Source: Halalkalicoccus jeotgali B3 (GTDB lineage Archaea > Halobacteriota > Halobacteria > Halobacteriales > Halalkalicoccaceae). From it: a DNA stretch of 64,000 nucleotides. The notes beneath the pieces were generated by a model, which did not search any database, was not told the origin of the DNA, and was given only the letters and a program-made list of their open reading frames with translations. Of the stretch, positions 1-64,000 are shown piece after piece (the stretch's first letter is position 1; every line of letters begins with the position of its first letter). The position numbers and the translations under genes were made by a program. The stretch spans positions 124,001 to 188,000 of the forward strand of contig NC_014299.1 in assembly GCF_000196895.1 (NCBI RefSeq), given 5' to 3'.

Positions 1-67
1 CGAAGTGTACTTTGAATTGTATTTGAATCATCATGACGTTTGAGTAGTTGTAAAGTGAGAATTGGCC

Positions 68-496
68 ATGATAGTGGCAGCCGCGATTGACGGGAGTAGA
101 AGCTCTGGGCATCTTGTATCAGAGGCAGCAGAATTAGCAGATGCTCTGGGTAGAGAATTGCATGTTATTCATGTGATGGAGCAAGCAGATATGAAACAAG
201 GAACTGGAGATGTAGAAGGTCCAGATGCTCGTTCAATTAAACAACAGGCGAAGGACATAGCTGCAGATACGAGTTCAGCAACTAGCGCTGATTTTACACC
301 AATTGGTCTAATAGGACAACCAGTAAGGGAAGTAATAGAATATACAAAAGTCACGATATAGATTACCTATTATTGGGGAAAAGATCAATCACCCGTAGGA
401 AAGGCTATGTTTGGTAGCACGGTACAGCAAATTCTTCTCAATGCAGACTGTACGGTTGTAGTTGTAACTGATGTAAGTACTTCGAATAAGAAATAA
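68..496 (+). pseudogene. Universal stress protein (UspA family), frameshifted
   Basis: UspA-fold proteins bind nucleotides and are linked to stress survival. The N-terminal half reads MIVAAAIDGS with an AELADALGRELHVIHV helix-strand, and the family's C-terminal signature SPVGKAMFGSTVQQI is present near 390-440. Reading breaks at a TAG (358-360). The family-like segment SHDIDYLLLG is found in another frame (about 344-378), after which the first frame resumes. One lost A in the A-run near 345 and one extra A near 382 would restore a normal protein of about 140 residues. I chose ATG 68 over TTG 62. Either a recent pseudogene or two homopolymer sequencing errors. Confidence 0.75.
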
Positions 497-736
497 GCTT
501 GTCCTCCCTATGGGAGAATTGCGGCTGAGAGTCCTAGAGTCGTGTCTTTTTGTAGAAATCGAGATTGGCATCTATCTGCTCTCGTTTGTGATTACACTAA
601 CTCTGTGTTGTGCAATATATCATTTTCATTGAGAGCCAACGTTGCACACCGTAGACTCTTTTTACGAGTGACTACCCCTTTCGGTTCTAGACAACGGATA
701 CGCTTCACTCCATCGGTCGACATCATGTGTCGCTCG

Positions 737-1044
737 ATACTAGTGATCGTACGCTTTCTCGACAGTCCGGAGATCGAGCCCACCTGGGTTCCGTTCCGGA
801 GTGTAGTACGGAGTCGTGGGTAGTCAGAACGTCGTAGTGCTCGGTCCTCACCGAGGAGGGCTGCAACCATGTATCGATCACCGACTACGTAGGTCGTCGG
901 ATTGTGAAACGCGAGAACGACTGTGGCGGCCGCAGGCCCGATCTCAGGGATTGACGTGAGGGTTTCCATCTGGAGCTTTGGATCGCCGACGAGGAAGGCT
1001 GCTTCACGTATTCGCTGGACGAATGCTGCAGGAACCTTGGACAT
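737..1044 (-). pseudogene. Helix-hairpin-helix protein remnant
   Basis: The minus-strand reading contains IPEIGPAAATVVLAF, a helix-hairpin-helix DNA-binding loop as seen in HhH-GPD-type and RadC-like folds, then YVVGDRYMVAALLGEDRALR. After SDYPRLRT the frame drifts. In the neighbouring frame the text becomes LDLRTVEKAYDH followed by a stop at about 737, which matches the better-preserved tail fragment at 31909-32035. That match shows a frameshift here. The N-terminus is also lost, because an upstream stop interrupts the frame. Exact function unknown. Confidence 0.5.
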
Positions 1045-1113
1045 CCACTTGATGTATCGATCACGCTGTCCACATTGCGGTCAGTTTCCACTGCGTCACC
1101 TTCTATTGGGTAT

Positions 1114-1959
1114 TTAGGACCGCTGGAATTCGTCGTGCTTGCCAGTATCACGAATCCCCTTAGAAGTTCGTTCGGCGAATCCGTACTGCTTAAGATACTC
1201 GAATCGCCGTTCGATCTCATCTTCTGCAACACCTAACTCGGAGGCCAGTTTGCTCACAGATTTTGGAGCAGTATCGTCCAAGTGTATTCGGAGCTCGTAC
1301 CCATCCATATACCGCCGATAGTACTCCCCAACAACGCCGTCGAGTGGCGTCTGGACTCCCTCGTTTTCATCGAGCCGCTCCAGGGATTCGGACATCACCG
1401 TGACGAAGAGCTCCCCGCCCAAGAGCTCTACTTGGTGTTCGATTTCGTCTTCGATGGCGTCAAAGTCGAGATCCGTCTGGATGAGCGTGGCCATGTCGCT
1501 GATATCATCCGGACGCTCTGCAACGGCTTTGAAAAGAAAAATGTCCTCGAACGAGACGAGACCGATCGAGAAGTACTTGTCCGAGAGAAACGGCTCGCTT
1601 CGTGTACGCATTCCATCGCTGAAGAACAGCTTATCGGCGATCTGTCGGTAGAAGATATCGAACTGGCACCCAGCGTCGTTCCGTACGCAGTGGCGTGCAC
1701 CCAACCGATCGTACTCGTCACCAAGATCAATAACTTCCTCGTACCCGAGGTCGTCGAGTACCCCCAACAGGCGGCTGAGAGCAGCCTCGTCGACAACAAC
1801 GAGATCGATGTCTTTGGTCGTGTCCTTGAGTGACGGTTCGTGAAGTGACATCGCGCCACCGCCGATGAGATACGCCTCAACCTTCGTCTGAAGATGATCT
1901 GCAATCGTTTGAAGTTCGGTCTCGATATAGCTACGACCAAACCGTTTACGAGAGCTCAT
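1114..1959 (-). CDS. Nucleotidyltransferase-type toxin of an AbiE-like (type IV TA) pair
   Basis: About 281 residues. The N-terminal domain has the nucleotidyltransferase signature AYLIGGGAMSLHEP followed by TKDIDLVVVDE, where the two aspartates of the metal-binding hDxD-type motif lie. This is the arrangement of AbiEii/MenT-like and DUF6036-like enzymes, which transfer nucleotides to RNA or protein targets. The C-terminal part has a helical segment ending in a winged-helix-like stretch (SVSKLASELGVAEDEIERR). ATG 1959 is chosen because it overlaps the stop of the upstream gene in an ATGA, so the two are translationally coupled. Context points to a toxin whose partner is the preceding regulator. 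The substrate cannot be read from sequence. Confidence 0.75.
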   Translation of the reverse strand: MSSRKRFGRSYIETELQTIADHLQTKVEAYLIGGGAMSLHEPSLKDTTKDIDLVVVDEAALSRLLGVLDDLGYEEVIDLGDEYDRLGARHCVRNDAGCQFDIFYRQIADKLFFSDGMRTRSEPFLSDKYFSIGLVSFEDIFLFKAVAERPDDISDMATLIQTDLDFDAIEDEIEHQVELLGGELFVTVMSESLERLDENEGVQTPLDGVVGEYYRRYMDGYELRIHLDDTAPKSVSKLASELGVAEDEIERRFEYLKQYGFAERTSKGIRDTGKHDEFQRS

Positions 1960-2906
1960 ACAGTAATCTCGTAGTCTCTGGCTGTTTGTTTGAACTCTTC
2001 CCATTGAGGCAGTTGCTCAGTCGTTGTTTCTCCGTCTGTTTCGAGATATTCGCTGAGATCGTCAACGATAGCGCGTAGATCGATCGCTGTCTCGGGGAGA
2101 TAGTGTTCGGCACAGTCCTGTAGTGCCGCCTGGTCGACCTCCTGCTTTTGTATCAACAACAGACAGTACGTTCGGTACCGAGAGCCATCGTCGATCAGCA
2201 GTGTATGGCAAACTAACTCCGCGGGAGTGATCTCTGAAAGTCGATCTGTCCGGACGTAGTGTCGTCGATCACGGGTGAGAAGTGGAACACCGAAATCGCC
2301 GAACAATGCTGGCCCAGTGAGATGAAATCCTTCAGTGCTAACGTCGTTGTCGCACGCAAAGAGATACTCGTCGTGTGTTTCCCATACAAAGTTGAGTCCA
2401 GTCGCGTGTTGCTCTGCTTCACGGCGATGTTTCTGGTGGAACAGCCCTCTAGCGATCGACACTAGTACTGTGAACGGGTCGTTGAGACGGTATCGGGATT
2501 TCGATTTTCCGACGACACCAACACGCTGGAGGTTATCTAAACGCCGATATACCGTTGCCCGGCTAATGCTACTTCGTTCAGCCAATTCGGTCGCAGTCCG
2601 TCTCTGATCGAGATAATAGAGGATCTGTAACCCAGAGCCGGCGATGAGGCTAGGGAGGTCCATATGACTATATTCCGTAAGAAGTCCCTCCAGTTGCTCG
2701 ATTGGTTCGATATCCGTGAGTGAGACCAACTTTTGTCGACTACTTTGTTCGGTGTGTACGTATCCGTCCGCTTCTAATTCAGCGACAATGCGTGAGGAGT
2801 GGCCAGGACTCCATCCGAGTTGATCAGCAAGTGTGCTGATACTCACTTCCGACTCACCCTCTACTATGAGATGTGAGATTATCCGAAAATGGCTTTCCTT
2901 GATCAT
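1956..2906 (-). CDS. Two-domain winged-helix regulator, AbiEi-like antitoxin partner
   Basis: 316 residues with two helix-turn-helix segments: residues about 20-50 (STLADQLGWSPGHSSRIVAE) and about 105-135 (TATELAERSSISRATVYRRL). A C-terminal domain without a motif I recognise follows. It is the first gene of a two-gene operon with the nucleotidyltransferase, sharing an ATGA junction. In AbiE systems the first gene is a winged-helix antitoxin that represses its own promoter. The paired TGTCTCAAA/TTTGAGACA sites around the TATA box immediately upstream fit that. The antitoxin role is inferred from order and fold, not shown. Confidence 0.72.
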   Translation of the reverse strand: MIKESHFRIISHLIVEGESEVSISTLADQLGWSPGHSSRIVAELEADGYVHTEQSSRQKLVSLTDIEPIEQLEGLLTEYSHMDLPSLIAGSGLQILYYLDQRRTATELAERSSISRATVYRRLDNLQRVGVVGKSKSRYRLNDPFTVLVSIARGLFHQKHRREAEQHATGLNFVWETHDEYLFACDNDVSTEGFHLTGPALFGDFGVPLLTRDRRHYVRTDRLSEITPAELVCHTLLIDDGSRYRTYCLLLIQKQEVDQAALQDCAEHYLPETAIDLRAIVDDLSEYLETDGETTTEQLPQWEEFKQTARDYEITV

Positions 2907-2958
2907 ATTGTCTCAAAAGACGCAAGCAATATATAAAACCTTTTCTCAATTTGAGACA
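2905..2958 (-). promoter_or_regulatory. Leaderless promoter bracketed by an inverted repeat operator
   Basis: On the minus strand a TTTTATATATT box (2929-2939) lies about 25 bases before the ATG at 2906, as expected for a leaderless haloarchaeal transcript. TGTCTCAAA (2909-2917) and TTTGAGACA (2950-2958) form a perfect 9-bp inverted repeat flanking the TATA box. A bound dimer would cover the basal promoter. The first gene product, a winged-helix protein, is the likely ligand. Confidence 0.65.
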
Positions 2959-3125
2959 TAATATCCGATTTATAACAGATGAGGTCTGGAATTCCACCGA
3001 TGCCGTCTCTATTATCTGAACTCGGCTAGGTCGATTCATTATGCATAGTCCTATGTGGAATTTAGATCATCAATTGATTCCGATATCCATCATGCATGAG
3101 AAAACCACCTGCCTGCCTTCAGCTC

Positions 3126-3248
3126 TTCTGGAGTGCGCTCGTATTTTCGCTTTCGATGGGGGTGATCGCAGCGTACCCTGTCAACGTCCTCCTCATCAAG
3201 TGAGGTGTGAAAGAAGGGATGGCAAATCCGGCAAGCATGGCGTCATAA
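3126..3248 (+). pseudogene. C-terminal fragment of a DUF4396 membrane protein
   Basis: Forty codons read FWSALVFSLSMGVIAAYPVN and onward to a TAA at 3246-3248. They align with the last 41 residues of the intact DUF4396 protein at 7191-7949, with a TGA in place of an internal arginine codon. Nothing of the rest of the gene is present. The remnant sits next to a TFB gene just as the intact copy does, so the two loci probably share ancestry. Confidence 0.7.
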
Positions 3249-3276
3249 GAAGCCGATTTTCGCGCTGTTATAACCT

Positions 3277-3459
3277 TTAGGGCATATGTCCCGGCTGGGT
3301 GACGATCATCGCCCCTGCGACATCGCTTTGGTTCGGGTGGGCAACGATGACACAGCCCGCCCAGTCATCGCTGAGGCTTGACGAGCCACAGACGGGACAG
3401 GCTTGCACGCTCGCCTCGTGGAGACTGTGACACTCCCGGCAGGCCAGTCGATCCGTCAT
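3277..3459 (-). CDS. spt4: Spt4-like transcription elongation factor, C-terminus frameshifted
   Basis: The protein opens with RLACRECHSLHE, then CPVCGSSSLSDDWAGCVIVAHP, giving the CxxC...CxxC zinc site and SxxWxG core of archaeal Spt4 (RpoE''), the partner of Spt5/NusG on RNA polymerase. It ends at a TAA after QPGHMP. In the adjacent frame the expected ending TYALKV is encoded, so a single lost base near 3290 probably removed the native C-terminus. The start codon overlaps the stop of the upstream TFB gene (TAATG), so both come from one transcript. Haloarchaea normally keep spt4 elsewhere in the genome, so this is an extra paralogue. Confidence 0.8.
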   Translation of the reverse strand: MTDRLACRECHSLHEASVQACPVCGSSSLSDDWAGCVIVAHPNQSDVAGAMIVTQPGHMP

Positions 3460-4481
3460 TAGACTGCTGCCTCCGTCTCGGTGTATTCTCGCTGTTCAGC
3501 CTGCTGACGCTTCCCTTCGACTTCGAGCAGCTCTTGATATCGATTCCGGATCGTGACGGTGCTGACGCCGACCACCTCGCTGACTTCGTCCTGCGTCAGT
3601 CCATCGTTCGTCAGGATACCAGCAGCGTACAGCGCAGCGCCGGCGAGGCCGACGGGACTCTTGCCGGAGTGTGCTCCTTCTTCCATCACCGTTTGAATGA
3701 GTTCACGAGCACGGCCTTCGGTCTCGTCGTTCACATTGAGGTCGGACGCGAACCGCGGCAGGTACTGGTCGGGAGCCGGCGGCCCGACTTCGAGGCTGAG
3801 TTCCTGATTGATGTAGCGGTAGGCGCGCTTGAACTCCATCTCGTCCACGCGCGACACCGCTCCGACCTCCTCGACGCTTCGGGGAAGTCCCATCTGGCGA
3901 ATCGCGGCGTACAGCGCGGCGGTCGTGACGCCCTCGATGGAGCGCCCTGGCAGGAGATCCTCCGAGAGCGCCCGTCGGTAGATGACGCTCGCGGTCTCGC
4001 GGACATCCTCCGGGACGCCGAGCGCGCTCCCCATGCGCTCGATTTCGGCGAGCGCCTGTTTGAGATTGCGTTCCTTCGAGTTGCGAGTGCGAAAGCGCTC
4101 GTCCCACGTGCGGAGGCGACTCATCTGCTGGCGCTTGCGCGAACTCAGGGCGTTGCCGTAGGCGTCCTTGTTCTGCCAGCCGATCTGGCTCGACAGCCCC
4201 TTGTCGTGCATCAGCTTCGTGGTGGGTGCGCCGGTGCGTTTCTTTCGATCGCGTTCGGCCGAGTCGAACGCGCGCCACTCGGGGCCGTGATCGATCTCGT
4301 CCTCCTTGACAACGAGACCACACTCGGCGCAGGTGGTTTCGCCGTGCTCGGCGTCGTTCACGAGTCGGCCACCGCACTCGGGGCAGACGCGTTCGGTTTC
4401 GTCAGTGGTTTCTTCGCGTGTGTCTTCAGTGGTTTGTTCGTTCGATTCGTGCGTACGGATGCGGGTTGTGTTGCCTTCCAA
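3459..4481 (-). CDS. tfb: Transcription initiation factor IIB (TFB) paralogue
   Basis: 340 residues. The zinc ribbon (C33, C36, C51, C54 in VCPECGG...CAECGLVV) is followed by the B-reader/linker (GPEWRAF, LSSQIGWQNKDAYGN) and two cyclin repeats (about 130-215 and 230-320). The second repeat includes GKSPVGLAGAALYAAG and a recognition helix VSEVVGVSTVTIRNRYQELL. TFB bridges TBP at the TATA/BRE to RNA polymerase, and haloarchaea use several paralogues for alternative programmes. All core motifs are present, so it should be functional. Cotranscription with an Spt4 paralogue is unusual. Confidence 0.95.
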   Translation of the reverse strand: MEGNTTRIRTHESNEQTTEDTREETTDETERVCPECGGRLVNDAEHGETTCAECGLVVKEDEIDHGPEWRAFDSAERDRKKRTGAPTTKLMHDKGLSSQIGWQNKDAYGNALSSRKRQQMSRLRTWDERFRTRNSKERNLKQALAEIERMGSALGVPEDVRETASVIYRRALSEDLLPGRSIEGVTTAALYAAIRQMGLPRSVEEVGAVSRVDEMEFKRAYRYINQELSLEVGPPAPDQYLPRFASDLNVNDETEGRARELIQTVMEEGAHSGKSPVGLAGAALYAAGILTNDGLTQDEVSEVVGVSTVTIRNRYQELLEVEGKRQQAEQREYTETEAAV

Positions 4482-4492
4482 GATGACGTACG

Positions 4493-4576
4493 AGTGAGCG
4501 CATGCTCACTGGGTTGATTGCGACGGCGATACAACGAATTGCTACATCAGTAGATAGGAACCGAAGCTATTTAAAT
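4493..4576 (-). promoter_or_regulatory. Promoter and palindrome upstream of the TFB-Spt4 operon
   Basis: A TATA-like TATTTAAAT (4568-4576) lies about 90 bases before the TFB start, giving a leader of roughly 60 nt. Within that leader AGTGAGC (4493-4499) and GCTCACT (4504-4510) form an inverted repeat 12 bases before the ATG. It could be an operator or a hairpin that affects translation. Confidence 0.4.
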
Positions 4577-4718
4577 TCTCGTCTGAAGTCGACGAAAATT
4601 GGCCTATAGATGCGTCATGCTCGTCGATTACGGGCGTTGTGGTGGAGCAGCTCGCGCTCCAGACCCCAATCGAAAGGAACCCATATCTCTAATACTCTGC
4701 ATTGAGTAGCGGGATCAT

Positions 4719-5171
4719 ATGACAAACGAACAGGTGATAGAGCTGCTCCGAAGCGCCTACAACGACGAGATCGAGACCGTAATGAACTACCTGACGAACG
4801 CGACCGTCCTCGATGGGGTCAGCGCAGAAGAGGTCAAAGAGAGCCTCCGAGCCGACGCGAAGCAGGAAGAACTCATTCACGCTGAGCGAATCGGGAAGCG
4901 ACTAAAGGAACTCGATGCCCAGCCCCCGGCTTCATTCGAATTTGAGCCGGAACAAGAGGCACTCCAACCACCGGAAGACACGGCCGACGTACTCTCGGTC
5001 ATCGACGGGGTGATCGAATACGAAGAAGACGCAATCGATACGTACCGGTCGCTCATGGAAGCTGCCAGAGAGGCGGACGACCCGGTCACCGAAGACCTCG
5101 CTATTGATATCCTCAGCGACGAGGAATCCCATCGGAGCGAGTTTCGCAGCTTCCGGAAAGGCTACGATTAA
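4719..5171 (+). CDS. Ferritin-like diiron protein
   Basis: 150 residues predicted as a four-helix bundle. Helix 1 has NDEIETVMNYL. Helix 2 has KQEELIHAERIGKRL, with an ExxH ligand pair. Helix 3 has EYEEDAIDTYRSL. Helix 4 has DEESHRSEFRSF, again with a glutamate and histidine suitably spaced. This is the rubrerythrin/ferritin-like dinuclear iron site pattern, so peroxide or iron handling is plausible. It starts at ATG 4719, divergent from the TFB operon. The exact subfamily is not certain. Confidence 0.8.
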   Translation: MTNEQVIELLRSAYNDEIETVMNYLTNATVLDGVSAEEVKESLRADAKQEELIHAERIGKRLKELDAQPPASFEFEPEQEALQPPEDTADVLSVIDGVIEYEEDAIDTYRSLMEAAREADDPVTEDLAIDILSDEESHRSEFRSFRKGYD

Positions 5172-5271
5172 ACGACGTCTCTGTCACGCCTTCTGGGTCG
5201 TAACTGTGTACTTCTGTGGTCGAGCGGAGACGGTATCTCGGTCTGGTTCACGGGATCGGTCGAGAGCGTTC

Positions 5272-5374
5272 TATACTGTCGGACAGAGTCGCGTACGGAT
5301 TAGAATGGAATATCTATCTGCTGTCCGGTGATTCACCGGCGTCTGATATTCAATCACCTCTGTCCGACAGTATA
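5272..5374. repeat. 103-bp MITE-like element with 17-bp perfect terminal inverted repeats
   Basis: TATACTGTCGGACAGAG (5272-5288) and its exact complement CTCTGTCCGACAGTATA (5358-5374) bound 69 bp of non-coding DNA. That interior contains a further small hairpin, CCGGTGATTCACCGG. There is no ORF and no clear target duplication. It could be a non-autonomous transposable element or a strong transcription-stopping structure downstream of the ferritin-like gene. Confidence 0.6.
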
Positions 5375-5534
5375 ATCCGGAGAATAGGGCGTTTCAATGT
5401 TCTCACAGCAGTATTGCTTCGATGGCCGTCGTCACGCCGTGTTCGGTGAACAGGATTGGTTCGTTTGCAAAACCGAGTCACCTCGCCACCTTCGGCTTTA
5501 TCCATACTACTGGTCCGTTGGCGACCGCATGTAG

Positions 5535-6501
5535 TGTCCGCCAAAGATTTCGTCGGCTCTATTTGCCCGCCGATCAACCAGGTGAGATGAAACTTGCTGA
5601 GGATGACGCCACCCGGATCTGTAAGCGAGTTGTTGATCACGGCGTGGACACTGCGGTGGTTGCTGAGCAGTTCGAGGTCAGTCGGCGGCGTGTGCAGCAA
5701 CTCGCCAAAGCTACCGTGAAAGCGGTGAGATTCCACAGCTGGAGACGCCAGGACGCAGACCCTACGCAGAGTATCCCGACGATCTCGAAGACCGCGTACT
5801 CGACGTACGTCAGCGCCTCGGCGCTGGCGCAGTCGTCATCGTGCACGTACTCCGCGTCAGAGACGGTCTCTCGGTCGCCAACAAGCGCGTTCACGAGATC
5901 CTTCAGGAGCACGACCACGTGACCGAGAATCCTACCAAGCAGGGCCGCAAGCGGCCGTGGGTGCGCTTCGAACGCGAGCATGCGGCGGTGACGGTCCATC
6001 TGGACTGGTACCGCAATAACCGTGGCCAGCAGGTGCTGGCGGTCGAAGACGACGCCTCGCGGGGTGTCTTTAATACGATCGCGACCGACAGCAGTTCGGC
6101 GAGCCAAACTGTCCCGATCCAGGAGGTCATCACCGACCACGGATCGGAGTTCGTCAATCCTCGTCGAGATGATCGACCGTGTCTCGATCACGAGTTTGAA
6201 CGCTTTCTCCACGATAATGACATCGACCACACGCTCTGCAAAGTCGGCCGACCGCAGTCGAATGGGAAGATCGAGCGGTTCTTCCAGACCTACGAGAAAC
6301 ACCGCGGACGGTTCGGAACTCTCTCCGAGTTCCTCACCTTCTATAACGAGGAGCGCCCGCACATGAGCCTCGACTGGGACAACTTAGAGACGCCAGCTGA
6401 GGCGTTCGAGCGGTTGGTGCCATCGCCAGCGACGGGCGGTGGCGACCTGCTCACGACCGAGGTGACTGTCGATGGATGACCGACGAAATCTTTACCGAAC
6501 A
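5535..6501 (+). mobile_element. Degenerate insertion sequence (IS481/IS3-like rve type), 967 bp
   Basis: Near-matching terminal inverted repeats bound the element. The left end is TGTCCGCCAAAGATTTCGTC (5535 on). The complement of the right end (6478-6501) reads TGTTCGGTAAAGATTTCGTC. One broken transposase gene fills the interior and its stop lies inside the right repeat. No target-site duplication is recognisable. Confidence 0.7.
5587..6479 (+). pseudogene. rve/DDE transposase, frameshifted and internally deleted
   Basis: The N-terminus (MKLAEDDATRICKRVVDHGV, then an HTH-like VSRRRVQQLAK) is in one frame up to about 5715. The rest is in another frame from EIPQLETPGRRPYAEYPDDL onward. The catalytic triad is visible as VHLDWYRN, ITDHGSEF and GRPQSNGKIERFF. 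The spacing between the first two aspartates looks short (DDASRGVFNTIATD then VITDHG), suggesting an internal deletion. It should be inactive without help. Confidence 0.75.
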
Positions 6502-6513
6502 GCACAACCGTCG

Positions 6514-7194
6514 ATGGGTATGATACAGCCGCAAAACGAGGCATGGTTGAATAGCGAGGTCGGAACGTGCTCAACGGGGAGGAACGTCGACGCTCGAACC
6601 GACAGCCATGCCGAGACCGATCGCTCGCCTCGTGCGACAATCCGGACCTGCCTGGAATGTGACTCGACCGACGTTCGTCACGTCCCGACTCGCGGGGAGA
6701 TCGTCTGTGCGTCCTGTGGGCTCGTCGTCGAAACTGACGAGGATCTCCCGCGCACGCTCGACGAACTCGCCGACGTCTCGCGGGTCGAGAAGAGCGAGAT
6801 CGGGCATACCCACCAGTACCTCTCGGGAAAACTCGACCTCAATCTGGAACCCGTCGATCCTGCGAAGTACGTTCCGCGCTTTTGTTCGGCGCTTGGTCTC
6901 TCGGGGGAGATCCAACACCAGGCGAACAGGATCATCCGGGCGGGCGTCGAGGAGAGAGCGCTCTTGGGGAAGTCCCCCTCGGTGTTCGCTGCCGGTGCGA
7001 TCTACTTCGTCTCGCGGCTCTGTATCGAAGGCGTGACCCAGCACGACATCGCCAGTGCTGTACAAGTCTCTACGGTCGCGGTTCCCAATCATTACCAGGC
7101 CCAGGTCGACGTGTTAGGACGCTTAGACGGGGACGTCTTCCAGGAGCGATGCGTCCCGCTTCGCCGTGAAGACGAGGAGGAGGCCACCTCGTGA
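6514..7194 (+). CDS. tfb: Shortened TFB-family protein missing most of the first cyclin repeat
   Basis: 226 residues from ATG 6514 (6520 is an alternative), just outside the right end of the IS. A zinc ribbon (C46, C49, C65, C68) is followed directly by LPRTLDELADVSRVEKSEIG, the end of a first cyclin repeat. A complete second cyclin repeat comes next (YVPRFCSALGLSGEIQHQA, GKSPSVFAAGAIYFVSRLC, HDIASAVQVSTVAVPNHYQA). About 100 residues expected between ribbon and core are absent without breaking the frame. It could be a decayed TFB or a regulator that competes with full-length TFB. Its stop overlaps the next gene's GTG start. Confidence 0.8.
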   Translation: MGMIQPQNEAWLNSEVGTCSTGRNVDARTDSHAETDRSPRATIRTCLECDSTDVRHVPTRGEIVCASCGLVVETDEDLPRTLDELADVSRVEKSEIGHTHQYLSGKLDLNLEPVDPAKYVPRFCSALGLSGEIQHQANRIIRAGVEERALLGKSPSVFAAGAIYFVSRLCIEGVTQHDIASAVQVSTVAVPNHYQAQVDVLGRLDGDVFQERCVPLRREDEEEATS

Positions 7195-7949
7195 GCACGA
7201 TCGCGGGGATTACGGGACCGCTCGGACACGTCGGGGCAAGAGCGACGCCGTTTCTCCAGCTCGTACACGACGGAAGCGGACTCGGTGCTCTCCAGGAGGT
7301 GCTCCGAAGCGCTCTCACGAACCCGGCGTTTCTCGCCGTGTGGGGGGTGCTCGTTTGCGGATCGCTCGCCGTACTCGCCTGGGATCTCCGGACGAATAAT
7401 TCGATGTTGGGGAGCTTGATGAAGTACGTCTGGGGCTTTACTGTGCTTTACTCCGGGCCGCTCGGGCTACTGGTATACTGGTACTCGGGCCGAGCACAGA
7501 TCGCCCACGACTCGCTGTGGCGGCGGGGCTTTCGCTCGGTGAGCCACTGTTATTCCGGATGCGGTGCCGGCGAGATAACTGGCGTCGTCATCGCCGTGGG
7601 TCTGTTGTCCCTCGGCAAGCTCCCTGTTGCGCTGATAACGTTCACCTTCGCGTTCGTCTTCGGCTACACGATGACCGTCGGCCCGCTGCTCGAAGACGGT
7701 GTCGGATTTGGTGAGGCGCTGGCCGACGCCTTCTACTCGGAGACCGCCAGCATCGCGATGATGGAGGTCGTCGCGATCAGCACCGACCTCTGGTTGGCGG
7801 GCGAGGCGACGATGGGCGATGTTCTCTTCTGGAGTGTGCTCGTATTCTCGCTCACGATGGGATTGCTCGCGGCGTACCCGGTCAACGTCCTCCTCCTCAA
7901 ACGGGGTGTCAAAGAGGGGATGATGAACCCCAGGGAGATGGCGTCGTGA
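7191..7949 (+). CDS. DUF4396 multi-spanning membrane protein
   Basis: 252 residues, GTG start in a GTGA overlap with the TFB-like gene. About five hydrophobic segments are visible, including residues 47-65, 80-97, 124-165 and 205-232. The family's HCxxGCGAGExxG motif is present as HCYSGCGAGEITG near residue 112. DUF4396 proteins are integral membrane proteins of unproven function, often beside metal or copper genes. Its C-terminus is duplicated as a decayed fragment at 3126-3248. Confidence 0.8.
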   Translation: MSTIAGITGPLGHVGARATPFLQLVHDGSGLGALQEVLRSALTNPAFLAVWGVLVCGSLAVLAWDLRTNNSMLGSLMKYVWGFTVLYSGPLGLLVYWYSGRAQIAHDSLWRRGFRSVSHCYSGCGAGEITGVVIAVGLLSLGKLPVALITFTFAFVFGYTMTVGPLLEDGVGFGEALADAFYSETASIAMMEVVAISTDLWLAGEATMGDVLFWSVLVFSLTMGLLAAYPVNVLLLKRGVKEGMMNPREMAS

Positions 7950-8176
7950 GAACCCGAGAGGAGGATCGTGCTACCCGGCCACCGACCGAACGATGTCGTC
8001 GAAACGTTCGCCAGTCGGTCGACCAACGAAAAGAACAAGCCGTCGGTCGGAGTACGCCCGTTGATGCGTAACTTCACCGTGAGAACGGCTCTCCATCGAC
8101 GACGGGAATCGACGCCCCGTCGCGTGCGACGATCGTCGTTGACCATCGGGATCGACGACTCCGTTGGAGGACCGGG
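7950..8176. other. Spacer between the DUF4396 and FNT genes
   Basis: 227 bp of GC-rich sequence. The only open frame has a composition unlike haloarchaeal proteins and no recognisable motif, so I see no gene here. The downstream transporter may be read from the same transcript. Confidence 0.5.
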
Positions 8177-9133
8177 ATGAGTGACGAAGGGACCGATCAA
8201 GAAGGTCAGATCCATGAGCCGGACCGCGCCGCCTCAGGCGTGCCGGTCACCGGCTGGGCGATCGGCGACCGCTTCTCGACGAACGAGATCTTCCAGCGAC
8301 TCCTTGCAAGCGCCGACGAGGAGGTCGCCACCGGTACGACGGAACTGCTCTTCAGTGGGATCGCTGCGGGCTTCGCGATCGTGTTGACGTTCGTCGGCCA
8401 CGCGGTGGGCAGTGCAGTCTTCCCGAACAACGGGTTCTTGGCCGCGATTCTTTATCCGCTCGGGTTCGTCTACATCATCGTCGGTCGCTATCAGCTCTAT
8501 ACCGAGAACACCCTTCCTCCAGTAGCGCTTGTGTTGACCAGATTGGCCAGCCTCCCGTTGCTGTTGCGCGTCTGGGGGATCGTGCTGTTCGCGAACGTCG
8601 TCGGGGCGGGCCTCGGAGCGTTCATTCTCGCCAATAGCCACGTCCTCTCGACGGCAGCGATGCACGCCGGCGCGGAGTTCACCAGGAGTGGGCTCGAACA
8701 CGCGTGGTGGGACGTGTTCTTGAAAGCTCTGTTCGCGGGCTGGCTCGTCGCCGGGGTAGTGTGGCTCGGTACTGCTGCGCAGGACACGATCGCCCGCCTG
8801 TTGCTCATCTACAGTGTCTTCTACATGATCGCTGCAGCGGAACTCTATCACGTCGTCACGGCGGCGGCGGACGCGCTCTTTTTCGTGTTTCTCGACGTCC
8901 CCAGCCCTGGGTTGCTCGTTGTTTTCTACGATTTCTGGCTACCGGTGTTGCTTGGGAACACCGTCGGCGGCGTGTTCTTAGTCGCGCTCGTGAACTACGG
9001 TCAGACCGAACAACGGCGCTTCCCGGAGGTCCGCGAGCTCTCCGCGCGCGAGGTGCTCTTCAGCTGGAAGGGCGGCCGATCGCACACCACGCCCCGCCCG
9101 TACGTCGAGGAGAACGAGCCCGGAACCGACTGA
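8177..9133 (+). CDS. Formate/nitrite transporter (FNT) family protein
   Basis: 318 residues. An acidic cytosolic N-terminus (1-55) precedes six predicted membrane helices between about 60 and 280, with the internal pseudo-repeat of FNT channels (TELLFSGIAAGFAIVLTF near 55; AWWDVFLKALFAGWLVAG near 175). NTVGGVFLVALVNYG near 262 matches the conserved last helix. FNT pentamers conduct small monovalent anions such as formate, nitrite or hydrosulfide. The substrate is not deducible here. ATG 8177 gives the usual short hydrophilic N-terminus. Confidence 0.85.
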   Translation: MSDEGTDQEGQIHEPDRAASGVPVTGWAIGDRFSTNEIFQRLLASADEEVATGTTELLFSGIAAGFAIVLTFVGHAVGSAVFPNNGFLAAILYPLGFVYIIVGRYQLYTENTLPPVALVLTRLASLPLLLRVWGIVLFANVVGAGLGAFILANSHVLSTAAMHAGAEFTRSGLEHAWWDVFLKALFAGWLVAGVVWLGTAAQDTIARLLLIYSVFYMIAAAELYHVVTAAADALFFVFLDVPSPGLLVVFYDFWLPVLLGNTVGGVFLVALVNYGQTEQRRFPEVRELSAREVLFSWKGGRSHTTPRPYVEENEPGTD

Positions 9134-9275
9134 TCGACGACCCGTCGCTCCGCCCTCAACGAACTCGTCGTCTTGGAAACCCCGCAGAGCGAGATTTCCG
9201 GTGGGGCCTTGTGGTATTCCTGTAACTGTTTCGGTTTTTGGAGAAATAAGTTACTGAGACCTGTCTCTTCCTGTT

Positions 9276-9492
9276 TTAGCCGGTAGATTTTGGCTTCGAC
9301 TTCGAATCAGAATCAACGGCCGATAGCGTGGTGTGTCTCTTCGAAAGCCCATAGACGACACTGGCGCGGACGGCCAACAGGAGCACGAGCGCAACGAGGA
9401 CAAGTTGGCCGACACCGAGGATTTGCTCGGAGGACACCTGGAGCCCGATGGCGATGAACAACACCGTGTTGAGCAGGAAGACGATCCATAGC
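9276..9492 (-). pseudogene. Fragment of a monovalent cation/H+ antiporter
   Basis: Read on the minus strand from about 9492: LWIVFLLNTVLFIAIGLQVS, then a second hydrophobic stretch, then a hydrophilic tail ending at TGA. LLNTVLFIAIGLQ is typical of NhaP/CPA1 exchangers. Both sides of the protein are missing, and the 5' side abuts a transposase fragment, so the gene was cut by an insertion and then deleted. Confidence 0.6.
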
Positions 9493-9630
9493 TTCCTTCG
9501 TCAGTGGCTGGCGAAGTTCAGGGGCGTCTCGAAGCACCACCACCAGAAATACCTCGGATTCCTCGGACTGAAACTCAACTCACCGGACGACTGGTTCGAG
9601 AAACTGCTATGTTGCAATGTATCGGGATGA
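9493..9630 (+). pseudogene. C-terminal fragment of a transposase
   Basis: The segment SFLRQWLAKFRGVSKHHHQK, then YLGFLGLKLN and a closing CNVSG with TGA at 9628-9630, resembles the C-terminal end of IS1595-type haloarchaeal transposases. No catalytic region remains. The junction with the antiporter fragment at about 9493 marks where the element inserted. Confidence 0.6.
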
Positions 9631-9681
9631 GCGTCTAGCATAAATGTTTATGTGAGTTGCACACACACGTACGGACTGGGT

Positions 9682-9987
9682 ATGACCGACGCAAACGTCG
9701 CCCTCCTCGTTCGACTCCAAGCACAGTCCGGCAAAGAATCCGATGTCGAGGAATTCCTCCGTTCGGCACTGCCGATAGCCGAGGAAGAACCGGACACCAC
9801 CACGTGGTTCGCGCTCCGCATGGACGATTCGACGTTCGGCATCTTCGACACCTTTCCGGATGAATCCAGTCGGGAAGCGCATCTCTCGGGCGAAATCGCT
9901 GCTGCCTTGGAGGAAAACGCGGACGAGCTGTTCGCAGAACCGCCGGAGATAGAAGAAATCGACGTACTGGAGGCCAAACTCCCCTAA
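9682..9987 (+). CDS. Antibiotic biosynthesis monooxygenase (ABM)-domain protein
   Basis: 101 residues from ATG 9682, preceded about 35 bases upstream by an ATAAATGTTTATG promoter-like box. The protein shows the small ferredoxin-like ABM fold: an opening strand (VALLVRLQAQSGKESDVEEF), a central TTTWFALRMD strand, and FGIFDTFPDESSREAH before the last helix. Such proteins act as dimers, as quinol or heme-type monooxygenases or as stress-related proteins without a known substrate. No neighbour narrows the role. Confidence 0.8.
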   Translation: MTDANVALLVRLQAQSGKESDVEEFLRSALPIAEEEPDTTTWFALRMDDSTFGIFDTFPDESSREAHLSGEIAAALEENADELFAEPPEIEEIDVLEAKLP

Positions 9988-10084
9988 CATCTGAAATTGG
10001 ACAGACAGAAGCAGCAAAGACGAATCTCACATCTCGTTCACGAACGCCGGACGTTGCGATGGACCCTTTCGTGCTACCGCGCCG

Positions 10085-10639
10085 TTAGTGGCGACCCTCC
10101 TCGAACTCCTCGATGATTTTATCACAGAAGGCATCCAAGTCGTCGGGCTTGCGGCTGGTCACCAGTCCCTCGTCGACGACGACTTCCTCGTTAACCCACT
10201 CGCCGCCCGCGTTGCGGATGTCGGTCTGTAAACTGGGGAAGGAAGTCAGCGTCCGACCCTCGACCACGTCGGCCTCGACCAGCATCCACGGGCCGTGGCA
10301 GATGACTCCTGCGGGCTTTCCTGCCTCGATGAACTCCCTGACGAGATCCACTGCGTCGCCGTCTGCGCGGAGTTGGTCCGCTCCGACGGAGCCACCCGGA
10401 ACGACGAGCGCATCGTAATCTTCGGGGGAGACCTCGGAGAAGGTTTTCTCCACCTCGAACGTGTCACCCGGGTCGAGGTCGTTGTTGACGGTTTGGACCT
10501 CGCCGGTTTCGGCACCGACGACATCGGTGCTCGCCCCGGCGTCCTCGACGGCTCCCTTCGGTTCGGTGAACTCGACTTCCTCGGTGCCTCTCTGTGCGAG
10601 GAAGACAGCGACGTTCGTATCGGTGAGTGATTCTGCCAT
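10085..10639 (-). CDS. DJ-1/PfpI family protein
   Basis: 184 residues. The flavodoxin-like fold of type 1 glutamine-amidotransferase proteins is visible: the opening strand NVAVFLAQRGTEEVEF supplies the conserved glutamate, YDALVVPGGSVGADQL is the nucleophile-flanking strand, and the elbow GVICHGPWML carries Cys114 and His115. Members are proteases, glyoxalases or deglycases protecting against stress. It lies convergent to the ABM gene. The Mn-catalase remnant next door hints at an old oxidative-stress island. Confidence 0.9.
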   Translation of the reverse strand: MAESLTDTNVAVFLAQRGTEEVEFTEPKGAVEDAGASTDVVGAETGEVQTVNNDLDPGDTFEVEKTFSEVSPEDYDALVVPGGSVGADQLRADGDAVDLVREFIEAGKPAGVICHGPWMLVEADVVEGRTLTSFPSLQTDIRNAGGEWVNEEVVVDEGLVTSRKPDDLDAFCDKIIEEFEEGRH

Positions 10640-10750
10640 GGTGTTTTGCCTCCGTCCCTAATGACTCCCGCGTTTCAGATAAAACGAGGGGCTGCCCTCG
10701 CAAAGACGTGGTCCACCTGTTCCCGAATTTCCCTCGTCGGTTCGAGTCGG

Positions 10751-11017
10751 ATGCACCAAGAACAGTGGCTCGCGGCGCTCGAAACCATTGACGACCACCT
10801 CCCGGTCCCGAACAGTTTTCCACAGGATGAGGAAAATCAGGACCACAACTACGAGTTCATGTGTACCTTCGATGGCGAACACGAAAACCCCGGAGAGCGC
10901 TGGACGCAGGGCGAATCCATCGATGGGAAAGGCGAGTTCTCCTACGGACGACAGCCCGGCGGCGGCAAACCCGACCTTGACGAGGTCATCGAGGAGATGC
11001 ACAACGAAGTGAGCTAG
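10751..11017 (+). pseudogene. C-terminal remnant of a manganese catalase
   Basis: The 88 residues MHQEQWLAALETIDDHLPVP to a TGA include NPGERWTQGESIDGKGEFSY, which resembles the C-terminal region of non-heme Mn-catalases. The four-helix bundle with the dimanganese ligands is entirely missing, so it cannot be active. An ORF extends upstream to 10646, but that part is low-complexity and not catalase-like. Confidence 0.65.
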
Positions 11018-11132
11018 TCGGCGTTTTCTCCGGTCTATTTTAGTTTCACGATGATGAGAGTGCCATCAAGGGCGAGAACGGTCAGCGTGTCGCCACCGTT
11101 TCTGTACCGTCTCTTGAATAGCCTCCTGAGAG

Positions 11133-12187
11133 CTATTCGCGCTCGGGAAGTTGTGATTCGTTGAGAAAGAACGGGCCGATCGTCAGCGTCCGGTTCATGA
11201 CGGTGAGCAGCCGCAGCAGGTAGGCCAACAGGAGCGCGAACGGGAGCAGTGAGAGCGCGAACACGACGCCGACGAACAGAAAGCCCGTACTGACGCCGAC
11301 CACATCGGTGACCCCGAACAGCCAGTCGGACACCGCGGTCGGGTCGAACAGGACCATCATGTACGCCGTGAGCGCGATTGCGGGCAACGCGGCGTACAAC
11401 ACGGCGCGCCCGACGCCCACGAGTTCGCGCTGGAAATAGAGCGACTTGAAATACTCGCGCGTCGGGCCGAAGAACAACAGCGTCTCGATGAGTTCGTCGA
11501 ACTGTTCCATTGCTTCTTCCGAGAGTTCGTCCGCGTGTTCGTCGCGGAGCTGTCGCCCGAGATAGATTTTCCACGAGTAGTTGTGGTTGAGTACCGGCAA
11601 CAATGCGCCGAAGGAGCCGAACGTCGGGGTTTCCAACTGCTCACGTTCGTCCTCGCTGTACGCGCGGACGACATCGATGTACTCGGCGACCTCTCCGGTC
11701 TCGGAGGGATTGTCGCCATCGGCCATCGCCCCGTCCAAGCCGTCGAGTTTCTCTTCGACTGCTCTGGCGAGCGCCTGAAAGAACTCCGTGGGCTGTCCGG
11801 GGCTGACGCCGACATCGATGTGGTTCTCCGCGTCGCGGCGGAACTCCATCGAGTTGTTCATGTGGTCGCGGAAGCTCCCGAGGTCCGAGAGTTGCTGTGA
11901 GAGACCGAACTGCGAGAGCGTGAGCACCAACGTCACAGTCGTGATGATGCCGGTCATCAGCGCATAGAACAGCGTTCCAATGGTGCCAGTTGAGAGAAAT
12001 TTCTGTATCGAGCGTGGACCGTACAGACCGAAAATCATGAACGCCACGAAGTCCCGACGAGCATGGCGGCGGCGACGGCGCGGCGGTCGCCCGTGATGAG
12101 CAACCACTGGGTGACTCGGTTGTTCCCGGCCTGTTCGACCATCGTCTCCGGCGGTTGTGAAATGTCGTACGATTCCGTCTCACTCAT
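11133..12187 (-). pseudogene. Haloarchaeal multi-spanning membrane protein, single frameshift
   Basis: Starting at ATG 12187 the product opens MSETESYDISQPPETMVEQA and runs through TGDRRAVAAAMLVGT. A stop then follows in that frame, while the remainder (FVAFMIFGLYGPRSIQKFL onward, about 310 residues) continues in another frame to 11133. One missing T near 12052 accounts for this. Four membrane helices are visible, two near the N-terminus and two near the C-terminus, with a long soluble middle domain. I do not recognise a function. The ATG overlaps the stop of the DUF7344-like gene, so they form an operon. Confidence 0.65.
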
Positions 12188-12555
12188 TGTTGACCACCAT
12201 GGCCGTCGCTCGGATAAGTGACTTCGTGACGATGAGTCGCCGACTCCGTTCGCCCCACAGTCGCTCCCGATTTAGCGTCTCTTGTAACGTTTTCGAACGA
12301 TTTCTCCATCGGCCCGTTCGACGTGTCCCGTATCGTCGCGCGCCAGCGGCCGCACTCGACGAGACCCGCATCCGCGAGCGTCGGCAGGTCTCTGTAGTGC
12401 AGTCCGACGGCGACCGCCTTGCGGTGCTTCTCGGGTTCGAGCGTTTCTCGTGATGGTTCCGAGTCACTCTCGCGTCGTCTTCCCGATTCGTGTGCGAACA
12501 TTCGCCGACGAAGGCGTCGAACGAAACGGTTCCATGGGGGGGCGGGAGCGAGCAC
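12184..12555 (-). pseudogene. DUF7344-like winged-helix protein, N-terminus damaged
   Basis: The C-terminal part reads EKHRKAVAVGLHYRDLPTLA then DAGLVECGRWRATIR. This matches the pattern of haloarchaeal DUF7344 winged-helix proteins (VALHHxHLPKLADAGVIEYD...). The N-terminal part is arginine-rich and not family-like, so a frameshift or fusion is likely. It overlaps the following membrane-protein gene by ATGA; DUF7344 regulators often sit beside membrane proteins. Confidence 0.5.
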
Positions 12556-12644
12556 CGGAGCACATCGGTCACGCGACGGCGTGAGCGTTTGCAGTGTGGT
12601 CGGCGGATGCGGAGTGTTTTGGGCGTAGTTGGTGTATCCGCACT

Positions 12645-13403
12645 ATGGTCGCGCTATACCCCATCCTATCGCTACTGCTCGTGTTCGCGTTAGCGACGCT
12701 CATCACACGAATCGGGGCAATCGCATTGGAAATGTCTGGCCTCTCGCCGGATGTCGCTCAGTTCCAAGCCGCAACGGCGTTTACCGGAGCAGGGTATACG
12801 ACTGACGAGGCCGAAGCAGTGACAGAAACACCCGGTAGACGAACCATCGTCACGCAACTCTTCCGACTCGGGAGTCTCGGTCTCATCAGTGCGATTGCCT
12901 CGCTCGTCCTGTCGTTCACTCGGAGCGGCGGTGATGATTTCCTCAGTATTGTGTATATCGTCGCGGGATCTGTCATACTATTTCTCGTTGCGAGGAGTTC
13001 GTGGCTCAATAGTGTCGTCACGCCAATCATCAAGCGGATACTCAACCGGAGGACTGACCTCGAAATCCGTGATTATGCACAGGTTCTCGGACTTCGGGAC
13101 GAGTATCGCATTGCAGAAATCGATGCTGACGAAGGGGATTGGATCACTGGAAGCCCACTGGCTGAATTAAATCTCCCTGACGAGGGAGTTCGCGTATTAG
13201 CTATTGAGAGGAAAGATGGGTCATATATCGGTGCTCCGGGGTCTGATAGCGAGATACAGCCGGGTGATACGGCTGTGTTCTACGGACAGGAACATAGACT
13301 GCAAGAACTCTCAGATCGTGACCAAAGCGATACTCAAGCACATGAGGATGCCGTTGAAGAGCACGACGAATACGTCAAAGAACAGGAACCGTCTGAGGGG
13401 TAG
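12645..13403 (+). CDS. Membrane protein with RCK_C (TrkA-C) domain
   Basis: 252 residues from ATG 12645. Three hydrophobic segments lie at about 4-26, 65-90 and 102-120. Between them is a conserved SPDVAQFQAATAFTGAGYTT loop reminiscent of ion-channel pore loops. A cytosolic TrkA-C domain follows (ITGSPLAELNLPDEGVRVLA to DTAVFYG), which binds ligands and gates potassium transporters. The tail is acidic. A diverged, truncated paralogue lies at 48509-49042. A gated ion-transport role is inferred from domain order. Confidence 0.8.
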   Translation: MVALYPILSLLLVFALATLITRIGAIALEMSGLSPDVAQFQAATAFTGAGYTTDEAEAVTETPGRRTIVTQLFRLGSLGLISAIASLVLSFTRSGGDDFLSIVYIVAGSVILFLVARSSWLNSVVTPIIKRILNRRTDLEIRDYAQVLGLRDEYRIAEIDADEGDWITGSPLAELNLPDEGVRVLAIERKDGSYIGAPGSDSEIQPGDTAVFYGQEHRLQELSDRDQSDTQAHEDAVEEHDEYVKEQEPSEG

Positions 13404-13581
13404 TGGAATTAACTTCTCCTGTAACCAACACTTCCCTACTTACAGGGTGACACTCCCACGATGAAACGGGGACGAGAGTGTTAGTCGAATCATTATCCTC
13501 TATCGAGGATTAATCTCTCGGTTGATACTCAACTCCGGGTTCAAAAACACCTGTTTTCCATACCGATACCAAAACCCCCGC

Positions 13582-13626
13582 TCTTTATATACTGAATCGC
13601 GGTACGAATAGGGTGTCCGAACACCC
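13582..13626 (+). promoter_or_regulatory. Promoter with palindrome over the recombinase start
   Basis: The TATA-like CTTTATATAC (13582-13591) would place transcription start at about 13612, directly at the GTG codon 13613. GGGTGT (13611-13616) and ACACCC (13621-13626) form an inverted repeat across that point. Such a site could let the recombinase or another factor block its own transcription. Confidence 0.45.
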
Positions 13627-14389
13627 CATGCAGATCGCCGCCTACGTCCGCGTCTCGACCGACGACCAGAACGAGAATCGCCAGATGCGTGCGATCCGAC
13701 AGAAGTACAACGGGGAGGAGACCTCGAACCAGATCGAGTGGTTCTGTGACCTCGGTGAAAGTGGGGCCTCAACGTCGCGCCAGGAATACCAGCGCCTCCG
13801 CGAGCACGTTGCCGAGTACGATGTAGTGGTCGCGCACGAGCTCGATCGGCTCGGTCGGTCGTTCGCCGACCTCGCCGGGTTCGTCGAGGACCTCCGCGAG
13901 AAGGGCATCGACATCGACCTCGTGAACCAACCTATCGGGACCGTCGGGGAGGACGACTGGATGGCCGAGATGATGCTCAACATGATGATGGTGTTCGCCG
14001 ATGCCGAGCGCAAGATGATTCGCTCGCGTGTCCAGGAGGGCATCGACGCCGCCATCGCCGACGGCAAGCGCGTTGGTCGCCCACCCTTCGGCTACACCGT
14101 CGAGGACGGCTTCCTCCAGCAGATTCCCGCCGAATACGTTCGTGCCCAGACGTTTATCCGCGAGGTGCGCAAGGGCCGCGAGAAACACGCCACCGCCGCC
14201 TTTTTCGAAATTCCCGAGTCAGCCGTCCAGAGCGTCCTCGCACGGGCCGAGGCGAACTACGACGTCCCGTTCGACAACGACCAGTGGCGACTCGAACGCG
14301 CAAAGGTCAGCGCTGGCGAGAAGGACCTCCCGCCGCTCGATGGCCAGAGCGAACACCCACCCGCACCGACGAGAAGACCAGAACAGTAA
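13613..14389 (+). CDS. Serine recombinase (resolvase/invertase family)
   Basis: 258 residues if started at GTG 13613 (leaderless), or 253 from ATG 13628. The N-terminal catalytic domain has AAYVRVSTDDQNENRQM with the nucleophilic serine, then VVAHELDRLGRSFADLA with the catalytic arginines, and ERKMIRSRVQEGIDAA leading into the E-helix. RVGRPPFGYTVEDG precedes a helix-turn-helix region (about 185-215). It cuts and rejoins DNA at short res or inv sites. A large transposase gene follows about 200 bp downstream, but a functional pair is not established. Confidence 0.9.
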   Translation: MSEHPMQIAAYVRVSTDDQNENRQMRAIRQKYNGEETSNQIEWFCDLGESGASTSRQEYQRLREHVAEYDVVVAHELDRLGRSFADLAGFVEDLREKGIDIDLVNQPIGTVGEDDWMAEMMLNMMMVFADAERKMIRSRVQEGIDAAIADGKRVGRPPFGYTVEDGFLQQIPAEYVRAQTFIREVRKGREKHATAAFFEIPESAVQSVLARAEANYDVPFDNDQWRLERAKVSAGEKDLPPLDGQSEHPPAPTRRPEQ

Positions 14390-14594
14390 CTGTTCGTGGG
14401 AGAGCAAGCGTTCGGAGTCATCAGTGCGCTTGAGCCAACCGACTCGATCATGAGCAGGTGACAAGGCGGTCGTCGTACTCGGCAGAAACCGATGGGACAA
14501 CATTCACTGTACTACGGTAGCCGCGTGTACGCAGCGAGCCCTCCGTCCAGTGTTCGTCTGCCGGACGACTTGTGGGTACGGTTAGATATACGAT

Positions 14595-16589
14595 ATGGGT
14601 ACGAAGTCAACGCCAGAGTCGGACTCAGCCGACACAGATGCACGTATCGACGCAAAATCATCCACCACAACCCCGCTGAACGACACGGCGGAGATGGTGG
14701 CAGCGGCTCTCGTCGCCGACGCCACCGGCTACAACGACCAGCCCCGGTTTTTCGAGGGCGAACCCGACGGGAGTGGTGATGGTCTCGACGGTTTCGTCGC
14801 GGATGTCACGACCATCGCACAGGCACAGTGCGAGCGGTGGAAGAGCTACGCCGATATCGAGACGCTGATCTGCCACCTCCCGATCGATCATCTCACGTTC
14901 GCCACACACGATTCGTTAGCGCCGTATTCGGGGCGATATCCGATGGCAGTCCACGTTCGAGCGGCTCTGCTCAAGGAACTCAACGGCTGGGACGAAACCG
15001 CACTCCACGACCACCTCCGAGCCCATCCCTCGCTCCGTCAAAAGCTCGGCTTTGAGTCGCTCCCGAATCAATCGACGTTCTGGCGTGCGTGGAACGAACG
15101 TTTCAGCGAACAACTTCGTGACGCCGTACAGGAGTGTGCCGATACGATTGTGAGGGCCGCACGCGCCTGTGAGGTGTCGCTTCCCGATCGGATCGAGACT
15201 CACGGACCGGCTGACTCCGACCCCGACAGCCGTCCCAAGCACCAGCTTGTCGCCGCAAAGACCGACGAGGTCTGGCAGCAGGCCAAACCGTTCGTGACCG
15301 ACGCCTTCGCGCTTGACCGCGGCCAGAACTGGCAGATTCATGAGAGCGCCTTCTGGGAACAGCACGCCTACATGGGGATGCGCGAGGACATGTACGCGCG
15401 CAGCGGCCCCGCCTCGTTCTCGCTTGATACGACACGAGAGCGGATTCCCACGGGATCGACCCACCGCTATCAGATCGGGAAGCTCTCAGTCGGGGGGATT
15501 CGGGAGATGCTGCGCAACACCACGCGGATGTTGATCGCTCGCGCCCGCCAGAACGGCGAGCTCGGCGGGCCGGTCTTTGCGGCTATCGACGTGACCAAGG
15601 GATTCCCGTTCACTGGCGACGAAGAGGGCCACGAGGACGACATCCTCGGCTACAAGGACGGCAACGACTACTACCAGTGGGCCGTGCTCAAGATCGTTGG
15701 GATGGACGTCCCGCTCGTGCTCGACATTGTCCCGCGCGAACGAGGCCAATCGAAAGACGAGATCGTGGAGAAACTGCTGGAACACACGACCCAAATGGTG
15801 GATATCGACCTCGTGATGATGGACCGTGAGTTCGACAGCGACCCAGTGAAAGAGACCTGTGAAGAACACGGCCTCCACTACCTGAATCCGACGCGCATCT
15901 TCACGAACAGCGACGAGGCCGAGACCATCGAGTGGATGTACCGCAACGGCAAACGGTTCCACGTCACGGAGGAGAAAGCCGACGAGGGGACGCTCACGCG
16001 TAAGCAGGTCTACCTCCCGAAACGGTCGAACTCGGACAACGAGGATGAAGACGACGATCTCTCGGCAGTCTGGACGGAGATATGCGGCGAGTGGGGGTTC
16101 GAGGACGTGGAGGGCGAACCGAGCGAAGGGATGTCGTTCTCGCGGCTGCTCGCGGACATCCAACGCGAGGAAGACATCGAAGAGCGCAAGCAGAGAGCAC
16201 AGAACGGAGACGTCGACACCAGCGAAACCGTCGTCTTCGAGACGAACCACCCCTACGTGACCACCCGCGACGCCGACGGTCAGCAGATGAACGGAAAGGA
16301 GTTCATTCACATGATCGAGCGGCTGATCCGGTGGTATCGGCACCGTTGGGGTATTGAGAACGGCTTCAAGAAGCAGAAACACTTCATGGTGCGAACCACC
16401 TCGACCGAACGCGACTATCGGTTCTTCAATTTCGCGTTCGCGTGCGTCCTCTATAACGTCTGGCGGCTGGTGGACCTGCTCGTGAAGATCGCCATCGACG
16501 GCGAGAACCGCACATACAAGCCCCGAGTGGATGCGAACCAATTTCTGACCGTGGCGAAGCAGTACCACGGGCTCGATCCGCCTGACTGA
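14595..16589 (+). CDS. Large DDE transposase (IS4/DUF772-like)
   Basis: 664 residues. After an acidic N-terminus a DUF772-like region is visible (YPMAVHVRAALLKELNGWDE to LPNQSTFWRAW). The DDE catalytic residues appear as AAIDVTKG, MMDREFDSDP and WGIENGFKKQK. The last matches the YREK-type signature region of IS4-like enzymes. The frame is intact. I could not find convincing terminal inverted repeats in the flanking few hundred bases, so the element's limits are not defined. Confidence 0.85.
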   Translation: MGTKSTPESDSADTDARIDAKSSTTTPLNDTAEMVAAALVADATGYNDQPRFFEGEPDGSGDGLDGFVADVTTIAQAQCERWKSYADIETLICHLPIDHLTFATHDSLAPYSGRYPMAVHVRAALLKELNGWDETALHDHLRAHPSLRQKLGFESLPNQSTFWRAWNERFSEQLRDAVQECADTIVRAARACEVSLPDRIETHGPADSDPDSRPKHQLVAAKTDEVWQQAKPFVTDAFALDRGQNWQIHESAFWEQHAYMGMREDMYARSGPASFSLDTTRERIPTGSTHRYQIGKLSVGGIREMLRNTTRMLIARARQNGELGGPVFAAIDVTKGFPFTGDEEGHEDDILGYKDGNDYYQWAVLKIVGMDVPLVLDIVPRERGQSKDEIVEKLLEHTTQMVDIDLVMMDREFDSDPVKETCEEHGLHYLNPTRIFTNSDEAETIEWMYRNGKRFHVTEEKADEGTLTRKQVYLPKRSNSDNEDEDDDLSAVWTEICGEWGFEDVEGEPSEGMSFSRLLADIQREEDIEERKQRAQNGDVDTSETVVFETNHPYVTTRDADGQQMNGKEFIHMIERLIRWYRHRWGIENGFKKQKHFMVRTTSTERDYRFFNFAFACVLYNVWRLVDLLVKIAIDGENRTYKPRVDANQFLTVAKQYHGLDPPD

Positions 16590-16812
16590 CGCCCGGCCAT
16601 CCCTGCGACCGCCCGGTCGTGAGCGTCGGCTCTATCGGACGTTCGTTTGTTTCACGCTTTGAGGAACTGATTCTGAGATTGCGGCCCGATTCCGTCAGTG
16701 GGTTCTTTGCTACGGCAAGAAAACACCTGCAACGAATGTCCGTTCCGTGCATTCAGCGGCTACCTAGCCGACATCAGCTTACACAGTTCCACGAAGCCAA
16801 AGCCAAGGGGAT

Positions 16813-17907
16813 GACTCAGGGAACTATCGACGAAACGCCAAGCGCGTCATCATCCGCTGGATCAACTGGCTCACCTAACGAGACATCGAGCGCTTTGAGC
16901 AGCTTGACGAAACCGTCCTCGCCCACTAGGCCGAACATCTCCGCTGTCGTGTCGCCGCAAGCGAAGCCGAGACGACCGACGGGGGTATCGCCCGCTCAAC
17001 CGCCTAGACCTACTACAAGACGGTCTCAGCCTTTCTCGGCTGGGCCTCCAAATGGGGCTACCTGCAAGAGAACTACGCCCGAGCTAGCCTCGCTCAGGAG
17101 TCGATGCCTGAACAGTCCGCATTACAGCAGTCCCAACAACAGTTCTGGGCTCCAGAGCAGCGCACGCAGATCCTCGACTACGTCAACAAGCGTGCTCACG
17201 ACGCCATCGACGAGAAGGGTTCGATGCTGACCGTGAAGCACGAGATCGCGCTCTCGTCGCCGTCCTCGCATTCACTGGAGTGCGTGCATCCGAAATTTCC
17301 GCTCTGAACACGACAATCGTACCGGCCGTCAGGGCATTCGCTGGCGCGACGTCGACCTCGACGAACGGACATCTCCGTCCTCGGGAAGAACCAGCAACGC
17401 CAATCCGCATGGCTCCTTGAGCAAGCGATCCCCGCTGTCGAACGCTATCGGACGATCAGTGATCCACCGACCGATGATTGACCGGTCTTTCCCACGAGAC
17501 ACGCGCTATCGCTCTACGAGTGTGCTCGCACGCATCTTTGCGAAGTGGAGGGTAAAGACGAGGAGACGATAGAAGCGGTTCTCGAGGAGAACTCAATCGA
17601 GGACGTGTTGCGGGAGTACCGGATGGTCTCACCTGCGATCACGACGACGGGCGCGCGAAGCGTGATGAAACGGCTCTGTGCGGCCGCAGAGCTCGACATT
17701 CCGACTCCACTGGAGGGTCCTGGGTATCTCCAACTCCACGGCGCTCGCCGCGGGATCGGTGATATCTTTTATCGGATGGATCATGGCACTGCGCAGGACC
17801 TCATGCGCCACCAGAGGCTCGAAACGACCAAAGACCACTATTCACATATCGACGCGACGGGGGGCGCGAAACGTGCGAGTGAAATACTCGACCAGTCTGA
17901 AGAGTAA
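16813..17907 (+). pseudogene. Tyrosine recombinase (XerC/D-like integrase), heavily degraded
   Basis: The SAM-like N-terminal domain reads NYRRNAKRVIIRWINWLT and TYYKTVSAFLGWASKWGY but is interrupted by a TAA and two TAG codons (about 16878, 16926 and 17007). Near 17248 the frame shifts to AFTGVRASEISALN, where the first catalytic arginine lies. The last third is open (17545-17907) and holds HGARRGIGDIFYRM (His-x-x-Arg) and LMRHQRLETTKDHYSHID (His and the nucleophilic Tyr). This is a former integrase that could mark an old integration event just left of the replicon core. Confidence 0.8.
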
Positions 17908-18022
17908 GCTGGTGGGTCGAAGCCTAATAGAGATATCGACAATATCGCTATAGACGACGTTCGCGCCAACGATAATTTTCAGATAGTGTAGATAATAGGA
18001 TATATAGGGAATATTTAGTGGT

Positions 18023-18076
18023 GCATAATTCACGCTGTGCGCACAATTTGCAAAATGTGAAAAATGGGTATTGCAT
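18023..18076. repeat. 9-bp-phased AT-rich array downstream of the par operon
   Basis: Six consecutive 9-mers are aligned in phase: GCATAATTC, ACGCTGTGC, GCACAATTT, GCAAAATGT, GAAAAATGG, GTATTGCAT. They share T/A-rich cores and GCA/GT edges with the array upstream of parA (19466-19754). A second centromere half-site is possible. Confidence 0.35.
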
Positions 18077-18107
18077 CAGATACCTGGAGGACCAGTGAAT
18101 CCCTTCC

Positions 18108-18575
18108 TTAGTTACGTAGCACCTCAACTATTTCCTGAACTCGTTGTTCATCAGCCTCAATATCACGTTCACGAAGGATTTGAAGAGCGACCTCGTCAGC
18201 GTGATCTGCAACGACCTGAAGGCATGCATCCTGAAACTCTCTGCCTTCAAATTCGGGAAGATCGAACATTGAGCAAGCAGCAGTCACTGACGACCGTGCT
18301 CGAGTAAGGTCATGCCACGTCTCATCACGGACATAGAATCCATGCATATCAGTTTCGTCAAACGAAAACGGTGGTCCACTAGTAGATTCGTCTCCATCCG
18401 AGTCAACCGGTTGCTGAGGAGATTCAGATTTTTTGTTCACCTGTTGATCATGTTCTTCGACAGGCGAGTTGGTGTCTTCTTCCGAGATAAAATCTTCCTC
18501 GGTGTCTAGTGCTTCTTTCTCCGTTTGTTTGAGCTGCTTAGCGACGTCACTAAACCGGTCGTCCTCATCAGTCAT
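18108..18575 (-). CDS. Putative ParB-like partner of ParA
   Basis: 155 residues, very acidic in the first 70, then a compact domain (FDETDMHGFYVRDETWHDLT and EFQDACLQVVADHADEVALQ). Its start lies inside the last codons of parA (8-bp overlap), so the two are translated together, as in bacterial and archaeal parAB operons. No ParB/Spo0J or RHH motif is clear by eye. The centromere-binding role is inferred from position and from the repeat arrays on both sides. Confidence 0.55.
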   Translation of the reverse strand: MTDEDDRFSDVAKQLKQTEKEALDTEEDFISEEDTNSPVEEHDQQVNKKSESPQQPVDSDGDESTSGPPFSFDETDMHGFYVRDETWHDLTRARSSVTAACSMFDLPEFEGREFQDACLQVVADHADEVALQILRERDIEADEQRVQEIVEVLRN

Positions 18576-19440
18576 GACTGTGTTCCTCCACGAGATCCGC
18601 TAAGTAGTCGAAGTTCGGGATCTGATCGCAGTCCTCGTCGAATTCCGAGACTGGTAGTCCCTGTTTGAAAGCCCGAGAAATAGCCGTTCGTTCACGGATC
18701 CCAGGCTTCGGGACCTCATCGATACTGCGTTCTGGATCGTCAAGCGCATCGAAAATATCTGGATCAATCTGAGCATATTTGGGAACAAAGGAGCCGAATT
18801 CTCGATTGAGGTTCTCAACGAGAATTCGATGCTCGTTGTGCTGACCCATCGTCTCCCGAATCATATTAGGCGTCACGGCGAGGATATCGAGACCAATATT
18901 CTCTCGAATCGGCGAAATCTGACGTCCGATCATCTTATTCAGTCCATTGATCGAGCCTGCACGGGGAATAAGCGGGATGATTACCCGTTGGACAGCGATG
19001 AGTGCATTGTCGGACAGTTTACCTCGGCCGCCTGCTGCGTCAATGATTACGTAATCGAACCCGTTTTGGATCAGTGGTTCAACTACGTTCCGACGAAGCT
19101 TCACGTCTGCAAATCGTTCGTCCTTCAACCTCGTTTCTACGTTCTCCAGATCGTCGTTCGAAGGCAAGAGATAGACTCCGAATTCCGTCTCGATAAGTAA
19201 CTCGCGGGGATCTTCACCGTCGATGACTGCATCGCCAAGATTTGTATCTCGGTCGTACGCATCATCATACCCCAGCTGAGTGGTCATATGGCCATCTTTA
19301 TCGAGATCAATCAAGACAGTCTCATGACCTCGAGCTGCGAGCCGATCAGCGATATTGAGTGCGATTGTGGACTTTCCCACCCCACCCTTCAGGAGGGAAA
19401 TTGCTGCACCAGGAAGTCCTTCGAACTCTCCAGTACTCAT
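18568..19440 (-). CDS. parA: ParA/Soj-family partition ATPase
   Basis: 290 residues. The deviant Walker A motif LLKGGVGKST (residues 16-25) has the signature lysine. TVLIDLDKDGHMTTQLGYDD is the A' segment and FDYVIIDAAGGRGKL the Walker B region. The protein lacks a long N-terminal HTH, so it is the type Ib/Soj-like short form and the downstream partner probably binds the centromere. ParA forms ATP-dependent gradients or filaments that position plasmid copies. It reads away from the AT-rich repeat region at 19441-19893. Confidence 0.9.
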   Translation of the reverse strand: MSTGEFEGLPGAAISLLKGGVGKSTIALNIADRLAARGHETVLIDLDKDGHMTTQLGYDDAYDRDTNLGDAVIDGEDPRELLIETEFGVYLLPSNDDLENVETRLKDERFADVKLRRNVVEPLIQNGFDYVIIDAAGGRGKLSDNALIAVQRVIIPLIPRAGSINGLNKMIGRQISPIRENIGLDILAVTPNMIRETMGQHNEHRILVENLNREFGSFVPKYAQIDPDIFDALDDPERSIDEVPKPGIRERTAISRAFKQGLPVSEFDEDCDQIPNFDYLADLVEEHSHD

Positions 19441-19893
19441 TGGCCATCACCAAGATAATATCGAGATATTGCACATTGTATGGGGAATCTAGATTTTGTA
19501 GATTTTGTGGGCAATTTAGGTTTTGTAAGCAATGTACGTTTTGTGGAAGTCATATATACCCCATGTAGCTCGCACAACTTAATTCTACGTCAGACGCATC
19601 GTCTACATTTTTTACATAATGTAAAAAATCCTCGATCTAGGAATCGTCCCCTGCACCATTTTGCTCCCAATCTGGTTCCAATGGATGACGTAAACAGTGT
19701 AGATTTTTCAGATTATGCAAAAAATACAGATTATGTAAGCTATGGAGGTTGTGTCACCAATCCAGAAATCTTGCACTCTACAGAGCAATCGTCAGATTGG
19801 ACTAATAGACTATTCAATATTGCACATTAGTGAACTACCTTCAAACCAAGAGGAGGATAGATAGTCTCAATCCAAAACCAGGTGCTGCTTCTC
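19441..19893. repeat. Candidate centromere: 9-bp-phased arrays and a 23-bp palindrome
   Basis: The spacer before parA is strongly AT-rich. From 19466 to 19546 the sequence divides into nine 9-mers, four of them of the type RTTTTGTRR (19493, 19502, 19520, 19538). From 19701 to 19754 six more 9-mers follow the same phase (AGATTATGC, AGATTATGT and relatives). Between them ATTTTTTACAT (19607-19617) and ATGTAAAAAAT (19619-19629) form a perfect palindrome. ATATTGCACATT occurs at both edges (19466 and 19817). Such iteron-like phasing suits a centromere-binding protein. Confidence 0.55.
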
Positions 19894-20307
19894 TTATTGA
19901 TACTCCTCGAAAGCCTCCCCTTCGTGAGCTACTAATTCCACTGCGAAGTCGATAGTTCGTGCTCCAAGGCCACTGATTGCATAGTAAGAGTAGGGCTGAT
20001 GTTTCTCAGGATCCGTCTGTTTCCAGTGTGTGACAAGATTAGTTTCTACAAGCTTGTCAAGATGTGAATGGAGGGCGTTTCCGCTTCGGCCAGTCATGTT
20101 AGAGAGTTCCTTTGCACTCATGCCATCGGCGTCCCGAAGTCGATACAAAATGGCGAATCGCAGCGGATGAGCTACCGCCTTAAATCGATCAGTGAAATCG
20201 GACAACTCCTGTGGATTCGTCTCTTCGAGTAGCTCTGCTGTAACGTCAGCAATGAGCTGTGAAGCCGTATTCCCCTCCACATCGGTATCCGCTCCTGTGC
20301 TTGCCAT
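19894..20307 (-). CDS. ArsR-like winged-helix regulator
   Basis: 137 residues. The winged-helix core runs from about 45 to 115: RFKAVAHPLRFAILYRLRDA, then MSAKELSNMTGRSGNALHSH as helix-turn-helix, and LVTHWKQ...YSYYAISGLG as the wing. No metal-binding cysteines are present, so it is not a classical arsenic sensor. It is divergent from the DUF7509-like gene and sits between parA and the origin, so local control of replicon genes is likely but unproven. Confidence 0.75.
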   Translation of the reverse strand: MASTGADTDVEGNTASQLIADVTAELLEETNPQELSDFTDRFKAVAHPLRFAILYRLRDADGMSAKELSNMTGRSGNALHSHLDKLVETNLVTHWKQTDPEKHQPYSYYAISGLGARTIDFAVELVAHEGEAFEEYQ

Positions 20308-20436
20308 ATGGATCGATAAGAGCTTAGCAAGTAAGAAGGTATCGACTGTTACCTTCGTCTGGATACACCATCTCTAACGTCAAGAAGACGCAATGAGAAC
20401 AAATGGGTTTTATCCATATGAGCTGTAGAATCTCCT

Positions 20437-21120
20437 ATGCGCGAGTATGATGGGAAGCCGATGCGAGACGTTCTCCTTGAGCGACTTCCTGTTGCCCCTT
20501 ATCCGAACTTTCTCGTCTATATGATGGGCCCATACACGAAATTCGAGCTGGAGTACGTCCTTTCAGAAGAGACGGACTCAGAGGATGTCAAGGCCGATCT
20601 TGGTGCATTTAGCACTGCTGATCAGGAATTCATTACTGAACTCGAGAACCTCTGTTCGTTCCTTCGAGACGACCCAGGTGTGAATGCATTCATCGCTACC
20701 GATCCCGAGATTCCCCTTCCTGAGAACAAAGACGACGAAGAGCCGGTGATGAATGCTATTGCACAGTCAAAAGCATATGCTGAAGCCAGCAATGCTATCG
20801 CGTTCGTTCTTCCGATCGCTGGCCTCCGAGACGGAGTAAGTGCGGAAATAGGGGCGGTACTTGAGTCAATGGATCTAGAAAATAGTGATCCCGGTCCCTC
20901 AGTGAAGGATCCACGTCGATTTCGAATTTTCGCCGAAGCTGGAATTACGAGTACGACGATCTACGCCACAGAAGACGAATATAGCGTGCCGATCGTGGAG
21001 TACAGTTCTAAAGAACAGTTACGAAAGGAGCTTCATGAGTTCGTGACGGATGTCGCTATCCTCGAGCAGAACGGAATCCTTCCTCCAGTGCAAGAAGAGA
21101 GTAACGAAGAAACGTCCTAG
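20437..21120 (+). CDS. DUF7509-like replicon-associated protein
   Basis: 227 residues. The text FLVYMMGPYTKFELE followed by FLRDDPGVNAFIATDPEIPL and AYAEASNAIAFVLPIAGLRD looks like a Rossmann-type domain related to nucleoside 2-deoxyribosyltransferase folds. GVSAEIGAVLESM could supply the active-site glutamate. This kind of protein is, to my knowledge, found beside orc1/cdc6 genes on haloarchaeal plasmids, as here. The biochemical role is unknown. Confidence 0.55.
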   Translation: MREYDGKPMRDVLLERLPVAPYPNFLVYMMGPYTKFELEYVLSEETDSEDVKADLGAFSTADQEFITELENLCSFLRDDPGVNAFIATDPEIPLPENKDDEEPVMNAIAQSKAYAEASNAIAFVLPIAGLRDGVSAEIGAVLESMDLENSDPGPSVKDPRRFRIFAEAGITSTTIYATEDEYSVPIVEYSSKEQLRKELHEFVTDVAILEQNGILPPVQEESNEETS

Positions 21121-21198
21121 TAGCATTATCTTGTGGAGAGAGTGAGATTGCTCGTAGAGACTGGATCTTCTGAAGGCTATTCATTCTCGTGTTTTAGT

Positions 21199-21242
21199 AC
21201 CTTGTGCAACATCGGTTCGACCAAAACGATGTTGCACAAGGT
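21199..21242. repeat. Hairpin with 16-bp arms, left of the orc gene
   Basis: ACCTTGTGCAACATCG (21199-21214) and CGATGTTGCACAAGGT (21227-21242) are perfect complements around a 12-nt loop. A diverged relative with the same outer arms lies on the other side of the orc gene (22969-23016) and another at 32421-32467. They could be mini-elements or protein-binding sites that border the origin. Confidence 0.6.
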
Positions 21243-21284
21243 GGCTACGAGATGAAACTCAGACAGATAGTGAGAATCCAGAGA

Positions 21285-21547
21285 GACACCACTCTTGCAA
21301 GTGAAGCTGAGAAATAAGACGGGAGAGGGAGTCAAATGGGAGAATAACTAATCAGATAGATAACAGTTACTCCAACTATTCGAGAGAAGTGCTCAGAACA
21401 CCAACAGAGAAGAGAAGAACTAGTTACATGTCAACGCTTTAGTTGTAATCATGGACTGTTCTTCTAGCTAGTCTCTCTAGTCTAGTGTTTCACTTGTAAC
21501 AGTGGTGTGTGTCTATGACTTCACTTGAAACAGATGCAGGGGTGGTT
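21285..21547. other. Origin-box-like repeats upstream of orc1/cdc6
   Basis: Three copies of a 22-26 bp motif are present: one reversed (ACACCACTCTTGCAAGTGAA, about 21287-21306), and two forward (TTTCACTTGTAACAGTGGTG at 21488 and TTCACTTGAAACAGATGCAG followed by GGGTGG at 21520). The pattern TTCACTTG-N(8-12)-GGTGTG parallels haloarchaeal ORB elements bound by Orc1/Cdc6. With the downstream group at 22808-22912 it marks a likely replication origin. Confidence 0.65.
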
Positions 21548-21576
21548 TTATATAGAAAGCATGGGAAGAGTCTCAC

Positions 21577-22803
21577 ATGCGTCGGTTCGAGCGGAAGCAA
21601 AACATCTTCCGCAATAAAGACGCCCTTGGAGAATCTTATCAGCCCGATCAAATTGAGGAACGCGACGAAGAGATCGATGAGTATATGGATGCTCTTCAAC
21701 CAGTCGTCGACGGTTGGGAACCGAACAATATCTTCCTCTACGGGAATACTGGCGTTGGGAAAACGGCTGTTACCGACTACCTTCTTGAGAGACTGCAAAA
21801 TGACGTCTCTGAGTACGAGGATATTGATCTCTCAGTCATCTCGCTCAACTGCAAGACATTGAATTCATCGTACCAGGTAGCTGTTGAACTCGTCAACAAA
21901 CTTCGACCAGCCGGTGGAGAGATTAGTTCGACAGGATATCCACAACAAACCGTTTTCAAAAAACTGTATAAAGAGTTTGAAGCAATTGGAGGAACGATTC
22001 TTTTGGTGCTTGACGAAATCGATTCGATTGGGGCACGTGACGAACTCTTGTATGAGCTGCCACGGGCACGAGCAAACAACAATCTCGATACAGCGAAAGT
22101 CGGTGTTATCGGAATTAGCAATGATTTCAAGTTCCGTGATCAACTGGACCCTCGTGTCCAGGATACACTCTGTGAGAGAGAGCTACATTTCCCACCATAT
22201 GATGCACCTGAACTAGAAAACATCCTTGATTCCCGGGCTGATGTCGCAATTACTGAAGACGGGCTTGAGCAAGGTGTTCTAAATTTTTGCGCTGCCCTTG
22301 CTGCACGTGATAGTGGAAGTGCTCGACAGGCGCTTGACCTACTTCGACTTGCTGGAGAAATCGCCGAAAACAGTGATGCAGATCTTATTGAGCGTGATCA
22401 CGTCGAAGGAGCGCGAGCACGACTTGAGCAAGAGCGTGTTGAAGAGGGGATGCGGGAGCTAACGACACACGGTCGACTAGCATTACTGGCAGTGATTTCG
22501 AAGACTGCAAAGGGGGAAACGCCGTGTCGGACTCGTGATATTTATGAGGAATATCTCACTCTCTGTAACTCCTCCGGGACCGATTCGCTCGCCCAACGGT
22601 CGGTACACAACCACCTCTCCGATCTCCGAATGCTTGGCATCCTATCGGCATACGAGAATCGTAGTGGATCTCGCGGTAACTACTACAGCTATGAGTTAGA
22701 TGTCCCGTTCACCAGCGCAATCGAAGCAATGTCCGATGTTCTTCGAATGGACGGTGAGATTGAGGTAATTCAAGAGATTGCGTCGGTCAACGGCGTTTCA
22801 TAG
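21577..22803 (+). CDS. cdc6: Orc1/Cdc6 replication initiator
   Basis: 408 residues. The AAA+ core includes LYGNTGVGKTAVTDY (Walker A, residues about 54-68), ILLVLDEIDSIGARDEL (Walker B) and the initiator-specific sensor region GISNDFKFRDQLDPRVQDTL. LCERELHFPPYDAPELENIL and SGSARQALDLLRLAGEIAE follow, with the sensor-2 arginine. A C-terminal winged helix lies at about 295-385. Flanking repeats on both sides match its expected binding sites, so it should initiate replication of this replicon. ATG 21577 gives the normal short N-terminus. Confidence 0.93.
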   Translation: MRRFERKQNIFRNKDALGESYQPDQIEERDEEIDEYMDALQPVVDGWEPNNIFLYGNTGVGKTAVTDYLLERLQNDVSEYEDIDLSVISLNCKTLNSSYQVAVELVNKLRPAGGEISSTGYPQQTVFKKLYKEFEAIGGTILLVLDEIDSIGARDELLYELPRARANNNLDTAKVGVIGISNDFKFRDQLDPRVQDTLCERELHFPPYDAPELENILDSRADVAITEDGLEQGVLNFCAALAARDSGSARQALDLLRLAGEIAENSDADLIERDHVEGARARLEQERVEEGMRELTTHGRLALLAVISKTAKGETPCRTRDIYEEYLTLCNSSGTDSLAQRSVHNHLSDLRMLGILSAYENRSGSRGNYYSYELDVPFTSAIEAMSDVLRMDGEIEVIQEIASVNGVS

Positions 22804-22807
22804 ACGG

Positions 22808-22912
22808 ACCACACCACCCTTACAAGTGAGCTTCACTTGCAGCAGTGGTGTGTGCGACCCTCTCTGTTTCACTTGTAAGAGTGGTGTGCTTCACTTGTAA
22901 CCACGGTGTGTC
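22808..22912. other. Origin-box-like repeats downstream of orc1/cdc6
   Basis: Four motif copies are packed into about 105 bp: one reversed (ACCACACCACCCTTACAAGTGAG) and three forward beginning CTTCACTTGCAGCAG, GTTTCACTTGTAAGAG and CTTCACTTGTAACCACGG, each followed by GTGTG. Spacing between forward copies is about 24-35 bp. The mirrored first pair could seed a head-to-head initiator complex. Confidence 0.65.
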
Positions 22913-22968
22913 CCTTGAGGACCTCAGCGTCAGCGACTCTCGTTAGATCGTTCATTCCTCTCTAGCTA

Positions 22969-23016
22969 ACCTTGTACAACCGTATTAATAGAATAACAAT
23001 CTTTGTTGCACAAGGT
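22969..23016. repeat. Imperfect hairpin, right of the orc gene
   Basis: ACCTTGTACAAC (22969-22980) pairs with GTTGCACAAGGT (23005-23016) apart from one mismatch, around an A/T-rich loop. It shares its outer bases with the hairpin at 21199-21242, so the initiator and its repeats sit between two related structures about 1.8 kb apart. Confidence 0.5.
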
Positions 23017-23019
23017 AGA

Positions 23020-23378
23020 ATGCCCCCGACAGCACCTTCGTCTTTTCCGAACTACCTTGCCGAAGGATTTCCCAAGCAAGACGACAAGACACTTCAGGAA
23101 GCGCGTATATTGACGAGTTGCTTAAAGCCCGTAAGCACCGTTGAAAAGAGCCAGTCACTGAAGACGAATTACCCGAGAATGCTCAGGTTCTTAAAGACGA
23201 ATCGAGTAGCGCAGTGTATCTCGAATATCGAACCTGCGGTGACGAGAGTTGATCGTGTATGAGCGGCGGTGCAAAACACGGCCCGTATAAGTACCGTGCC
23301 TACCGCGACGGTGATACCGTCCACCGGGACTACCTGGGGAAAGCAACCAAGACGGACACTGATACCAATGCTGATTAA
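23020..23378 (+). pseudogene. DUF6788-like small protein, disrupted
   Basis: The start reads MPPTAPSSFPNYLAEGFPKQ. After QEARI the frame shifts to DELLKARK. The final part resumes with ENAQVLKDESSSAVYLEYRT, CGDES, a TGA where a cysteine would be expected, then CMSGGAKHGPYKYRAYRDGD. The YRTCGDESCxCMxGxxHGPY pattern, with a cysteine cluster, is that of small DUF6788-type proteins. At least two lesions make it a pseudogene. Confidence 0.6.
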
Positions 23379-23464
23379 CACTGATCAGCCATGGCTCCCA
23401 GCCGAGATCGATCGTGTCTCGTGGTCGCAACCTTCTAGAGTGCTGAGTGGTAGTACTGAATGTA

Positions 23465-23770
23465 ATGAACAAGAAAGAGCAGCCAGCAGTTTACTATCAG
23501 CTTAGTGATACTGTTGATGTTCTCGCAGCATTCGATAGAGCGGGGATCGAACATTTAGAGGTGTCTGCAGAACGGACGATCGTCATCTACAGTCGAACGA
23601 TCTTCGATTTCGAGATCGATAGTGGTCGGTTAGAAGACGCTCAAACGGTTACCGTGGAGGTGTTCGATATCTCACCTGATCTCGATGCTGATACCGATTC
23701 AGTCCCGCTTATCGAGACCTTAGTTGAGGAACTTGCAACCACGGCAAGCGTCGACTGGGAGCGCCGCTGA
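23465..23770 (+). CDS. Small acidic protein of unknown function
   Basis: 101 residues from ATG 23465 (MNKKEQPAVYYQLSDTVDVL). Composition is typically haloarchaeal and acidic. A pattern of alternating strands (ERTIVIYSRTIFDFEID, AQTVTVEVFDI) suggests a small alpha/beta protein. I do not recognise the family. It stands alone between the DUF6788 remnant and the convergent TRAM gene. Confidence 0.55.
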   Translation: MNKKEQPAVYYQLSDTVDVLAAFDRAGIEHLEVSAERTIVIYSRTIFDFEIDSGRLEDAQTVTVEVFDISPDLDADTDSVPLIETLVEELATTASVDWERR

Positions 23771-23841
23771 GCGCTCTCCTAGTCGGTCGTGTGCTCGTAG
23801 ACCGAGACCATTCCAAGCGAAAGGTACTCGACGATGTGGCG

Positions 23842-24270
23842 CTACTCTCGCCGCTCGATGATGCTCGCAAACGCGACGTTCGACTGGACGGTGTCGATTT
23901 CAACGGTTACCTCCTCGTCAGGTTCGGCATCCGGAACGATTACCACATATCCCCGTTCAACACGGGTGATTCCATCTCCTTGATCGCCGAGCGTATCGAT
24001 CGTCACCGTTCGAACTTCACCCTCCTTGACTGGTGGCTCCGGTCTCTCTGCCGGGGAAGAAGATGATAAAGCAGCAGTGGATGCTGTGCCCTGGTGGTCG
24101 TCTACTGCGTCCTCAGTCTTCGTAGGAAGCACGGCGACGTGATAGACTTCTCCTGGATTGACCGTCATTTGTTCGACCACCTCTCGTGGAACCTCGAGCT
24201 GCAGTCCTCCGTTTTGTTCAGTCAGACGAGACGTAATGAGCGCTCGAAGACGATCTGGGATTGAAACCAT
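23842..24270 (-). CDS. TRAM-domain protein
   Basis: 142 residues. The N-terminal third (IPDRLRALITSRLTEQNGGL to VNPGEVYHVAVLP) looks like a small beta domain resembling AbrB or DUF7120-type modules. After an acidic linker a TRAM domain fills the C-terminus: VKEGEVRTVTIDTLGDQGDG, then ITRVERGYVVIVPDA and NVAFASIIE. TRAM domains bind RNA; in haloarchaea small TRAM proteins are proposed RNA chaperones. It shares a bidirectional promoter region with the gene at 24383. Confidence 0.8.
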   Translation of the reverse strand: MVSIPDRLRALITSRLTEQNGGLQLEVPREVVEQMTVNPGEVYHVAVLPTKTEDAVDDHQGTASTAALSSSSPAERPEPPVKEGEVRTVTIDTLGDQGDGITRVERGYVVIVPDAEPDEEVTVEIDTVQSNVAFASIIERRE

Positions 24271-24301
24271 TGATACGTATCGTGAGTAGGTGCATACACG
24301 T

Positions 24302-24315
24302 CACGCTATATAACC
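24302..24315. promoter_or_regulatory. Shared TATA element between divergent genes
   Basis: CGCTATATAACC is the only TATA-like box between the starts at 24270 (minus) and 24383 (plus). It is placed about 35 bp before the TRAM start and about 70 bp before the other, so it could serve either gene or both. Confidence 0.4.
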
Positions 24316-24382
24316 TCTTTCGGCAAATGTGTCTGCTAGAGCGTACTCTTTGCTACGTGTCTCCGTTATCTCACTCGATACG

Positions 24383-24757
24383 ATGTCGCTGGAGAAATCT
24401 GCAAACTCTTCGCTTGGTGAGCAGCTGCAGGCACTTCACGATACTGCGCCTCAACGCTATAGTCTGCTTGAACGCTATGCAGAGGACCTCAGACAGGCTT
24501 TCGAACAGTCTGGGCGAAACTACGCATCGGCGAAGCAACTCTATCGGACGTGGGATAACCCGCCGTTCGAACCACAGATTCTCGGCCAGCTCCTAAGTGC
24601 TGCCGCGGATCTCGGCGTGCTCCGGGTCTATACCCATCGGAGCAATCACAATCGATACGACCTCACTGCGTACGATTCGGCGCGAATGGACCGGCTCGCA
24701 GCGATCTTCACTGACGAAGCAGCATCAGCGACAGATGCGAAGTTCGCCGACCGATAA
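24383..24757 (+). CDS. Small winged-helix-like protein
   Basis: 124 residues from ATG 24383. SLGEQLQALHDTAPQRYSLL opens the protein. RNYASAKQLYRTWDNPPFEP, then QILGQLLSAAADLGVLRVYT and HNRYDLTAYDSARMD look like a helix-turn-helix and wing. DNA binding is plausible. The family is not certain and no target is evident. Confidence 0.55.
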   Translation: MSLEKSANSSLGEQLQALHDTAPQRYSLLERYAEDLRQAFEQSGRNYASAKQLYRTWDNPPFEPQILGQLLSAAADLGVLRVYTHRSNHNRYDLTAYDSARMDRLAAIFTDEAASATDAKFADR

Positions 24758-24764
24758 CTCCTGT

Positions 24765-25055
24765 TCAGGCTGCATTCAGCGTGTCGTGGAGGTACTGCTG
24801 TTCCCATTCGCGACGAGCGCTGAGTTCTCGCTGGCCACGTGCCGTGAGTTTGTAGAGGTTCGTTCGACGATCCTGCTGTGATTTCTCGACGAGTCCTTTA
24901 TCGACAAGGGTATCGAGATTAGGGTAGAGCCGCCCGTGCTGGATCTCTTTGTCGTAGTACCCTTCGAGCTCGGCTTTGAGTGCGAGGCCATGCGGGTCGT
25001 CTAATCCGCCGATGACATAGAGCAGATCCCGCTGGAACCCGGTGAGATCGTACAT
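24765..25055 (-). CDS. PadR-family transcriptional regulator
   Basis: 96 residues. The PadR pattern is clear: DLTGFQRDLLYVIGGLDDPH, then KAELEGYYDKEIQHGRLYPN (helix-turn-helix), LDTLVDKGLVEKSQQDRRTN and YKLTARGQREL as the wing. It is a short PadR protein without the long C-terminal dimer helix. A palindromic GTATAATATAC upstream could be its own operator. Confidence 0.88.
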   Translation of the reverse strand: MYDLTGFQRDLLYVIGGLDDPHGLALKAELEGYYDKEIQHGRLYPNLDTLVDKGLVEKSQQDRRTNLYKLTARGQRELSARREWEQQYLHDTLNAA

Positions 25056-25090
25056 GTTTTTATATTGTACCGAGTCTTTGTCAACTTATT

Positions 25091-25101
25091 GTATAATATA
25101 C
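25091..25101 (-). promoter_or_regulatory. Palindromic promoter element of the padR gene
   Basis: GTATAATATAC lies about 36-46 bases before the padR start. It is a palindrome except for its centre base and also serves as a TATA-like box on the minus strand. A second TATATTGTAC lies closer to the start. Autoregulation is a reasonable guess. Confidence 0.4.
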
Positions 25102-25103
25102 AC

Positions 25104-26073
25104 CGTGAGTGTGTCTGAGATAACACAGACTGACTCAAATCCATAATGTCGATAAGACGATAATTACAATCTCACACATCTAGATACTAGCCGGTCATTG
25201 TTCCTTGAATCGATACAGAAAGACAGCAGCTGAATTGGTGCTCTGCTGTCCATATATACGAGCAGAGCTGACCCTGTGACTTAGTGCGCGACGGGGTTGA
25301 TCCGTGGTCATAAAGGAGTATATCACTCGTCTGATCGAGCATGGCCTCATCTACGAGCAGATCGACGGGACCATTGACATCGCTTGCCGGGGTCCTGTAT
25401 GGTCTCGCTGCTTGTAGTCGACACCGGTACTGATAAGTTGCCGTGGCACTACGTACCAGACGCACACCCTGCACTGCTCCCAGGGGCGTGCGAGTCGTTC
25501 CGACCCGCGGTACCGAACCGCGTGAGGAAAATTGTGTTGTCAGCAGAAGATAACACGAGTCTGTACATGGATCCTACTGTTTGCCGACGGTGGTCCACAT
25601 CGGGCCACCGTCGGCGGCATCAACGGAATTTCTGATCCCCTACAAAGAAGTCTCCGTAGCATTGATTAGCAGTCGTATACCCCGGAGATGGCACCCGAGG
25701 CCGTGTCCACGCACGAGTGCAGGTGTTCCTTGCGCTGTTCATCACGTCGTCGTCATTGTCAATTACCTCACCCCCAGTAATCGAGTACCTGGAAGCATGA
25801 TGGTTAGTCGATAGAAATCCGGAATCCTACGATCGTCGCTGTTACAGAGCGAACTTATAGTTGCTGTGCGTCCGTGACGTCACGAGGCGTGGCAGCGGGT
25901 CCGCGATGTGGTCGTGGTGCCAATATTTGAGAAACGGCGTGCTGAACTGCTATCACGGGCATCCGGACTCCCGAACGCTCGCGAACTCGTTTCGTCGTCC
26001 ACAGCCAAAAGTGGTTATGGATTTGCAGTCGAATCACAATCCATTACGCCGTGGACATCGTACTGCACACATC
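25104..26073. other. Nearly 1 kb without a confident gene; one strong hairpin
   Basis: Open frames here have mixed composition and no recognisable motif. A short in-frame stretch near 25305-25420 (KEYITRLIEHGLIYEQIDGT) may be a gene fragment, and another near 25915-26040 (VPIFEKRRAELLSRASGLPN) may be a second. GCCGACGGTGG (25583-25593) pairs perfectly with CCACCGTCGGC (25605-25615), a likely terminator or element end. The region reads as decayed intergenic DNA. Confidence 0.5.
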
Positions 26074-26916
26074 ATGCAAGCCCTGCCGGCCGCGAGTCCG
26101 ATGCCGATACAGATCAGTAAGGTCGGCGTCACCGCCGGCTACGACCTCGCGGTGTTTTTCCTCATCGGGCTGTTCGGCGGCGCACACTGCATTGGAATGT
26201 GTGGCCCGCTCGTCGCGACCTACGCCGAGCGCATGGAAACCAACGACCGGTGGTCGGGCGCGCTCACCCTCTATGAGATGCGCCAGCATGCATTGTTCAA
26301 CCTCGGTCGAACGGTGAGCTACGCGTGCATTGGAGCCGTCTTCGGGACCGCCGGCGCGCTCCTCTACGGAACGATCGGGCTCGCCGGCATTCTCGGCCCG
26401 TTCCAGGGCGCTGTCGGCGTGCTCGCGGGTGCGGCGATCCTCGTAATGGGTCTTACCCGGTTGGCGGGCTACCGGCAGGGAGCAGTCGAGGGGATCATCG
26501 CCGGAACCGGCGTCGGTTCGCTGTTCGCCCGGAGCTACACGGCGATCTCGACGCGGATCGATCGCTGGGTCAACGGTGTCGGCATCCTCGGCCTTGGCGC
26601 GCTCCACGGACTACTGCCGTGCATGCTACTCTATCCGGCCTTCCTGTATGTGTTCGCACAGGGATCGCCCGTCTATGGCCTGTTCGCCCTCGGTACGCTC
26701 GGACTCGGCACCGTACCGAGCGTGTTCCTCTACGGGACCGTGATCGGGTCGGTGAGTGCGCGCCAGCGACAAACTGTCCACTACGGACTAGGCGTGCTCT
26801 TCATTGGACTCGGGTATGTACTGCTAGCAATGGGGTTCATGCGCTTCGGAATCATGCTCCCGCTGCCCGATATCCCGTACTACCAACCGCTCGCCGGCCC
26901 GGAGGCGATGACCTGA
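26074..26916 (+). CDS. SafE/TauE-like (cytochrome biogenesis-type) membrane protein
   Basis: 280 residues from ATG 26074 (26101 is possible). Six membrane helices are visible. The paired family motifs are present: FFLIGLFGGAHCIGMCGPLV in the first helix and LGALHGLLPCMLLYPAFLYV in the fourth, each with a cysteine or histidine buried in a helix. Related proteins (CcoS/CcoH neighbours, DsbD-like) serve copper handling and cytochrome oxidase assembly. The stop is one base before the start of the copper ATPase gene, so the two are cotranscribed and probably act on the same metal. Confidence 0.8.
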   Translation: MQALPAASPMPIQISKVGVTAGYDLAVFFLIGLFGGAHCIGMCGPLVATYAERMETNDRWSGALTLYEMRQHALFNLGRTVSYACIGAVFGTAGALLYGTIGLAGILGPFQGAVGVLAGAAILVMGLTRLAGYRQGAVEGIIAGTGVGSLFARSYTAISTRIDRWVNGVGILGLGALHGLLPCMLLYPAFLYVFAQGSPVYGLFALGTLGLGTVPSVFLYGTVIGSVSARQRQTVHYGLGVLFIGLGYVLLAMGFMRFGIMLPLPDIPYYQPLAGPEAMT

Positions 26917-26917
26917 G

Positions 26918-29353
26918 ATGGCGACCTGCACGCTCTGTGAGCTTCCCGTCGAGGACCCGATCACGAGTACAGAAGTCGATGGCGACTTTTGCTGTCAGGG
27001 CTGTCTGGAAGTCGCCCGCCTCGTCGACGACGGCGAGGACGTCGATCTCTCAATCGCGGCGGTTCGCGAGCGCGTTGCGGCCGAAAACACTCGGCCCGAC
27101 ATCCCTGACGGTGCCGAAACCGTCTATCTCTCAATCGATGGGATGCACTGCCAGACCTGTGAGGGGTTTATCGAACTCCTTGCCGAGGAGGAAGAAGGCA
27201 TCCACGAGGCACGGGCCAGCTACGCAACCGAGATGGTCCAGGTGGTGTACGACCCCGACCAGATCGACCGCAACACGATCGCCACGACCCTGAGCCAATT
27301 GGGCTATCGGGCCAACGATCCCGATGAGGAGAACGACTCGCTGCGCTCACGCGTCGAGTTCGGCAAGTATCGTGCCGTGCTTGCAGCCATCCTGATGATG
27401 CCGGTATTGATTTTCTACGTCCTGTTCATCTACCCGGTATACCTCGGGATCTACCCCGAGAGTTTCCTCTATGGCACCACCATCGAGGCGATGGTGTTCG
27501 GGCCGCTAGCAATCTGGAGCACGCTGATCGTCATCGGGCTCGGCTACCCTATCTTCCGCGGAGCCTACGTCAGCCTGCGTGTCGGCCGTCCGAACATGGA
27601 CGTACTGATCGCCATCGCGGTGCTCGCGGCCTACGTCTACTCGATGGTTACCTATCTCACGGGCGGGCGCGATCCGTACTTCGACGTCGCGGTAATGGTG
27701 CTCGCAGTTGTCACCATTGGCAATCACCTCGAGTCCCGTGTCAAACGCGCCGCGCTCGGCAACCGGGCTGATCTGACCGACTCACGTGTCGACGAGGCCC
27801 GCCGGCTTGACGACGACACTGACGCCAGTGAAACTATTGAGATCGATAAGTGTGAACCCGGCGACCGCCTTCTCGTTAAACCCGGCGAGCGGATCCCAGT
27901 AGACGGTCGGATCATCGATGGCACCGCCGCGATCGACGAGGCGCTCATCACGGGCGAATCCATCCCCCAGCGCAAGTCCATCGGCGACGACGTGCTCGGC
28001 GGCTCGATCCTCACCGACAGCGCGATCGTCATTGAGGTTGGCCCTGACGCCACCAGCACGATGGATCGCCTCGTCGAACTCCTCTGGAACGTCAAGAGTT
28101 CCGCGACGGGTGTCCAGCGCCTCGTCAACCGGTTTGCCGTCCTGTTTGTCCCTTTCGTGCTTGTACTCGCCGGGCTGACTGCCGCCAGCTGGTTCGTACT
28201 TGGCAACGACCCGAACACAGCCGTAATGGCGGGTGTCTCCGTACTGGTGGTCTCGTGTCCGTGTTCGCTCGGGATCGCCACCCCACTCGCACTCGCGGCG
28301 GCCACTCGCGATGCCACCGACAACCGAATGCTCGTACTCAACGAGACGGTGCTCGAACGAATCGACGACTCATCGGTGGTGGTGTTCGACAAGACTGGGA
28401 CGCTCACCACAGGAAAAATGGAGCTCACGGATGTCTTCGGTGACGATCCCGACGAAGTACTCGCAATGGCAGCCGCCGTCGAGCGCCGGTCGAGCCACCC
28501 GATCGCCGCCGCGATCGACGACGCTGCACCGCCGACCACACGCTCAGTGTCGAGCTTCAAGCGCGCCGACCGCACCGTTTCGGCGATCGTCGACGACACC
28601 CGAGTGGTGGTCGGCCATCCCGGCTCCTTCGATACTGACGAGTGGACGATTCCTGCGGCAATCGAGGCAGCCGTCGCGGATGCCTACGAGTCGGGCACCC
28701 ATCCCACAGCGGTCGCGTGGGCGGGTGCCGTCCGCGGGATCGTTACGGTTCGGGATACGCCGCGCGAGAACTGGGAACGTGTGGTTACCGACCTTGCTGA
28801 CGCGGGCCGAGAGATCGTCGTCCTGACTGGCGACGACGAGCGGATGACTGGGACGTTCGCGAACCATCCCGCGATCGATCACGTGTTCGCGGGCGTGCGC
28901 CCCGAGTCGAAGGAGGTGATCGTTCAGGGCCTTCGCGAGCGCGGGACGACAACGATGATCGGTGACGGGACGAACGATGCACCCGCACTGGCAAGTGCGG
29001 ACCTCGGGATCGCAGTGTCGAGCGGCACCGAACTCGCGATCGAGGCGGCCGACGTAGTAGTGCTCGACGATCGCCTCGACGCCGTCCCCGAGTTATTCGA
29101 GCTCGCGGGGAACACCCGCGGACGGATCAAGCAGAACCTGATCTGGGCGGCGGGCTACAACACGATCGCGCTCCCGCTCGCGATGGCTGGAGTCATCACA
29201 CCACTGATCGCCGCAGTTATGATGGCAATTAGCAGCCTCGTCGTCGTTTTCAACTCGAAGCGTCGGCTCCTGCCGTCGAGCGACGAACACTCAATCGAAC
29301 CCGGCCCGGACGACCGCGACGACCGGATCGCCACCCCAACATATTCCGACTGA
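26918..29353 (+). CDS. Heavy-metal (copper) translocating P1B-type ATPase
   Basis: 811 residues. A cysteine-rich N-terminus (CTLCELPVEDP...CCQGC, 4-29) precedes an HMA domain with GMHCQTC (75-81), then about eight membrane helices. The transport motif SCPCSLGIATP lies near 446. The phosphorylation site DKTGTLT begins at about 491, and MIGDGTNDAPAL is the hinge. The CPC motif points to Cu(I) or Ag(I). The N-terminal metal-binding segment and the SafE-like partner resemble CcoI/FixI pumps that load cuproenzymes rather than simple detoxification pumps. The role is inferred from these features. Confidence 0.93.
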   Translation: MATCTLCELPVEDPITSTEVDGDFCCQGCLEVARLVDDGEDVDLSIAAVRERVAAENTRPDIPDGAETVYLSIDGMHCQTCEGFIELLAEEEEGIHEARASYATEMVQVVYDPDQIDRNTIATTLSQLGYRANDPDEENDSLRSRVEFGKYRAVLAAILMMPVLIFYVLFIYPVYLGIYPESFLYGTTIEAMVFGPLAIWSTLIVIGLGYPIFRGAYVSLRVGRPNMDVLIAIAVLAAYVYSMVTYLTGGRDPYFDVAVMVLAVVTIGNHLESRVKRAALGNRADLTDSRVDEARRLDDDTDASETIEIDKCEPGDRLLVKPGERIPVDGRIIDGTAAIDEALITGESIPQRKSIGDDVLGGSILTDSAIVIEVGPDATSTMDRLVELLWNVKSSATGVQRLVNRFAVLFVPFVLVLAGLTAASWFVLGNDPNTAVMAGVSVLVVSCPCSLGIATPLALAAATRDATDNRMLVLNETVLERIDDSSVVVFDKTGTLTTGKMELTDVFGDDPDEVLAMAAAVERRSSHPIAAAIDDAAPPTTRSVSSFKRADRTVSAIVDDTRVVVGHPGSFDTDEWTIPAAIEAAVADAYESGTHPTAVAWAGAVRGIVTVRDTPRENWERVVTDLADAGREIVVLTGDDERMTGTFANHPAIDHVFAGVRPESKEVIVQGLRERGTTTMIGDGTNDAPALASADLGIAVSSGTELAIEAADVVVLDDRLDAVPELFELAGNTRGRIKQNLIWAAGYNTIALPLAMAGVITPLIAAVMMAISSLVVVFNSKRRLLPSSDEHSIEPGPDDRDDRIATPTYSD

Positions 29354-29960
29354 CGTTGAACGGGGTATTCTCGCCTTACTATTCCCTCGTCAGTCGTTTA
29401 ATTGTCTCTGGCAGTGAGATATAGATATGAGCGAAGCGCGGCCAGCATCGGTTCATGACGGCATTCACAGTATCATTCTATGAAATCCTCGGGATCGCAA
29501 TACTCTTCTTACTCACCAGTCGCAAGCGAGGATTCAGTGACGACTGGTTGCCGTTTCAGACTCATCGGCGTAGATCGATATCGCCTCACGAAGCGTCAGA
29601 ACTTCGATCTCGCGTTCTTCAACCCACCCAAGCATTTGGCCGATCGACTCTTCAGTCATCTTCTTTTTGACCGTATGTGCCCCAACTACGCCAAGAAGTG
29701 CCTCCTCAGCAATCTCATCTAAATCTCGCTTGACTGCCGTCTCTGTCGTGAATTCAATGAAGTAATCTCGTTTGGTTTCATATGGATCGTACTCTGTGGG
29801 GTCATTAATTGTTAGTGATAGATAGTAGTGTGTTTGACAGTATCATGATAAACCTACCCCCATTCATGAGGACGTTTCATTTGGTACTACTCTACTACAT
29901 ACATGTCTATTGTGATACGAGGAGAAACTGATATGTACGATACGATTGTATGCGTAGCTG
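29354..29960. other. Spacer between the ATPase and the exported protein
   Basis: It includes a minus-strand gene fragment (29534-29830) and a short plus-strand hydrophobic frame beginning at 29455 (MTAFTVSFYEILGIAILFLL) that may be the N-terminal stub of a lost membrane protein. The two meet near 29530, suggesting a deletion junction. Confidence 0.4.
29534..29830 (-). pseudogene. C-terminal gene fragment, family unknown
   Basis: The minus strand is open for about 95 codons without a start: HYYLSLTINDPTEYDPYETK, then RDYFIEFTTETAVKRDLDEI and EVLTLREAISIYADE, ending at TGA (29534-29536). The composition is clearly coding, but no complete gene or family is recognisable. Confidence 0.45.
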
Positions 29961-30971
29961 ATGCTCGAAAGACAAGACGGATTAACAGCACTTATAGTGC
30001 TCTTCCTCACGGTCGGAATGCTCACTTCGTTCAGCGTAGGCGTTGGAGCAGCTGAGCCAACTACTGATGACCTCGACGATGCCATTGATGACGTTGGCTC
30101 CTACGAATACGAAACTGAGACGAACTCAACGAGCGTTATCGTTCAAAATGGTGAAACACAAGAGACGTCATCAGAAGCTGTCGGGAACGGTGTTGTTGAC
30201 ATCACTGACGAAAAGATGAAACAAATAACGAGCACGAAAACAACCGGAGAGAGTGCTCTCGAGGGTGATCGTATTGAAACACAAGTGTATCTCGTCGATG
30301 GCACCTATTACACTGCAACCACAGTACCTGGTGAAGACACTGAGTGGATCCAGATGGATGTCCCAGAAAATGCGGGCGTAGCTGGAGGCCCACTTGCTGA
30401 GTACACCTCTTTGCTCAACGCTTCAGATGTCGAGACTGTCGACAGAGAAGACCTCAACGGCACAGAGACGTATGTGCTTGAGCTCGATGTCGACATGGAT
30501 GCGTACTTAGAGGAGATGACCAGCGAGCTTAATACTACAAATAACAGTATGGACGCTAACGACACAGCGATGAATAGCGCCACATCGGGGAGTCTCGATG
30601 GGCTAACACAGGAGATGACCATGACGCTATGGATCAACACTGAGACGGATCTGCCGATCAAGTCCGAACTTGTGACCGAGACATCCATGGACGGTCTTGG
30701 AGCGTCCGACGCGAACAACACTAGTGAAGCAGCCGGAGAGATCGAGAGCATCGACACAACTACCACGCAGACGACACACTACGAAGCGTACAACGAGCCA
30801 GTTGACATTGATCTCCCTGAAGAGGCTGAAAACGCACAGAATCTCGACGAACAGCTCGCTGAGCTTGAGACGGGACTCGCTGAGAATAACAGTTCCAATA
30901 TTGACGAGGGTGACGTTAACGACTCTGATGCTGAAGAGCTAAGCGAGGAAGCTACCGAGAACGACTGCTAA
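29961..30971 (+). CDS. Exported LolA/LppX-like protein (DUF6612-type)
   Basis: 336 residues. A Sec-type signal peptide is visible (LTALIVLFLTVGMLTSFSVG ending at GVGAAEP), without a lipobox cysteine. The mature part is a beta-rich domain that starts with a short helix and continues with repeated strands such as EYETETNSTSVIVQNGETQE, VYLVDGTYYTATTV and MTMTLWINTETDLPIKSELV, the pattern of LolA/LppX-like lipid- or cofactor-binding folds. The C-terminal 60 residues are acidic and low in complexity. It probably acts at the cell surface; the ligand is unknown. Confidence 0.65.
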   Translation: MLERQDGLTALIVLFLTVGMLTSFSVGVGAAEPTTDDLDDAIDDVGSYEYETETNSTSVIVQNGETQETSSEAVGNGVVDITDEKMKQITSTKTTGESALEGDRIETQVYLVDGTYYTATTVPGEDTEWIQMDVPENAGVAGGPLAEYTSLLNASDVETVDREDLNGTETYVLELDVDMDAYLEEMTSELNTTNNSMDANDTAMNSATSGSLDGLTQEMTMTLWINTETDLPIKSELVTETSMDGLGASDANNTSEAAGEIESIDTTTTQTTHYEAYNEPVDIDLPEEAENAQNLDEQLAELETGLAENNSSNIDEGDVNDSDAEELSEEATENDC

Positions 30972-31230
30972 CTCCGGTTTCTGTTTTATCGCGTTTATCG
31001 AGGGCACAACTGGACGCGTGTCACCAGACCGTTCTCGTGATCGACTGAGTGGCTTGACTCACGGTATCGCTAATTGAGCAGTCGGCCGGTCATCGTTCAT
31101 CGGGTAGTGAGCTGAGTCATCCCAGTCGGTTAGTAACGGCCGAAGTATGTGTAGTGACAGCACGATTAGATCTAGCGAGGTGTCGTCCCGGCAGAATACT
31201 TTTTCTCGGTGGCGCGACCAGTAGGAGACG

Positions 31231-31731
31231 ATGCTCTCCCGCAGGACCCGTGCACGCCTCGACCTTTTTGGAACTGTCGTCGGACTGATCATACTGTGGT
31301 ACTTCCGATTCGAGGCAAAGCAGTACGCCGACATCGATCGGGAAGGTCTGATTGAATCGCTCGATCGCACAGGTACGACTGAGAGCTGCGCAAGCGGGAC
31401 AGAAGAGACGAATACAGATATTACCACAGACGATCTCAAAGCGCTGTTCGGATCCGGATTGGTGGAGGCTGGCATGGCGGACCCGATCAAACCGCGCTGG
31501 ATCGCAGTCGGCGCTACGGAGTCGATCGTCTGGACACTCCTGTTCGATCACGATGTGGGCGGAATCCGGCGATCGTATCGCCGACGTGTCGCTGCGATCG
31601 TCCTCCTGTACCCCTACTACCGGCTGCGGTACCGTCGCGACACCACGTGGAGCATCGGGGTTGGGCGAAGCGTCGGGACGATTGTCTACCGGTTGAAGTA
31701 CGGCCTGCTCGAGGATCCGCCGGGGGCGTGA
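31231..31731 (+). CDS. Small protein with one or two membrane segments, unknown function
   Basis: 166 residues, ATG 31231. A hydrophobic segment at about 12-25 (FGTVVGLIILWYF), a polar middle (TNTDITTDDLKALFG), a WIAVGATESIVWTLLF segment and a basic C-terminal half (RRRVAAIVLLYPYYRLRYRR). No family recognised. No operon partner is close by. Confidence 0.5.
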   Translation: MLSRRTRARLDLFGTVVGLIILWYFRFEAKQYADIDREGLIESLDRTGTTESCASGTEETNTDITTDDLKALFGSGLVEAGMADPIKPRWIAVGATESIVWTLLFDHDVGGIRRSYRRRVAAIVLLYPYYRLRYRRDTTWSIGVGRSVGTIVYRLKYGLLEDPPGA

Positions 31732-31908
31732 CGTGGCTTCGATACCGAACTCGTCGACTGTGACCCTATATGTGTTAGCTGATGAACCCAACCGGATACC
31801 AACGATCAGCCAAATCCCAGTATTGGGGAGCCGGCGAATGCGACTGCAGATGGCATCGCAAGGAAACTAAGGAACTATTCCTCATCACTGGCCGACATCG
31901 CGTGTCTC

Positions 31909-32035
31909 TCAATAGTGGTGGTAGTACGTCCTCTCGACAGTCCGGAGATCGAACTCACTCGAATTCCGTTCGCGGAGCTCAGTAAGGATTCGCGGGTAAT
32001 CAGAACGCCACTGTACTCGGTCGTTACCGTAGGGT
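31909..32035 (-). pseudogene. Second remnant of the HhH-type gene (C-terminal tail)
   Basis: The minus strand reads YGNDRVQWRSDYPRILTELR, then SSEFDLRTVERTYYHHY and TGA at 31909-31911. It aligns with the 3' part of the remnant at 737-1044 at DNA level (a shared CTCTCGACAGTCCGGAGATC-type stretch). This shows two separately decayed copies of one gene family. The upstream part is replaced by unrelated DNA. Confidence 0.55.
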
Positions 32036-32181
32036 GCGGCCTTGTTGAAACCCTTTGTTGCTAACATTCAATAGAGGGACTCTCATAGCCATTCAAGACC
32101 AAAGCAGCAGAAACCAACTCTATGGGTGAATAAGTCCGCGATATTCGCAGTTTCCGTCGGCTAGCTATTTCATTCGATATT
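32036..32181. other. Short spacer with a possible IS end
   Basis: CCTTGTTGAAACCCTTTGTT near 32041 looks like the terminus of a haloarchaeal insertion sequence, and it lies exactly where homology of the HhH fragment stops. No transposase is present. Low confidence. Confidence 0.25.
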
Positions 32182-32316
32182 ATGTACGAGATATTTGACG
32201 CCGACGGCGACCACGCCGGTGATATTGAAGGGCAATTCGCAGTGCGGGATACCTACACAGTTAGTATCGACGACGCGAGCGATATTCCAAAAGAGGCTGT
32301 ATCGCTTCTGCGTGCA
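32182..32316 (+). pseudogene. LURP-one-related protein fragment
   Basis: The segment MYEIFDADGDHAGDIEGQFA then VRDTYTVSIDDASDIPKEAV matches the C-terminal repeat of LURP-one/scramblase-like beta-barrel proteins (ideal form: ...YEIxDxDGxxVGxIxxxxxxxRDTYxVxI). Both the N-terminal two thirds and the final helix are lost; coding character ends near 32316. Confidence 0.55.
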
Positions 32317-32420
32317 TCCTTGACGCTCTTGATTTCCTCCACTCCCCCTATTTACAGGACGCACCTCGCTGCGTGCAACCCGTGGAGTCGCGCCCGAAAG
32401 GGGTCCGCAGGGAGTTCGAA

Positions 32421-32467
32421 CCTTGTGCAACATTTCCCTTTCTCACAAAGGCGACTATTGCACAAGG
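32421..32467. repeat. Hairpin of the TTGTGCAA family
   Basis: CCTTGTGCAA (32421-32430) pairs with TTGCACAAGG (32458-32467) around a 27-nt loop. The arms match the outer arms of the hairpins that flank the orc1/cdc6 gene. A run just upstream (GGGAGTTCGAACC) resembles a tRNA T-loop, but no tRNA fits. Confidence 0.5.
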
Positions 32468-32669
32468 AAAGATAGCAAAGAATGATTTGACTGATTTGGT
32501 TTCACGTCAAACTTCGACGACTTTACTGATACATAGAACGTGCGAATGTAACGATTGCTTCTCTATTTATCTCACTCAAATAGCTGCCATAGAGAGGTTA
32601 ATATACGTTAAATTAGGACAAGAACGAAATTGCGATACATTATTACGTATTTAGAATATAATATTTATT

Positions 32670-32864
32670 ATGGATGGTGGAGGTGGAATGTCCAACAGAA
32701 TCCTTATTTTCACTACCATAGCCCTTTGTATCGCTGGGATTTCCCAATTATACCGGGTTGTTAGTGGAGAAGGAGGGAATGTAGCTATTTTCGCAGTTAT
32801 ATCCTTTTCAATAGGGGTTATAATTAGTATAATAGAGTTATATCGGAGATATATCTCTCCATGA
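32670..32864 (+). CDS. Very small two-helix membrane protein
   Basis: 64 residues (or 58 from ATG 32688). Two hydrophobic helices, ILIFTTIALCIAGIS and VAIFAVISFSIGVIISIIEL, lie around a short GEGG turn. Codon use is AT-rich relative to the flanks. A small membrane protein is plausible but its function is unknown. Confidence 0.45.
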   Translation: MDGGGGMSNRILIFTTIALCIAGISQLYRVVSGEGGNVAIFAVISFSIGVIISIIELYRRYISP

Positions 32865-33021
32865 TGGATATTCTCACCTCTATCTAACGGTTGGTGCCAA
32901 CTTTAGTTCCCAGCCAAAATGAATGAAGCACCTGTGACAAAGAGATATTAGTAACTGGCCGCTGATTCGGCGGTAGCGGGCCCAGCTGACTGGAACAGAC
33001 GATAATACGTCCACAGACGGT

Positions 33022-33309
33022 CTATATAATGAGCAAGACGATGAACATAACGAGTGCACTACCGCCGAGCGCTTGAACAGCTCTCAGGTAGCGGTCACGG
33101 GACCGGTACAACTGTCCGCTGATCAGTCCACCTGAGAGAAGAAGAACCCCGAGACAAACAGCAGTTACTACTAAGACCCAGAGCATGATCCTGAGATCGA
33201 AGAAGTTGGTTCCTTGCAGCCAGTGGATGTGTAGCGTAAAGAGTGCCCAAATGCTAGCAAGAAACCCCGCTAATACGTCCCAGGGTGATCGTGGTTGAAG
33301 CCATTCCAT
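33022..33309 (-). CDS. Small three-helix membrane protein
   Basis: 95 residues. Hydrophobic segments at about 10-28, 38-60 and 78-95 (LWVLVVTAVCLGVLLLSGGL; GGSALVMFIVLLII). The protein starts with MEWLQPRSPWDVLAGFLASI. No family recognised. It is the last convincing gene before the duplicated unit apart from the 60-residue frame at 33445. Confidence 0.5.
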   Translation of the reverse strand: MEWLQPRSPWDVLAGFLASIWALFTLHIHWLQGTNFFDLRIMLWVLVVTAVCLGVLLLSGGLISGQLYRSRDRYLRAVQALGGSALVMFIVLLII

Positions 33310-33444
33310 TGTATGAACTTACGGTATTTTGATATAAAGATGTATTGCCTACTTTCAGAGAGAATTGGACGGGGATTGTGGAGTCCATCGAGCACAAGCT
33401 TGATCAGCGACGCGACCAGCGTCGGTAAACTATGACGTGTAGAT

Positions 33445-33627
33445 ATGAGCGAAATGGTGGGTCATCAGTGGACTGACAGAGAGTGGCGACTGATTACTCT
33501 ACTGCAATCCGAGTGGAATCTCAATCACCTAAATCCAGTCCGGAACCTGATTATTGACACTTCCAAGTGTGTCGCTGCAATATCCTTGTTCAATATTCTC
33601 AGTCTCATGGCCTATCTTGCAAATTGA
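33445..33627 (+). CDS. Possible 60-residue protein beside the unit boundary
   Basis: MSEMVGHQWTDREWRLITLL, then a hydrophobic end (CVAAISLFNILSLMAYLAN). Length and composition alone do not prove coding. It ends 58 bases before the left boundary of the 18.8-kb unit. Confidence 0.35.
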   Translation: MSEMVGHQWTDREWRLITLLQSEWNLNHLNPVRNLIIDTSKCVAAISLFNILSLMAYLAN

Positions 33628-33725
33628 AACGAGAATCAGCAAAAATGACTGCTCTATTGGAGTACTGATACGTAGATAGTCTGTACCTAACGAATCAGTA
33701 GTGACGTTGAAGAAGAGAAGAGAAG

Positions 33726-33974
33726 TTAGTCGCTAATGTTCACGCCGGACTGGATCTCATATTCGAGTTCGACCTGCGACATGGACAGCAAGGCCGCGAG
33801 TTCCGGTGTCATATCGGGGTGATCCATCGCCCGATCGAGATTCTTCATCATCTCCTCGGTAAACTGTGCGCTCGCATCGATCGCGCCCGACCGCGTAGAT
33901 TCGTTCAGAAGATCGCCTACGCGGTCGTATAAGTCTGTACGCCACTCGTATTTGTCGGATGTGTTGATTCTCAT
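33726..33974 (-). CDS. DUF7692-like small protein
   Basis: 82 residues: MRINTSDKYEWRTDLYDRVG opens the protein and a helical remainder follows (QFTEEMMKNLDRAMDHPD). It resembles haloarchaeal DUF7692 proteins, small helical, possibly ribbon-helix-helix-related proteins on plasmids. It diverges from the HTH-Doc operon across a short region with repeated CAATAGG motifs, so it may regulate that promoter. Confidence 0.6.
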   Translation of the reverse strand: MRINTSDKYEWRTDLYDRVGDLLNESTRSGAIDASAQFTEEMMKNLDRAMDHPDMTPELAALLSMSQVELEYEIQSGVNISD

Positions 33975-34074
33975 GGATCTGTCTTTACCTAATGCTTATA
34001 CGCAATAGGAAATAAAGACATCAATATGCTATTGAGCAATAGGGATTATGTAGGTGGGGCAGGTATCGTCTGAT
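33975..34074. promoter_or_regulatory. Divergent promoter with repeated CAATAG motifs
   Basis: The 100-bp gap between the divergent genes holds GCAATAGG at about 34002 and 34037 and the inverted pair CTATT-GAGC-AATAG (34029-34042). TATA-like GCTTATAC is near 33994. Repeated half-sites fit binding by the HTH protein or the DUF7692-like protein. Confidence 0.45.
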
Positions 34075-34341
34075 ATGGAGCGAAAGCGCGACGATTCGGG
34101 GAAATTCGTCCCACAAGTTACCGATGAACGGGTCTTGGACGCACTCGGAGAGGGAACCTTATCGGCTCAGCAGGTAGCCGATAAACTCGGATGCTCGCGA
34201 CAGGCGGCCGACCGACGGCTACGGAATCTCCTCGAGGACGGGACAGTCGAGAAACACACCTTCGGACCCAGAAGCGTCGCGTGGTCGCTCACCGACGAGC
34301 TTCAGGATGTCGTCTGTGAGGGCGAAAGCGATGACGAATAG
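34075..34341 (+). CDS. Winged-helix protein, probable antitoxin to Doc
   Basis: 88 residues from ATG 34075. A clear helix-turn-helix/wing occupies residues about 18-65: VLDALGEGTLSAQQVADKLG, then CSRQAADRRLRNLLEDGTVE and RSVAWSL as the last strand. The stop overlaps the Doc start by 11 bp, so the products are made together. It replaces the Phd antitoxin usually found with Doc; antitoxin or repressor function is inferred from this position. Confidence 0.7.
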   Translation: MERKRDDSGKFVPQVTDERVLDALGEGTLSAQQVADKLGCSRQAADRRLRNLLEDGTVEKHTFGPRSVAWSLTDELQDVVCEGESDDE

Positions 34342-34750
34342 CGGTGATGGCACTCTCCCGACAGCGAAAGATATCGTAACTGTCCACGATGAGATTGATG
34401 AGGAATATGATTTGAAGTACAAGGGTGCCCGCGTTGCATCACCGAGACTTGAACTCCGTCCACATACCCGCAAGGCGGCCGAATATGACGATGTGTACAT
34501 ACGAGCCGCCTTTTTGCTTCGGAAGGTGGTGACGGCCCATGTATTCGAAGATGGAAATAAGCGCACTGCATGGAACGTGGCAACATCGTATTTAGAGCAG
34601 GCCGGCGCGCAACGAGCTGATACAGACGTGGCGGAAGCTCGTGTCGTGCGTAGTATCCGGAAATATGAGGTGGAGGAAATCGCCAAGTGGTTGGAAACCG
34701 GCGCGATCGACAAATCACGATTGAACCCACCCCGGACGGATAATGAATAA
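34331..34750 (+). CDS. doc: Doc-like (Fic-fold) toxin
   Basis: 139 residues from ATG 34331. The Fic/Doc catalytic motif is HVFEDGNKRTA (H70 to A80), with the active-site histidine and the phosphate-binding GNKR. Doc phosphorylates the elongation factor EF-Tu in bacteria; the archaeal target would be aEF1A or another protein. The preceding ARVASPRLELRPHTRKAAEY matches the usual helical segment before the motif. It is coupled to the HTH gene, giving a toxin-antitoxin module near the start of the unit. Confidence 0.85.
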   Translation: MTNSGDGTLPTAKDIVTVHDEIDEEYDLKYKGARVASPRLELRPHTRKAAEYDDVYIRAAFLLRKVVTAHVFEDGNKRTAWNVATSYLEQAGAQRADTDVAEARVVRSIRKYEVEEIAKWLETGAIDKSRLNPPRTDNE

Positions 34751-34765
34751 GTAGGTGTGAACACT

Positions 34766-34891
34766 ATGGAAGACAACATGAGCAAGACGCACAACCAGGA
34801 ATCAAACGACAGCGAGAACGAATCATTCGTCGAGACAGCCCGTCGGATGCGGGATGAGGAACGTGATGTTCTCGACGCGCTTGAGGATTAG
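34766..34891 (+). CDS. 41-residue acidic protein after doc
   Basis: MEDNMSKTHNQESNDSENES, then a helix FVETARRMRDEERDVLDALE and stop. It begins 15 bases after doc and is in the same direction, so it is probably in the same transcript. It is very acidic with a C-terminal amphipathic helix. It could be an accessory antitoxin or only a short remnant. Confidence 0.4.
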   Translation: MEDNMSKTHNQESNDSENESFVETARRMRDEERDVLDALED

Positions 34892-35017
34892 CTCCGTTTT
34901 TTGAGGTTGCGCCTACGGCCCGCGGAATGAGAAGCGCCTGATTCTCGAGCAGCGGGAGGAAAACACGGAACTCATGAACCACGCTCAGACGGAACACGCC
35001 TATCGTGAGGCAAGTTT

Positions 35018-35368
35018 TTACTGCTCCTTGGATGGCATACCTGTCAACCACCATTTAGCGCGTGTCATAATTCCTGCTTGAGCACGTTGCTTCTGAAGTG
35101 ATTGCTCGTCTTCTACGACTTTGACTAGTTCATTGGATGCATCTATCTTCTCAGTGGTTGCAATCAGTTTAGATTGAAGCTCATCGATTCGTGCTTCAGC
35201 ATGATTCAACTCTGATTCAAGCTGCTCCGTCTGTGATTCACACTGAATCGCTCGATCAAAAATACGTCTAATAGCCTCTGCATCACTAATATCGCTATCT
35301 GCCTTTGATTGTACTTCATTAATATACTCGATATGTTCTGCTCGGACTTGTGGAGTGATTCGCTTCAT
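35018..35368 (-). CDS. RHH-like plus coiled-coil plasmid protein
   Basis: 116 residues. Residues 1-40 (MKRITPQVRAEHIEYINEVQ, then ISDAEAIRRIFDRAI) look like a ribbon-helix-helix DNA-binding unit. Residues about 45-95 form a coiled coil (QTEQLESELNHAEARIDELQ) and the tail is basic (ARAKWWL-type). Such proteins act as copy-number or partition regulators on plasmids; here the role is unknown. It is transcribed away from the stem-loop region before the rep-like gene. Confidence 0.55.
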   Translation of the reverse strand: MKRITPQVRAEHIEYINEVQSKADSDISDAEAIRRIFDRAIQCESQTEQLESELNHAEARIDELQSKLIATTEKIDASNELVKVVEDEQSLQKQRAQAGIMTRAKWWLTGMPSKEQ

Positions 35369-35921
35369 GATGCAGTATGAATCGTTAATGGATCATAGAG
35401 GTACGTCAGCCAACCGTCAGACATTCATTCGCTATCTGTCACTGACCTTTATAAGCAAGGTGTGTGAGGTCATACGCAAAGCTACGGAACACGAAAAAGG
35501 CCGGAAGGGGCCAGACCTAATACATCTCCCCTTTCTGGCTGGCATGGCATAACTGTTTGCCTGTCTCGTTAGCCCGTGGCTCATCAGATGGCCATGACAG
35601 CAATTCCCAATGCTGCAGAGAGACACGCGGTCGGTGCGACCTTCTTCAGCATGGATGCTGCACCGGAGGCGCAGCTGATAGAAGACGAGATTACGTTAGA
35701 TACGCGAGGCTGTGCAGGTAGTTCGATCGAACGGCGCTGGGAGCCCCCTCTTGAGACGGGGTCCAGGCTCCCATCAGCGCCGAAACACGCACAATCGAAG
35801 GCTGGCACCTTCGATGCGAGGCCTTGGGCCTCTACCTGGGTATTGGACGTCCGGGTTCATGGGTCTTTCTCGTCGCGGTGCGGTGCCCGGCCCGTCCGGC
35901 CGTGATCGGACGACCGGAACG
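35369..35921. other. Non-coding stem-loop region upstream of the rep-like operon
   Basis: About 550 bp with no convincing gene. GGCGCTG-GGAGCC (35733-35745) pairs with GGCTCCCATCAGCGCC (35766-35781) with a 3-nt bulge, and ATCGAAGG (35794-35801) pairs with CCTTCGAT (35808-35815). The two hairpins lie 13 nt apart, about 110 bp before the operon. They could be part of a replication origin or a structured RNA controlling rep expression. Confidence 0.45.
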
Positions 35922-36029
35922 ATGACGACTGACAGCATCACCAAACCAGACCACGACTCGGAGTTCGTACGCGCAACTGCCCTCTCGCGATTTGACCCGC
36001 GACAGAGCACGCTCACGGAGGCGATCTAA
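35922..36029 (+). CDS. 35-residue leader protein of the rep-like operon
   Basis: MTTDSITKPDHDSEFVRATA, then LSRFDPRQSTLTEAI and TAA. The stop overlaps the next ATG (TAATG), and the next stop overlaps the following start, so three genes are chained. Too short for a family call, but the coupling supports it as real. Confidence 0.5.
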   Translation: MTTDSITKPDHDSEFVRATALSRFDPRQSTLTEAI

Positions 36030-36157
36030 TGGCTCAATGCGAGGGCGGCGGCCACGTCACAGCCCTATTCGTCCGAGTGTTCGGGGTATCGGGCGCGATC
36101 GCTGGCTGTTTCGAGTGTTCTGACCGCCAGACGGTTCGGAGTGGGTTCGATGAGTGA
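36029..36157 (+). CDS. 42-residue cysteine/histidine mini-protein
   Basis: MAQCEGGGHVTALFVRVFGV then SGAIAGCFECSDRQTVRSGF. C4, H9, C27 and C30 could bind one zinc ion in a small ribbon-like knuckle. It overlaps both neighbours (TAATG before, ATGAGTGA after), so it is coupled to the rep-like gene. Function unknown. Confidence 0.5.
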   Translation: MAQCEGGGHVTALFVRVFGVSGAIAGCFECSDRQTVRSGFDE

Positions 36158-37793
36158 GTCACGTTTCCTGCTTGAGACGGCTGTGGACGAATTTGGTGGG
36201 AACCTGATTTACACCGGAAACGACCTCCTCCCGCACTTCGCACTCGACAAGGCGGTTAAGGACGCCGACGGATCGGCCCGCGCCCGGTTCGACAGGGGCG
36301 ACGAAACGTGGGTAGCCACACTCTCCTATCAGGAATCGGGGCTTGCACCGCGCGATCACCCGGACTATCGCCTCCAGACGGTTCGCGAGCACCGGATTAC
36401 CGTCAAACCAGTAGAGGACCAGGCCGGGAAACGTCGGGCGCGCTTCCATGTCGCGCCACGCTGGCCGGATATGCGAACGACAGACGGAGATTCAATCTCG
36501 ACACCCGATATTGTAGGCGTGAACGTTCGCGCTCAGGGTGCCAAACTCGACTTTGGGGAGTATCCTGAACTCCTCCGAGGGGGGGCCGAAGCCCTAGACA
36601 TCAATCCGGCGTACTTCACGGGCGAGCACTCCTACTCAAATATCTACGAGGCCGAAACGTACGTTCGGGTCAATCGGTCCAAGTCGGGCCGTGTGTTCGG
36701 GCGCGGGTCCGTCATGGAACGAATCTTTGAGTTGGCCGCCGAATCGGGCAAATACCGAAAACTCGTCGAGGACGATACGGGCGGAGACGGGTTCATGCAC
36801 ATGGCGGCGTTCCGGCCTGAGACGGCAGGTGCGCTCATCTCGGGCCACGAATACGGTAAGCGGATCAAACACTACCTGCTCAAGAATCCGCCTGAGGACC
36901 CGTCAGACCCGTTGTATCACCCAAAGGTGTGTATGCTGTTCAAGAAGTCGCTCAATACGTCTACGGTCCCGTGGTCGGACAAGGCGGGGCTTCGACGGGA
37001 GTTAGACGAGCAGCTGCTAAATCTCTTGAGTTGGGCTGGCCTGCCGACCCGTCCGAACGAATCGAGCGACACCTACGTTCCCGATGGATACTTTGAGGAC
37101 ACGGACACGATTCGGCCGACGATCTCCCTGATAGACGACCCGACACCGGACATCAAGCGAGAGCAAGGGACGGCCGTAATCAAGGCGCTTGCTGGCCTTG
37201 GGACAGGAAACCCGGACCTCAACAACTCGGACGCCGAAGCCTTGCAGGTCATGGCCGACGGGGGACAGGTCCAAGACGTCACCTCACTGGCCGAGGCGAT
37301 CGGCCGTTCGCGCCGGACGGTCTACCGGATCGTCGACCGTCTCTCGGACCTCTTAACGCTCGAGAACGGGGCCGTCGCCTTCGGGTCGGACTATCTGGCC
37401 TCGCAGGCCCGCCACGGGCTCAGACACGCCCGTGAGGCCTTCGAGAACGACGGCAAGGGTTCGGGCGAATCGAGCGCATGGTCGGCGTGGTGCGCCGAAT
37501 ACGGGCCTGAGGTTTCTGACCGGTTTCCTGACGCCGACATTACCCGGGTCAAACTCGAGTTTGGTGAGATACCCGACGAGGCCGACATGGAGGAGATGCT
37601 GAAAGAAGGGCTAACGGCGTGGATCCGTTCAGGCCGTGATAAAGTCGAGTACGTAGCAGGCCGTGCCTTCTGGCGTCAGAACGGAGAGGGGCTATCCACA
37701 TCGGACACGCCCGGCAGTCGGGCCGGTGGTATGCCAGATACTGTCCCGTCCCGGTCAACGACGACCGGATCAGATCTCAAATCCGTCAGATAG
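36150..37793 (+). CDS. DUF7845-like protein, candidate plasmid replication protein
   Basis: 547 residues from ATG 36150 (overlapping the mini-protein stop). It opens FLLETAVDEFGGNLIYTGND, a DUF7845-type N-terminus as I recall it. A long domain with HVAPRWPDM and GEHSYSNIYEAETYVRVNRS follows. A helix-turn-helix lies at about 380-405 (DVTSLAEAIGRSRRTVYRIV), and the C-terminus is acidic. It is the largest protein of the unit and the only one that could be a replication initiator. No HUH, RepH or primase motif is visible, so replication is inferred from context only. Confidence 0.55.
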   Translation: MSESRFLLETAVDEFGGNLIYTGNDLLPHFALDKAVKDADGSARARFDRGDETWVATLSYQESGLAPRDHPDYRLQTVREHRITVKPVEDQAGKRRARFHVAPRWPDMRTTDGDSISTPDIVGVNVRAQGAKLDFGEYPELLRGGAEALDINPAYFTGEHSYSNIYEAETYVRVNRSKSGRVFGRGSVMERIFELAAESGKYRKLVEDDTGGDGFMHMAAFRPETAGALISGHEYGKRIKHYLLKNPPEDPSDPLYHPKVCMLFKKSLNTSTVPWSDKAGLRRELDEQLLNLLSWAGLPTRPNESSDTYVPDGYFEDTDTIRPTISLIDDPTPDIKREQGTAVIKALAGLGTGNPDLNNSDAEALQVMADGGQVQDVTSLAEAIGRSRRTVYRIVDRLSDLLTLENGAVAFGSDYLASQARHGLRHAREAFENDGKGSGESSAWSAWCAEYGPEVSDRFPDADITRVKLEFGEIPDEADMEEMLKEGLTAWIRSGRDKVEYVAGRAFWRQNGEGLSTSDTPGSRAGGMPDTVPSRSTTTGSDLKSVR

Positions 37794-38173
37794 CGCGGCG
37801 TTCCTGAGTGGCAACACTATCCACCGTCCCGTTTTCGGCTTGATTTTCGTCGTCTGAGGCTCCGTTTCGGGTGGAATTTTTCGCGCGTTTCTGCGAAGGT
37901 GGCGGTGGTATTTTGATTGAGTGCCCTTAGGCACGCCTCCTAAGAGAATATTGACACCCCCTGTCGAAACCGGACTAACCCCACACTGTGAGGCGGTGCG
38001 GTTCATCCTGCTGCGGTGGGGGGGAAGCGGGGCTGGTATCTTATCTCGCACTTCTCCAAACGGAGTAGAAGCATTTCCGATTAGCCGTCATGCGTCTGAG
38101 GGCCATCCGCCGATTACCGTTCTTTCTCTGAAGGAGACAGCTTTATGGCGCACGTGGACGTACATGTATGTGT
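37794..38173. other. Spacer after the rep-like gene
   Basis: About 380 bp with no gene seen. It holds a hairpin GTGCC-CTTA-GGCAC (37921-37934) and an AT-rich patch (about 37900-37955). This could be a terminator or part of an origin. A TATA-like GCTTTATGG precedes vapB at about 38139. Confidence 0.4.
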
Positions 38174-38407
38174 ATGGCTACAAAGACACTCACGATCACC
38201 GAGGACGCCTATGAGCGCCTGAAAGCGCACAAGCGCGGTGACGAGAGCTTCAGCGATGTAGTAAACCGGCTCTCGAAGTCACGAGACAACCCGAAAAAGG
38301 CGCGAGGGCTTTGGGATGACATCGACGCAGGGCAGGACCACAAAGAGAAACACCAGCAACTTGGCGAGGAGATTGACGACCACTACGATGAGATGTTTGG
38401 ACAATAG
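38174..38407 (+). CDS. vapB: VapB-type antitoxin
   Basis: 77 residues from ATG 38174. The N-terminal strand-helix-helix TKTLTITEDAYERLKAHKRG, then SFSDVVNRL, is a ribbon-helix-helix DNA-binding unit of the VapB/DUF217 type common in haloarchaea. The acidic, disordered C-terminal part (GLWDDIDAG onward) would wrap around the toxin. Its last codons overlap the vapC start by 20 bp. Confidence 0.85.
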   Translation: MATKTLTITEDAYERLKAHKRGDESFSDVVNRLSKSRDNPKKARGLWDDIDAGQDHKEKHQQLGEEIDDHYDEMFGQ

Positions 38408-38786
38408 CGTCCTAAGCGACTATCTTCGCTCGGACAACCCCCGCCACGAACAGGCGGCCACAGTAATCGAGTCCTATGATGGAGCGTGGTATCTCCCGAT
38501 GCCAGTGTTGTGGGAGGCTCTGCGATACGGAGCACAGGCCTCCCGAAAACCCGGTGTTACCAAAACTGAGGCAGCGCTAAATTGGGCCGATCCCCTTCCG
38601 GTAACGGCAGGTGCGGTCACTGAGGCAGCCATGATCGAGGCTGAACTCCTCGACCAGGGCACGCCGATCAATGCAGTGGACATGCTAATAGCAGGGATTG
38701 TCCGTGAAGCAGGCGCGACGATCGTTACCCGCGATAGTGACTTCAACCGTATTGAGGGCCTCCAAGTCACCAATATTGACGAGTAG
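38388..38786 (+). CDS. vapC: VapC toxin, PIN-domain ribonuclease
   Basis: 132 residues from ATG 38388 inside the vapB gene. The PIN-domain acidic residues are visible: D5 in RCLDNSVLSDYL, E43 in MPVLWEALRYG, D98 in NAVDMLIAGI, and D116/D118 in IVTRDSDFNRI. They chelate Mg/Mn for cleavage of RNA, often tRNA. With VapB it forms a classical toxin-antitoxin module. Confidence 0.9.
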   Translation: MRCLDNSVLSDYLRSDNPRHEQAATVIESYDGAWYLPMPVLWEALRYGAQASRKPGVTKTEAALNWADPLPVTAGAVTEAAMIEAELLDQGTPINAVDMLIAGIVREAGATIVTRDSDFNRIEGLQVTNIDE

Positions 38787-38799
38787 GCTCTATCGCTGG

Positions 38800-38962
38800 C
38801 TACTCGTCGCCGTCGTCGCTCTCCTCGCTCTCGTCGTCCTCCGATCCAACGGTGATTTTGTGTAGTACTCGTTTTCGTACACCTCGACACAGTTCCGTTG
38901 TCTGGCGTCTCGATCGTTCCCGAGTACGCCGAGTTCTTTCAGTCGGCGAGTGACTGTTTACC
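38800..38962 (-). pseudogene. Winged-helix remnant, C-terminal
   Basis: The minus strand contains TVTRRLKELGVLGNDRDARQ, then RNCVEVYENEYYTK in one frame. The tail ITVGSEDDESEESDDGDE and stop are in another; a single missing A in the run near 38860 would join them. The pattern is the recognition helix and wing of a MarR-type protein. The N-terminus is gone. Confidence 0.4.
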
Positions 38963-38979
38963 TTATCCTGCCAGCCCCG

Positions 38980-38998
38980 ACGGCCCCAAAGGGGCCGT
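38980..38998. terminator. Perfect GC hairpin
   Basis: ACGGCCCC-AAA-GGGGCCGT, an 8-bp GC-rich stem with a 3-nt loop, sits between the converging wHTH remnant and the DUF4177 gene. It has no long T-run. A terminator or protein-binding site is possible. Confidence 0.45.
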
Positions 38999-39074
38999 GA
39001 GGCTCCCGCGGTGGAGGAGGGGAGAAACAAACTAATAGGCAAGTTCAAGTGCTCACCATAAGCAATAGCTCTCA

Positions 39075-39278
39075 ATGTCCGCAAGCGACGACTACGAATA
39101 CAAGATGATCCAGCCGTCGACTGGTCTATTAGGAATTAAGACAGAAAACACGGAAAAGAAAGTCAACAGACTTGCTAAAGACGGCTGGGAACTTGACGAG
39201 GTAATCGAGAACTGGTTTTGGGGAGATAATCTCATCTTCAAACGCCCTCGGTCAAGTGGGAACGCAAACGTAGACTAG
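39075..39278 (+). CDS. DUF4177-like small protein
   Basis: 67 residues: YEYKMIQPSTGLLGIKTENT, then KVNRLAKDGWELDEVIENWF and NLIFKRPRS. The strand-helix-strand form with a GWEL motif and a closing LIFKRP is the signature of DUF4177 proteins, whose function is unknown. It heads a run of tiny membrane-protein genes. Confidence 0.75.
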   Translation: MSASDDYEYKMIQPSTGLLGIKTENTEKKVNRLAKDGWELDEVIENWFWGDNLIFKRPRSSGNANVD

Positions 39279-39291
39279 CCGTTCGAACCAC

Positions 39292-39477
39292 ATGGTGATA
39301 AAACCGATTTTGGATATGGGCCAGCAATCGGCTATTGCTACGCTGTTGCTATTTGGGTTCGGTGTCGTATTTCTATTGATTGGCGGGTTTGTCGGTTTTC
39401 AACTGGATACGGTCACTGCTGGCTACGGGCGTCAGCGTGTGGCTTTCATGTGTATCTTTCTATGGCATTTGGTCTAG
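39292..39477 (+). CDS. Small membrane protein (two helices)
   Basis: 61 residues. One helix is clear (TLLLFGFGVVFLLIGGFVGF) and a second, weaker one lies at the end (VAFMCIFLWHLV). It starts 14 bases after the DUF4177 gene, in the same direction. Family unknown. Confidence 0.45.
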   Translation: MVIKPILDMGQQSAIATLLLFGFGVVFLLIGGFVGFQLDTVTAGYGRQRVAFMCIFLWHLV

Positions 39478-39633
39478 CATTTTCTACGTAGCCTGCGTCA
39501 GATAATGACCACCCCCGTCAGTAGTCACTTGCTTACTGACAGAGGGCTCTGACAGAGTTGATTGCAGCAGCGAGGCCTAGAGCACCAGTCACGGCACCCA
39601 AACAGATATATCAGCGGTCGTCGTTCAGAGCGC

Positions 39634-39861
39634 ATGAATCCCATCGTATGGGCGAAATCCAAAGGTCCCGCGTATGTCGGATTAGAGATCACAGCAACGA
39701 TTTGCATTGTTCTCTTAATCTCGTTTACTGTGGTGAAAATCAACAACCCCTCTTACCAACCTACTATTGATTCATCGCTTATTGCCGTTGCCGCGATCTT
39801 CTTCGCAATTGTCGGTATGCAATTCGACAAATCCAACCGCGATAGTAGTAGTAGTCTGTAG
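39634..39861 (+). CDS. Small two-helix membrane protein
   Basis: 75 residues from ATG 39634: GLEITATICIVLLISFTVVK and SSLIAVAAIFFAIVGMQFDK are hydrophobic helices, followed by a polar tail. Its form resembles other tiny membrane proteins of this block. No function known. Confidence 0.45.
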   Translation: MNPIVWAKSKGPAYVGLEITATICIVLLISFTVVKINNPSYQPTIDSSLIAVAAIFFAIVGMQFDKSNRDSSSSL

Positions 39862-40024
39862 CCACCTGGTTGCTGACCCGGGGTGTCGCTCCGGTGTAAT
39901 TAGCATGCTACTGAGCGTGTCATAGAATCGGTCACGTGACCTTTGAAATCCGTAGTGAACGGTAGATATAGACCGTTCACACCCATTAACTGGGTTTATC
40001 CCGCTAGAAATCCAAAGACATCAT

Positions 40025-40195
40025 ATGTCTGACGAAGAGGACGATCAAATAGATTCGAATAAGATGGGTCTAGGGATTGCGTTCGGACCTCTAATGGGAG
40101 TCGTTCTTGGGCTTGTACTGAATGATATCGGGATAGGTATTGCGATTGGGATGAGTCTCGGTACCATTTTCGGTGTAGTGTGGGGCCTAACGTAG
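40025..40195 (+). CDS. 56-residue glycine-rich membrane protein
   Basis: MSDEEDDQIDSNKMGLGIAF, then PLMGVVLGLVLNDIGIGIAI and GMSLGTIFGVVWGLT. Small residues at i, i+4 positions give glycine-zipper helices that usually pack as oligomers in membranes. It is preceded by an AT-rich stretch (GGTAGATATAGACC near 39960) and a good ATATG start. Confidence 0.5.
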   Translation: MSDEEDDQIDSNKMGLGIAFGPLMGVVLGLVLNDIGIGIAIGMSLGTIFGVVWGLT

Positions 40196-40449
40196 TTTAC
40201 TGCCACGTGCGAACGTGAACAGCTGACCCTGTACTTACAGGTATATGTGCCGGCTGATTCAAGCAGAACAAGTTGAAACCAACGCTCTGAGTGTCTTTCT
40301 ATGACACGCTCTGCTACTCTCAATAGACCGCTCTTGTTGACAGGGGTATTCTGAATTAAACGGCGTGGGGCTACTAACAGTCTGTCAGTAAGCAAGTGGC
40401 TACTTGTATGGAGAGATAGAGATAAGCCACTGGCACGATCAGCAATAAC

Positions 40450-40659
40450 ATGGTTTCAAAGCCTACACAACAGACACTAGGCACTGCTTGGATGATAGTC
40501 ATCCTCGGCATTTCGACATTCCTGATAATACTCGCCTCCAGCGGCGACGGAGCCGTTTGGGGAATGCTTGGAGTGATTGTCGGAACCGCCTGTGCGCTGC
40601 TCGGATTATACATTGGGCACACTGAGAGTGGCGATCCAGCCTGTGCGTGTCGAAGTTAG
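40450..40659 (+). CDS. Small two-helix membrane protein
   Basis: 69 residues: TAWMIVILGISTFLIILASS and WGMLGVIVGTACALLGLYIG are two membrane helices around a charged turn (GDG). The C-terminus has two cysteines (CAC). It continues the block of tiny membrane proteins. Function unknown. Confidence 0.5.
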   Translation: MVSKPTQQTLGTAWMIVILGISTFLIILASSGDGAVWGMLGVIVGTACALLGLYIGHTESGDPACACRS

Positions 40660-40712
40660 GGAACAACCGCGCCGCCCTGTAACGAAGGGAGTGACTGCTG
40701 ACAGGGAGTGAG

Positions 40713-41132
40713 CTATACAGATTCCGTATTCGCGGTGTCGAATTGCTCGCGTTTGCTGTAGAGATACACCGCAACGAACGCGGGTACGACGACTCCCAAA
40801 AGTGTTACCGGTTCAGGTGTCTGTACCACCGCGATAAGGCTACTGATCGCTGCACCAGTATAGAGGACGAACCCCCACGTCCATGCCCAAGATCGCCCGA
40901 TCCACAACCCGGCAGCGACGACGAGCAAGCCGACACCCACAACGAATACGAAGGCAACGACGAGGAGGGATGCAGTAGTCCCATCTGTGAGACTGGGGTT
41001 CGTAGCGATTTCAAGAGCGGCGATGGCTAGCACGAATGCGGCGACTCCGAAGATGGCCGCGAGGATTTTGACTCCTATCGAAGGTTTTCTAGAAGACCCG
41101 ACCGTGTCTGCCCATCGACTTATCATACCCAT
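40713..41132 (-). CDS. Four-helix membrane protein (DUF7144-like)
   Basis: 139 residues (ATG 41132 or 41126). Four helices are visible at about 20-42, 55-75, 80-98 and 105-125. LWIGRSWAWTWGFVLYTGAA in the third fits DUF7144-type small haloarchaeal membrane proteins, although the match is by eye. Convergent with the previous gene. Confidence 0.5.
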   Translation of the reverse strand: MGMISRWADTVGSSRKPSIGVKILAAIFGVAAFVLAIAALEIATNPSLTDGTTASLLVVAFVFVVGVGLLVVAAGLWIGRSWAWTWGFVLYTGAAISSLIAVVQTPEPVTLLGVVVPAFVAVYLYSKREQFDTANTESV

Positions 41133-41549
41133 ACCGAATCTAGTGTTCGGTCGTCACATAGTTATTTCGCGGAGTGCTGGAGGAGCGGGAACCCGACCGT
41201 CAAATGAGCCATGCACTTCGGCGTTCACCCCCGTATCCCGCCAGCGCGCCGCGGTTTGGCGCGCGTCGGCAGGGGCCGGGTATGGGTCCGGTCCCGGCCG
41301 GGTCGGCATGACTTATGATAGAGGCAAGGAAGGATTCGGCCACGTTGACCCACCAAGGCGACGATAGACCGCGGTTAAGCACCCATGTTTAAGTGTCTAG
41401 CCGTATATAAAATATATGGAAGCGGCGATGACCACCGACCTGCGCACTCGGTGCGAGCATCGGCGCGATTCGTCGTCAAGTCATAGCTGGGGGGTTCGAC
41501 ACCCCTCTGCGGGTTTCAAATACACAATCATAATCAGACAATCATAATC
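41133..41549. promoter_or_regulatory. Promoter and long structured leader of the eleven-gene operon
   Basis: A strong TATA box (GTATATAAAATATATGG, about 41403-41419) would start transcription near 41440, leaving a leader of about 110 nt. The leader has a stem-loop AGGGGTGTCGAACC-type arm (GGGGG-TTCGACA-CCCCT, about 41490-41507) shaped like a tRNA T-arm. Just before the ATG are two copies of CAATCATAATC (about 41525 and 41540). Upstream, GGGTCCGGTCCCGGCC and relatives near 41280-41310 are GC-rich inverted repeats. Confidence 0.5.
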
Positions 41550-42134
41550 ATGAGTAGCAACACAAGCGAGCGGTTGGCACAGACGGTCGATTTGGTCGGC
41601 AAGGACCTCGAGGACCTGACGGTTGCGGAGTTTGCAAAGGCGCTTGAAGCGGCCGGATTCGTCCGAGCGGGCGAGGGCGAGGGAGACGAATCGGTGGAGG
41701 CAGCGGCACGCCGGGTCGTCATGCAGGACACCGACGCCGCTCAGGACACACTCGCGAAGTACGGGACTGGCGTGGACGACAACGGCCTCAAAACCACCGG
41801 GGAAATGACGGCCGAATCCCGTCGCCGACAGGCCGAGATCGCGGCGACCGAGGCCGAGTCACGGTCTGGCGACCCGCTCGAAGCGTTCGGGACTGGTGTC
41901 GATAACAACGGCCTCGAGGAGTTGACGGCCAACGAGATTCCGGCCGAACTCGACGCCGACACCGCGAGCGACGCCCATCCGTATCAGCATGGCCCGGCCG
42001 ACGCCTCCGAGGACGACCCCAACCCCCTCGTTGAGGAGTACGGCACGGGCGTCCAGGGGGACCACTCGCGGGCTGACGAGGAACGGACCAAACTCGCCAA
42101 AGCAATTGCTCGCGAACTGAGCAAGCGGGAGTGA
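41550..42134 (+). CDS. Acidic protein with three GTGV repeats
   Basis: 194 residues, first gene of the small-gene operon. (Y/F)GTGV occurs at residues 71-75, 113-117 and 164-168, each followed by an acidic D/N-rich or Q-rich segment and a helix. The N-terminal part (DLVGKDLEDLTVAEFAKALE) is helical. I do not know this family. The repeats may bind a partner in several copies. Confidence 0.6.
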   Translation: MSSNTSERLAQTVDLVGKDLEDLTVAEFAKALEAAGFVRAGEGEGDESVEAAARRVVMQDTDAAQDTLAKYGTGVDDNGLKTTGEMTAESRRRQAEIAATEAESRSGDPLEAFGTGVDNNGLEELTANEIPAELDADTASDAHPYQHGPADASEDDPNPLVEEYGTGVQGDHSRADEERTKLAKAIARELSKRE

Positions 42135-42138
42135 GTTC

Positions 42139-42372
42139 ATGCGCTCACCTCGAGATCTCACGTCTCGCGTCTCGGACCTGGAGGGGGGCACCGGCCCCGA
42201 AAACCTCCCGGCGGCGGGGATAATCGTCCTCCTCTCGACGGCGAAGGCGGGCGGCTCACTCCTCTGGGAGGACAAAGAGCGGGGCATCATCCTCGTGGAT
42301 GGCGAGCCTCACAAGGTCACGGACAACGCAGTCGAGAAGTTGGATCTAGACCCGTCGATAAGCCGCGGATAA
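42139..42372 (+). CDS. Small protein with LxxRVxxLE N-terminus (operon gene 2)
   Basis: 77 residues. The opening MRSPRDLTSRVSDLEGG carries the LxxRVxxLE motif shared with three later operon proteins. The rest (NLPAAGIIVLLSTAKAGGSL, then EDKERGIILVDGEPHKVT) looks like a small beta domain. Starts 4 bases after the first gene. No function known. Confidence 0.55.
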   Translation: MRSPRDLTSRVSDLEGGTGPENLPAAGIIVLLSTAKAGGSLLWEDKERGIILVDGEPHKVTDNAVEKLDLDPSISRG

Positions 42373-42383
42373 TCTCACCACTC

Positions 42384-42455
42384 ATGCACGCTATAACCAC
42401 CGACATTGCCGAGACCGGGCGGGAAGTACGCCAACCCATGGGGGGTTCGGTATGA
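42384..42455 (+). CDS. 23-residue peptide ORF (operon gene 3)
   Basis: MHAITTDIAETGREVRQPMG and three more residues, then TGA overlapping the next ATG. Its position, 11 bases after gene 2 and overlapping gene 4, argues that it is translated, perhaps mainly to couple ribosomes to gene 4. It could also be a chance frame. Confidence 0.35.
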   Translation: MHAITTDIAETGREVRQPMGGSV

Positions 42456-42718
42456 GCGCGGATTCGCCGCCGACACCAGAGACCGACGGGCCGGACATCC
42501 CGGACCGCGCGGAAGTGATTTCCCTCCTCGAGGACGGCATATCAGAGGCCCACCGGAAGGTGACTGCCGGGCGGGTTCGCGACGCCGAGAACGAAAAGGT
42601 CCGTCAGGGGTGGATTCGCCAGCTGGCATACGCATGCGGACAGTATCGTCAGTTGAAAAAGGACCAGGACCTCGAGGAACTGGCCGAGCGGGTTGAGCAA
42701 CTGGAGGAGCGCCAATGA
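42452..42718 (+). CDS. Helical protein with C-terminal LAERVEQLE (operon gene 4)
   Basis: 88 residues. An acidic N-terminus precedes helices (DRAEVISLLEDGISEAHRKV; AENEKVRQGWIRQLAYACGQ; YRQLKKDQDLEELAERVEQL). The last one contains the LxxRVxxLE-type heptad that other genes of this operon carry at their N-termini. The layout resembles small phage or plasmid DNA-packaging or assembly proteins, but no match is certain. Confidence 0.55.
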   Translation: MSADSPPTPETDGPDIPDRAEVISLLEDGISEAHRKVTAGRVRDAENEKVRQGWIRQLAYACGQYRQLKKDQDLEELAERVEQLEERQ

Positions 42719-42879
42719 CTCGACAGGGGCTCGCGAATCGGATTGAGTCACTGGAGGCCGAGCGTCCGGGTGACGGGACAGTAATCGAACTCCGGGATAC
42801 GGTGGTCGCGACGCCGTGGGAACCGACGGAAGGCGAGGCCCCGGAACCGGGGGTTACTGAGGAGCGGATCGAACTATGA
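42715..42879 (+). CDS. 54-residue protein with LANRIESLE N-terminus (operon gene 5)
   Basis: MTRQGLANRIESLEAERPGD, then TVIELRDTVVATPWEPTEGE and an acidic tail. ATGA overlaps on both sides. The N-terminal 13 residues are clearly related to those of genes 6 and 7 (MTRxxLxxRVxxLE), while the rest differs. Confidence 0.6.
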   Translation: MTRQGLANRIESLEAERPGDGTVIELRDTVVATPWEPTEGEAPEPGVTEERIEL

Positions 42880-43061
42880 CTCGGCGTTCGCTCGAGGACC
42901 GAGTTGACTCGCTCGAATCGGGCCGGTCGGGTGGCTCGCTCGGCATTGAGTTCAACCACGTCTTAGTCATGTCTCGCGAGCGTGCCGAGCGCGAAGGCCG
43001 GGAGATACTCGGTGTGGCCGATACGCCCGGCGACGCCGAACATGTCAGGGTCGAGCCATGA
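42876..43061 (+). CDS. 61-residue protein with LEDRVDSLE N-terminus (operon gene 6)
   Basis: MTRRSLEDRVDSLESGRSGG, then a domain IEFNHVLVMSRERAEREGRE ending VADTPGDAEHVRVEP. The central strand-helix pattern differs from its neighbours although the N-terminus is shared. ATGA overlaps link it to genes 5 and 7. Confidence 0.6.
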   Translation: MTRRSLEDRVDSLESGRSGGSLGIEFNHVLVMSRERAEREGREILGVADTPGDAEHVRVEP

Positions 43062-43300
43062 CCCGCCGTTCTCTCGCGAATCGGGTCGGGGACCTGGAGG
43101 ACGACCAACCGAGCGAGGGTTTCCAGAAGTTCGTGATCGGTGGGGACGCCGACGAAGCGGATCGGAAGAGCGGCTTTTACGAGTGGAACGCCGAACGGGG
43201 CGTCTATGTCAACGAGCAGGGCGTTGAGATCGCTCCGGGCAAGGAACCGGGCAGTGATCTTGAGTACAAGATTGAGTATTCCGGGACGGGGGACGAATGA
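43058..43300 (+). CDS. 80-residue protein with LANRVGDLE N-terminus (operon gene 7)
   Basis: MTRRSLANRVGDLEDDQPSE, then QKFVIGGDADEADRKSGFYE, WNAERGVYVNEQGVEIAPGK and an acidic end. The YEWNAERGVYVNEQG part looks like a beta-rich binding domain. It overlaps the stop and start of its neighbours. Confidence 0.6.
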   Translation: MTRRSLANRVGDLEDDQPSEGFQKFVIGGDADEADRKSGFYEWNAERGVYVNEQGVEIAPGKEPGSDLEYKIEYSGTGDE

Positions 43301-43683
43301 CCCCCGACCTCAGTGAGAGTGATCGGGCGCTGGTCCGGGGAATCGTGTACGAACTCGACGGGCTCGACGGTGATGAGGACCGCCTGTCACTTGTCCACGC
43401 CCTGCTGCTCGCGAACGACCTCGAGCCCAACGAGGACGTGGTCTACGTCCGCGGCGAGGACGGCGCTCTGCGACTCGACACCCTCCGTGACGACGCCGAC
43501 GCTGAGGCGGCCCTCCAGCACGCTCGTGAGATGGTCGCCTACGCTGGCGAGATCCAGGACGACGAGCTGGAGATGGCCCTCAACGGCTCGATTCGCCGGC
43601 GGGCGGACCTTCCCCTCTCGGTTCGGCTTCGCGACCGTCTAGTCGGCGCGTGGGATCGATTGACTGGAGGCCTGTCCCGATGA
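43297..43683 (+). CDS. 128-residue acidic helical protein (operon gene 8)
   Basis: MTPDLSESDRALVRGIVYEL, then several helices (DRLSLVHALLLANDLEPNED; AALQHAREMVAYAGEIQDDE). The C-terminus is basic (RRRADLPLSVRLRDRLVGAW). The charge contrast between acidic body and basic end suggests contact with DNA, RNA or a partner. ATGA overlaps at both ends. Confidence 0.55.
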   Translation: MTPDLSESDRALVRGIVYELDGLDGDEDRLSLVHALLLANDLEPNEDVVYVRGEDGALRLDTLRDDADAEAALQHAREMVAYAGEIQDDELEMALNGSIRRRADLPLSVRLRDRLVGAWDRLTGGLSR

Positions 43684-43883
43684 CCCACGACTTCGCGACC
43701 CGTGGCGAGGGCGTCGCGACGCCCGCTGCTGTGACTGTCAGCAGCATTAACACCAGTCTTCTCTCCGTTCAAGATCGCCCCACTGACCGCGGTGAGAGTC
43801 CGCGGAAGGGGCGTCTTCGCGATCTGGATCGGCAGCTGACCAATTGCAATTGCGATTACAATTACGATTACGATCAACCATGA
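43680..43883 (+). CDS. 67-residue protein with repeat-encoded tail (operon gene 9)
   Basis: MTHDFATRGEGVATPAAVTV opens the protein. The last 13 residues NCNCDYNYDYDQP are encoded by near-tandem hexamers of the AATTGC/GATTAC type (about 43838-43876). Two cysteines alternate with asparagine, giving a possible metal-binding or disordered end. Coupled to both neighbours by ATGA. Confidence 0.5.
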   Translation: MTHDFATRGEGVATPAAVTVSSINTSLLSVQDRPTDRGESPRKGRLRDLDRQLTNCNCDYNYDYDQP

Positions 43884-44350
43884 ATTCGAACCGCGAACTC
43901 GACCAGGAACAAGTTGATTTGCTTTATGACCACCGGCGGATGAAAGACCGCGGCGAGGATCCAGTCCTCGTTAGCGAGCAGTCGGTTGACGCGATTCGCG
44001 AGGTTCTCGGGACTTCGCTCGGCCAGCGCGGCGTCGCCGACCCCGACAGTCTCGATCTCGACGCCCTCGCGGGGCAATTTATCGCGATGGACAGAGACGA
44101 GGCAAACGAGACCGTGACGGCCCTCTCCCAGCAGCCCGAGACGGGTGGGGCCAGTCCGGAGTTGCTCGAGGACAACGACGAGGGGAGTGTTGAGGACCTC
44201 ACGGCCGAGGAGCGCAACACCGCCCGCGAGAAGCTTGAAAGCGCGCAGAGGATGGAGACTCGCGCCCCCCAATATGCCGAGGCCCAGCGCCAGGAGGCAG
44301 CGGACATCCTCAACACCTCCCACGAGGACATCGACCTCGAGGCGCTCTAG
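43880..44350 (+). CDS. 156-residue acidic coiled-coil-rich protein (operon gene 10)
   Basis: From ATG 43880: MNSNRELDQEQVDLLYDHRR, then VSEQSVDAIREVLGTSLGQR and a charged helical half (SVEDLTAEERNTAREKLESA). It is rich in E, D, A and Q and is probably helical throughout. It does not match a family I know. It is the last of the ATGA-overlapping run. Confidence 0.55.
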   Translation: MNSNRELDQEQVDLLYDHRRMKDRGEDPVLVSEQSVDAIREVLGTSLGQRGVADPDSLDLDALAGQFIAMDRDEANETVTALSQQPETGGASPELLEDNDEGSVEDLTAEERNTAREKLESAQRMETRAPQYAEAQRQEAADILNTSHEDIDLEAL

Positions 44351-44358
44351 CGCCCCGA

Positions 44359-44481
44359 ATGAGCGCGGATACTCCCGGCCTCTCGGAGCTACTCGTCGAC
44401 AAAGTGGTTCCGTGTCCTGAGTGCGGTCGCCCCTTCATCCAAGAAAATGCGATGAAGGTCCACCGCTCGAGCACGCACTGA
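44359..44481 (+). CDS. 40-residue C2H2 zinc-finger protein (operon gene 11)
   Basis: MSADTPGLSELLVDKVVPCP, then ECGRPFIQENAMKVHRSSTH and TGA. CPEC...HRSSTH places two cysteines and two histidines as in a classical C2H2 finger, with a hydrophobic F and M in between. Small zinc-finger proteins regulate haloarchaeal genes and biofilm formation. It lies 8 bases after gene 10, so it is probably made from the same transcript. Confidence 0.65.
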   Translation: MSADTPGLSELLVDKVVPCPECGRPFIQENAMKVHRSSTH

Positions 44482-45155
44482 GTCGTTCCCGATGACCCCT
44501 GACGGGCGAGGGACTGTGTTCGTCGAGGTAGGACTCCGTCAGGCCCGGCCCGTGGGCCTGGATCAATCACGGGCATCGCTTCCATCGTTGCTAACTCATT
44601 AGCCGCCTCTCGGGGGCCACCCTCCCGGCAGGCGGTCCACTCGTGTTAGGCGGTATGACTACTGTCCCGTAGCGGCGCGAGAATCCCCGTCTCGGAGCGG
44701 CCGAAGGCCGCGAGAATACGGCGTTTCTTGGAGCGCCGCTAGGGTTCCGGTTACAGCTGGCCTATCATCATGACTGATATGCCAGACATATCAGGACGCC
44801 TGCCGACCCTAGTAGGTTGGGTGGAGGGGGTAAGTTTCGACCTTACTGTAAGCTTGCACTCAGACGCCGACGGCTGTAGGGAGAATTGAGGGGGGAAGTT
44901 TTCTATCAGCGATATGGTATGCGGGCGGACTTAGACAGGGCCGGGTATGCCATCGTCTGAGGCCGACGGGGCCGAAACTTACTAGGTACTGTACCACATT
45001 GGTATCTACTGTGGTAGAATTGGTATGAAACCGACAGATGAGAGGTGAATTGAGAAGAAACCAATGCGAATTTTAGCTTGCCTACCGCTCCGCTCACCAG
45101 CAAAACCACCACTTAGCCAGCCCGCATACCCACCCCTCAAAGAACTAACCAACAC
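44482..45155. other. Candidate oriT and promoter region of the mobilisation genes
   Basis: 674 bp without a gene, placed directly before the relaxosome and relaxase genes as oriT regions usually are. It contains a perfect hairpin CTGATATG-CCAGA-CATATCAG (44774-44794), a palindrome GGTAC-T-GTACC (44985-44995), and TACCACA (44992-44998) paired with TGTGGTA (45010-45016) with TTGGTAT repeated twice nearby. Any of these could be the relaxase or MobC-like binding site. The nick site cannot be read from sequence. Confidence 0.5.
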
Positions 45156-45623
45156 ATGAGCAGAGACACAGTCATCAGCGTCTACGTATCAGAATCAGAG
45201 AAGAATCACCTCAAGAGCGAGGCCAACGATGCAGGAGAAACACTCTCCAGCTATGTCTACAAGCTCATGCAGGCCGAGCGCCAACGCCAGAATCTGGATC
45301 AATCGGCTACAGAGCTATCCGCCGAGGAACGCATCGAGGCCTTGATCGCTGAAGGGACAGATGCCCTCGAGGAAATCGCCGAAGACATACGAGACATGAA
45401 CGCTCGTGCCGGGACCTACTCAGTCGCGAACTTCGAGCTGCTGAAACAGAACTACCCGGATGCTCGTCGACGTGAGGTACTTCAGACGGGTGCTCGCCGG
45501 CTTCGCTACCCGCTTGAGGAACATACTGATCTCTCGAGTGAGGAGTCGAACAGTGCCGACTCAGACGCTGAAACCGACGATAAAGACGATGATGGACCGA
45601 CGGAAGTCGATGACCTCCTATGA
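45156..45623 (+). CDS. MobC-like relaxosome accessory protein
   Basis: 155 residues. The N-terminal strand-helix-helix (TVISVYVSESEKNHLKSEAN, then AGETLSSYVYKLMQAER) is a ribbon-helix-helix of the kind in MobC/TraY relaxosome proteins. A helical middle (ELSAEERIEALIAEGTDALE) and an acidic tail follow. The stop overlaps the relaxase start by ATGA. It probably binds oriT and helps open the DNA. Confidence 0.7.
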   Translation: MSRDTVISVYVSESEKNHLKSEANDAGETLSSYVYKLMQAERQRQNLDQSATELSAEERIEALIAEGTDALEEIAEDIRDMNARAGTYSVANFELLKQNYPDARRREVLQTGARRLRYPLEEHTDLSSEESNSADSDAETDDKDDDGPTEVDDLL

Positions 45624-46141
45624 CGACGTTTCTCCAGACGGAGTATCGTGATTCTGGCGCAGGGAAACTCATGGCATACATCGGCAGAGAGGGAGATACA
45701 CCGGTTCACGACAGAGCCGGCCGCCTCATATCCAACAAGCAGAAAGAGCGATTCGTCGAAAAGAGCGAACGTCACCAATTCGAGAGACACATGATAATCA
45801 GCCCAGAGAACGGAAATGACCTCTCAAACGATGAGATCGGCAAAGAGACGCGCCGAACAATGGAACAGTTCACGAAAAACCGACCCACGGTGACCTACGC
45901 GTATAGTGTTCATCGGGATACTGAACACCCGCACGCTCACGTTGCCATGACGGGTGAGAAGACGGACCTCTACATGGATCGTGGTGACGTCGAGAATGTC
46001 CGAGAGACGGCCAATGAGCGGATGGTCGAACGAGAGAGGTACAAACACCGCCGACAGGAGAAAGAGCGTGCGAACGAACGTGATTCGCGAGAGCGGGAGC
46101 AAGAACTAGAGGACGAATTAGAGATTGAGAGGGGCCGCTAA
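45620..46141 (+). CDS. Short HUH relaxase
   Basis: 173 residues. The metal-binding histidine cluster of mobilisation relaxases is clear: YSVHRDTEHPHAHVAM (H98, then H103-x-H105-x-H107). RHMIISPENG near 56-64 matches the conserved strand before it, and Tyr20 in KLMAYIGREG is a good candidate for the nicking tyrosine. The C-terminal 50 residues are a charged helix. At 173 residues it is much shorter than bacterial MOB relaxases because it lacks a helicase or primase domain. It nicks oriT and leads transfer. Confidence 0.8.
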   Translation: MTTFLQTEYRDSGAGKLMAYIGREGDTPVHDRAGRLISNKQKERFVEKSERHQFERHMIISPENGNDLSNDEIGKETRRTMEQFTKNRPTVTYAYSVHRDTEHPHAHVAMTGEKTDLYMDRGDVENVRETANERMVERERYKHRRQEKERANERDSREREQELEDELEIERGR

Positions 46142-46142
46142 G

Positions 46143-47737
46143 ATGGTGCTTGGAACCCTCCTCAATCTGACGGCGGTAGCCGCCATGTTAGCCTACGTAA
46201 GCAAAGTTAAAGGATTCTCCCCTGTCGGTCCCTACGATGCATGGCGGGTGATTACGGCCCCGCTACGCGACGTCAATAGAGCACTCACACCCCTAGCAGC
46301 CATCATCGGGTGGTTCGTGGCCCTTTGGTTGGCTGACGTAACCGGCGCGATATGGCTTACTGTCGCCCTGTTCTTCGGTATCGGTGGGGCATTGCTCTAT
46401 GAGACGATTCGAGTTGGAATACCCACGGCTATCGGCGCGACTATCGGCCTTGTATCGGGTCTAACGAGCGACGTTAGGCCCGATCGGGATAACTTCTCAC
46501 TCCCATTGACTATCTACGAATCGCAGGCTGACGACGTGAGCGAGTGGACAGACGGCGCTATGCACGTTCCACGTCGTTCGTTGCTGACTCTTGGAGCGAG
46601 TGGAGCCGGCAAGAGTGAGACACTAAAGCACTTCGTCGATCAGCTCCAGGCCGACCCGAGTGAGCCTGTGGTAGTGTTCGACATGAAGCGAGATTACCAA
46701 GCATTCCTCAAGGAACGCGGTGCGTCCATGATCCGCCTCTCATCCCAGGGTTCGAGCACAGAGATAGGGTCACCGATCGCGTGGAACATCTTCGCGGAAA
46801 TGGAAACTGAGGCTGACGCCGACGAGATTGCAAGGTCACTGTTTCCAAAGGGACGCGACCAGAACAATTTCTTCGATACGGCAGGCCGCCAGCTATTTGC
46901 CGCGAACCTGAAGTACCTGAAACGTGAGCTCGACAATCCGACGAACGCCGACCTCGTGCGCTACTGGCAACGCGCCAGTCCTAAGAAAATGCACGAGAAC
47001 CTTAGCAGAGACGGCCACGAGGACCTAACGGCAGCTGCGAGTGCGATTGACCCGGAGACGGCCAAACAGCCGGGGGAGTGTTCTCAAGCGCCCAGCAACA
47101 AGTTCAAGACCTCTTTGTGGGTGACTTCGCGAAGTCCGGCGACTTCTCGATTCGTGAGTACATGGCGAATCCGCAAGGCCGTATTCTCGTACTCGACTAC
47201 CCGACGCGCCAGAGCGAGACGATCGCGCCCGTGTTCCGCTACCTGATAGATGAATCCATCAAACACGGGATGTCTGACCCGCGTCGGTCGGCGTACTACC
47301 TACTCGACGAGATAGAGCATATGGGCGTGTCTATCAGCCGACTCGGAGAGCTGATAAACGTCGGCCGGGGGAACAACTGTCAGGCGATACTCTCCCTACA
47401 GAGTGTCGCGCAGCTCCAGGACACGTACGGCCGCGAGAGAGCGAACGCGCTACTCTCGGGGATGGTTACGGTAATCGGCCTTCGGACGGCCGACGAACCG
47501 TCAGTGGACTTCCTACGGGAAACGGTCGGTACGGAGTTCAACGAGTACACCGGCCACGTTGAGCGGAAAGAAGCGCCGTTAGGTGGCGGTATGGTTGAGA
47601 CGTCGCGAGAAATGAAAACTGAGGAAGAACACAAGTTCGCGAAGGGCGACCTTCGGAGCTTCGACGCGGGGGAGGCGGTAATTTGTCGACAGGGTAAAGG
47701 CTACGTCCATGGCCGGATTCGTATGCTTGAGGAGTAG
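46143..47737 (+). pseudogene. VirD4/TraG-type coupling ATPase, split by a frameshift
   Basis: It starts at ATG 46143, just after the relaxase stop. Three to four membrane helices lie in the first 115 residues. Walker A follows (LGASGAGKSETL near 152-163), then VVVFDMKRDYQAFLKERG. At the run of five G (47072-47076) the frame is lost; the continuation (GVFSSAQQQVQDLFVGDF, Walker B YYLLDEIEHMG, LINVGRGNNCQAILSLQSVA) is one frame over. One added G gives an unbroken protein of about 531 residues. The coupling protein brings the relaxase-DNA complex to the mating channel. It may be a true mutation, a sequencing error or slippage. Confidence 0.75.
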
Positions 47738-47791
47738 CTCGGGATAACAGACAATGCCAACATCTATTATGATGTGGTTCGTAACATCAAT

Positions 47792-48103
47792 ATGTCCGGG
47801 GACGAGGCCACACTCATACTCAGTGAATCACTCGACTTCCCCGAGACAGGGCGGATCGTTCGGATGAATGTGTGGTCTGTCCCGGCGTCAGACGCCTATC
47901 CAGATGGCATCAAATACCGGTTGCACTACGGGACAGGTGAGGGAGAGACGATCCTCCGCTACGATAACTCACACGCCGATACGAAAGGCCACGAACGCCA
48001 CACGGCCGATGGAGTGGATGGTACCTACGAATACCCAGGCGACTACAAAGCCGTCTTAGAACGGTTCAGAACAGAGGTCGAAAATCATGAACGCACCGAC
48101 TAA
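47792..48103 (+). CDS. DUF6516-family protein, toxin-like partner
   Basis: 103 residues from ATG 47792. The pattern VWSVPASDAYPDGIKYRLHY, then ILRYDNSHADTKGHERHTAD is that of DUF6516 proteins, compact alpha/beta proteins with a conserved RYDNSH...H segment. The next gene overlaps it by 17 bp and encodes an HVO_A0114-type regulator; the pair is conserved and thought to act like a toxin-antitoxin module. Which is toxin is not proven. Confidence 0.75.
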   Translation: MSGDEATLILSESLDFPETGRIVRMNVWSVPASDAYPDGIKYRLHYGTGEGETILRYDNSHADTKGHERHTADGVDGTYEYPGDYKAVLERFRTEVENHERTD

Positions 48104-48488
48104 CCACAACAGCGCCCCAATGCACCGAACGCTGACCGTTCGTGTCGCCTCGCCGAGCAACGCCTTCGAGAAGGTTGGCGAGCGTTTCGAGGCGCTCGAC
48201 CGAGGCGAAGATATTGATCCGCTTTACGAGATCACGTTTCAGCGAGAGGAGGATTTACAGCGGCTTCTCTCGGCAAATAACATTCAGATGCTCCGATCAA
48301 TTGCCCGCGAGTCGCCTGAGAGCATTCGAGCACTTGCCCGTGGAGTTGGGCGTGATATCCGGCAGGTTCACGACAACCTCCAAGAACTCGAAAGTTACGG
48401 ACTCGTCGAGATCGAGGACGAGGGGCGTTCACGGCGGCCCTCAGTTTGGTATGATGATATCGAGATCAAGGTACCTATCGCTCCGTGA
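48087..48488 (+). CDS. HVO_A0114-type winged-helix protein
   Basis: 133 residues from ATG 48087 (48120 is an alternative start). TLTVRVASPSNAFEKVGERF opens the protein. The winged helix lies at about 65-120 (NIQMLRSIARESPESIRALA, RDIRQVHDNLQELESYGLVE). The name-giving family is haloarchaeal. It is coupled to DUF6516 and probably represses the pair. Confidence 0.75.
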   Translation: MNAPTNHNSAPMHRTLTVRVASPSNAFEKVGERFEALDRGEDIDPLYEITFQREEDLQRLLSANNIQMLRSIARESPESIRALARGVGRDIRQVHDNLQELESYGLVEIEDEGRSRRPSVWYDDIEIKVPIAP

Positions 48489-48508
48489 TCTGCGGACCCA
48501 TTTTGGTG

Positions 48509-49042
48509 CTACTGTGGGGTTGCACGTACAGAAAACCCGATCCCGACTTTTGCACAATATCCGAGTGTCTTGATATGCAAAATCAGACTCTTAGTCTGTT
48601 GGTTTTGCGTGTAATCTTGGATGGTAAGATCCGTTGTACGGTCAAGTGCCCATTCAATAACTGGCGTCAATGCTCGATTCAATAGTTGGCTACGAGCGAG
48701 AAGAATAATCCCGATAACGCCACCGATAACGTAGATGAGAGTAAGAATGTTTTCGCCCTCGGCGTTGGTGAACGACAGAAGGAGCGACCCAAGCATACTC
48801 ACAATCCCGATGCTTCCGAGTCGGATGAGCCAGATGACAATGGTTCGTCTGCTTGGGTCTGAGACCGTAAACTCTGCTTCTTCGGTCGTGTACCCCGCTC
48901 CCGAAAATGCTGATGCTGCCTGAAATGAGGCCACGTCCGGTGAGATACCAGTCATTCGGAGTGCAATCGCTCCGATCCGGGTCACGAGTAGTACGAGGGC
49001 AAAGATGATGAAAACGGACAGGATTTGATTTGTCGCTACCAT
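48509..49042 (-). pseudogene. Truncated RCK_C membrane protein (paralogue of 12645-13403)
   Basis: From ATG 49042 the protein follows its paralogue closely: LVTRIGAIALRMTGISPDVA, SAFSGAGYTTEEAE, then three membrane helices and RTTDLTIQDYT. There the TrkA-C domain should start, but the reading enters a short repeat (48522-48596) and ends. The gene lost its regulatory domain at that insertion point. Confidence 0.7.
48522..48596. repeat. 75-bp hairpin repeat, copy A
   Basis: The sequence from GGTTGCACGTACAGAAAACC through TTTTGCACAATATCCGAG to GATATGCAAAA recurs with few changes at 52174-52246. Its end folds as TTTTGCA(CA)ATATC with GATATGCAAAA. Copy A cuts the RCK_C gene. It may be the terminus of an insertion sequence or a small element. 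Confidence 0.5.
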
Positions 49043-49232
49043 GAGATGGTGTTCTACAGCGAACTGTAAAAATACGCAGTCCCCATTCAACGGGATCGCT
49101 ATCTTAGCAGACTCTACTCACCGACCACCGTACTCTGAATTCGTGTTGATACCCTCTCATCACCCATGCTTTGTTGTACAACCAGCTGCCCATCTTCCAA
49201 CCGGAAACTCAGTAAAATCAGTGACGCGGATC

Positions 49233-49511
49233 TCAATCGTCGGCAGTATATGCACCACCACGATGTTTGATCCGGGCGACGATCATGTCCGTGTTCGAAT
49301 GGTCAAAGGTCGTTGACAGCCGAAAACCGCCAACTCTGACCTTCTTATAAGGACTGTTCTGCATCGGCTCTCCATACTCCGGCGGGTCTCGCCATGGCGA
49401 CTCGCAAATCTCATCGAGCTTCTTGCGGATTTGCTGCTGGTCATCGCGTTCGAGCTTTTCGAAATCGTCGCGCGCCTGTGACGTGAATCGCCACGTCCAC
49501 TCATCGCTCAT
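49233..49511 (-). CDS. relE: RelE/ParE-type toxin
   Basis: 92 residues. The family's strand-helix start TWRFTSQARDDFEKLERDDQ is followed by QIRKKLDEICESPWRDPPEY, SPYKKVRVGGFRLSTTFDHS and IVARIKHRGGAYTADD. The basic KVRVGGFRL and R in KHRG are typical of RelE mRNA interferases. The upstream RHH gene ends 6 bases before it and supplies the antitoxin. Confidence 0.8.
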   Translation of the reverse strand: MSDEWTWRFTSQARDDFEKLERDDQQQIRKKLDEICESPWRDPPEYGEPMQNSPYKKVRVGGFRLSTTFDHSNTDMIVARIKHRGGAYTADD

Positions 49512-49517
49512 TCGAGT

Positions 49518-49820
49518 CTACTCCTCTTCGGAGCTTTCGGTGGTATCGAGATCGAACTCGTCGATGATCTCCTCACGAGAATAAGTCTCGCCGTCCCGGA
49601 TCTCGCGTTCGGCGCGGGCGAGTGCGGACAACTCGTCACGGTCGAACGTAGGGTTTTCGACTGAATCACGGAGCACGTGCCGAATGTACTCTGAACGGGA
49701 ATTGAATCCCCGTCCTTGCCACACATCGTCGATCTGTTCAAGGAACGTCGGGGTGACACGGACGTTGATTTGCGGACGCTCATCACCATCACTGGGTTTA
49801 GTTGGCGATGCGTCTGACAT
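49518..49820 (-). CDS. RHH (CopG/ParD-type) antitoxin
   Basis: 100 residues. Residues 15-55 form a ribbon-helix-helix (PQINVRVTPTFLEQIDDVWQ, then FNSRSEYIRHVLRDSVEN). The acidic C-terminus (ETYSREEIIDEFDLDTTESS) would wrap the RelE-like toxin. First gene of the operon; the RHH unit probably represses its promoter. Confidence 0.8.
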   Translation of the reverse strand: MSDASPTKPSDGDERPQINVRVTPTFLEQIDDVWQGRGFNSRSEYIRHVLRDSVENPTFDRDELSALARAEREIRDGETYSREEIIDEFDLDTTESSEEE

Positions 49821-50050
49821 ACGTGTGTATTACAATGGCGATACAAATAGAGCTGTCGCTGCATGCAAGCCCCACGTCTGACTGACTGGTATGGTTTCAG
49901 CCGGTTTCAACAGAATGGGATAGTCGAAGTTGTCTTAACAGTCACAGCACCCCCTCCCCCTTTCACCGACCCGTTCTCACCGCTCAAAGAGATGACAGAG
50001 TACTCGCGCAGCGCGGACATCGCCCCAAAGTAGAGTGTGGTTGGATGTGC
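49821..50050. other. Antitoxin promoter region
   Basis: 230 bp. TGTATTACAATGGCGATACA just upstream of the antitoxin start is a likely TATA/operator region for the RHH-RelE operon. No gene is seen in the remainder. Confidence 0.35.
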
Positions 50051-50265
50051 TCTATTGAAAATGCGGTACAGCAGCGGAGTCAAGAAAATTTTGCGTCGAG
50101 AATTCACGAATTTCTACTGGGAAGTGGCGTAATTCCTCTCCATTTTGACGATGAACCACGAACTCATCTCGAAACGAGTATATTCGTGACTAAGGAGTGT
50201 GGATATTACCGAACAGCAACCGTTGAAATCGGCAAATCGCCACGCTGTCTTCCATTTTCAATAGA
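50051..50265. repeat. 215-bp MITE-like element upstream of the alcohol dehydrogenase
   Basis: TCTATTGAAAATG (50051-50063) and its exact complement CATTTTCAATAGA (50253-50265) bound the element. The similarity continues inwards to ACAGC on both arms, so the true repeats may reach about 24 bp. The inside has no gene. It ends 67 bp before the dehydrogenase start, so its right end may supply promoter sequence. Confidence 0.6.
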
Positions 50266-50332
50266 ACACTTAATAGGACTTTGCAAGGACAAGCCACACC
50301 ATCATGCAGACGGCTGTTTAGTACTGATCGTT

Positions 50333-51478
50333 ATGCAAGCACTCCGCTGGCACGACGAGGGCGACGTCCGGGTCGACGACGTCCCGAAGCCGGAGATCAA
50401 GGAGCCGACCGACGCGATCGTCGAGATCACGGCGACGGCGATCTGTGGCTCGGACCTCCATCTCTACAACGACTTCATGCCGGGCATGGAGGAGGGCGAC
50501 ATCCTCGGTCACGAGCCGATGGGCGAAGTCGTTGAGGTCGGCGAGGAGGTCGACGACCTCCGGGAGGGCGACCGCGTCGTCATCCCCTTCACGATCAGCT
50601 GTGGCGAGTGCTGGTTCTGCGAGAACGATCTGTACTCGCTGTGTGACGAGACGAACCCGAACGCCGAGATGGCCGCCGAGACGATGGGCCACTCGCCAGC
50701 CGGTCTGTTCGGCTTCTCGCACACCCTTGGCGGGTACGACGGCGGGCAGGCCGAGTACCTGCGGGTACCCCACGCCGACGTCGGCCCGATCAAGATCGAG
50801 TCGGACCTCTCGGACGAGGAGGTACTGTTCCTCTCCGATATCTACCCGACGGGGTATATGGCCGCCGAGAACGCCGAGATCGAGGAGAACGACACGGTCG
50901 CCGTCTGGGGCTGCGGCCCGGTCGGCCAGTTCGCCATCCAGAGCGCCTGGATGATGGGCGCCGACCGCGTGATCGCAATCGACCGGATCGAGGAACGCCT
51001 TGGGATGGCCGAGGGTCACGCCGACACCGAGGTGATCGACTACTCCGAGGACGACGTCTACGAGTGGCTGATGGACGAGACCGACGGCCGAGGGCCCGAC
51101 CGGTGTATCGACGCCGTCGGCTCGGAGGCCCATCACACCTGCGTCGATCACGTCCCCGACGAGCCCGACCGTCCCTACGTGCTCCAGGAGGCGATCAAGT
51201 CCTGTCGCAAGGGCGGAACCCTCTCGATCCCAGGCGTCTACATCGACGGAGTGGACGACATGCCGATGGGCCCGCTGATGAACAAAGCTCTCACGGTCAA
51301 CGCGGGCCAGACCCACGTTCAAGCCTACCTGAACCCGCTGCTCGAGACGATCGAGAACGGCGAAATCGATCCCGCGGAAATCATCACCCACCGGGGCTCG
51401 CTCGAGGACGGGCCCGAACTCTACGAAACGTTCAACGACAAGGAGGACGACTGCATTAAAGTCGTCCTAGAGCCGTAA
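50333..51478 (+). CDS. Zinc-dependent alcohol/formaldehyde-type dehydrogenase
   Basis: 381 residues from ATG 50333; the frame extends upstream through the MITE but has no coding character there. Catalytic zinc ligands are [12 protein letters not shown] (Cys-Ser-Asp), [17 protein letters not shown] (His-Glu) and the structural zinc lobe [20 protein letters not shown]. The Rossmann motif is [18 protein letters not shown] with [10 protein letters not shown] binding NAD. It resembles glutathione-independent formaldehyde dehydrogenases and other medium-chain enzymes. GC content is higher than its neighbours, so it may be cargo. Confidence 0.9.
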
Positions 51479-51825
51479 TCGGCGAACGACTCACCCCGTT
51501 AGATCCTGTACGAACGTCACCTGCTTCTCGATACACGCGGTAGCGGTAGGGACCGTGCTTCTCGCCGCCGCTCATGCAGTGACAACTGTCGTATCTCTTC
51601 TCGTCCGAATCGAGGGGAACACTAATGCGTCGCTGGTGCTGGAGGAGATTGGTCCCTCCAATGTATCCCTCAAGCGAGAGTCTGCTCGCTCGTAATTAGC
51701 CCCTGTACCCGGCAGCGGTGCCGGCGCTTCGGTATCAGGGACTGATCAATAGCGTATCAAACAGTATCGACAGTTGTTTCGGCTTCTAGCAATTCACATC
51801 TAAATATTGCAGTTAAGGATTAGTA
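51479..51825. other. Spacer after the dehydrogenase
   Basis: 347 bp. CTGGTGCTGGAGGAGATTGG and GGTCCCTCC have short inverted matches near 51635-51660. No gene is seen. Confidence 0.4.
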
Positions 51826-52086
51826 ATGAACATCAGTATGACTCTTGATCGACGGATTTCACGACACACCTCGTTCGCAAGGCCACTTCTCAAGAAGCGG
51901 CAGCCGCTAGTCGGACGCATGCGAGACAATCGAGTCCATAAGGACAAAACCAACCTGAGCAATACAGATCAATGGCGGTACGCATGTCGAGTGTGTGGAA
52001 CACCGTACAGACGGAGCGTCGATACCTGCAACGATTGTGGAAGTGCTGCCATCGTTCCCACTACCCAACTGACCTCCAAGAACTGA
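51826..52086 (+). CDS. Small zinc-ribbon protein
   Basis: 86 residues. The C-terminal half has YACRVCGTPYRRSVDTCNDC followed by GSAAIVPTTQL, a CxxC-N(13)-CxxC zinc ribbon. The first 45 residues are basic and less convincing. Start ATG 51826. Could be a small DNA- or RNA-binding protein; function unknown. Confidence 0.5.
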   Translation: MNISMTLDRRISRHTSFARPLLKKRQPLVGRMRDNRVHKDKTNLSNTDQWRYACRVCGTPYRRSVDTCNDCGSAAIVPTTQLTSKN

Positions 52087-52452
52087 TCCGACAGATCCCG
52101 ATCCAGCTTCACACGGCAGAGTTGATAAGCGCGATCGGAGACCCCGTGGAAGACGTCTCTTGGGCAACTACTGGCGGTTGCACGCCCACAGAATCCGATC
52201 CCCGATTTTGCACAATATCCGAGCGTCCCGATGTGCAAAAACGCACCCTCAACAGGCGAGATTGATCCAGTTGGAAGTAGATCACGCCGGTCGATCAGCA
52301 CTTAGAGGAAGATAGTGCCGGGAAGTCGCCGTTGAGTAACCCGCGAGAAACGGCTGTCAGGGACAGATGTGCAAGAAACGGACTCCTGATCACCCTAGTT
52401 CCCTGCTTCGTTCCATCGTATTGAGGGATGAAGCAGCTGTTAGGTAGTTCTT
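52087..52452. other. Right end of the unit, no gene seen
   Basis: 366 bp containing the second 75-bp hairpin repeat and little else. The last bases include GTTAGG-TAGTTCTT-CCTAAC (52439-52458), an inverted repeat across the head-to-tail junction, which could be where circular units were joined or resolved. Confidence 0.4.
52174..52246. repeat. 75-bp hairpin repeat, copy B
   Basis: GGTTGCACGCCCACAGAATC onward to TTTTGCACAATATCCGAG and GATGTGCAAAA; homologue of 48522-48596, same direction, 3.65 kb apart inside the unit. Recombination between the two would delete the RelE/RHH module, the MITE and the dehydrogenase. Confidence 0.5.
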
Positions 52453-52492
52453 CCTAACGAATCAGTAGTGACGTTGAAGAAGAGAAGAGAAG

Positions 52493-52741
52493 TTAGTCGC
52501 TAATGTTCACGCCGGACTGGATCTCATATTCGAGTTCGACCTGCGACATGGACAGCAAGGCCGCGAGTTCCGGTGTCATATCGGGGTGATCCATCGCCCG
52601 ATCGAGATTCTTCATCATCTCCTCGGTAAACTGTGCGCTCGCATCGATCGCGCCCGACCGCGTAGATTCGTTCAGAAGATCGCCTACGCGGTCGTATAAG
52701 TCTGTACGCCACTCGTATTTGTCGGATGTGTTGATTCTCAT
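52493..52741 (-). CDS. DUF7692-like protein, copy 2
   Basis: Second copy of 33726-33974. Its downstream side faces the unit junction instead of the sequence at 33.6 kb, so only its terminator context differs between the copies. Confidence 0.6.
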   Translation of the reverse strand: MRINTSDKYEWRTDLYDRVGDLLNESTRSGAIDASAQFTEEMMKNLDRAMDHPDMTPELAALLSMSQVELEYEIQSGVNISD

Positions 52742-52841
52742 GGATCTGTCTTTACCTAATGCTTATACGCAATAGGAAATAAAGACATCAATATGCTATT
52801 GAGCAATAGGGATTATGTAGGTGGGGCAGGTATCGTCTGAT

Positions 52842-53108
52842 ATGGAGCGAAAGCGCGACGATTCGGGGAAATTCGTCCCACAAGTTACCGATGAACGGGT
52901 CTTGGACGCACTCGGAGAGGGAACCTTATCGGCTCAGCAGGTAGCCGATAAACTCGGATGCTCGCGACAGGCGGCCGACCGACGGCTACGGAATCTCCTC
53001 GAGGACGGGACAGTCGAGAAACACACCTTCGGACCCAGAAGCGTCGCGTGGTCGCTCACCGACGAGCTTCAGGATGTCGTCTGTGAGGGCGAAAGCGATG
53101 ACGAATAG
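52842..53108 (+). CDS. Winged-helix antitoxin-like protein, copy 2
   Basis: Second copy of 34075-34341 with the same 11-bp overlap into doc and the same CAATAG repeats upstream (52742-52841). Confidence 0.7.
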   Translation: MERKRDDSGKFVPQVTDERVLDALGEGTLSAQQVADKLGCSRQAADRRLRNLLEDGTVEKHTFGPRSVAWSLTDELQDVVCEGESDDE

Positions 53109-53517
53109 CGGTGATGGCACTCTCCCGACAGCGAAAGATATCGTAACTGTCCACGATGAGATTGATGAGGAATATGATTTGAAGTACAAGGGTGCCCGCG
53201 TTGCATCACCGAGACTTGAACTCCGTCCACATACCCGCAAGGCGGCCGAATATGACGATGTGTACATACGAGCCGCCTTTTTGCTTCGGAAGGTGGTGAC
53301 GGCCCATGTATTCGAAGATGGAAATAAGCGCACTGCATGGAACGTGGCAACATCGTATTTAGAGCAGGCCGGCGCGCAACGAGCTGATACAGACGTGGCG
53401 GAAGCTCGTGTCGTGCGTAGTATCCGGAAATATGAGGTGGAGGAAATCGCCAAGTGGTTGGAAACCGGCGCGATCGACAAATCACGATTGAACCCACCCC
53501 GGACGGATAATGAATAA
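53098..53517 (+). CDS. doc: Doc-like toxin, copy 2
   Basis: Second copy of 34331-34750; the HVFEDGNKRTA motif is intact, so both copies should be active and both antitoxins needed. Confidence 0.85.
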   Translation: MTNSGDGTLPTAKDIVTVHDEIDEEYDLKYKGARVASPRLELRPHTRKAAEYDDVYIRAAFLLRKVVTAHVFEDGNKRTAWNVATSYLEQAGAQRADTDVAEARVVRSIRKYEVEEIAKWLETGAIDKSRLNPPRTDNE

Positions 53518-53532
53518 GTAGGTGTGAACACT

Positions 53533-53658
53533 ATGGAAGACAACATGAGCAAGACGCACAACCAGGAATCAAACGACAGCGAGAACGAATCATTCGTCGA
53601 GACAGCCCGTCGGATGCGGGATGAGGAACGTGATGTTCTCGACGCGCTTGAGGATTAG
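53533..53658 (+). CDS. 41-residue acidic protein, copy 2
   Basis: Second copy of 34766-34891, 15 bases after doc. Confidence 0.4.
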   Translation: MEDNMSKTHNQESNDSENESFVETARRMRDEERDVLDALED

Positions 53659-53784
53659 CTCCGTTTTTTGAGGTTGCGCCTACGGCCCGCGGAATGAGAA
53701 GCGCCTGATTCTCGAGCAGCGGGAGGAAAACACGGAACTCATGAACCACGCTCAGACGGAACACGCCTATCGTGAGGCAAGTTT

Positions 53785-54135
53785 TTACTGCTCCTTGGAT
53801 GGCATACCTGTCAACCACCATTTAGCGCGTGTCATAATTCCTGCTTGAGCACGTTGCTTCTGAAGTGATTGCTCGTCTTCTACGACTTTGACTAGTTCAT
53901 TGGATGCATCTATCTTCTCAGTGGTTGCAATCAGTTTAGATTGAAGCTCATCGATTCGTGCTTCAGCATGATTCAACTCTGATTCAAGCTGCTCCGTCTG
54001 TGATTCACACTGAATCGCTCGATCAAAAATACGTCTAATAGCCTCTGCATCACTAATATCGCTATCTGCCTTTGATTGTACTTCATTAATATACTCGATA
54101 TGTTCTGCTCGGACTTGTGGAGTGATTCGCTTCAT
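53785..54135 (-). CDS. RHH plus coiled-coil protein, copy 2
   Basis: Second copy of 35018-35368. Confidence 0.55.
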   Translation of the reverse strand: MKRITPQVRAEHIEYINEVQSKADSDISDAEAIRRIFDRAIQCESQTEQLESELNHAEARIDELQSKLIATTEKIDASNELVKVVEDEQSLQKQRAQAGIMTRAKWWLTGMPSKEQ

Positions 54136-54688
54136 GATGCAGTATGAATCGTTAATGGATCATAGAGGTACGTCAGCCAACCGTCAGACATTCATTCGCT
54201 ATCTGTCACTGACCTTTATAAGCAAGGTGTGTGAGGTCATACGCAAAGCTACGGAACACGAAAAAGGCCGGAAGGGGCCAGACCTAATACATCTCCCCTT
54301 TCTGGCTGGCATGGCATAACTGTTTGCCTGTCTCGTTAGCCCGTGGCTCATCAGATGGCCATGACAGCAATTCCCAATGCTGCAGAGAGACACGCGGTCG
54401 GTGCGACCTTCTTCAGCATGGATGCTGCACCGGAGGCGCAGCTGATAGAAGACGAGATTACGTTAGATACGCGAGGCTGTGCAGGTAGTTCGATCGAACG
54501 GCGCTGGGAGCCCCCTCTTGAGACGGGGTCCAGGCTCCCATCAGCGCCGAAACACGCACAATCGAAGGCTGGCACCTTCGATGCGAGGCCTTGGGCCTCT
54601 ACCTGGGTATTGGACGTCCGGGTTCATGGGTCTTTCTCGTCGCGGTGCGGTGCCCGGCCCGTCCGGCCGTGATCGGACGACCGGAACG
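54136..54688. other. Stem-loop region, copy 2
   Basis: Second copy of 35369-35921; the two adjacent hairpins are at 54500-54548 and 54561-54582. Confidence 0.45.
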
Positions 54689-54796
54689 ATGACGACTGAC
54701 AGCATCACCAAACCAGACCACGACTCGGAGTTCGTACGCGCAACTGCCCTCTCGCGATTTGACCCGCGACAGAGCACGCTCACGGAGGCGATCTAA
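54689..54796 (+). CDS. 35-residue leader protein, copy 2
   Basis: Second copy of 35922-36029, again joined to the next gene by TAATG. Confidence 0.5.
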   Translation: MTTDSITKPDHDSEFVRATALSRFDPRQSTLTEAI

Positions 54797-54924
54797 TGGC
54801 TCAATGCGAGGGCGGCGGCCACGTCACAGCCCTATTCGTCCGAGTGTTCGGGGTATCGGGCGCGATCGCTGGCTGTTTCGAGTGTTCTGACCGCCAGACG
54901 GTTCGGAGTGGGTTCGATGAGTGA
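54796..54924 (+). CDS. Cys/His mini-protein, copy 2
   Basis: Second copy of 36029-36157; putative zinc ligands unchanged. Confidence 0.5.
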   Translation: MAQCEGGGHVTALFVRVFGVSGAIAGCFECSDRQTVRSGFDE

Positions 54925-56560
54925 GTCACGTTTCCTGCTTGAGACGGCTGTGGACGAATTTGGTGGGAACCTGATTTACACCGGAAACGACCTCCTCCCG
55001 CACTTCGCACTCGACAAGGCGGTTAAGGACGCCGACGGATCGGCCCGCGCCCGGTTCGACAGGGGCGACGAAACGTGGGTAGCCACACTCTCCTATCAGG
55101 AATCGGGGCTTGCACCGCGCGATCACCCGGACTATCGCCTCCAGACGGTTCGCGAGCACCGGATTACCGTCAAACCAGTAGAGGACCAGGCCGGGAAACG
55201 TCGGGCGCGCTTCCATGTCGCGCCACGCTGGCCGGATATGCGAACGACAGACGGAGATTCAATCTCGACACCCGATATTGTAGGCGTGAACGTTCGCGCT
55301 CAGGGTGCCAAACTCGACTTTGGGGAGTATCCTGAACTCCTCCGAGGGGGGGCCGAAGCCCTAGACATCAATCCGGCGTACTTCACGGGCGAGCACTCCT
55401 ACTCAAATATCTACGAGGCCGAAACGTACGTTCGGGTCAATCGGTCCAAGTCGGGCCGTGTGTTCGGGCGCGGGTCCGTCATGGAACGAATCTTTGAGTT
55501 GGCCGCCGAATCGGGCAAATACCGAAAACTCGTCGAGGACGATACGGGCGGAGACGGGTTCATGCACATGGCGGCGTTCCGGCCTGAGACGGCAGGTGCG
55601 CTCATCTCGGGCCACGAATACGGTAAGCGGATCAAACACTACCTGCTCAAGAATCCGCCTGAGGACCCGTCAGACCCGTTGTATCACCCAAAGGTGTGTA
55701 TGCTGTTCAAGAAGTCGCTCAATACGTCTACGGTCCCGTGGTCGGACAAGGCGGGGCTTCGACGGGAGTTAGACGAGCAGCTGCTAAATCTCTTGAGTTG
55801 GGCTGGCCTGCCGACCCGTCCGAACGAATCGAGCGACACCTACGTTCCCGATGGATACTTTGAGGACACGGACACGATTCGGCCGACGATCTCCCTGATA
55901 GACGACCCGACACCGGACATCAAGCGAGAGCAAGGGACGGCCGTAATCAAGGCGCTTGCTGGCCTTGGGACAGGAAACCCGGACCTCAACAACTCGGACG
56001 CCGAAGCCTTGCAGGTCATGGCCGACGGGGGACAGGTCCAAGACGTCACCTCACTGGCCGAGGCGATCGGCCGTTCGCGCCGGACGGTCTACCGGATCGT
56101 CGACCGTCTCTCGGACCTCTTAACGCTCGAGAACGGGGCCGTCGCCTTCGGGTCGGACTATCTGGCCTCGCAGGCCCGCCACGGGCTCAGACACGCCCGT
56201 GAGGCCTTCGAGAACGACGGCAAGGGTTCGGGCGAATCGAGCGCATGGTCGGCGTGGTGCGCCGAATACGGGCCTGAGGTTTCTGACCGGTTTCCTGACG
56301 CCGACATTACCCGGGTCAAACTCGAGTTTGGTGAGATACCCGACGAGGCCGACATGGAGGAGATGCTGAAAGAAGGGCTAACGGCGTGGATCCGTTCAGG
56401 CCGTGATAAAGTCGAGTACGTAGCAGGCCGTGCCTTCTGGCGTCAGAACGGAGAGGGGCTATCCACATCGGACACGCCCGGCAGTCGGGCCGGTGGTATG
56501 CCAGATACTGTCCCGTCCCGGTCAACGACGACCGGATCAGATCTCAAATCCGTCAGATAG
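54917..56560 (+). CDS. DUF7845-like candidate replication protein, copy 2
   Basis: Second copy of 36150-37793. If this is the initiator, a tandem array carries one initiator gene per unit, as a resolved or unresolved plasmid multimer would. Confidence 0.55.
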   Translation: MSESRFLLETAVDEFGGNLIYTGNDLLPHFALDKAVKDADGSARARFDRGDETWVATLSYQESGLAPRDHPDYRLQTVREHRITVKPVEDQAGKRRARFHVAPRWPDMRTTDGDSISTPDIVGVNVRAQGAKLDFGEYPELLRGGAEALDINPAYFTGEHSYSNIYEAETYVRVNRSKSGRVFGRGSVMERIFELAAESGKYRKLVEDDTGGDGFMHMAAFRPETAGALISGHEYGKRIKHYLLKNPPEDPSDPLYHPKVCMLFKKSLNTSTVPWSDKAGLRRELDEQLLNLLSWAGLPTRPNESSDTYVPDGYFEDTDTIRPTISLIDDPTPDIKREQGTAVIKALAGLGTGNPDLNNSDAEALQVMADGGQVQDVTSLAEAIGRSRRTVYRIVDRLSDLLTLENGAVAFGSDYLASQARHGLRHAREAFENDGKGSGESSAWSAWCAEYGPEVSDRFPDADITRVKLEFGEIPDEADMEEMLKEGLTAWIRSGRDKVEYVAGRAFWRQNGEGLSTSDTPGSRAGGMPDTVPSRSTTTGSDLKSVR

Positions 56561-56940
56561 CGCGGCGTTCCTGAGTGGCAACACTATCCACCGTCCCGTT
56601 TTCGGCTTGATTTTCGTCGTCTGAGGCTCCGTTTCGGGTGGAATTTTTCGCGCGTTTCTGCGAAGGTGGCGGTGGTATTTTGATTGAGTGCCCTTAGGCA
56701 CGCCTCCTAAGAGAATATTGACACCCCCTGTCGAAACCGGACTAACCCCACACTGTGAGGCGGTGCGGTTCATCCTGCTGCGGTGGGGGGGAAGCGGGGC
56801 TGGTATCTTATCTCGCACTTCTCCAAACGGAGTAGAAGCATTTCCGATTAGCCGTCATGCGTCTGAGGGCCATCCGCCGATTACCGTTCTTTCTCTGAAG
56901 GAGACAGCTTTATGGCGCACGTGGACGTACATGTATGTGT
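56561..56940. other. Spacer after the rep-like gene, copy 2
   Basis: Second copy of 37794-38173, with the GTGCC/GGCAC hairpin at 56688-56701. Confidence 0.4.
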
Positions 56941-57174
56941 ATGGCTACAAAGACACTCACGATCACCGAGGACGCCTATGAGCGCCTGAAAGCGCACAAG
57001 CGCGGTGACGAGAGCTTCAGCGATGTAGTAAACCGGCTCTCGAAGTCACGAGACAACCCGAAAAAGGCGCGAGGGCTTTGGGATGACATCGACGCAGGGC
57101 AGGACCACAAAGAGAAACACCAGCAACTTGGCGAGGAGATTGACGACCACTACGATGAGATGTTTGGACAATAG
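56941..57174 (+). CDS. vapB: VapB antitoxin, copy 2
   Basis: Second copy of 38174-38407. Confidence 0.85.
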   Translation: MATKTLTITEDAYERLKAHKRGDESFSDVVNRLSKSRDNPKKARGLWDDIDAGQDHKEKHQQLGEEIDDHYDEMFGQ

Positions 57175-57553
57175 CGTCCTAAGCGACTATCTTCGCTCGG
57201 ACAACCCCCGCCACGAACAGGCGGCCACAGTAATCGAGTCCTATGATGGAGCGTGGTATCTCCCGATGCCAGTGTTGTGGGAGGCTCTGCGATACGGAGC
57301 ACAGGCCTCCCGAAAACCCGGTGTTACCAAAACTGAGGCAGCGCTAAATTGGGCCGATCCCCTTCCGGTAACGGCAGGTGCGGTCACTGAGGCAGCCATG
57401 ATCGAGGCTGAACTCCTCGACCAGGGCACGCCGATCAATGCAGTGGACATGCTAATAGCAGGGATTGTCCGTGAAGCAGGCGCGACGATCGTTACCCGCG
57501 ATAGTGACTTCAACCGTATTGAGGGCCTCCAAGTCACCAATATTGACGAGTAG
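57155..57553 (+). CDS. vapC: VapC toxin, copy 2
   Basis: Second copy of 38388-38786; all four PIN acidic positions retained. Confidence 0.9.
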   Translation: MRCLDNSVLSDYLRSDNPRHEQAATVIESYDGAWYLPMPVLWEALRYGAQASRKPGVTKTEAALNWADPLPVTAGAVTEAAMIEAELLDQGTPINAVDMLIAGIVREAGATIVTRDSDFNRIEGLQVTNIDE

Positions 57554-57566
57554 GCTCTATCGCTGG

Positions 57567-57729
57567 CTACTCGTCGCCGTCGTCGCTCTCCTCGCTCTCG
57601 TCGTCCTCCGATCCAACGGTGATTTTGTGTAGTACTCGTTTTCGTACACCTCGACACAGTTCCGTTGTCTGGCGTCTCGATCGTTCCCGAGTACGCCGAG
57701 TTCTTTCAGTCGGCGAGTGACTGTTTACC
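57567..57729 (-). pseudogene. Winged-helix remnant, copy 2
   Basis: Second copy of 38800-38962. The same A-run frameshift is present in both copies, so if it is an error it was copied with the assembly; if real it predates the duplication. Confidence 0.4.
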
Positions 57730-57746
57730 TTATCCTGCCAGCCCCG

Positions 57747-57765
57747 ACGGCCCCAAAGGGGCCGT
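57747..57765. terminator. GC hairpin, copy 2
   Basis: Second copy of 38980-38998. Confidence 0.45.
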
Positions 57766-57841
57766 GAGGCTCCCGCGGTGGAGGAGGGGAGAAACAAACT
57801 AATAGGCAAGTTCAAGTGCTCACCATAAGCAATAGCTCTCA

Positions 57842-58045
57842 ATGTCCGCAAGCGACGACTACGAATACAAGATGATCCAGCCGTCGACTGGTCTATTAGG
57901 AATTAAGACAGAAAACACGGAAAAGAAAGTCAACAGACTTGCTAAAGACGGCTGGGAACTTGACGAGGTAATCGAGAACTGGTTTTGGGGAGATAATCTC
58001 ATCTTCAAACGCCCTCGGTCAAGTGGGAACGCAAACGTAGACTAG
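57842..58045 (+). CDS. DUF4177-like protein, copy 2
   Basis: Second copy of 39075-39278. Confidence 0.75.
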   Translation: MSASDDYEYKMIQPSTGLLGIKTENTEKKVNRLAKDGWELDEVIENWFWGDNLIFKRPRSSGNANVD

Positions 58046-58058
58046 CCGTTCGAACCAC

Positions 58059-58244
58059 ATGGTGATAAAACCGATTTTGGATATGGGCCAGCAATCGGCT
58101 ATTGCTACGCTGTTGCTATTTGGGTTCGGTGTCGTATTTCTATTGATTGGCGGGTTTGTCGGTTTTCAACTGGATACGGTCACTGCTGGCTACGGGCGTC
58201 AGCGTGTGGCTTTCATGTGTATCTTTCTATGGCATTTGGTCTAG
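58059..58244 (+). CDS. Small membrane protein, copy 2
   Basis: Second copy of 39292-39477. Confidence 0.45.
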   Translation: MVIKPILDMGQQSAIATLLLFGFGVVFLLIGGFVGFQLDTVTAGYGRQRVAFMCIFLWHLV

Positions 58245-58400
58245 CATTTTCTACGTAGCCTGCGTCAGATAATGACCACCCCCGTCAGTAGTCACTTGCT
58301 TACTGACAGAGGGCTCTGACAGAGTTGATTGCAGCAGCGAGGCCTAGAGCACCAGTCACGGCACCCAAACAGATATATCAGCGGTCGTCGTTCAGAGCGC

Positions 58401-58628
58401 ATGAATCCCATCGTATGGGCGAAATCCAAAGGTCCCGCGTATGTCGGATTAGAGATCACAGCAACGATTTGCATTGTTCTCTTAATCTCGTTTACTGTGG
58501 TGAAAATCAACAACCCCTCTTACCAACCTACTATTGATTCATCGCTTATTGCCGTTGCCGCGATCTTCTTCGCAATTGTCGGTATGCAATTCGACAAATC
58601 CAACCGCGATAGTAGTAGTAGTCTGTAG
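58401..58628 (+). CDS. Small two-helix membrane protein, copy 2
   Basis: Second copy of 39634-39861. Confidence 0.45.
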   Translation: MNPIVWAKSKGPAYVGLEITATICIVLLISFTVVKINNPSYQPTIDSSLIAVAAIFFAIVGMQFDKSNRDSSSSL

Positions 58629-58791
58629 CCACCTGGTTGCTGACCCGGGGTGTCGCTCCGGTGTAATTAGCATGCTACTGAGCGTGTCATAGAATCGGTC
58701 ACGTGACCTTTGAAATCCGTAGTGAACGGTAGATATAGACCGTTCACACCCATTAACTGGGTTTATCCCGCTAGAAATCCAAAGACATCAT

Positions 58792-58962
58792 ATGTCTGAC
58801 GAAGAGGACGATCAAATAGATTCGAATAAGATGGGTCTAGGGATTGCGTTCGGACCTCTAATGGGAGTCGTTCTTGGGCTTGTACTGAATGATATCGGGA
58901 TAGGTATTGCGATTGGGATGAGTCTCGGTACCATTTTCGGTGTAGTGTGGGGCCTAACGTAG
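58792..58962 (+). CDS. Glycine-rich membrane protein, copy 2
   Basis: Second copy of 40025-40195. Confidence 0.5.
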   Translation: MSDEEDDQIDSNKMGLGIAFGPLMGVVLGLVLNDIGIGIAIGMSLGTIFGVVWGLT

Positions 58963-59216
58963 TTTACTGCCACGTGCGAACGTGAACAGCTGACCCTGTA
59001 CTTACAGGTATATGTGCCGGCTGATTCAAGCAGAACAAGTTGAAACCAACGCTCTGAGTGTCTTTCTATGACACGCTCTGCTACTCTCAATAGACCGCTC
59101 TTGTTGACAGGGGTATTCTGAATTAAACGGCGTGGGGCTACTAACAGTCTGTCAGTAAGCAAGTGGCTACTTGTATGGAGAGATAGAGATAAGCCACTGG
59201 CACGATCAGCAATAAC

Positions 59217-59426
59217 ATGGTTTCAAAGCCTACACAACAGACACTAGGCACTGCTTGGATGATAGTCATCCTCGGCATTTCGACATTCCTGATAATACTC
59301 GCCTCCAGCGGCGACGGAGCCGTTTGGGGAATGCTTGGAGTGATTGTCGGAACCGCCTGTGCGCTGCTCGGATTATACATTGGGCACACTGAGAGTGGCG
59401 ATCCAGCCTGTGCGTGTCGAAGTTAG
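59217..59426 (+). CDS. Small two-helix membrane protein with CAC end, copy 2
   Basis: Second copy of 40450-40659. Confidence 0.5.
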   Translation: MVSKPTQQTLGTAWMIVILGISTFLIILASSGDGAVWGMLGVIVGTACALLGLYIGHTESGDPACACRS

Positions 59427-59479
59427 GGAACAACCGCGCCGCCCTGTAACGAAGGGAGTGACTGCTGACAGGGAGTGAG

Positions 59480-59899
59480 CTATACAGATTCCGTATTCGC
59501 GGTGTCGAATTGCTCGCGTTTGCTGTAGAGATACACCGCAACGAACGCGGGTACGACGACTCCCAAAAGTGTTACCGGTTCAGGTGTCTGTACCACCGCG
59601 ATAAGGCTACTGATCGCTGCACCAGTATAGAGGACGAACCCCCACGTCCATGCCCAAGATCGCCCGATCCACAACCCGGCAGCGACGACGAGCAAGCCGA
59701 CACCCACAACGAATACGAAGGCAACGACGAGGAGGGATGCAGTAGTCCCATCTGTGAGACTGGGGTTCGTAGCGATTTCAAGAGCGGCGATGGCTAGCAC
59801 GAATGCGGCGACTCCGAAGATGGCCGCGAGGATTTTGACTCCTATCGAAGGTTTTCTAGAAGACCCGACCGTGTCTGCCCATCGACTTATCATACCCAT
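59480..59899 (-). CDS. Four-helix membrane protein, copy 2
   Basis: Second copy of 40713-41132. Confidence 0.5.
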   Translation of the reverse strand: MGMISRWADTVGSSRKPSIGVKILAAIFGVAAFVLAIAALEIATNPSLTDGTTASLLVVAFVFVVGVGLLVVAAGLWIGRSWAWTWGFVLYTGAAISSLIAVVQTPEPVTLLGVVVPAFVAVYLYSKREQFDTANTESV

Positions 59900-60316
59900 A
59901 CCGAATCTAGTGTTCGGTCGTCACATAGTTATTTCGCGGAGTGCTGGAGGAGCGGGAACCCGACCGTCAAATGAGCCATGCACTTCGGCGTTCACCCCCG
60001 TATCCCGCCAGCGCGCCGCGGTTTGGCGCGCGTCGGCAGGGGCCGGGTATGGGTCCGGTCCCGGCCGGGTCGGCATGACTTATGATAGAGGCAAGGAAGG
60101 ATTCGGCCACGTTGACCCACCAAGGCGACGATAGACCGCGGTTAAGCACCCATGTTTAAGTGTCTAGCCGTATATAAAATATATGGAAGCGGCGATGACC
60201 ACCGACCTGCGCACTCGGTGCGAGCATCGGCGCGATTCGTCGTCAAGTCATAGCTGGGGGGTTCGACACCCCTCTGCGGGTTTCAAATACACAATCATAA
60301 TCAGACAATCATAATC
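59900..60316. promoter_or_regulatory. Operon promoter and leader, copy 2
   Basis: Second copy of 41133-41549: TATA box near 60170-60186, T-arm-like stem-loop near 60257-60274, doubled CAATCATAATC before the start. Confidence 0.5.
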
Positions 60317-60901
60317 ATGAGTAGCAACACAAGCGAGCGGTTGGCACAGACGGTCGATTTGGTCGGCAAGGACCTCGAGGACCTGACGGTTGCGGAGTTT
60401 GCAAAGGCGCTTGAAGCGGCCGGATTCGTCCGAGCGGGCGAGGGCGAGGGAGACGAATCGGTGGAGGCAGCGGCACGCCGGGTCGTCATGCAGGACACCG
60501 ACGCCGCTCAGGACACACTCGCGAAGTACGGGACTGGCGTGGACGACAACGGCCTCAAAACCACCGGGGAAATGACGGCCGAATCCCGTCGCCGACAGGC
60601 CGAGATCGCGGCGACCGAGGCCGAGTCACGGTCTGGCGACCCGCTCGAAGCGTTCGGGACTGGTGTCGATAACAACGGCCTCGAGGAGTTGACGGCCAAC
60701 GAGATTCCGGCCGAACTCGACGCCGACACCGCGAGCGACGCCCATCCGTATCAGCATGGCCCGGCCGACGCCTCCGAGGACGACCCCAACCCCCTCGTTG
60801 AGGAGTACGGCACGGGCGTCCAGGGGGACCACTCGCGGGCTGACGAGGAACGGACCAAACTCGCCAAAGCAATTGCTCGCGAACTGAGCAAGCGGGAGTG
60901 A
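60317..60901 (+). CDS. GTGV-repeat protein, copy 2
   Basis: Second copy of 41550-42134. Confidence 0.6.
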   Translation: MSSNTSERLAQTVDLVGKDLEDLTVAEFAKALEAAGFVRAGEGEGDESVEAAARRVVMQDTDAAQDTLAKYGTGVDDNGLKTTGEMTAESRRRQAEIAATEAESRSGDPLEAFGTGVDNNGLEELTANEIPAELDADTASDAHPYQHGPADASEDDPNPLVEEYGTGVQGDHSRADEERTKLAKAIARELSKRE

Positions 60902-60905
60902 GTTC

Positions 60906-61139
60906 ATGCGCTCACCTCGAGATCTCACGTCTCGCGTCTCGGACCTGGAGGGGGGCACCGGCCCCGAAAACCTCCCGGCGGCGGGGATAATCGTCCTCCT
61001 CTCGACGGCGAAGGCGGGCGGCTCACTCCTCTGGGAGGACAAAGAGCGGGGCATCATCCTCGTGGATGGCGAGCCTCACAAGGTCACGGACAACGCAGTC
61101 GAGAAGTTGGATCTAGACCCGTCGATAAGCCGCGGATAA
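60906..61139 (+). CDS. Operon gene 2, copy 2
   Basis: Second copy of 42139-42372 (LTSRVSDLE N-terminus). Confidence 0.55.
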   Translation: MRSPRDLTSRVSDLEGGTGPENLPAAGIIVLLSTAKAGGSLLWEDKERGIILVDGEPHKVTDNAVEKLDLDPSISRG

Positions 61140-61150
61140 TCTCACCACTC

Positions 61151-61222
61151 ATGCACGCTATAACCACCGACATTGCCGAGACCGGGCGGGAAGTACGCCA
61201 ACCCATGGGGGGTTCGGTATGA
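61151..61222 (+). CDS. Operon gene 3 peptide, copy 2
   Basis: Second copy of 42384-42455. Confidence 0.35.
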   Translation: MHAITTDIAETGREVRQPMGGSV

Positions 61223-61485
61223 GCGCGGATTCGCCGCCGACACCAGAGACCGACGGGCCGGACATCCCGGACCGCGCGGAAGTGATTTCCCTCCTCGAGG
61301 ACGGCATATCAGAGGCCCACCGGAAGGTGACTGCCGGGCGGGTTCGCGACGCCGAGAACGAAAAGGTCCGTCAGGGGTGGATTCGCCAGCTGGCATACGC
61401 ATGCGGACAGTATCGTCAGTTGAAAAAGGACCAGGACCTCGAGGAACTGGCCGAGCGGGTTGAGCAACTGGAGGAGCGCCAATGA
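61219..61485 (+). CDS. Operon gene 4, copy 2
   Basis: Second copy of 42452-42718 (LAERVEQLE C-terminus). Confidence 0.55.
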   Translation: MSADSPPTPETDGPDIPDRAEVISLLEDGISEAHRKVTAGRVRDAENEKVRQGWIRQLAYACGQYRQLKKDQDLEELAERVEQLEERQ

Positions 61486-61646
61486 CTCGACAGGGGCTCG
61501 CGAATCGGATTGAGTCACTGGAGGCCGAGCGTCCGGGTGACGGGACAGTAATCGAACTCCGGGATACGGTGGTCGCGACGCCGTGGGAACCGACGGAAGG
61601 CGAGGCCCCGGAACCGGGGGTTACTGAGGAGCGGATCGAACTATGA
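61482..61646 (+). CDS. Operon gene 5, copy 2
   Basis: Second copy of 42715-42879 (LANRIESLE N-terminus). Confidence 0.6.
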   Translation: MTRQGLANRIESLEAERPGDGTVIELRDTVVATPWEPTEGEAPEPGVTEERIEL

Positions 61647-61828
61647 CTCGGCGTTCGCTCGAGGACCGAGTTGACTCGCTCGAATCGGGCCGGTCGGGTG
61701 GCTCGCTCGGCATTGAGTTCAACCACGTCTTAGTCATGTCTCGCGAGCGTGCCGAGCGCGAAGGCCGGGAGATACTCGGTGTGGCCGATACGCCCGGCGA
61801 CGCCGAACATGTCAGGGTCGAGCCATGA
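61643..61828 (+). CDS. Operon gene 6, copy 2
   Basis: Second copy of 42876-43061 (LEDRVDSLE N-terminus). Confidence 0.6.
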   Translation: MTRRSLEDRVDSLESGRSGGSLGIEFNHVLVMSRERAEREGREILGVADTPGDAEHVRVEP

Positions 61829-62067
61829 CCCGCCGTTCTCTCGCGAATCGGGTCGGGGACCTGGAGGACGACCAACCGAGCGAGGGTTTCCAGAAGTTCG
61901 TGATCGGTGGGGACGCCGACGAAGCGGATCGGAAGAGCGGCTTTTACGAGTGGAACGCCGAACGGGGCGTCTATGTCAACGAGCAGGGCGTTGAGATCGC
62001 TCCGGGCAAGGAACCGGGCAGTGATCTTGAGTACAAGATTGAGTATTCCGGGACGGGGGACGAATGA
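61825..62067 (+). CDS. Operon gene 7, copy 2
   Basis: Second copy of 43058-43300 (LANRVGDLE N-terminus). Confidence 0.6.
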   Translation: MTRRSLANRVGDLEDDQPSEGFQKFVIGGDADEADRKSGFYEWNAERGVYVNEQGVEIAPGKEPGSDLEYKIEYSGTGDE

Positions 62068-62450
62068 CCCCCGACCTCAGTGAGAGTGATCGGGCGCTGG
62101 TCCGGGGAATCGTGTACGAACTCGACGGGCTCGACGGTGATGAGGACCGCCTGTCACTTGTCCACGCCCTGCTGCTCGCGAACGACCTCGAGCCCAACGA
62201 GGACGTGGTCTACGTCCGCGGCGAGGACGGCGCTCTGCGACTCGACACCCTCCGTGACGACGCCGACGCTGAGGCGGCCCTCCAGCACGCTCGTGAGATG
62301 GTCGCCTACGCTGGCGAGATCCAGGACGACGAGCTGGAGATGGCCCTCAACGGCTCGATTCGCCGGCGGGCGGACCTTCCCCTCTCGGTTCGGCTTCGCG
62401 ACCGTCTAGTCGGCGCGTGGGATCGATTGACTGGAGGCCTGTCCCGATGA
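62064..62450 (+). CDS. Operon gene 8, copy 2
   Basis: Second copy of 43297-43683. Confidence 0.55.
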   Translation: MTPDLSESDRALVRGIVYELDGLDGDEDRLSLVHALLLANDLEPNEDVVYVRGEDGALRLDTLRDDADAEAALQHAREMVAYAGEIQDDELEMALNGSIRRRADLPLSVRLRDRLVGAWDRLTGGLSR

Positions 62451-62650
62451 CCCACGACTTCGCGACCCGTGGCGAGGGCGTCGCGACGCCCGCTGCTGTG
62501 ACTGTCAGCAGCATTAACACCAGTCTTCTCTCCGTTCAAGATCGCCCCACTGACCGCGGTGAGAGTCCGCGGAAGGGGCGTCTTCGCGATCTGGATCGGC
62601 AGCTGACCAATTGCAATTGCGATTACAATTACGATTACGATCAACCATGA
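62447..62650 (+). CDS. Operon gene 9, copy 2
   Basis: Second copy of 43680-43883. The repeat-encoded tail has the same length in both copies, although such repeats change length easily. Confidence 0.5.
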   Translation: MTHDFATRGEGVATPAAVTVSSINTSLLSVQDRPTDRGESPRKGRLRDLDRQLTNCNCDYNYDYDQP

Positions 62651-63117
62651 ATTCGAACCGCGAACTCGACCAGGAACAAGTTGATTTGCTTTATGACCAC
62701 CGGCGGATGAAAGACCGCGGCGAGGATCCAGTCCTCGTTAGCGAGCAGTCGGTTGACGCGATTCGCGAGGTTCTCGGGACTTCGCTCGGCCAGCGCGGCG
62801 TCGCCGACCCCGACAGTCTCGATCTCGACGCCCTCGCGGGGCAATTTATCGCGATGGACAGAGACGAGGCAAACGAGACCGTGACGGCCCTCTCCCAGCA
62901 GCCCGAGACGGGTGGGGCCAGTCCGGAGTTGCTCGAGGACAACGACGAGGGGAGTGTTGAGGACCTCACGGCCGAGGAGCGCAACACCGCCCGCGAGAAG
63001 CTTGAAAGCGCGCAGAGGATGGAGACTCGCGCCCCCCAATATGCCGAGGCCCAGCGCCAGGAGGCAGCGGACATCCTCAACACCTCCCACGAGGACATCG
63101 ACCTCGAGGCGCTCTAG
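62647..63117 (+). CDS. Operon gene 10, copy 2
   Basis: Second copy of 43880-44350. Confidence 0.55.
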   Translation: MNSNRELDQEQVDLLYDHRRMKDRGEDPVLVSEQSVDAIREVLGTSLGQRGVADPDSLDLDALAGQFIAMDRDEANETVTALSQQPETGGASPELLEDNDEGSVEDLTAEERNTAREKLESAQRMETRAPQYAEAQRQEAADILNTSHEDIDLEAL

Positions 63118-63125
63118 CGCCCCGA

Positions 63126-63248
63126 ATGAGCGCGGATACTCCCGGCCTCTCGGAGCTACTCGTCGACAAAGTGGTTCCGTGTCCTGAGTGCGGTCGCCCC
63201 TTCATCCAAGAAAATGCGATGAAGGTCCACCGCTCGAGCACGCACTGA
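63126..63248 (+). CDS. C2H2 zinc-finger protein, copy 2
   Basis: Second copy of 44359-44481. Confidence 0.65.
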   Translation: MSADTPGLSELLVDKVVPCPECGRPFIQENAMKVHRSSTH

Positions 63249-63922
63249 GTCGTTCCCGATGACCCCTGACGGGCGAGGGACTGTGTTCGTCGAGGTAGGA
63301 CTCCGTCAGGCCCGGCCCGTGGGCCTGGATCAATCACGGGCATCGCTTCCATCGTTGCTAACTCATTAGCCGCCTCTCGGGGGCCACCCTCCCGGCAGGC
63401 GGTCCACTCGTGTTAGGCGGTATGACTACTGTCCCGTAGCGGCGCGAGAATCCCCGTCTCGGAGCGGCCGAAGGCCGCGAGAATACGGCGTTTCTTGGAG
63501 CGCCGCTAGGGTTCCGGTTACAGCTGGCCTATCATCATGACTGATATGCCAGACATATCAGGACGCCTGCCGACCCTAGTAGGTTGGGTGGAGGGGGTAA
63601 GTTTCGACCTTACTGTAAGCTTGCACTCAGACGCCGACGGCTGTAGGGAGAATTGAGGGGGGAAGTTTTCTATCAGCGATATGGTATGCGGGCGGACTTA
63701 GACAGGGCCGGGTATGCCATCGTCTGAGGCCGACGGGGCCGAAACTTACTAGGTACTGTACCACATTGGTATCTACTGTGGTAGAATTGGTATGAAACCG
63801 ACAGATGAGAGGTGAATTGAGAAGAAACCAATGCGAATTTTAGCTTGCCTACCGCTCCGCTCACCAGCAAAACCACCACTTAGCCAGCCCGCATACCCAC
63901 CCCTCAAAGAACTAACCAACAC
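63249..63922. other. Candidate oriT region, copy 2
   Basis: Second copy of 44482-45155; the CTGATATG/CATATCAG hairpin is at 63541-63561 and the TACCACA/TGTGGTA pair at 63759-63783. Confidence 0.5.
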
Positions 63923-64000
63923 ATGAGCAGAGACACAGTCATCAGCGTCTACGTATCAGAATCAGAGAAGAATCACCTCAAGAGCGAGGCCAACGATGCA
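63923..64000 (+). CDS. MobC-like protein, copy 2, cut by the window end
   Basis: First 26 codons of the gene at 45156-45623 (MSRDTVISVYVSESEKNHLK and on); the reading frame is open at the last base. Confidence 0.7.
   Translation, partial: MSRDTVISVYVSESEKNHLKSEANDA

Follow-up and report, generated by a model that had tools for sequence, protein, structure and literature searches.

We analysed a haloarchaeal genome of 3.7 Mb and report that one of its contigs (C3, 364 kb) carries what is very probably (a probability of roughly 0.8) a two-gene, ParA-driven plasmid partition locus of type Ib-like organization, in which the product of the gene that follows parA is the predicted centromere-binding protein (CBP) of a lattice of 9-bp units acting as both centromere and operator. 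The locus lies within the 64-kb stretch of DNA analysed here, hereafter the window. Like known type Ib systems, it combines a short ParA without an HTH, a small partner encoded directly 3' of it, and short direct and inverted repeats upstream. ParA, the partner and the 9-bp repeats make a strong candidate for a centromere of large haloarchaeal plasmids. The proposal in the first-pass annotation of a 9-bp centromere-like site for an unrecognised partner protein, distinct from the ORB repeats, is supported by strong comparative evidence. The features of the locus and its surroundings are collected in Table 1.

Table 1. Coordinates of the par locus, its repeats and neighbouring features in the window
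Feature	Position	Strand	Description
parA	18568-19440	-	AAA_31, E=2.1e-27; 290-aa deviant-Walker ATPase (KGGVGKS)
Partner gene (putative CBP)	18108-18575	-	155 aa; 3' of parA, the two genes overlapping by 8 nt
Array A	19466-19546	+	nine contiguous 9-bp units, consensus ATTNTGTAG; between parA start and promoter-like block
Array B	19694-19756	+	seven contiguous 9-bp units
Array C	18021-18074	-	six 9-bp units, same sense as the genes, just 3' of partner stop
Palindrome	19607-19629	.	23 bp, perfect, 11-bp arms ATTTTTTACAT-A-ATGTAAAAAAT
Conserved block	19580-19594	-	TCTGACGTAGAATTA, 15 bp, between arrays
Isolated unit	17983-17991	+	ATAGTGTAG, motif-model score 10.8
Isolated unit	19817-19825	+	ATATTGCAC, motif-model score 8.6
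Tyrosine recombinase	16619-17907		decayed, frameshifted; beside array C
HTH gene	19894-20307		ArsR-like
DUF7509 protein gene	20437-21120		past HTH gene, between par locus and orc1/cdc6
orc1/cdc6	21577-22803		2 kb from the repeats
Direct duplication, first copy	33673-45233		at least 11.56 kb; copies 99.97% identical, 18.8 kb apart
Direct duplication, second copy	52441-64000		cut by the window end

The ParA is a short-type ATPase whose Walker motif occupies residues 18-24, with no N-terminal HTH extension and with AAA_31 and CbiA as its only domain matches; its homologues are 88-89% identical in the close clade described below and 35-50% identical at distant loci. The partner, for which searches of Pfam, NCBIfam, PHROG and PDB returned no match, consists of a conserved N-terminal motif, a long acidic linker and a conserved C-terminal domain (residues ~66-137). 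F8 in the N-terminal segment is invariant across the family, and the invariants of the C-terminal domain are Y81, R112-E113, D116-A117 and R137. The sequence pattern of this domain, a short strand-like segment (YVR/YIP) followed by two helices, is suggestive of a ribbon-helix-helix (RHH) as its candidate fold. A search of the partner profile against PDB did not find SegB, and hhalign comparisons with omega, ParG, Arc, MetJ, CopG and NikR scored the same as shuffled controls. Two AlphaFold (AF2) models of the partner were of low confidence (mean pLDDT 56 and 60) because close relatives were the sole sequences supplied, and Foldseek gave no fold match with them.

Array A reads ATATTGCAC ATTGTATGG GGAATCTAG ATTTTGTAG ATTTTGTGG in units 1-5 and GCAATTTAG GTTTTGTAA GCAATGTAC GTTTTGTGG in units 6-9. 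The first-pass annotation had placed nine in-phase 9-mers at exactly these coordinates. It had also described six at 19701-19754 and six at 18023-18076; both are genuine arrays, the former now extended to seven units and the latter shifted by 2 bp in register (Table 1). An autocorrelation check for a 9-bp period, which it had suggested for the 18000-19900 region, bore out arrays A and B: against dinucleotide shuffles, lags of 9, 18 and 27 bp gave z scores of 3.4, 4.3 and 4.8 for array A and 3.9, 5.4 and 2.9 for array B, and array C was weak alone (2.2, 2.0 and 0.9). A 9-mer motif model trained on twelve relatives, with the window excluded (consensus ATTATGTAG), located 18 sites in the 653-bp flanks, against 1.8 expected from the remaining window, and recognised three in-phase sites in array C. 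The 453-bp upstream region by itself holds 13 sites, and none of 44 AT-rich segments of equal length from the rest of the window has more than 6. Across the whole genome, the paired-unit pattern with at most one mismatch has 11 matches, nine of which fall at the studied locus or on contig C2 beside a truncated copy of this parA, the other two being single-mismatch sites. That copy (C2:359200-359440) comprises the first 39 residues, at 97% identity, retains a proximal array and lies 3' of a transposase-like sequence.

Units are present in both orientations, and their phase is kept across the flips. Of 71 neighbouring pairs with the same orientation in the window clade, 66 are in phase, and of 42 pairs with opposite orientation, 35 share one register. 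When all clades with a 9-bp pitch are pooled, 296 of the 472 opposite pairs fall in the register of their clade, where a random register would yield about 52; the former figure is somewhat inflated by picking the modal register clade by clade. Flips without loss of phase are the pattern expected if one symmetric dimer occupied every 9-bp step. A motif search on both strands pointed to palindromic 9-mers; we rejected the idea that the units are true palindromes, since a strand-resolved test backed it in clades 7 and 11 only and a global test gave little.

The same gene pair was found on 27 further contigs from many genera, with a partner identity of about 61-67%, and these form the close clade. 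At all 28 close loci the top lag upstream of parA is 9, 18 or 27 bp, and the block after the partner stop contains at least three sites within 150 bp at 23 of 27 loci, compared with 0.2% of 401 control segments. Outside this clade, ParA lies directly upstream of the partner at 95 of 99 surveyed loci. A profile of the partner family detects relatives in 148 of the 292 haloarchaeal genomes, spread over 50 of 77 genera. When 295 genomes from across the phylum were sampled, the 24 positives all belonged to one and the same order, and the family therefore looks haloarchaea-specific. The viral contigs searched held no partner relative. The pitch upstream of parA was scored with a statistic in which codon periodicity cancels out. 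For 9 bp, 108 of 123 loci, a set that includes near-identical copies and some plasmids from two collections, score above the highest of 180 control regions (81 of 96 without the close clade), and the pitch is indistinct in 11 of the 123. Three distinct Halobaculum loci (L029, L030 and L060; four entries, one duplicated) have an 8-bp pitch, with the unit GGATATNT and a ParA that reads KGGVTKT. Among the 9-bp clades, the unit is ATTNTGTAG in the window clade, ACAATTTGT in Haloferax and allies, and CTATTGTAC, AGACTGTGT or AGCTGAGGT in others. Judged from the sequences of the surveyed loci, both unit and pitch change with the partner clade.

Several versions of the system coexist in the genome under study. 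Contig C2 encodes a second member of the partner family, accompanied by a separate 9-bp array built of another unit, and a third par locus (L050, C2:97761-98923) pairs a 9-bp AACGAA array with a different partner family (RTIYIPDDVLD...EKNRHFYPLL), a combination also present at loci L266-L270. Some places match both family searches, which suggests that the two partner families belong to one superfamily. No array was found beside the ParA paralogues on contigs C1, C3 and C5. At a chromosomal locus (L038, C1:1055083-1056125), ParA is followed by a protein of 110-120 aa related to the RTIYIPDDVLD family, without a clear 9-bp array. The decayed recombinase next to array C has relatives near 15 of 29 close or own-genome loci, and its C-terminal part is 79% identical to the relative beside the second par locus on C2. 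We consider it likely, if less firmly than the reading of the window itself, that these loci represent a haloarchaea-specific partition class, found in about half of genomes and in several distinct versions per cell, whose predicted CBP family recognises a lattice of 9 bp, or of 8 bp in one clade, the unit and pitch diverging with the protein and so giving each large plasmid its centromere identity.

The rival reading that survives best, although we hold it to be unlikely, is that the arrays are operators only, through which the partner autorepresses the parA operon, the true centromere lying elsewhere. Its basis is that arrays A and B flank the block TCTGACGTAGAATTA, which precedes the parA start by 151-155 bp in the window and in 26 of 27 close relatives, the exception being one rearranged locus; this block is probably a promoter, or else a fixed element between the arrays. 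An operator, however, would have no use for ~17 upstream units per locus and a further conserved block 3' of the partner stop. The paired-unit pattern is, moreover, nearly absent from the genome outside the locus, and the repeats of known type Ib systems serve both roles (PMC5016525).

All 29 of the close or own-genome loci have ParA and three have an Orc1 relative nearby, and the HTH and DUF7509 neighbours of the window have relatives at one; the arrays co-occur with ParA and the partner, not with Orc1, HTH or DUF7509, and therefore belong to the ParA-partner pair. We accordingly rejected the ArsR-like HTH protein as the array binder. The same counts make it very improbable that the nearby Orc1/Cdc6 binds the repeats as iterons of a replication origin, even though an orc1/cdc6 gene is close by here and at a few distant loci: ORB repeats would be co-inherited with an adjacent orc1/cdc6 gene, and these are not. 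The 9-bp unit is in addition unlike the long G-string ORB repeats that adjoin orc genes (PMC3528665), and its sequence tracks the partner clade.

Comparably remote is a pNOB8-like arrangement, in which a winged-helix AspA-type protein would nucleate on the 23-bp palindrome and then spread. The perfect palindrome noted earlier between two of the arrays is real, such an arm never arising when the 453-bp region was shuffled 300 times, and its length matches that of the AspA site (PMC5120986). It is, however, absent from all 27 close relatives, and the AspA precedent and the special role that the first-pass annotation had drawn from it are therefore not supported; nor does the locus contain a third, separate AspA- or ParB-like gene, the HTH protein having a relative at one of the 29 loci only. 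The palindrome is composed of a converging (head-to-head) run of the 9-bp units and is specific to the window; we favour reading it as a local peculiarity of the lattice over a site of AspA-like nucleation. Chance periodicity in AT-rich intergenic DNA, to which the weakness of array C alone might lend itself, is refuted by the comparative test and can be set aside, shuffles, AT-matched windows and all 180 controls being exceeded and the pitch recurring throughout the survey.

For the two-gene partition system that we favour, we propose a scheme of coating, repression and ParA contact drawn from its analogy to omega of pSM19035. Partner dimers would each occupy one 9-bp unit, irrespective of its orientation, and would stack cooperatively along contiguous units both upstream of parA and just 3' of its own gene, the resulting nucleoprotein constituting the centromere. 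Because the array brackets the probable promoter, the coated DNA would also repress the operon. Nucleoid-located, ATP-bound ParA would then capture the partner-coated array, and the conserved N-terminal segment of the partner may trigger ATP hydrolysis by ParA, by which the plasmid copies would be moved apart.

Haloarchaeal genomes include secondary chromosomes and very large plasmids that are inherited stably. In the literature searched, largely openly accessible papers, we found neither a haloarchaeal plasmid partition site nor a haloarchaeal CBP. If our reading is correct, a candidate for each has now been named for haloarchaea, across 50 genera, and unit sequence, pitch, orientation rules and plasmid incompatibilities could be predicted from sequence alone. 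Archaeal plasmid segregation would become testable in the genetically tractable Haloferax, and the natural series of proteins and DNA lattices (9 versus 8 bp, with many units) could reveal how a centromere code changes. The kind of machine, a type Ib-like ParA with an iteron-binding partner, is already known; what appears to be new is the protein family, together with the pitch of 9 or 8 bp and the haloarchaeal spread.

Comparison with known systems places the locus accordingly. The AspA-ParB-ParA system of pNOB8 is likewise ParA-driven, carried on an archaeal plasmid and associated with a 23-bp palindrome (here in the window only), but it consists of three genes and a conserved palindrome, whereas the present locus has two genes and phased short repeats. 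Archaeal SegAB shares the overlap between the 3' end of a ParA-type gene and the gene of its DNA-binding partner, but SegB sites are scattered 13-bp TCTAGA-S-TCTAGA palindromes (PMC12284271); a search for this motif here showed no enrichment, with 8 loose matches against 12.7 expected and none in the arrays. The ParF/ParG/parH system of TP228 and ParA/ParB of pCXC100 have the same ParA-CBP gene order and upstream repeats that double as operator (PMC5016525), although the repeat sequences are different and the partner has no detectable similarity to ParG. From delta/omega/parS of pSM19035, the studied system differs in being haloarchaeal, in a pitch of 9 bp (8 bp in one clade) and a unit of ATTNTGTAG where omega reads 7-bp WATCACW repeats, and in a partner with no detectable sequence similarity to omega, which is an RHH protein. 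The two nonetheless share a ParA without an N-terminal HTH, a small CBP (a predicted one in our case) whose flexible N-terminal part is joined to a C-terminal domain, and several blocks of short, contiguous, non-palindromic units that occur in both orientations and bracket promoters (here a probable one); in pSM19035, dimers of omega occupy contiguous 7-bp repeats whichever way these point, and at least four contiguous units are required for full activation of ParA (PMC9499535).
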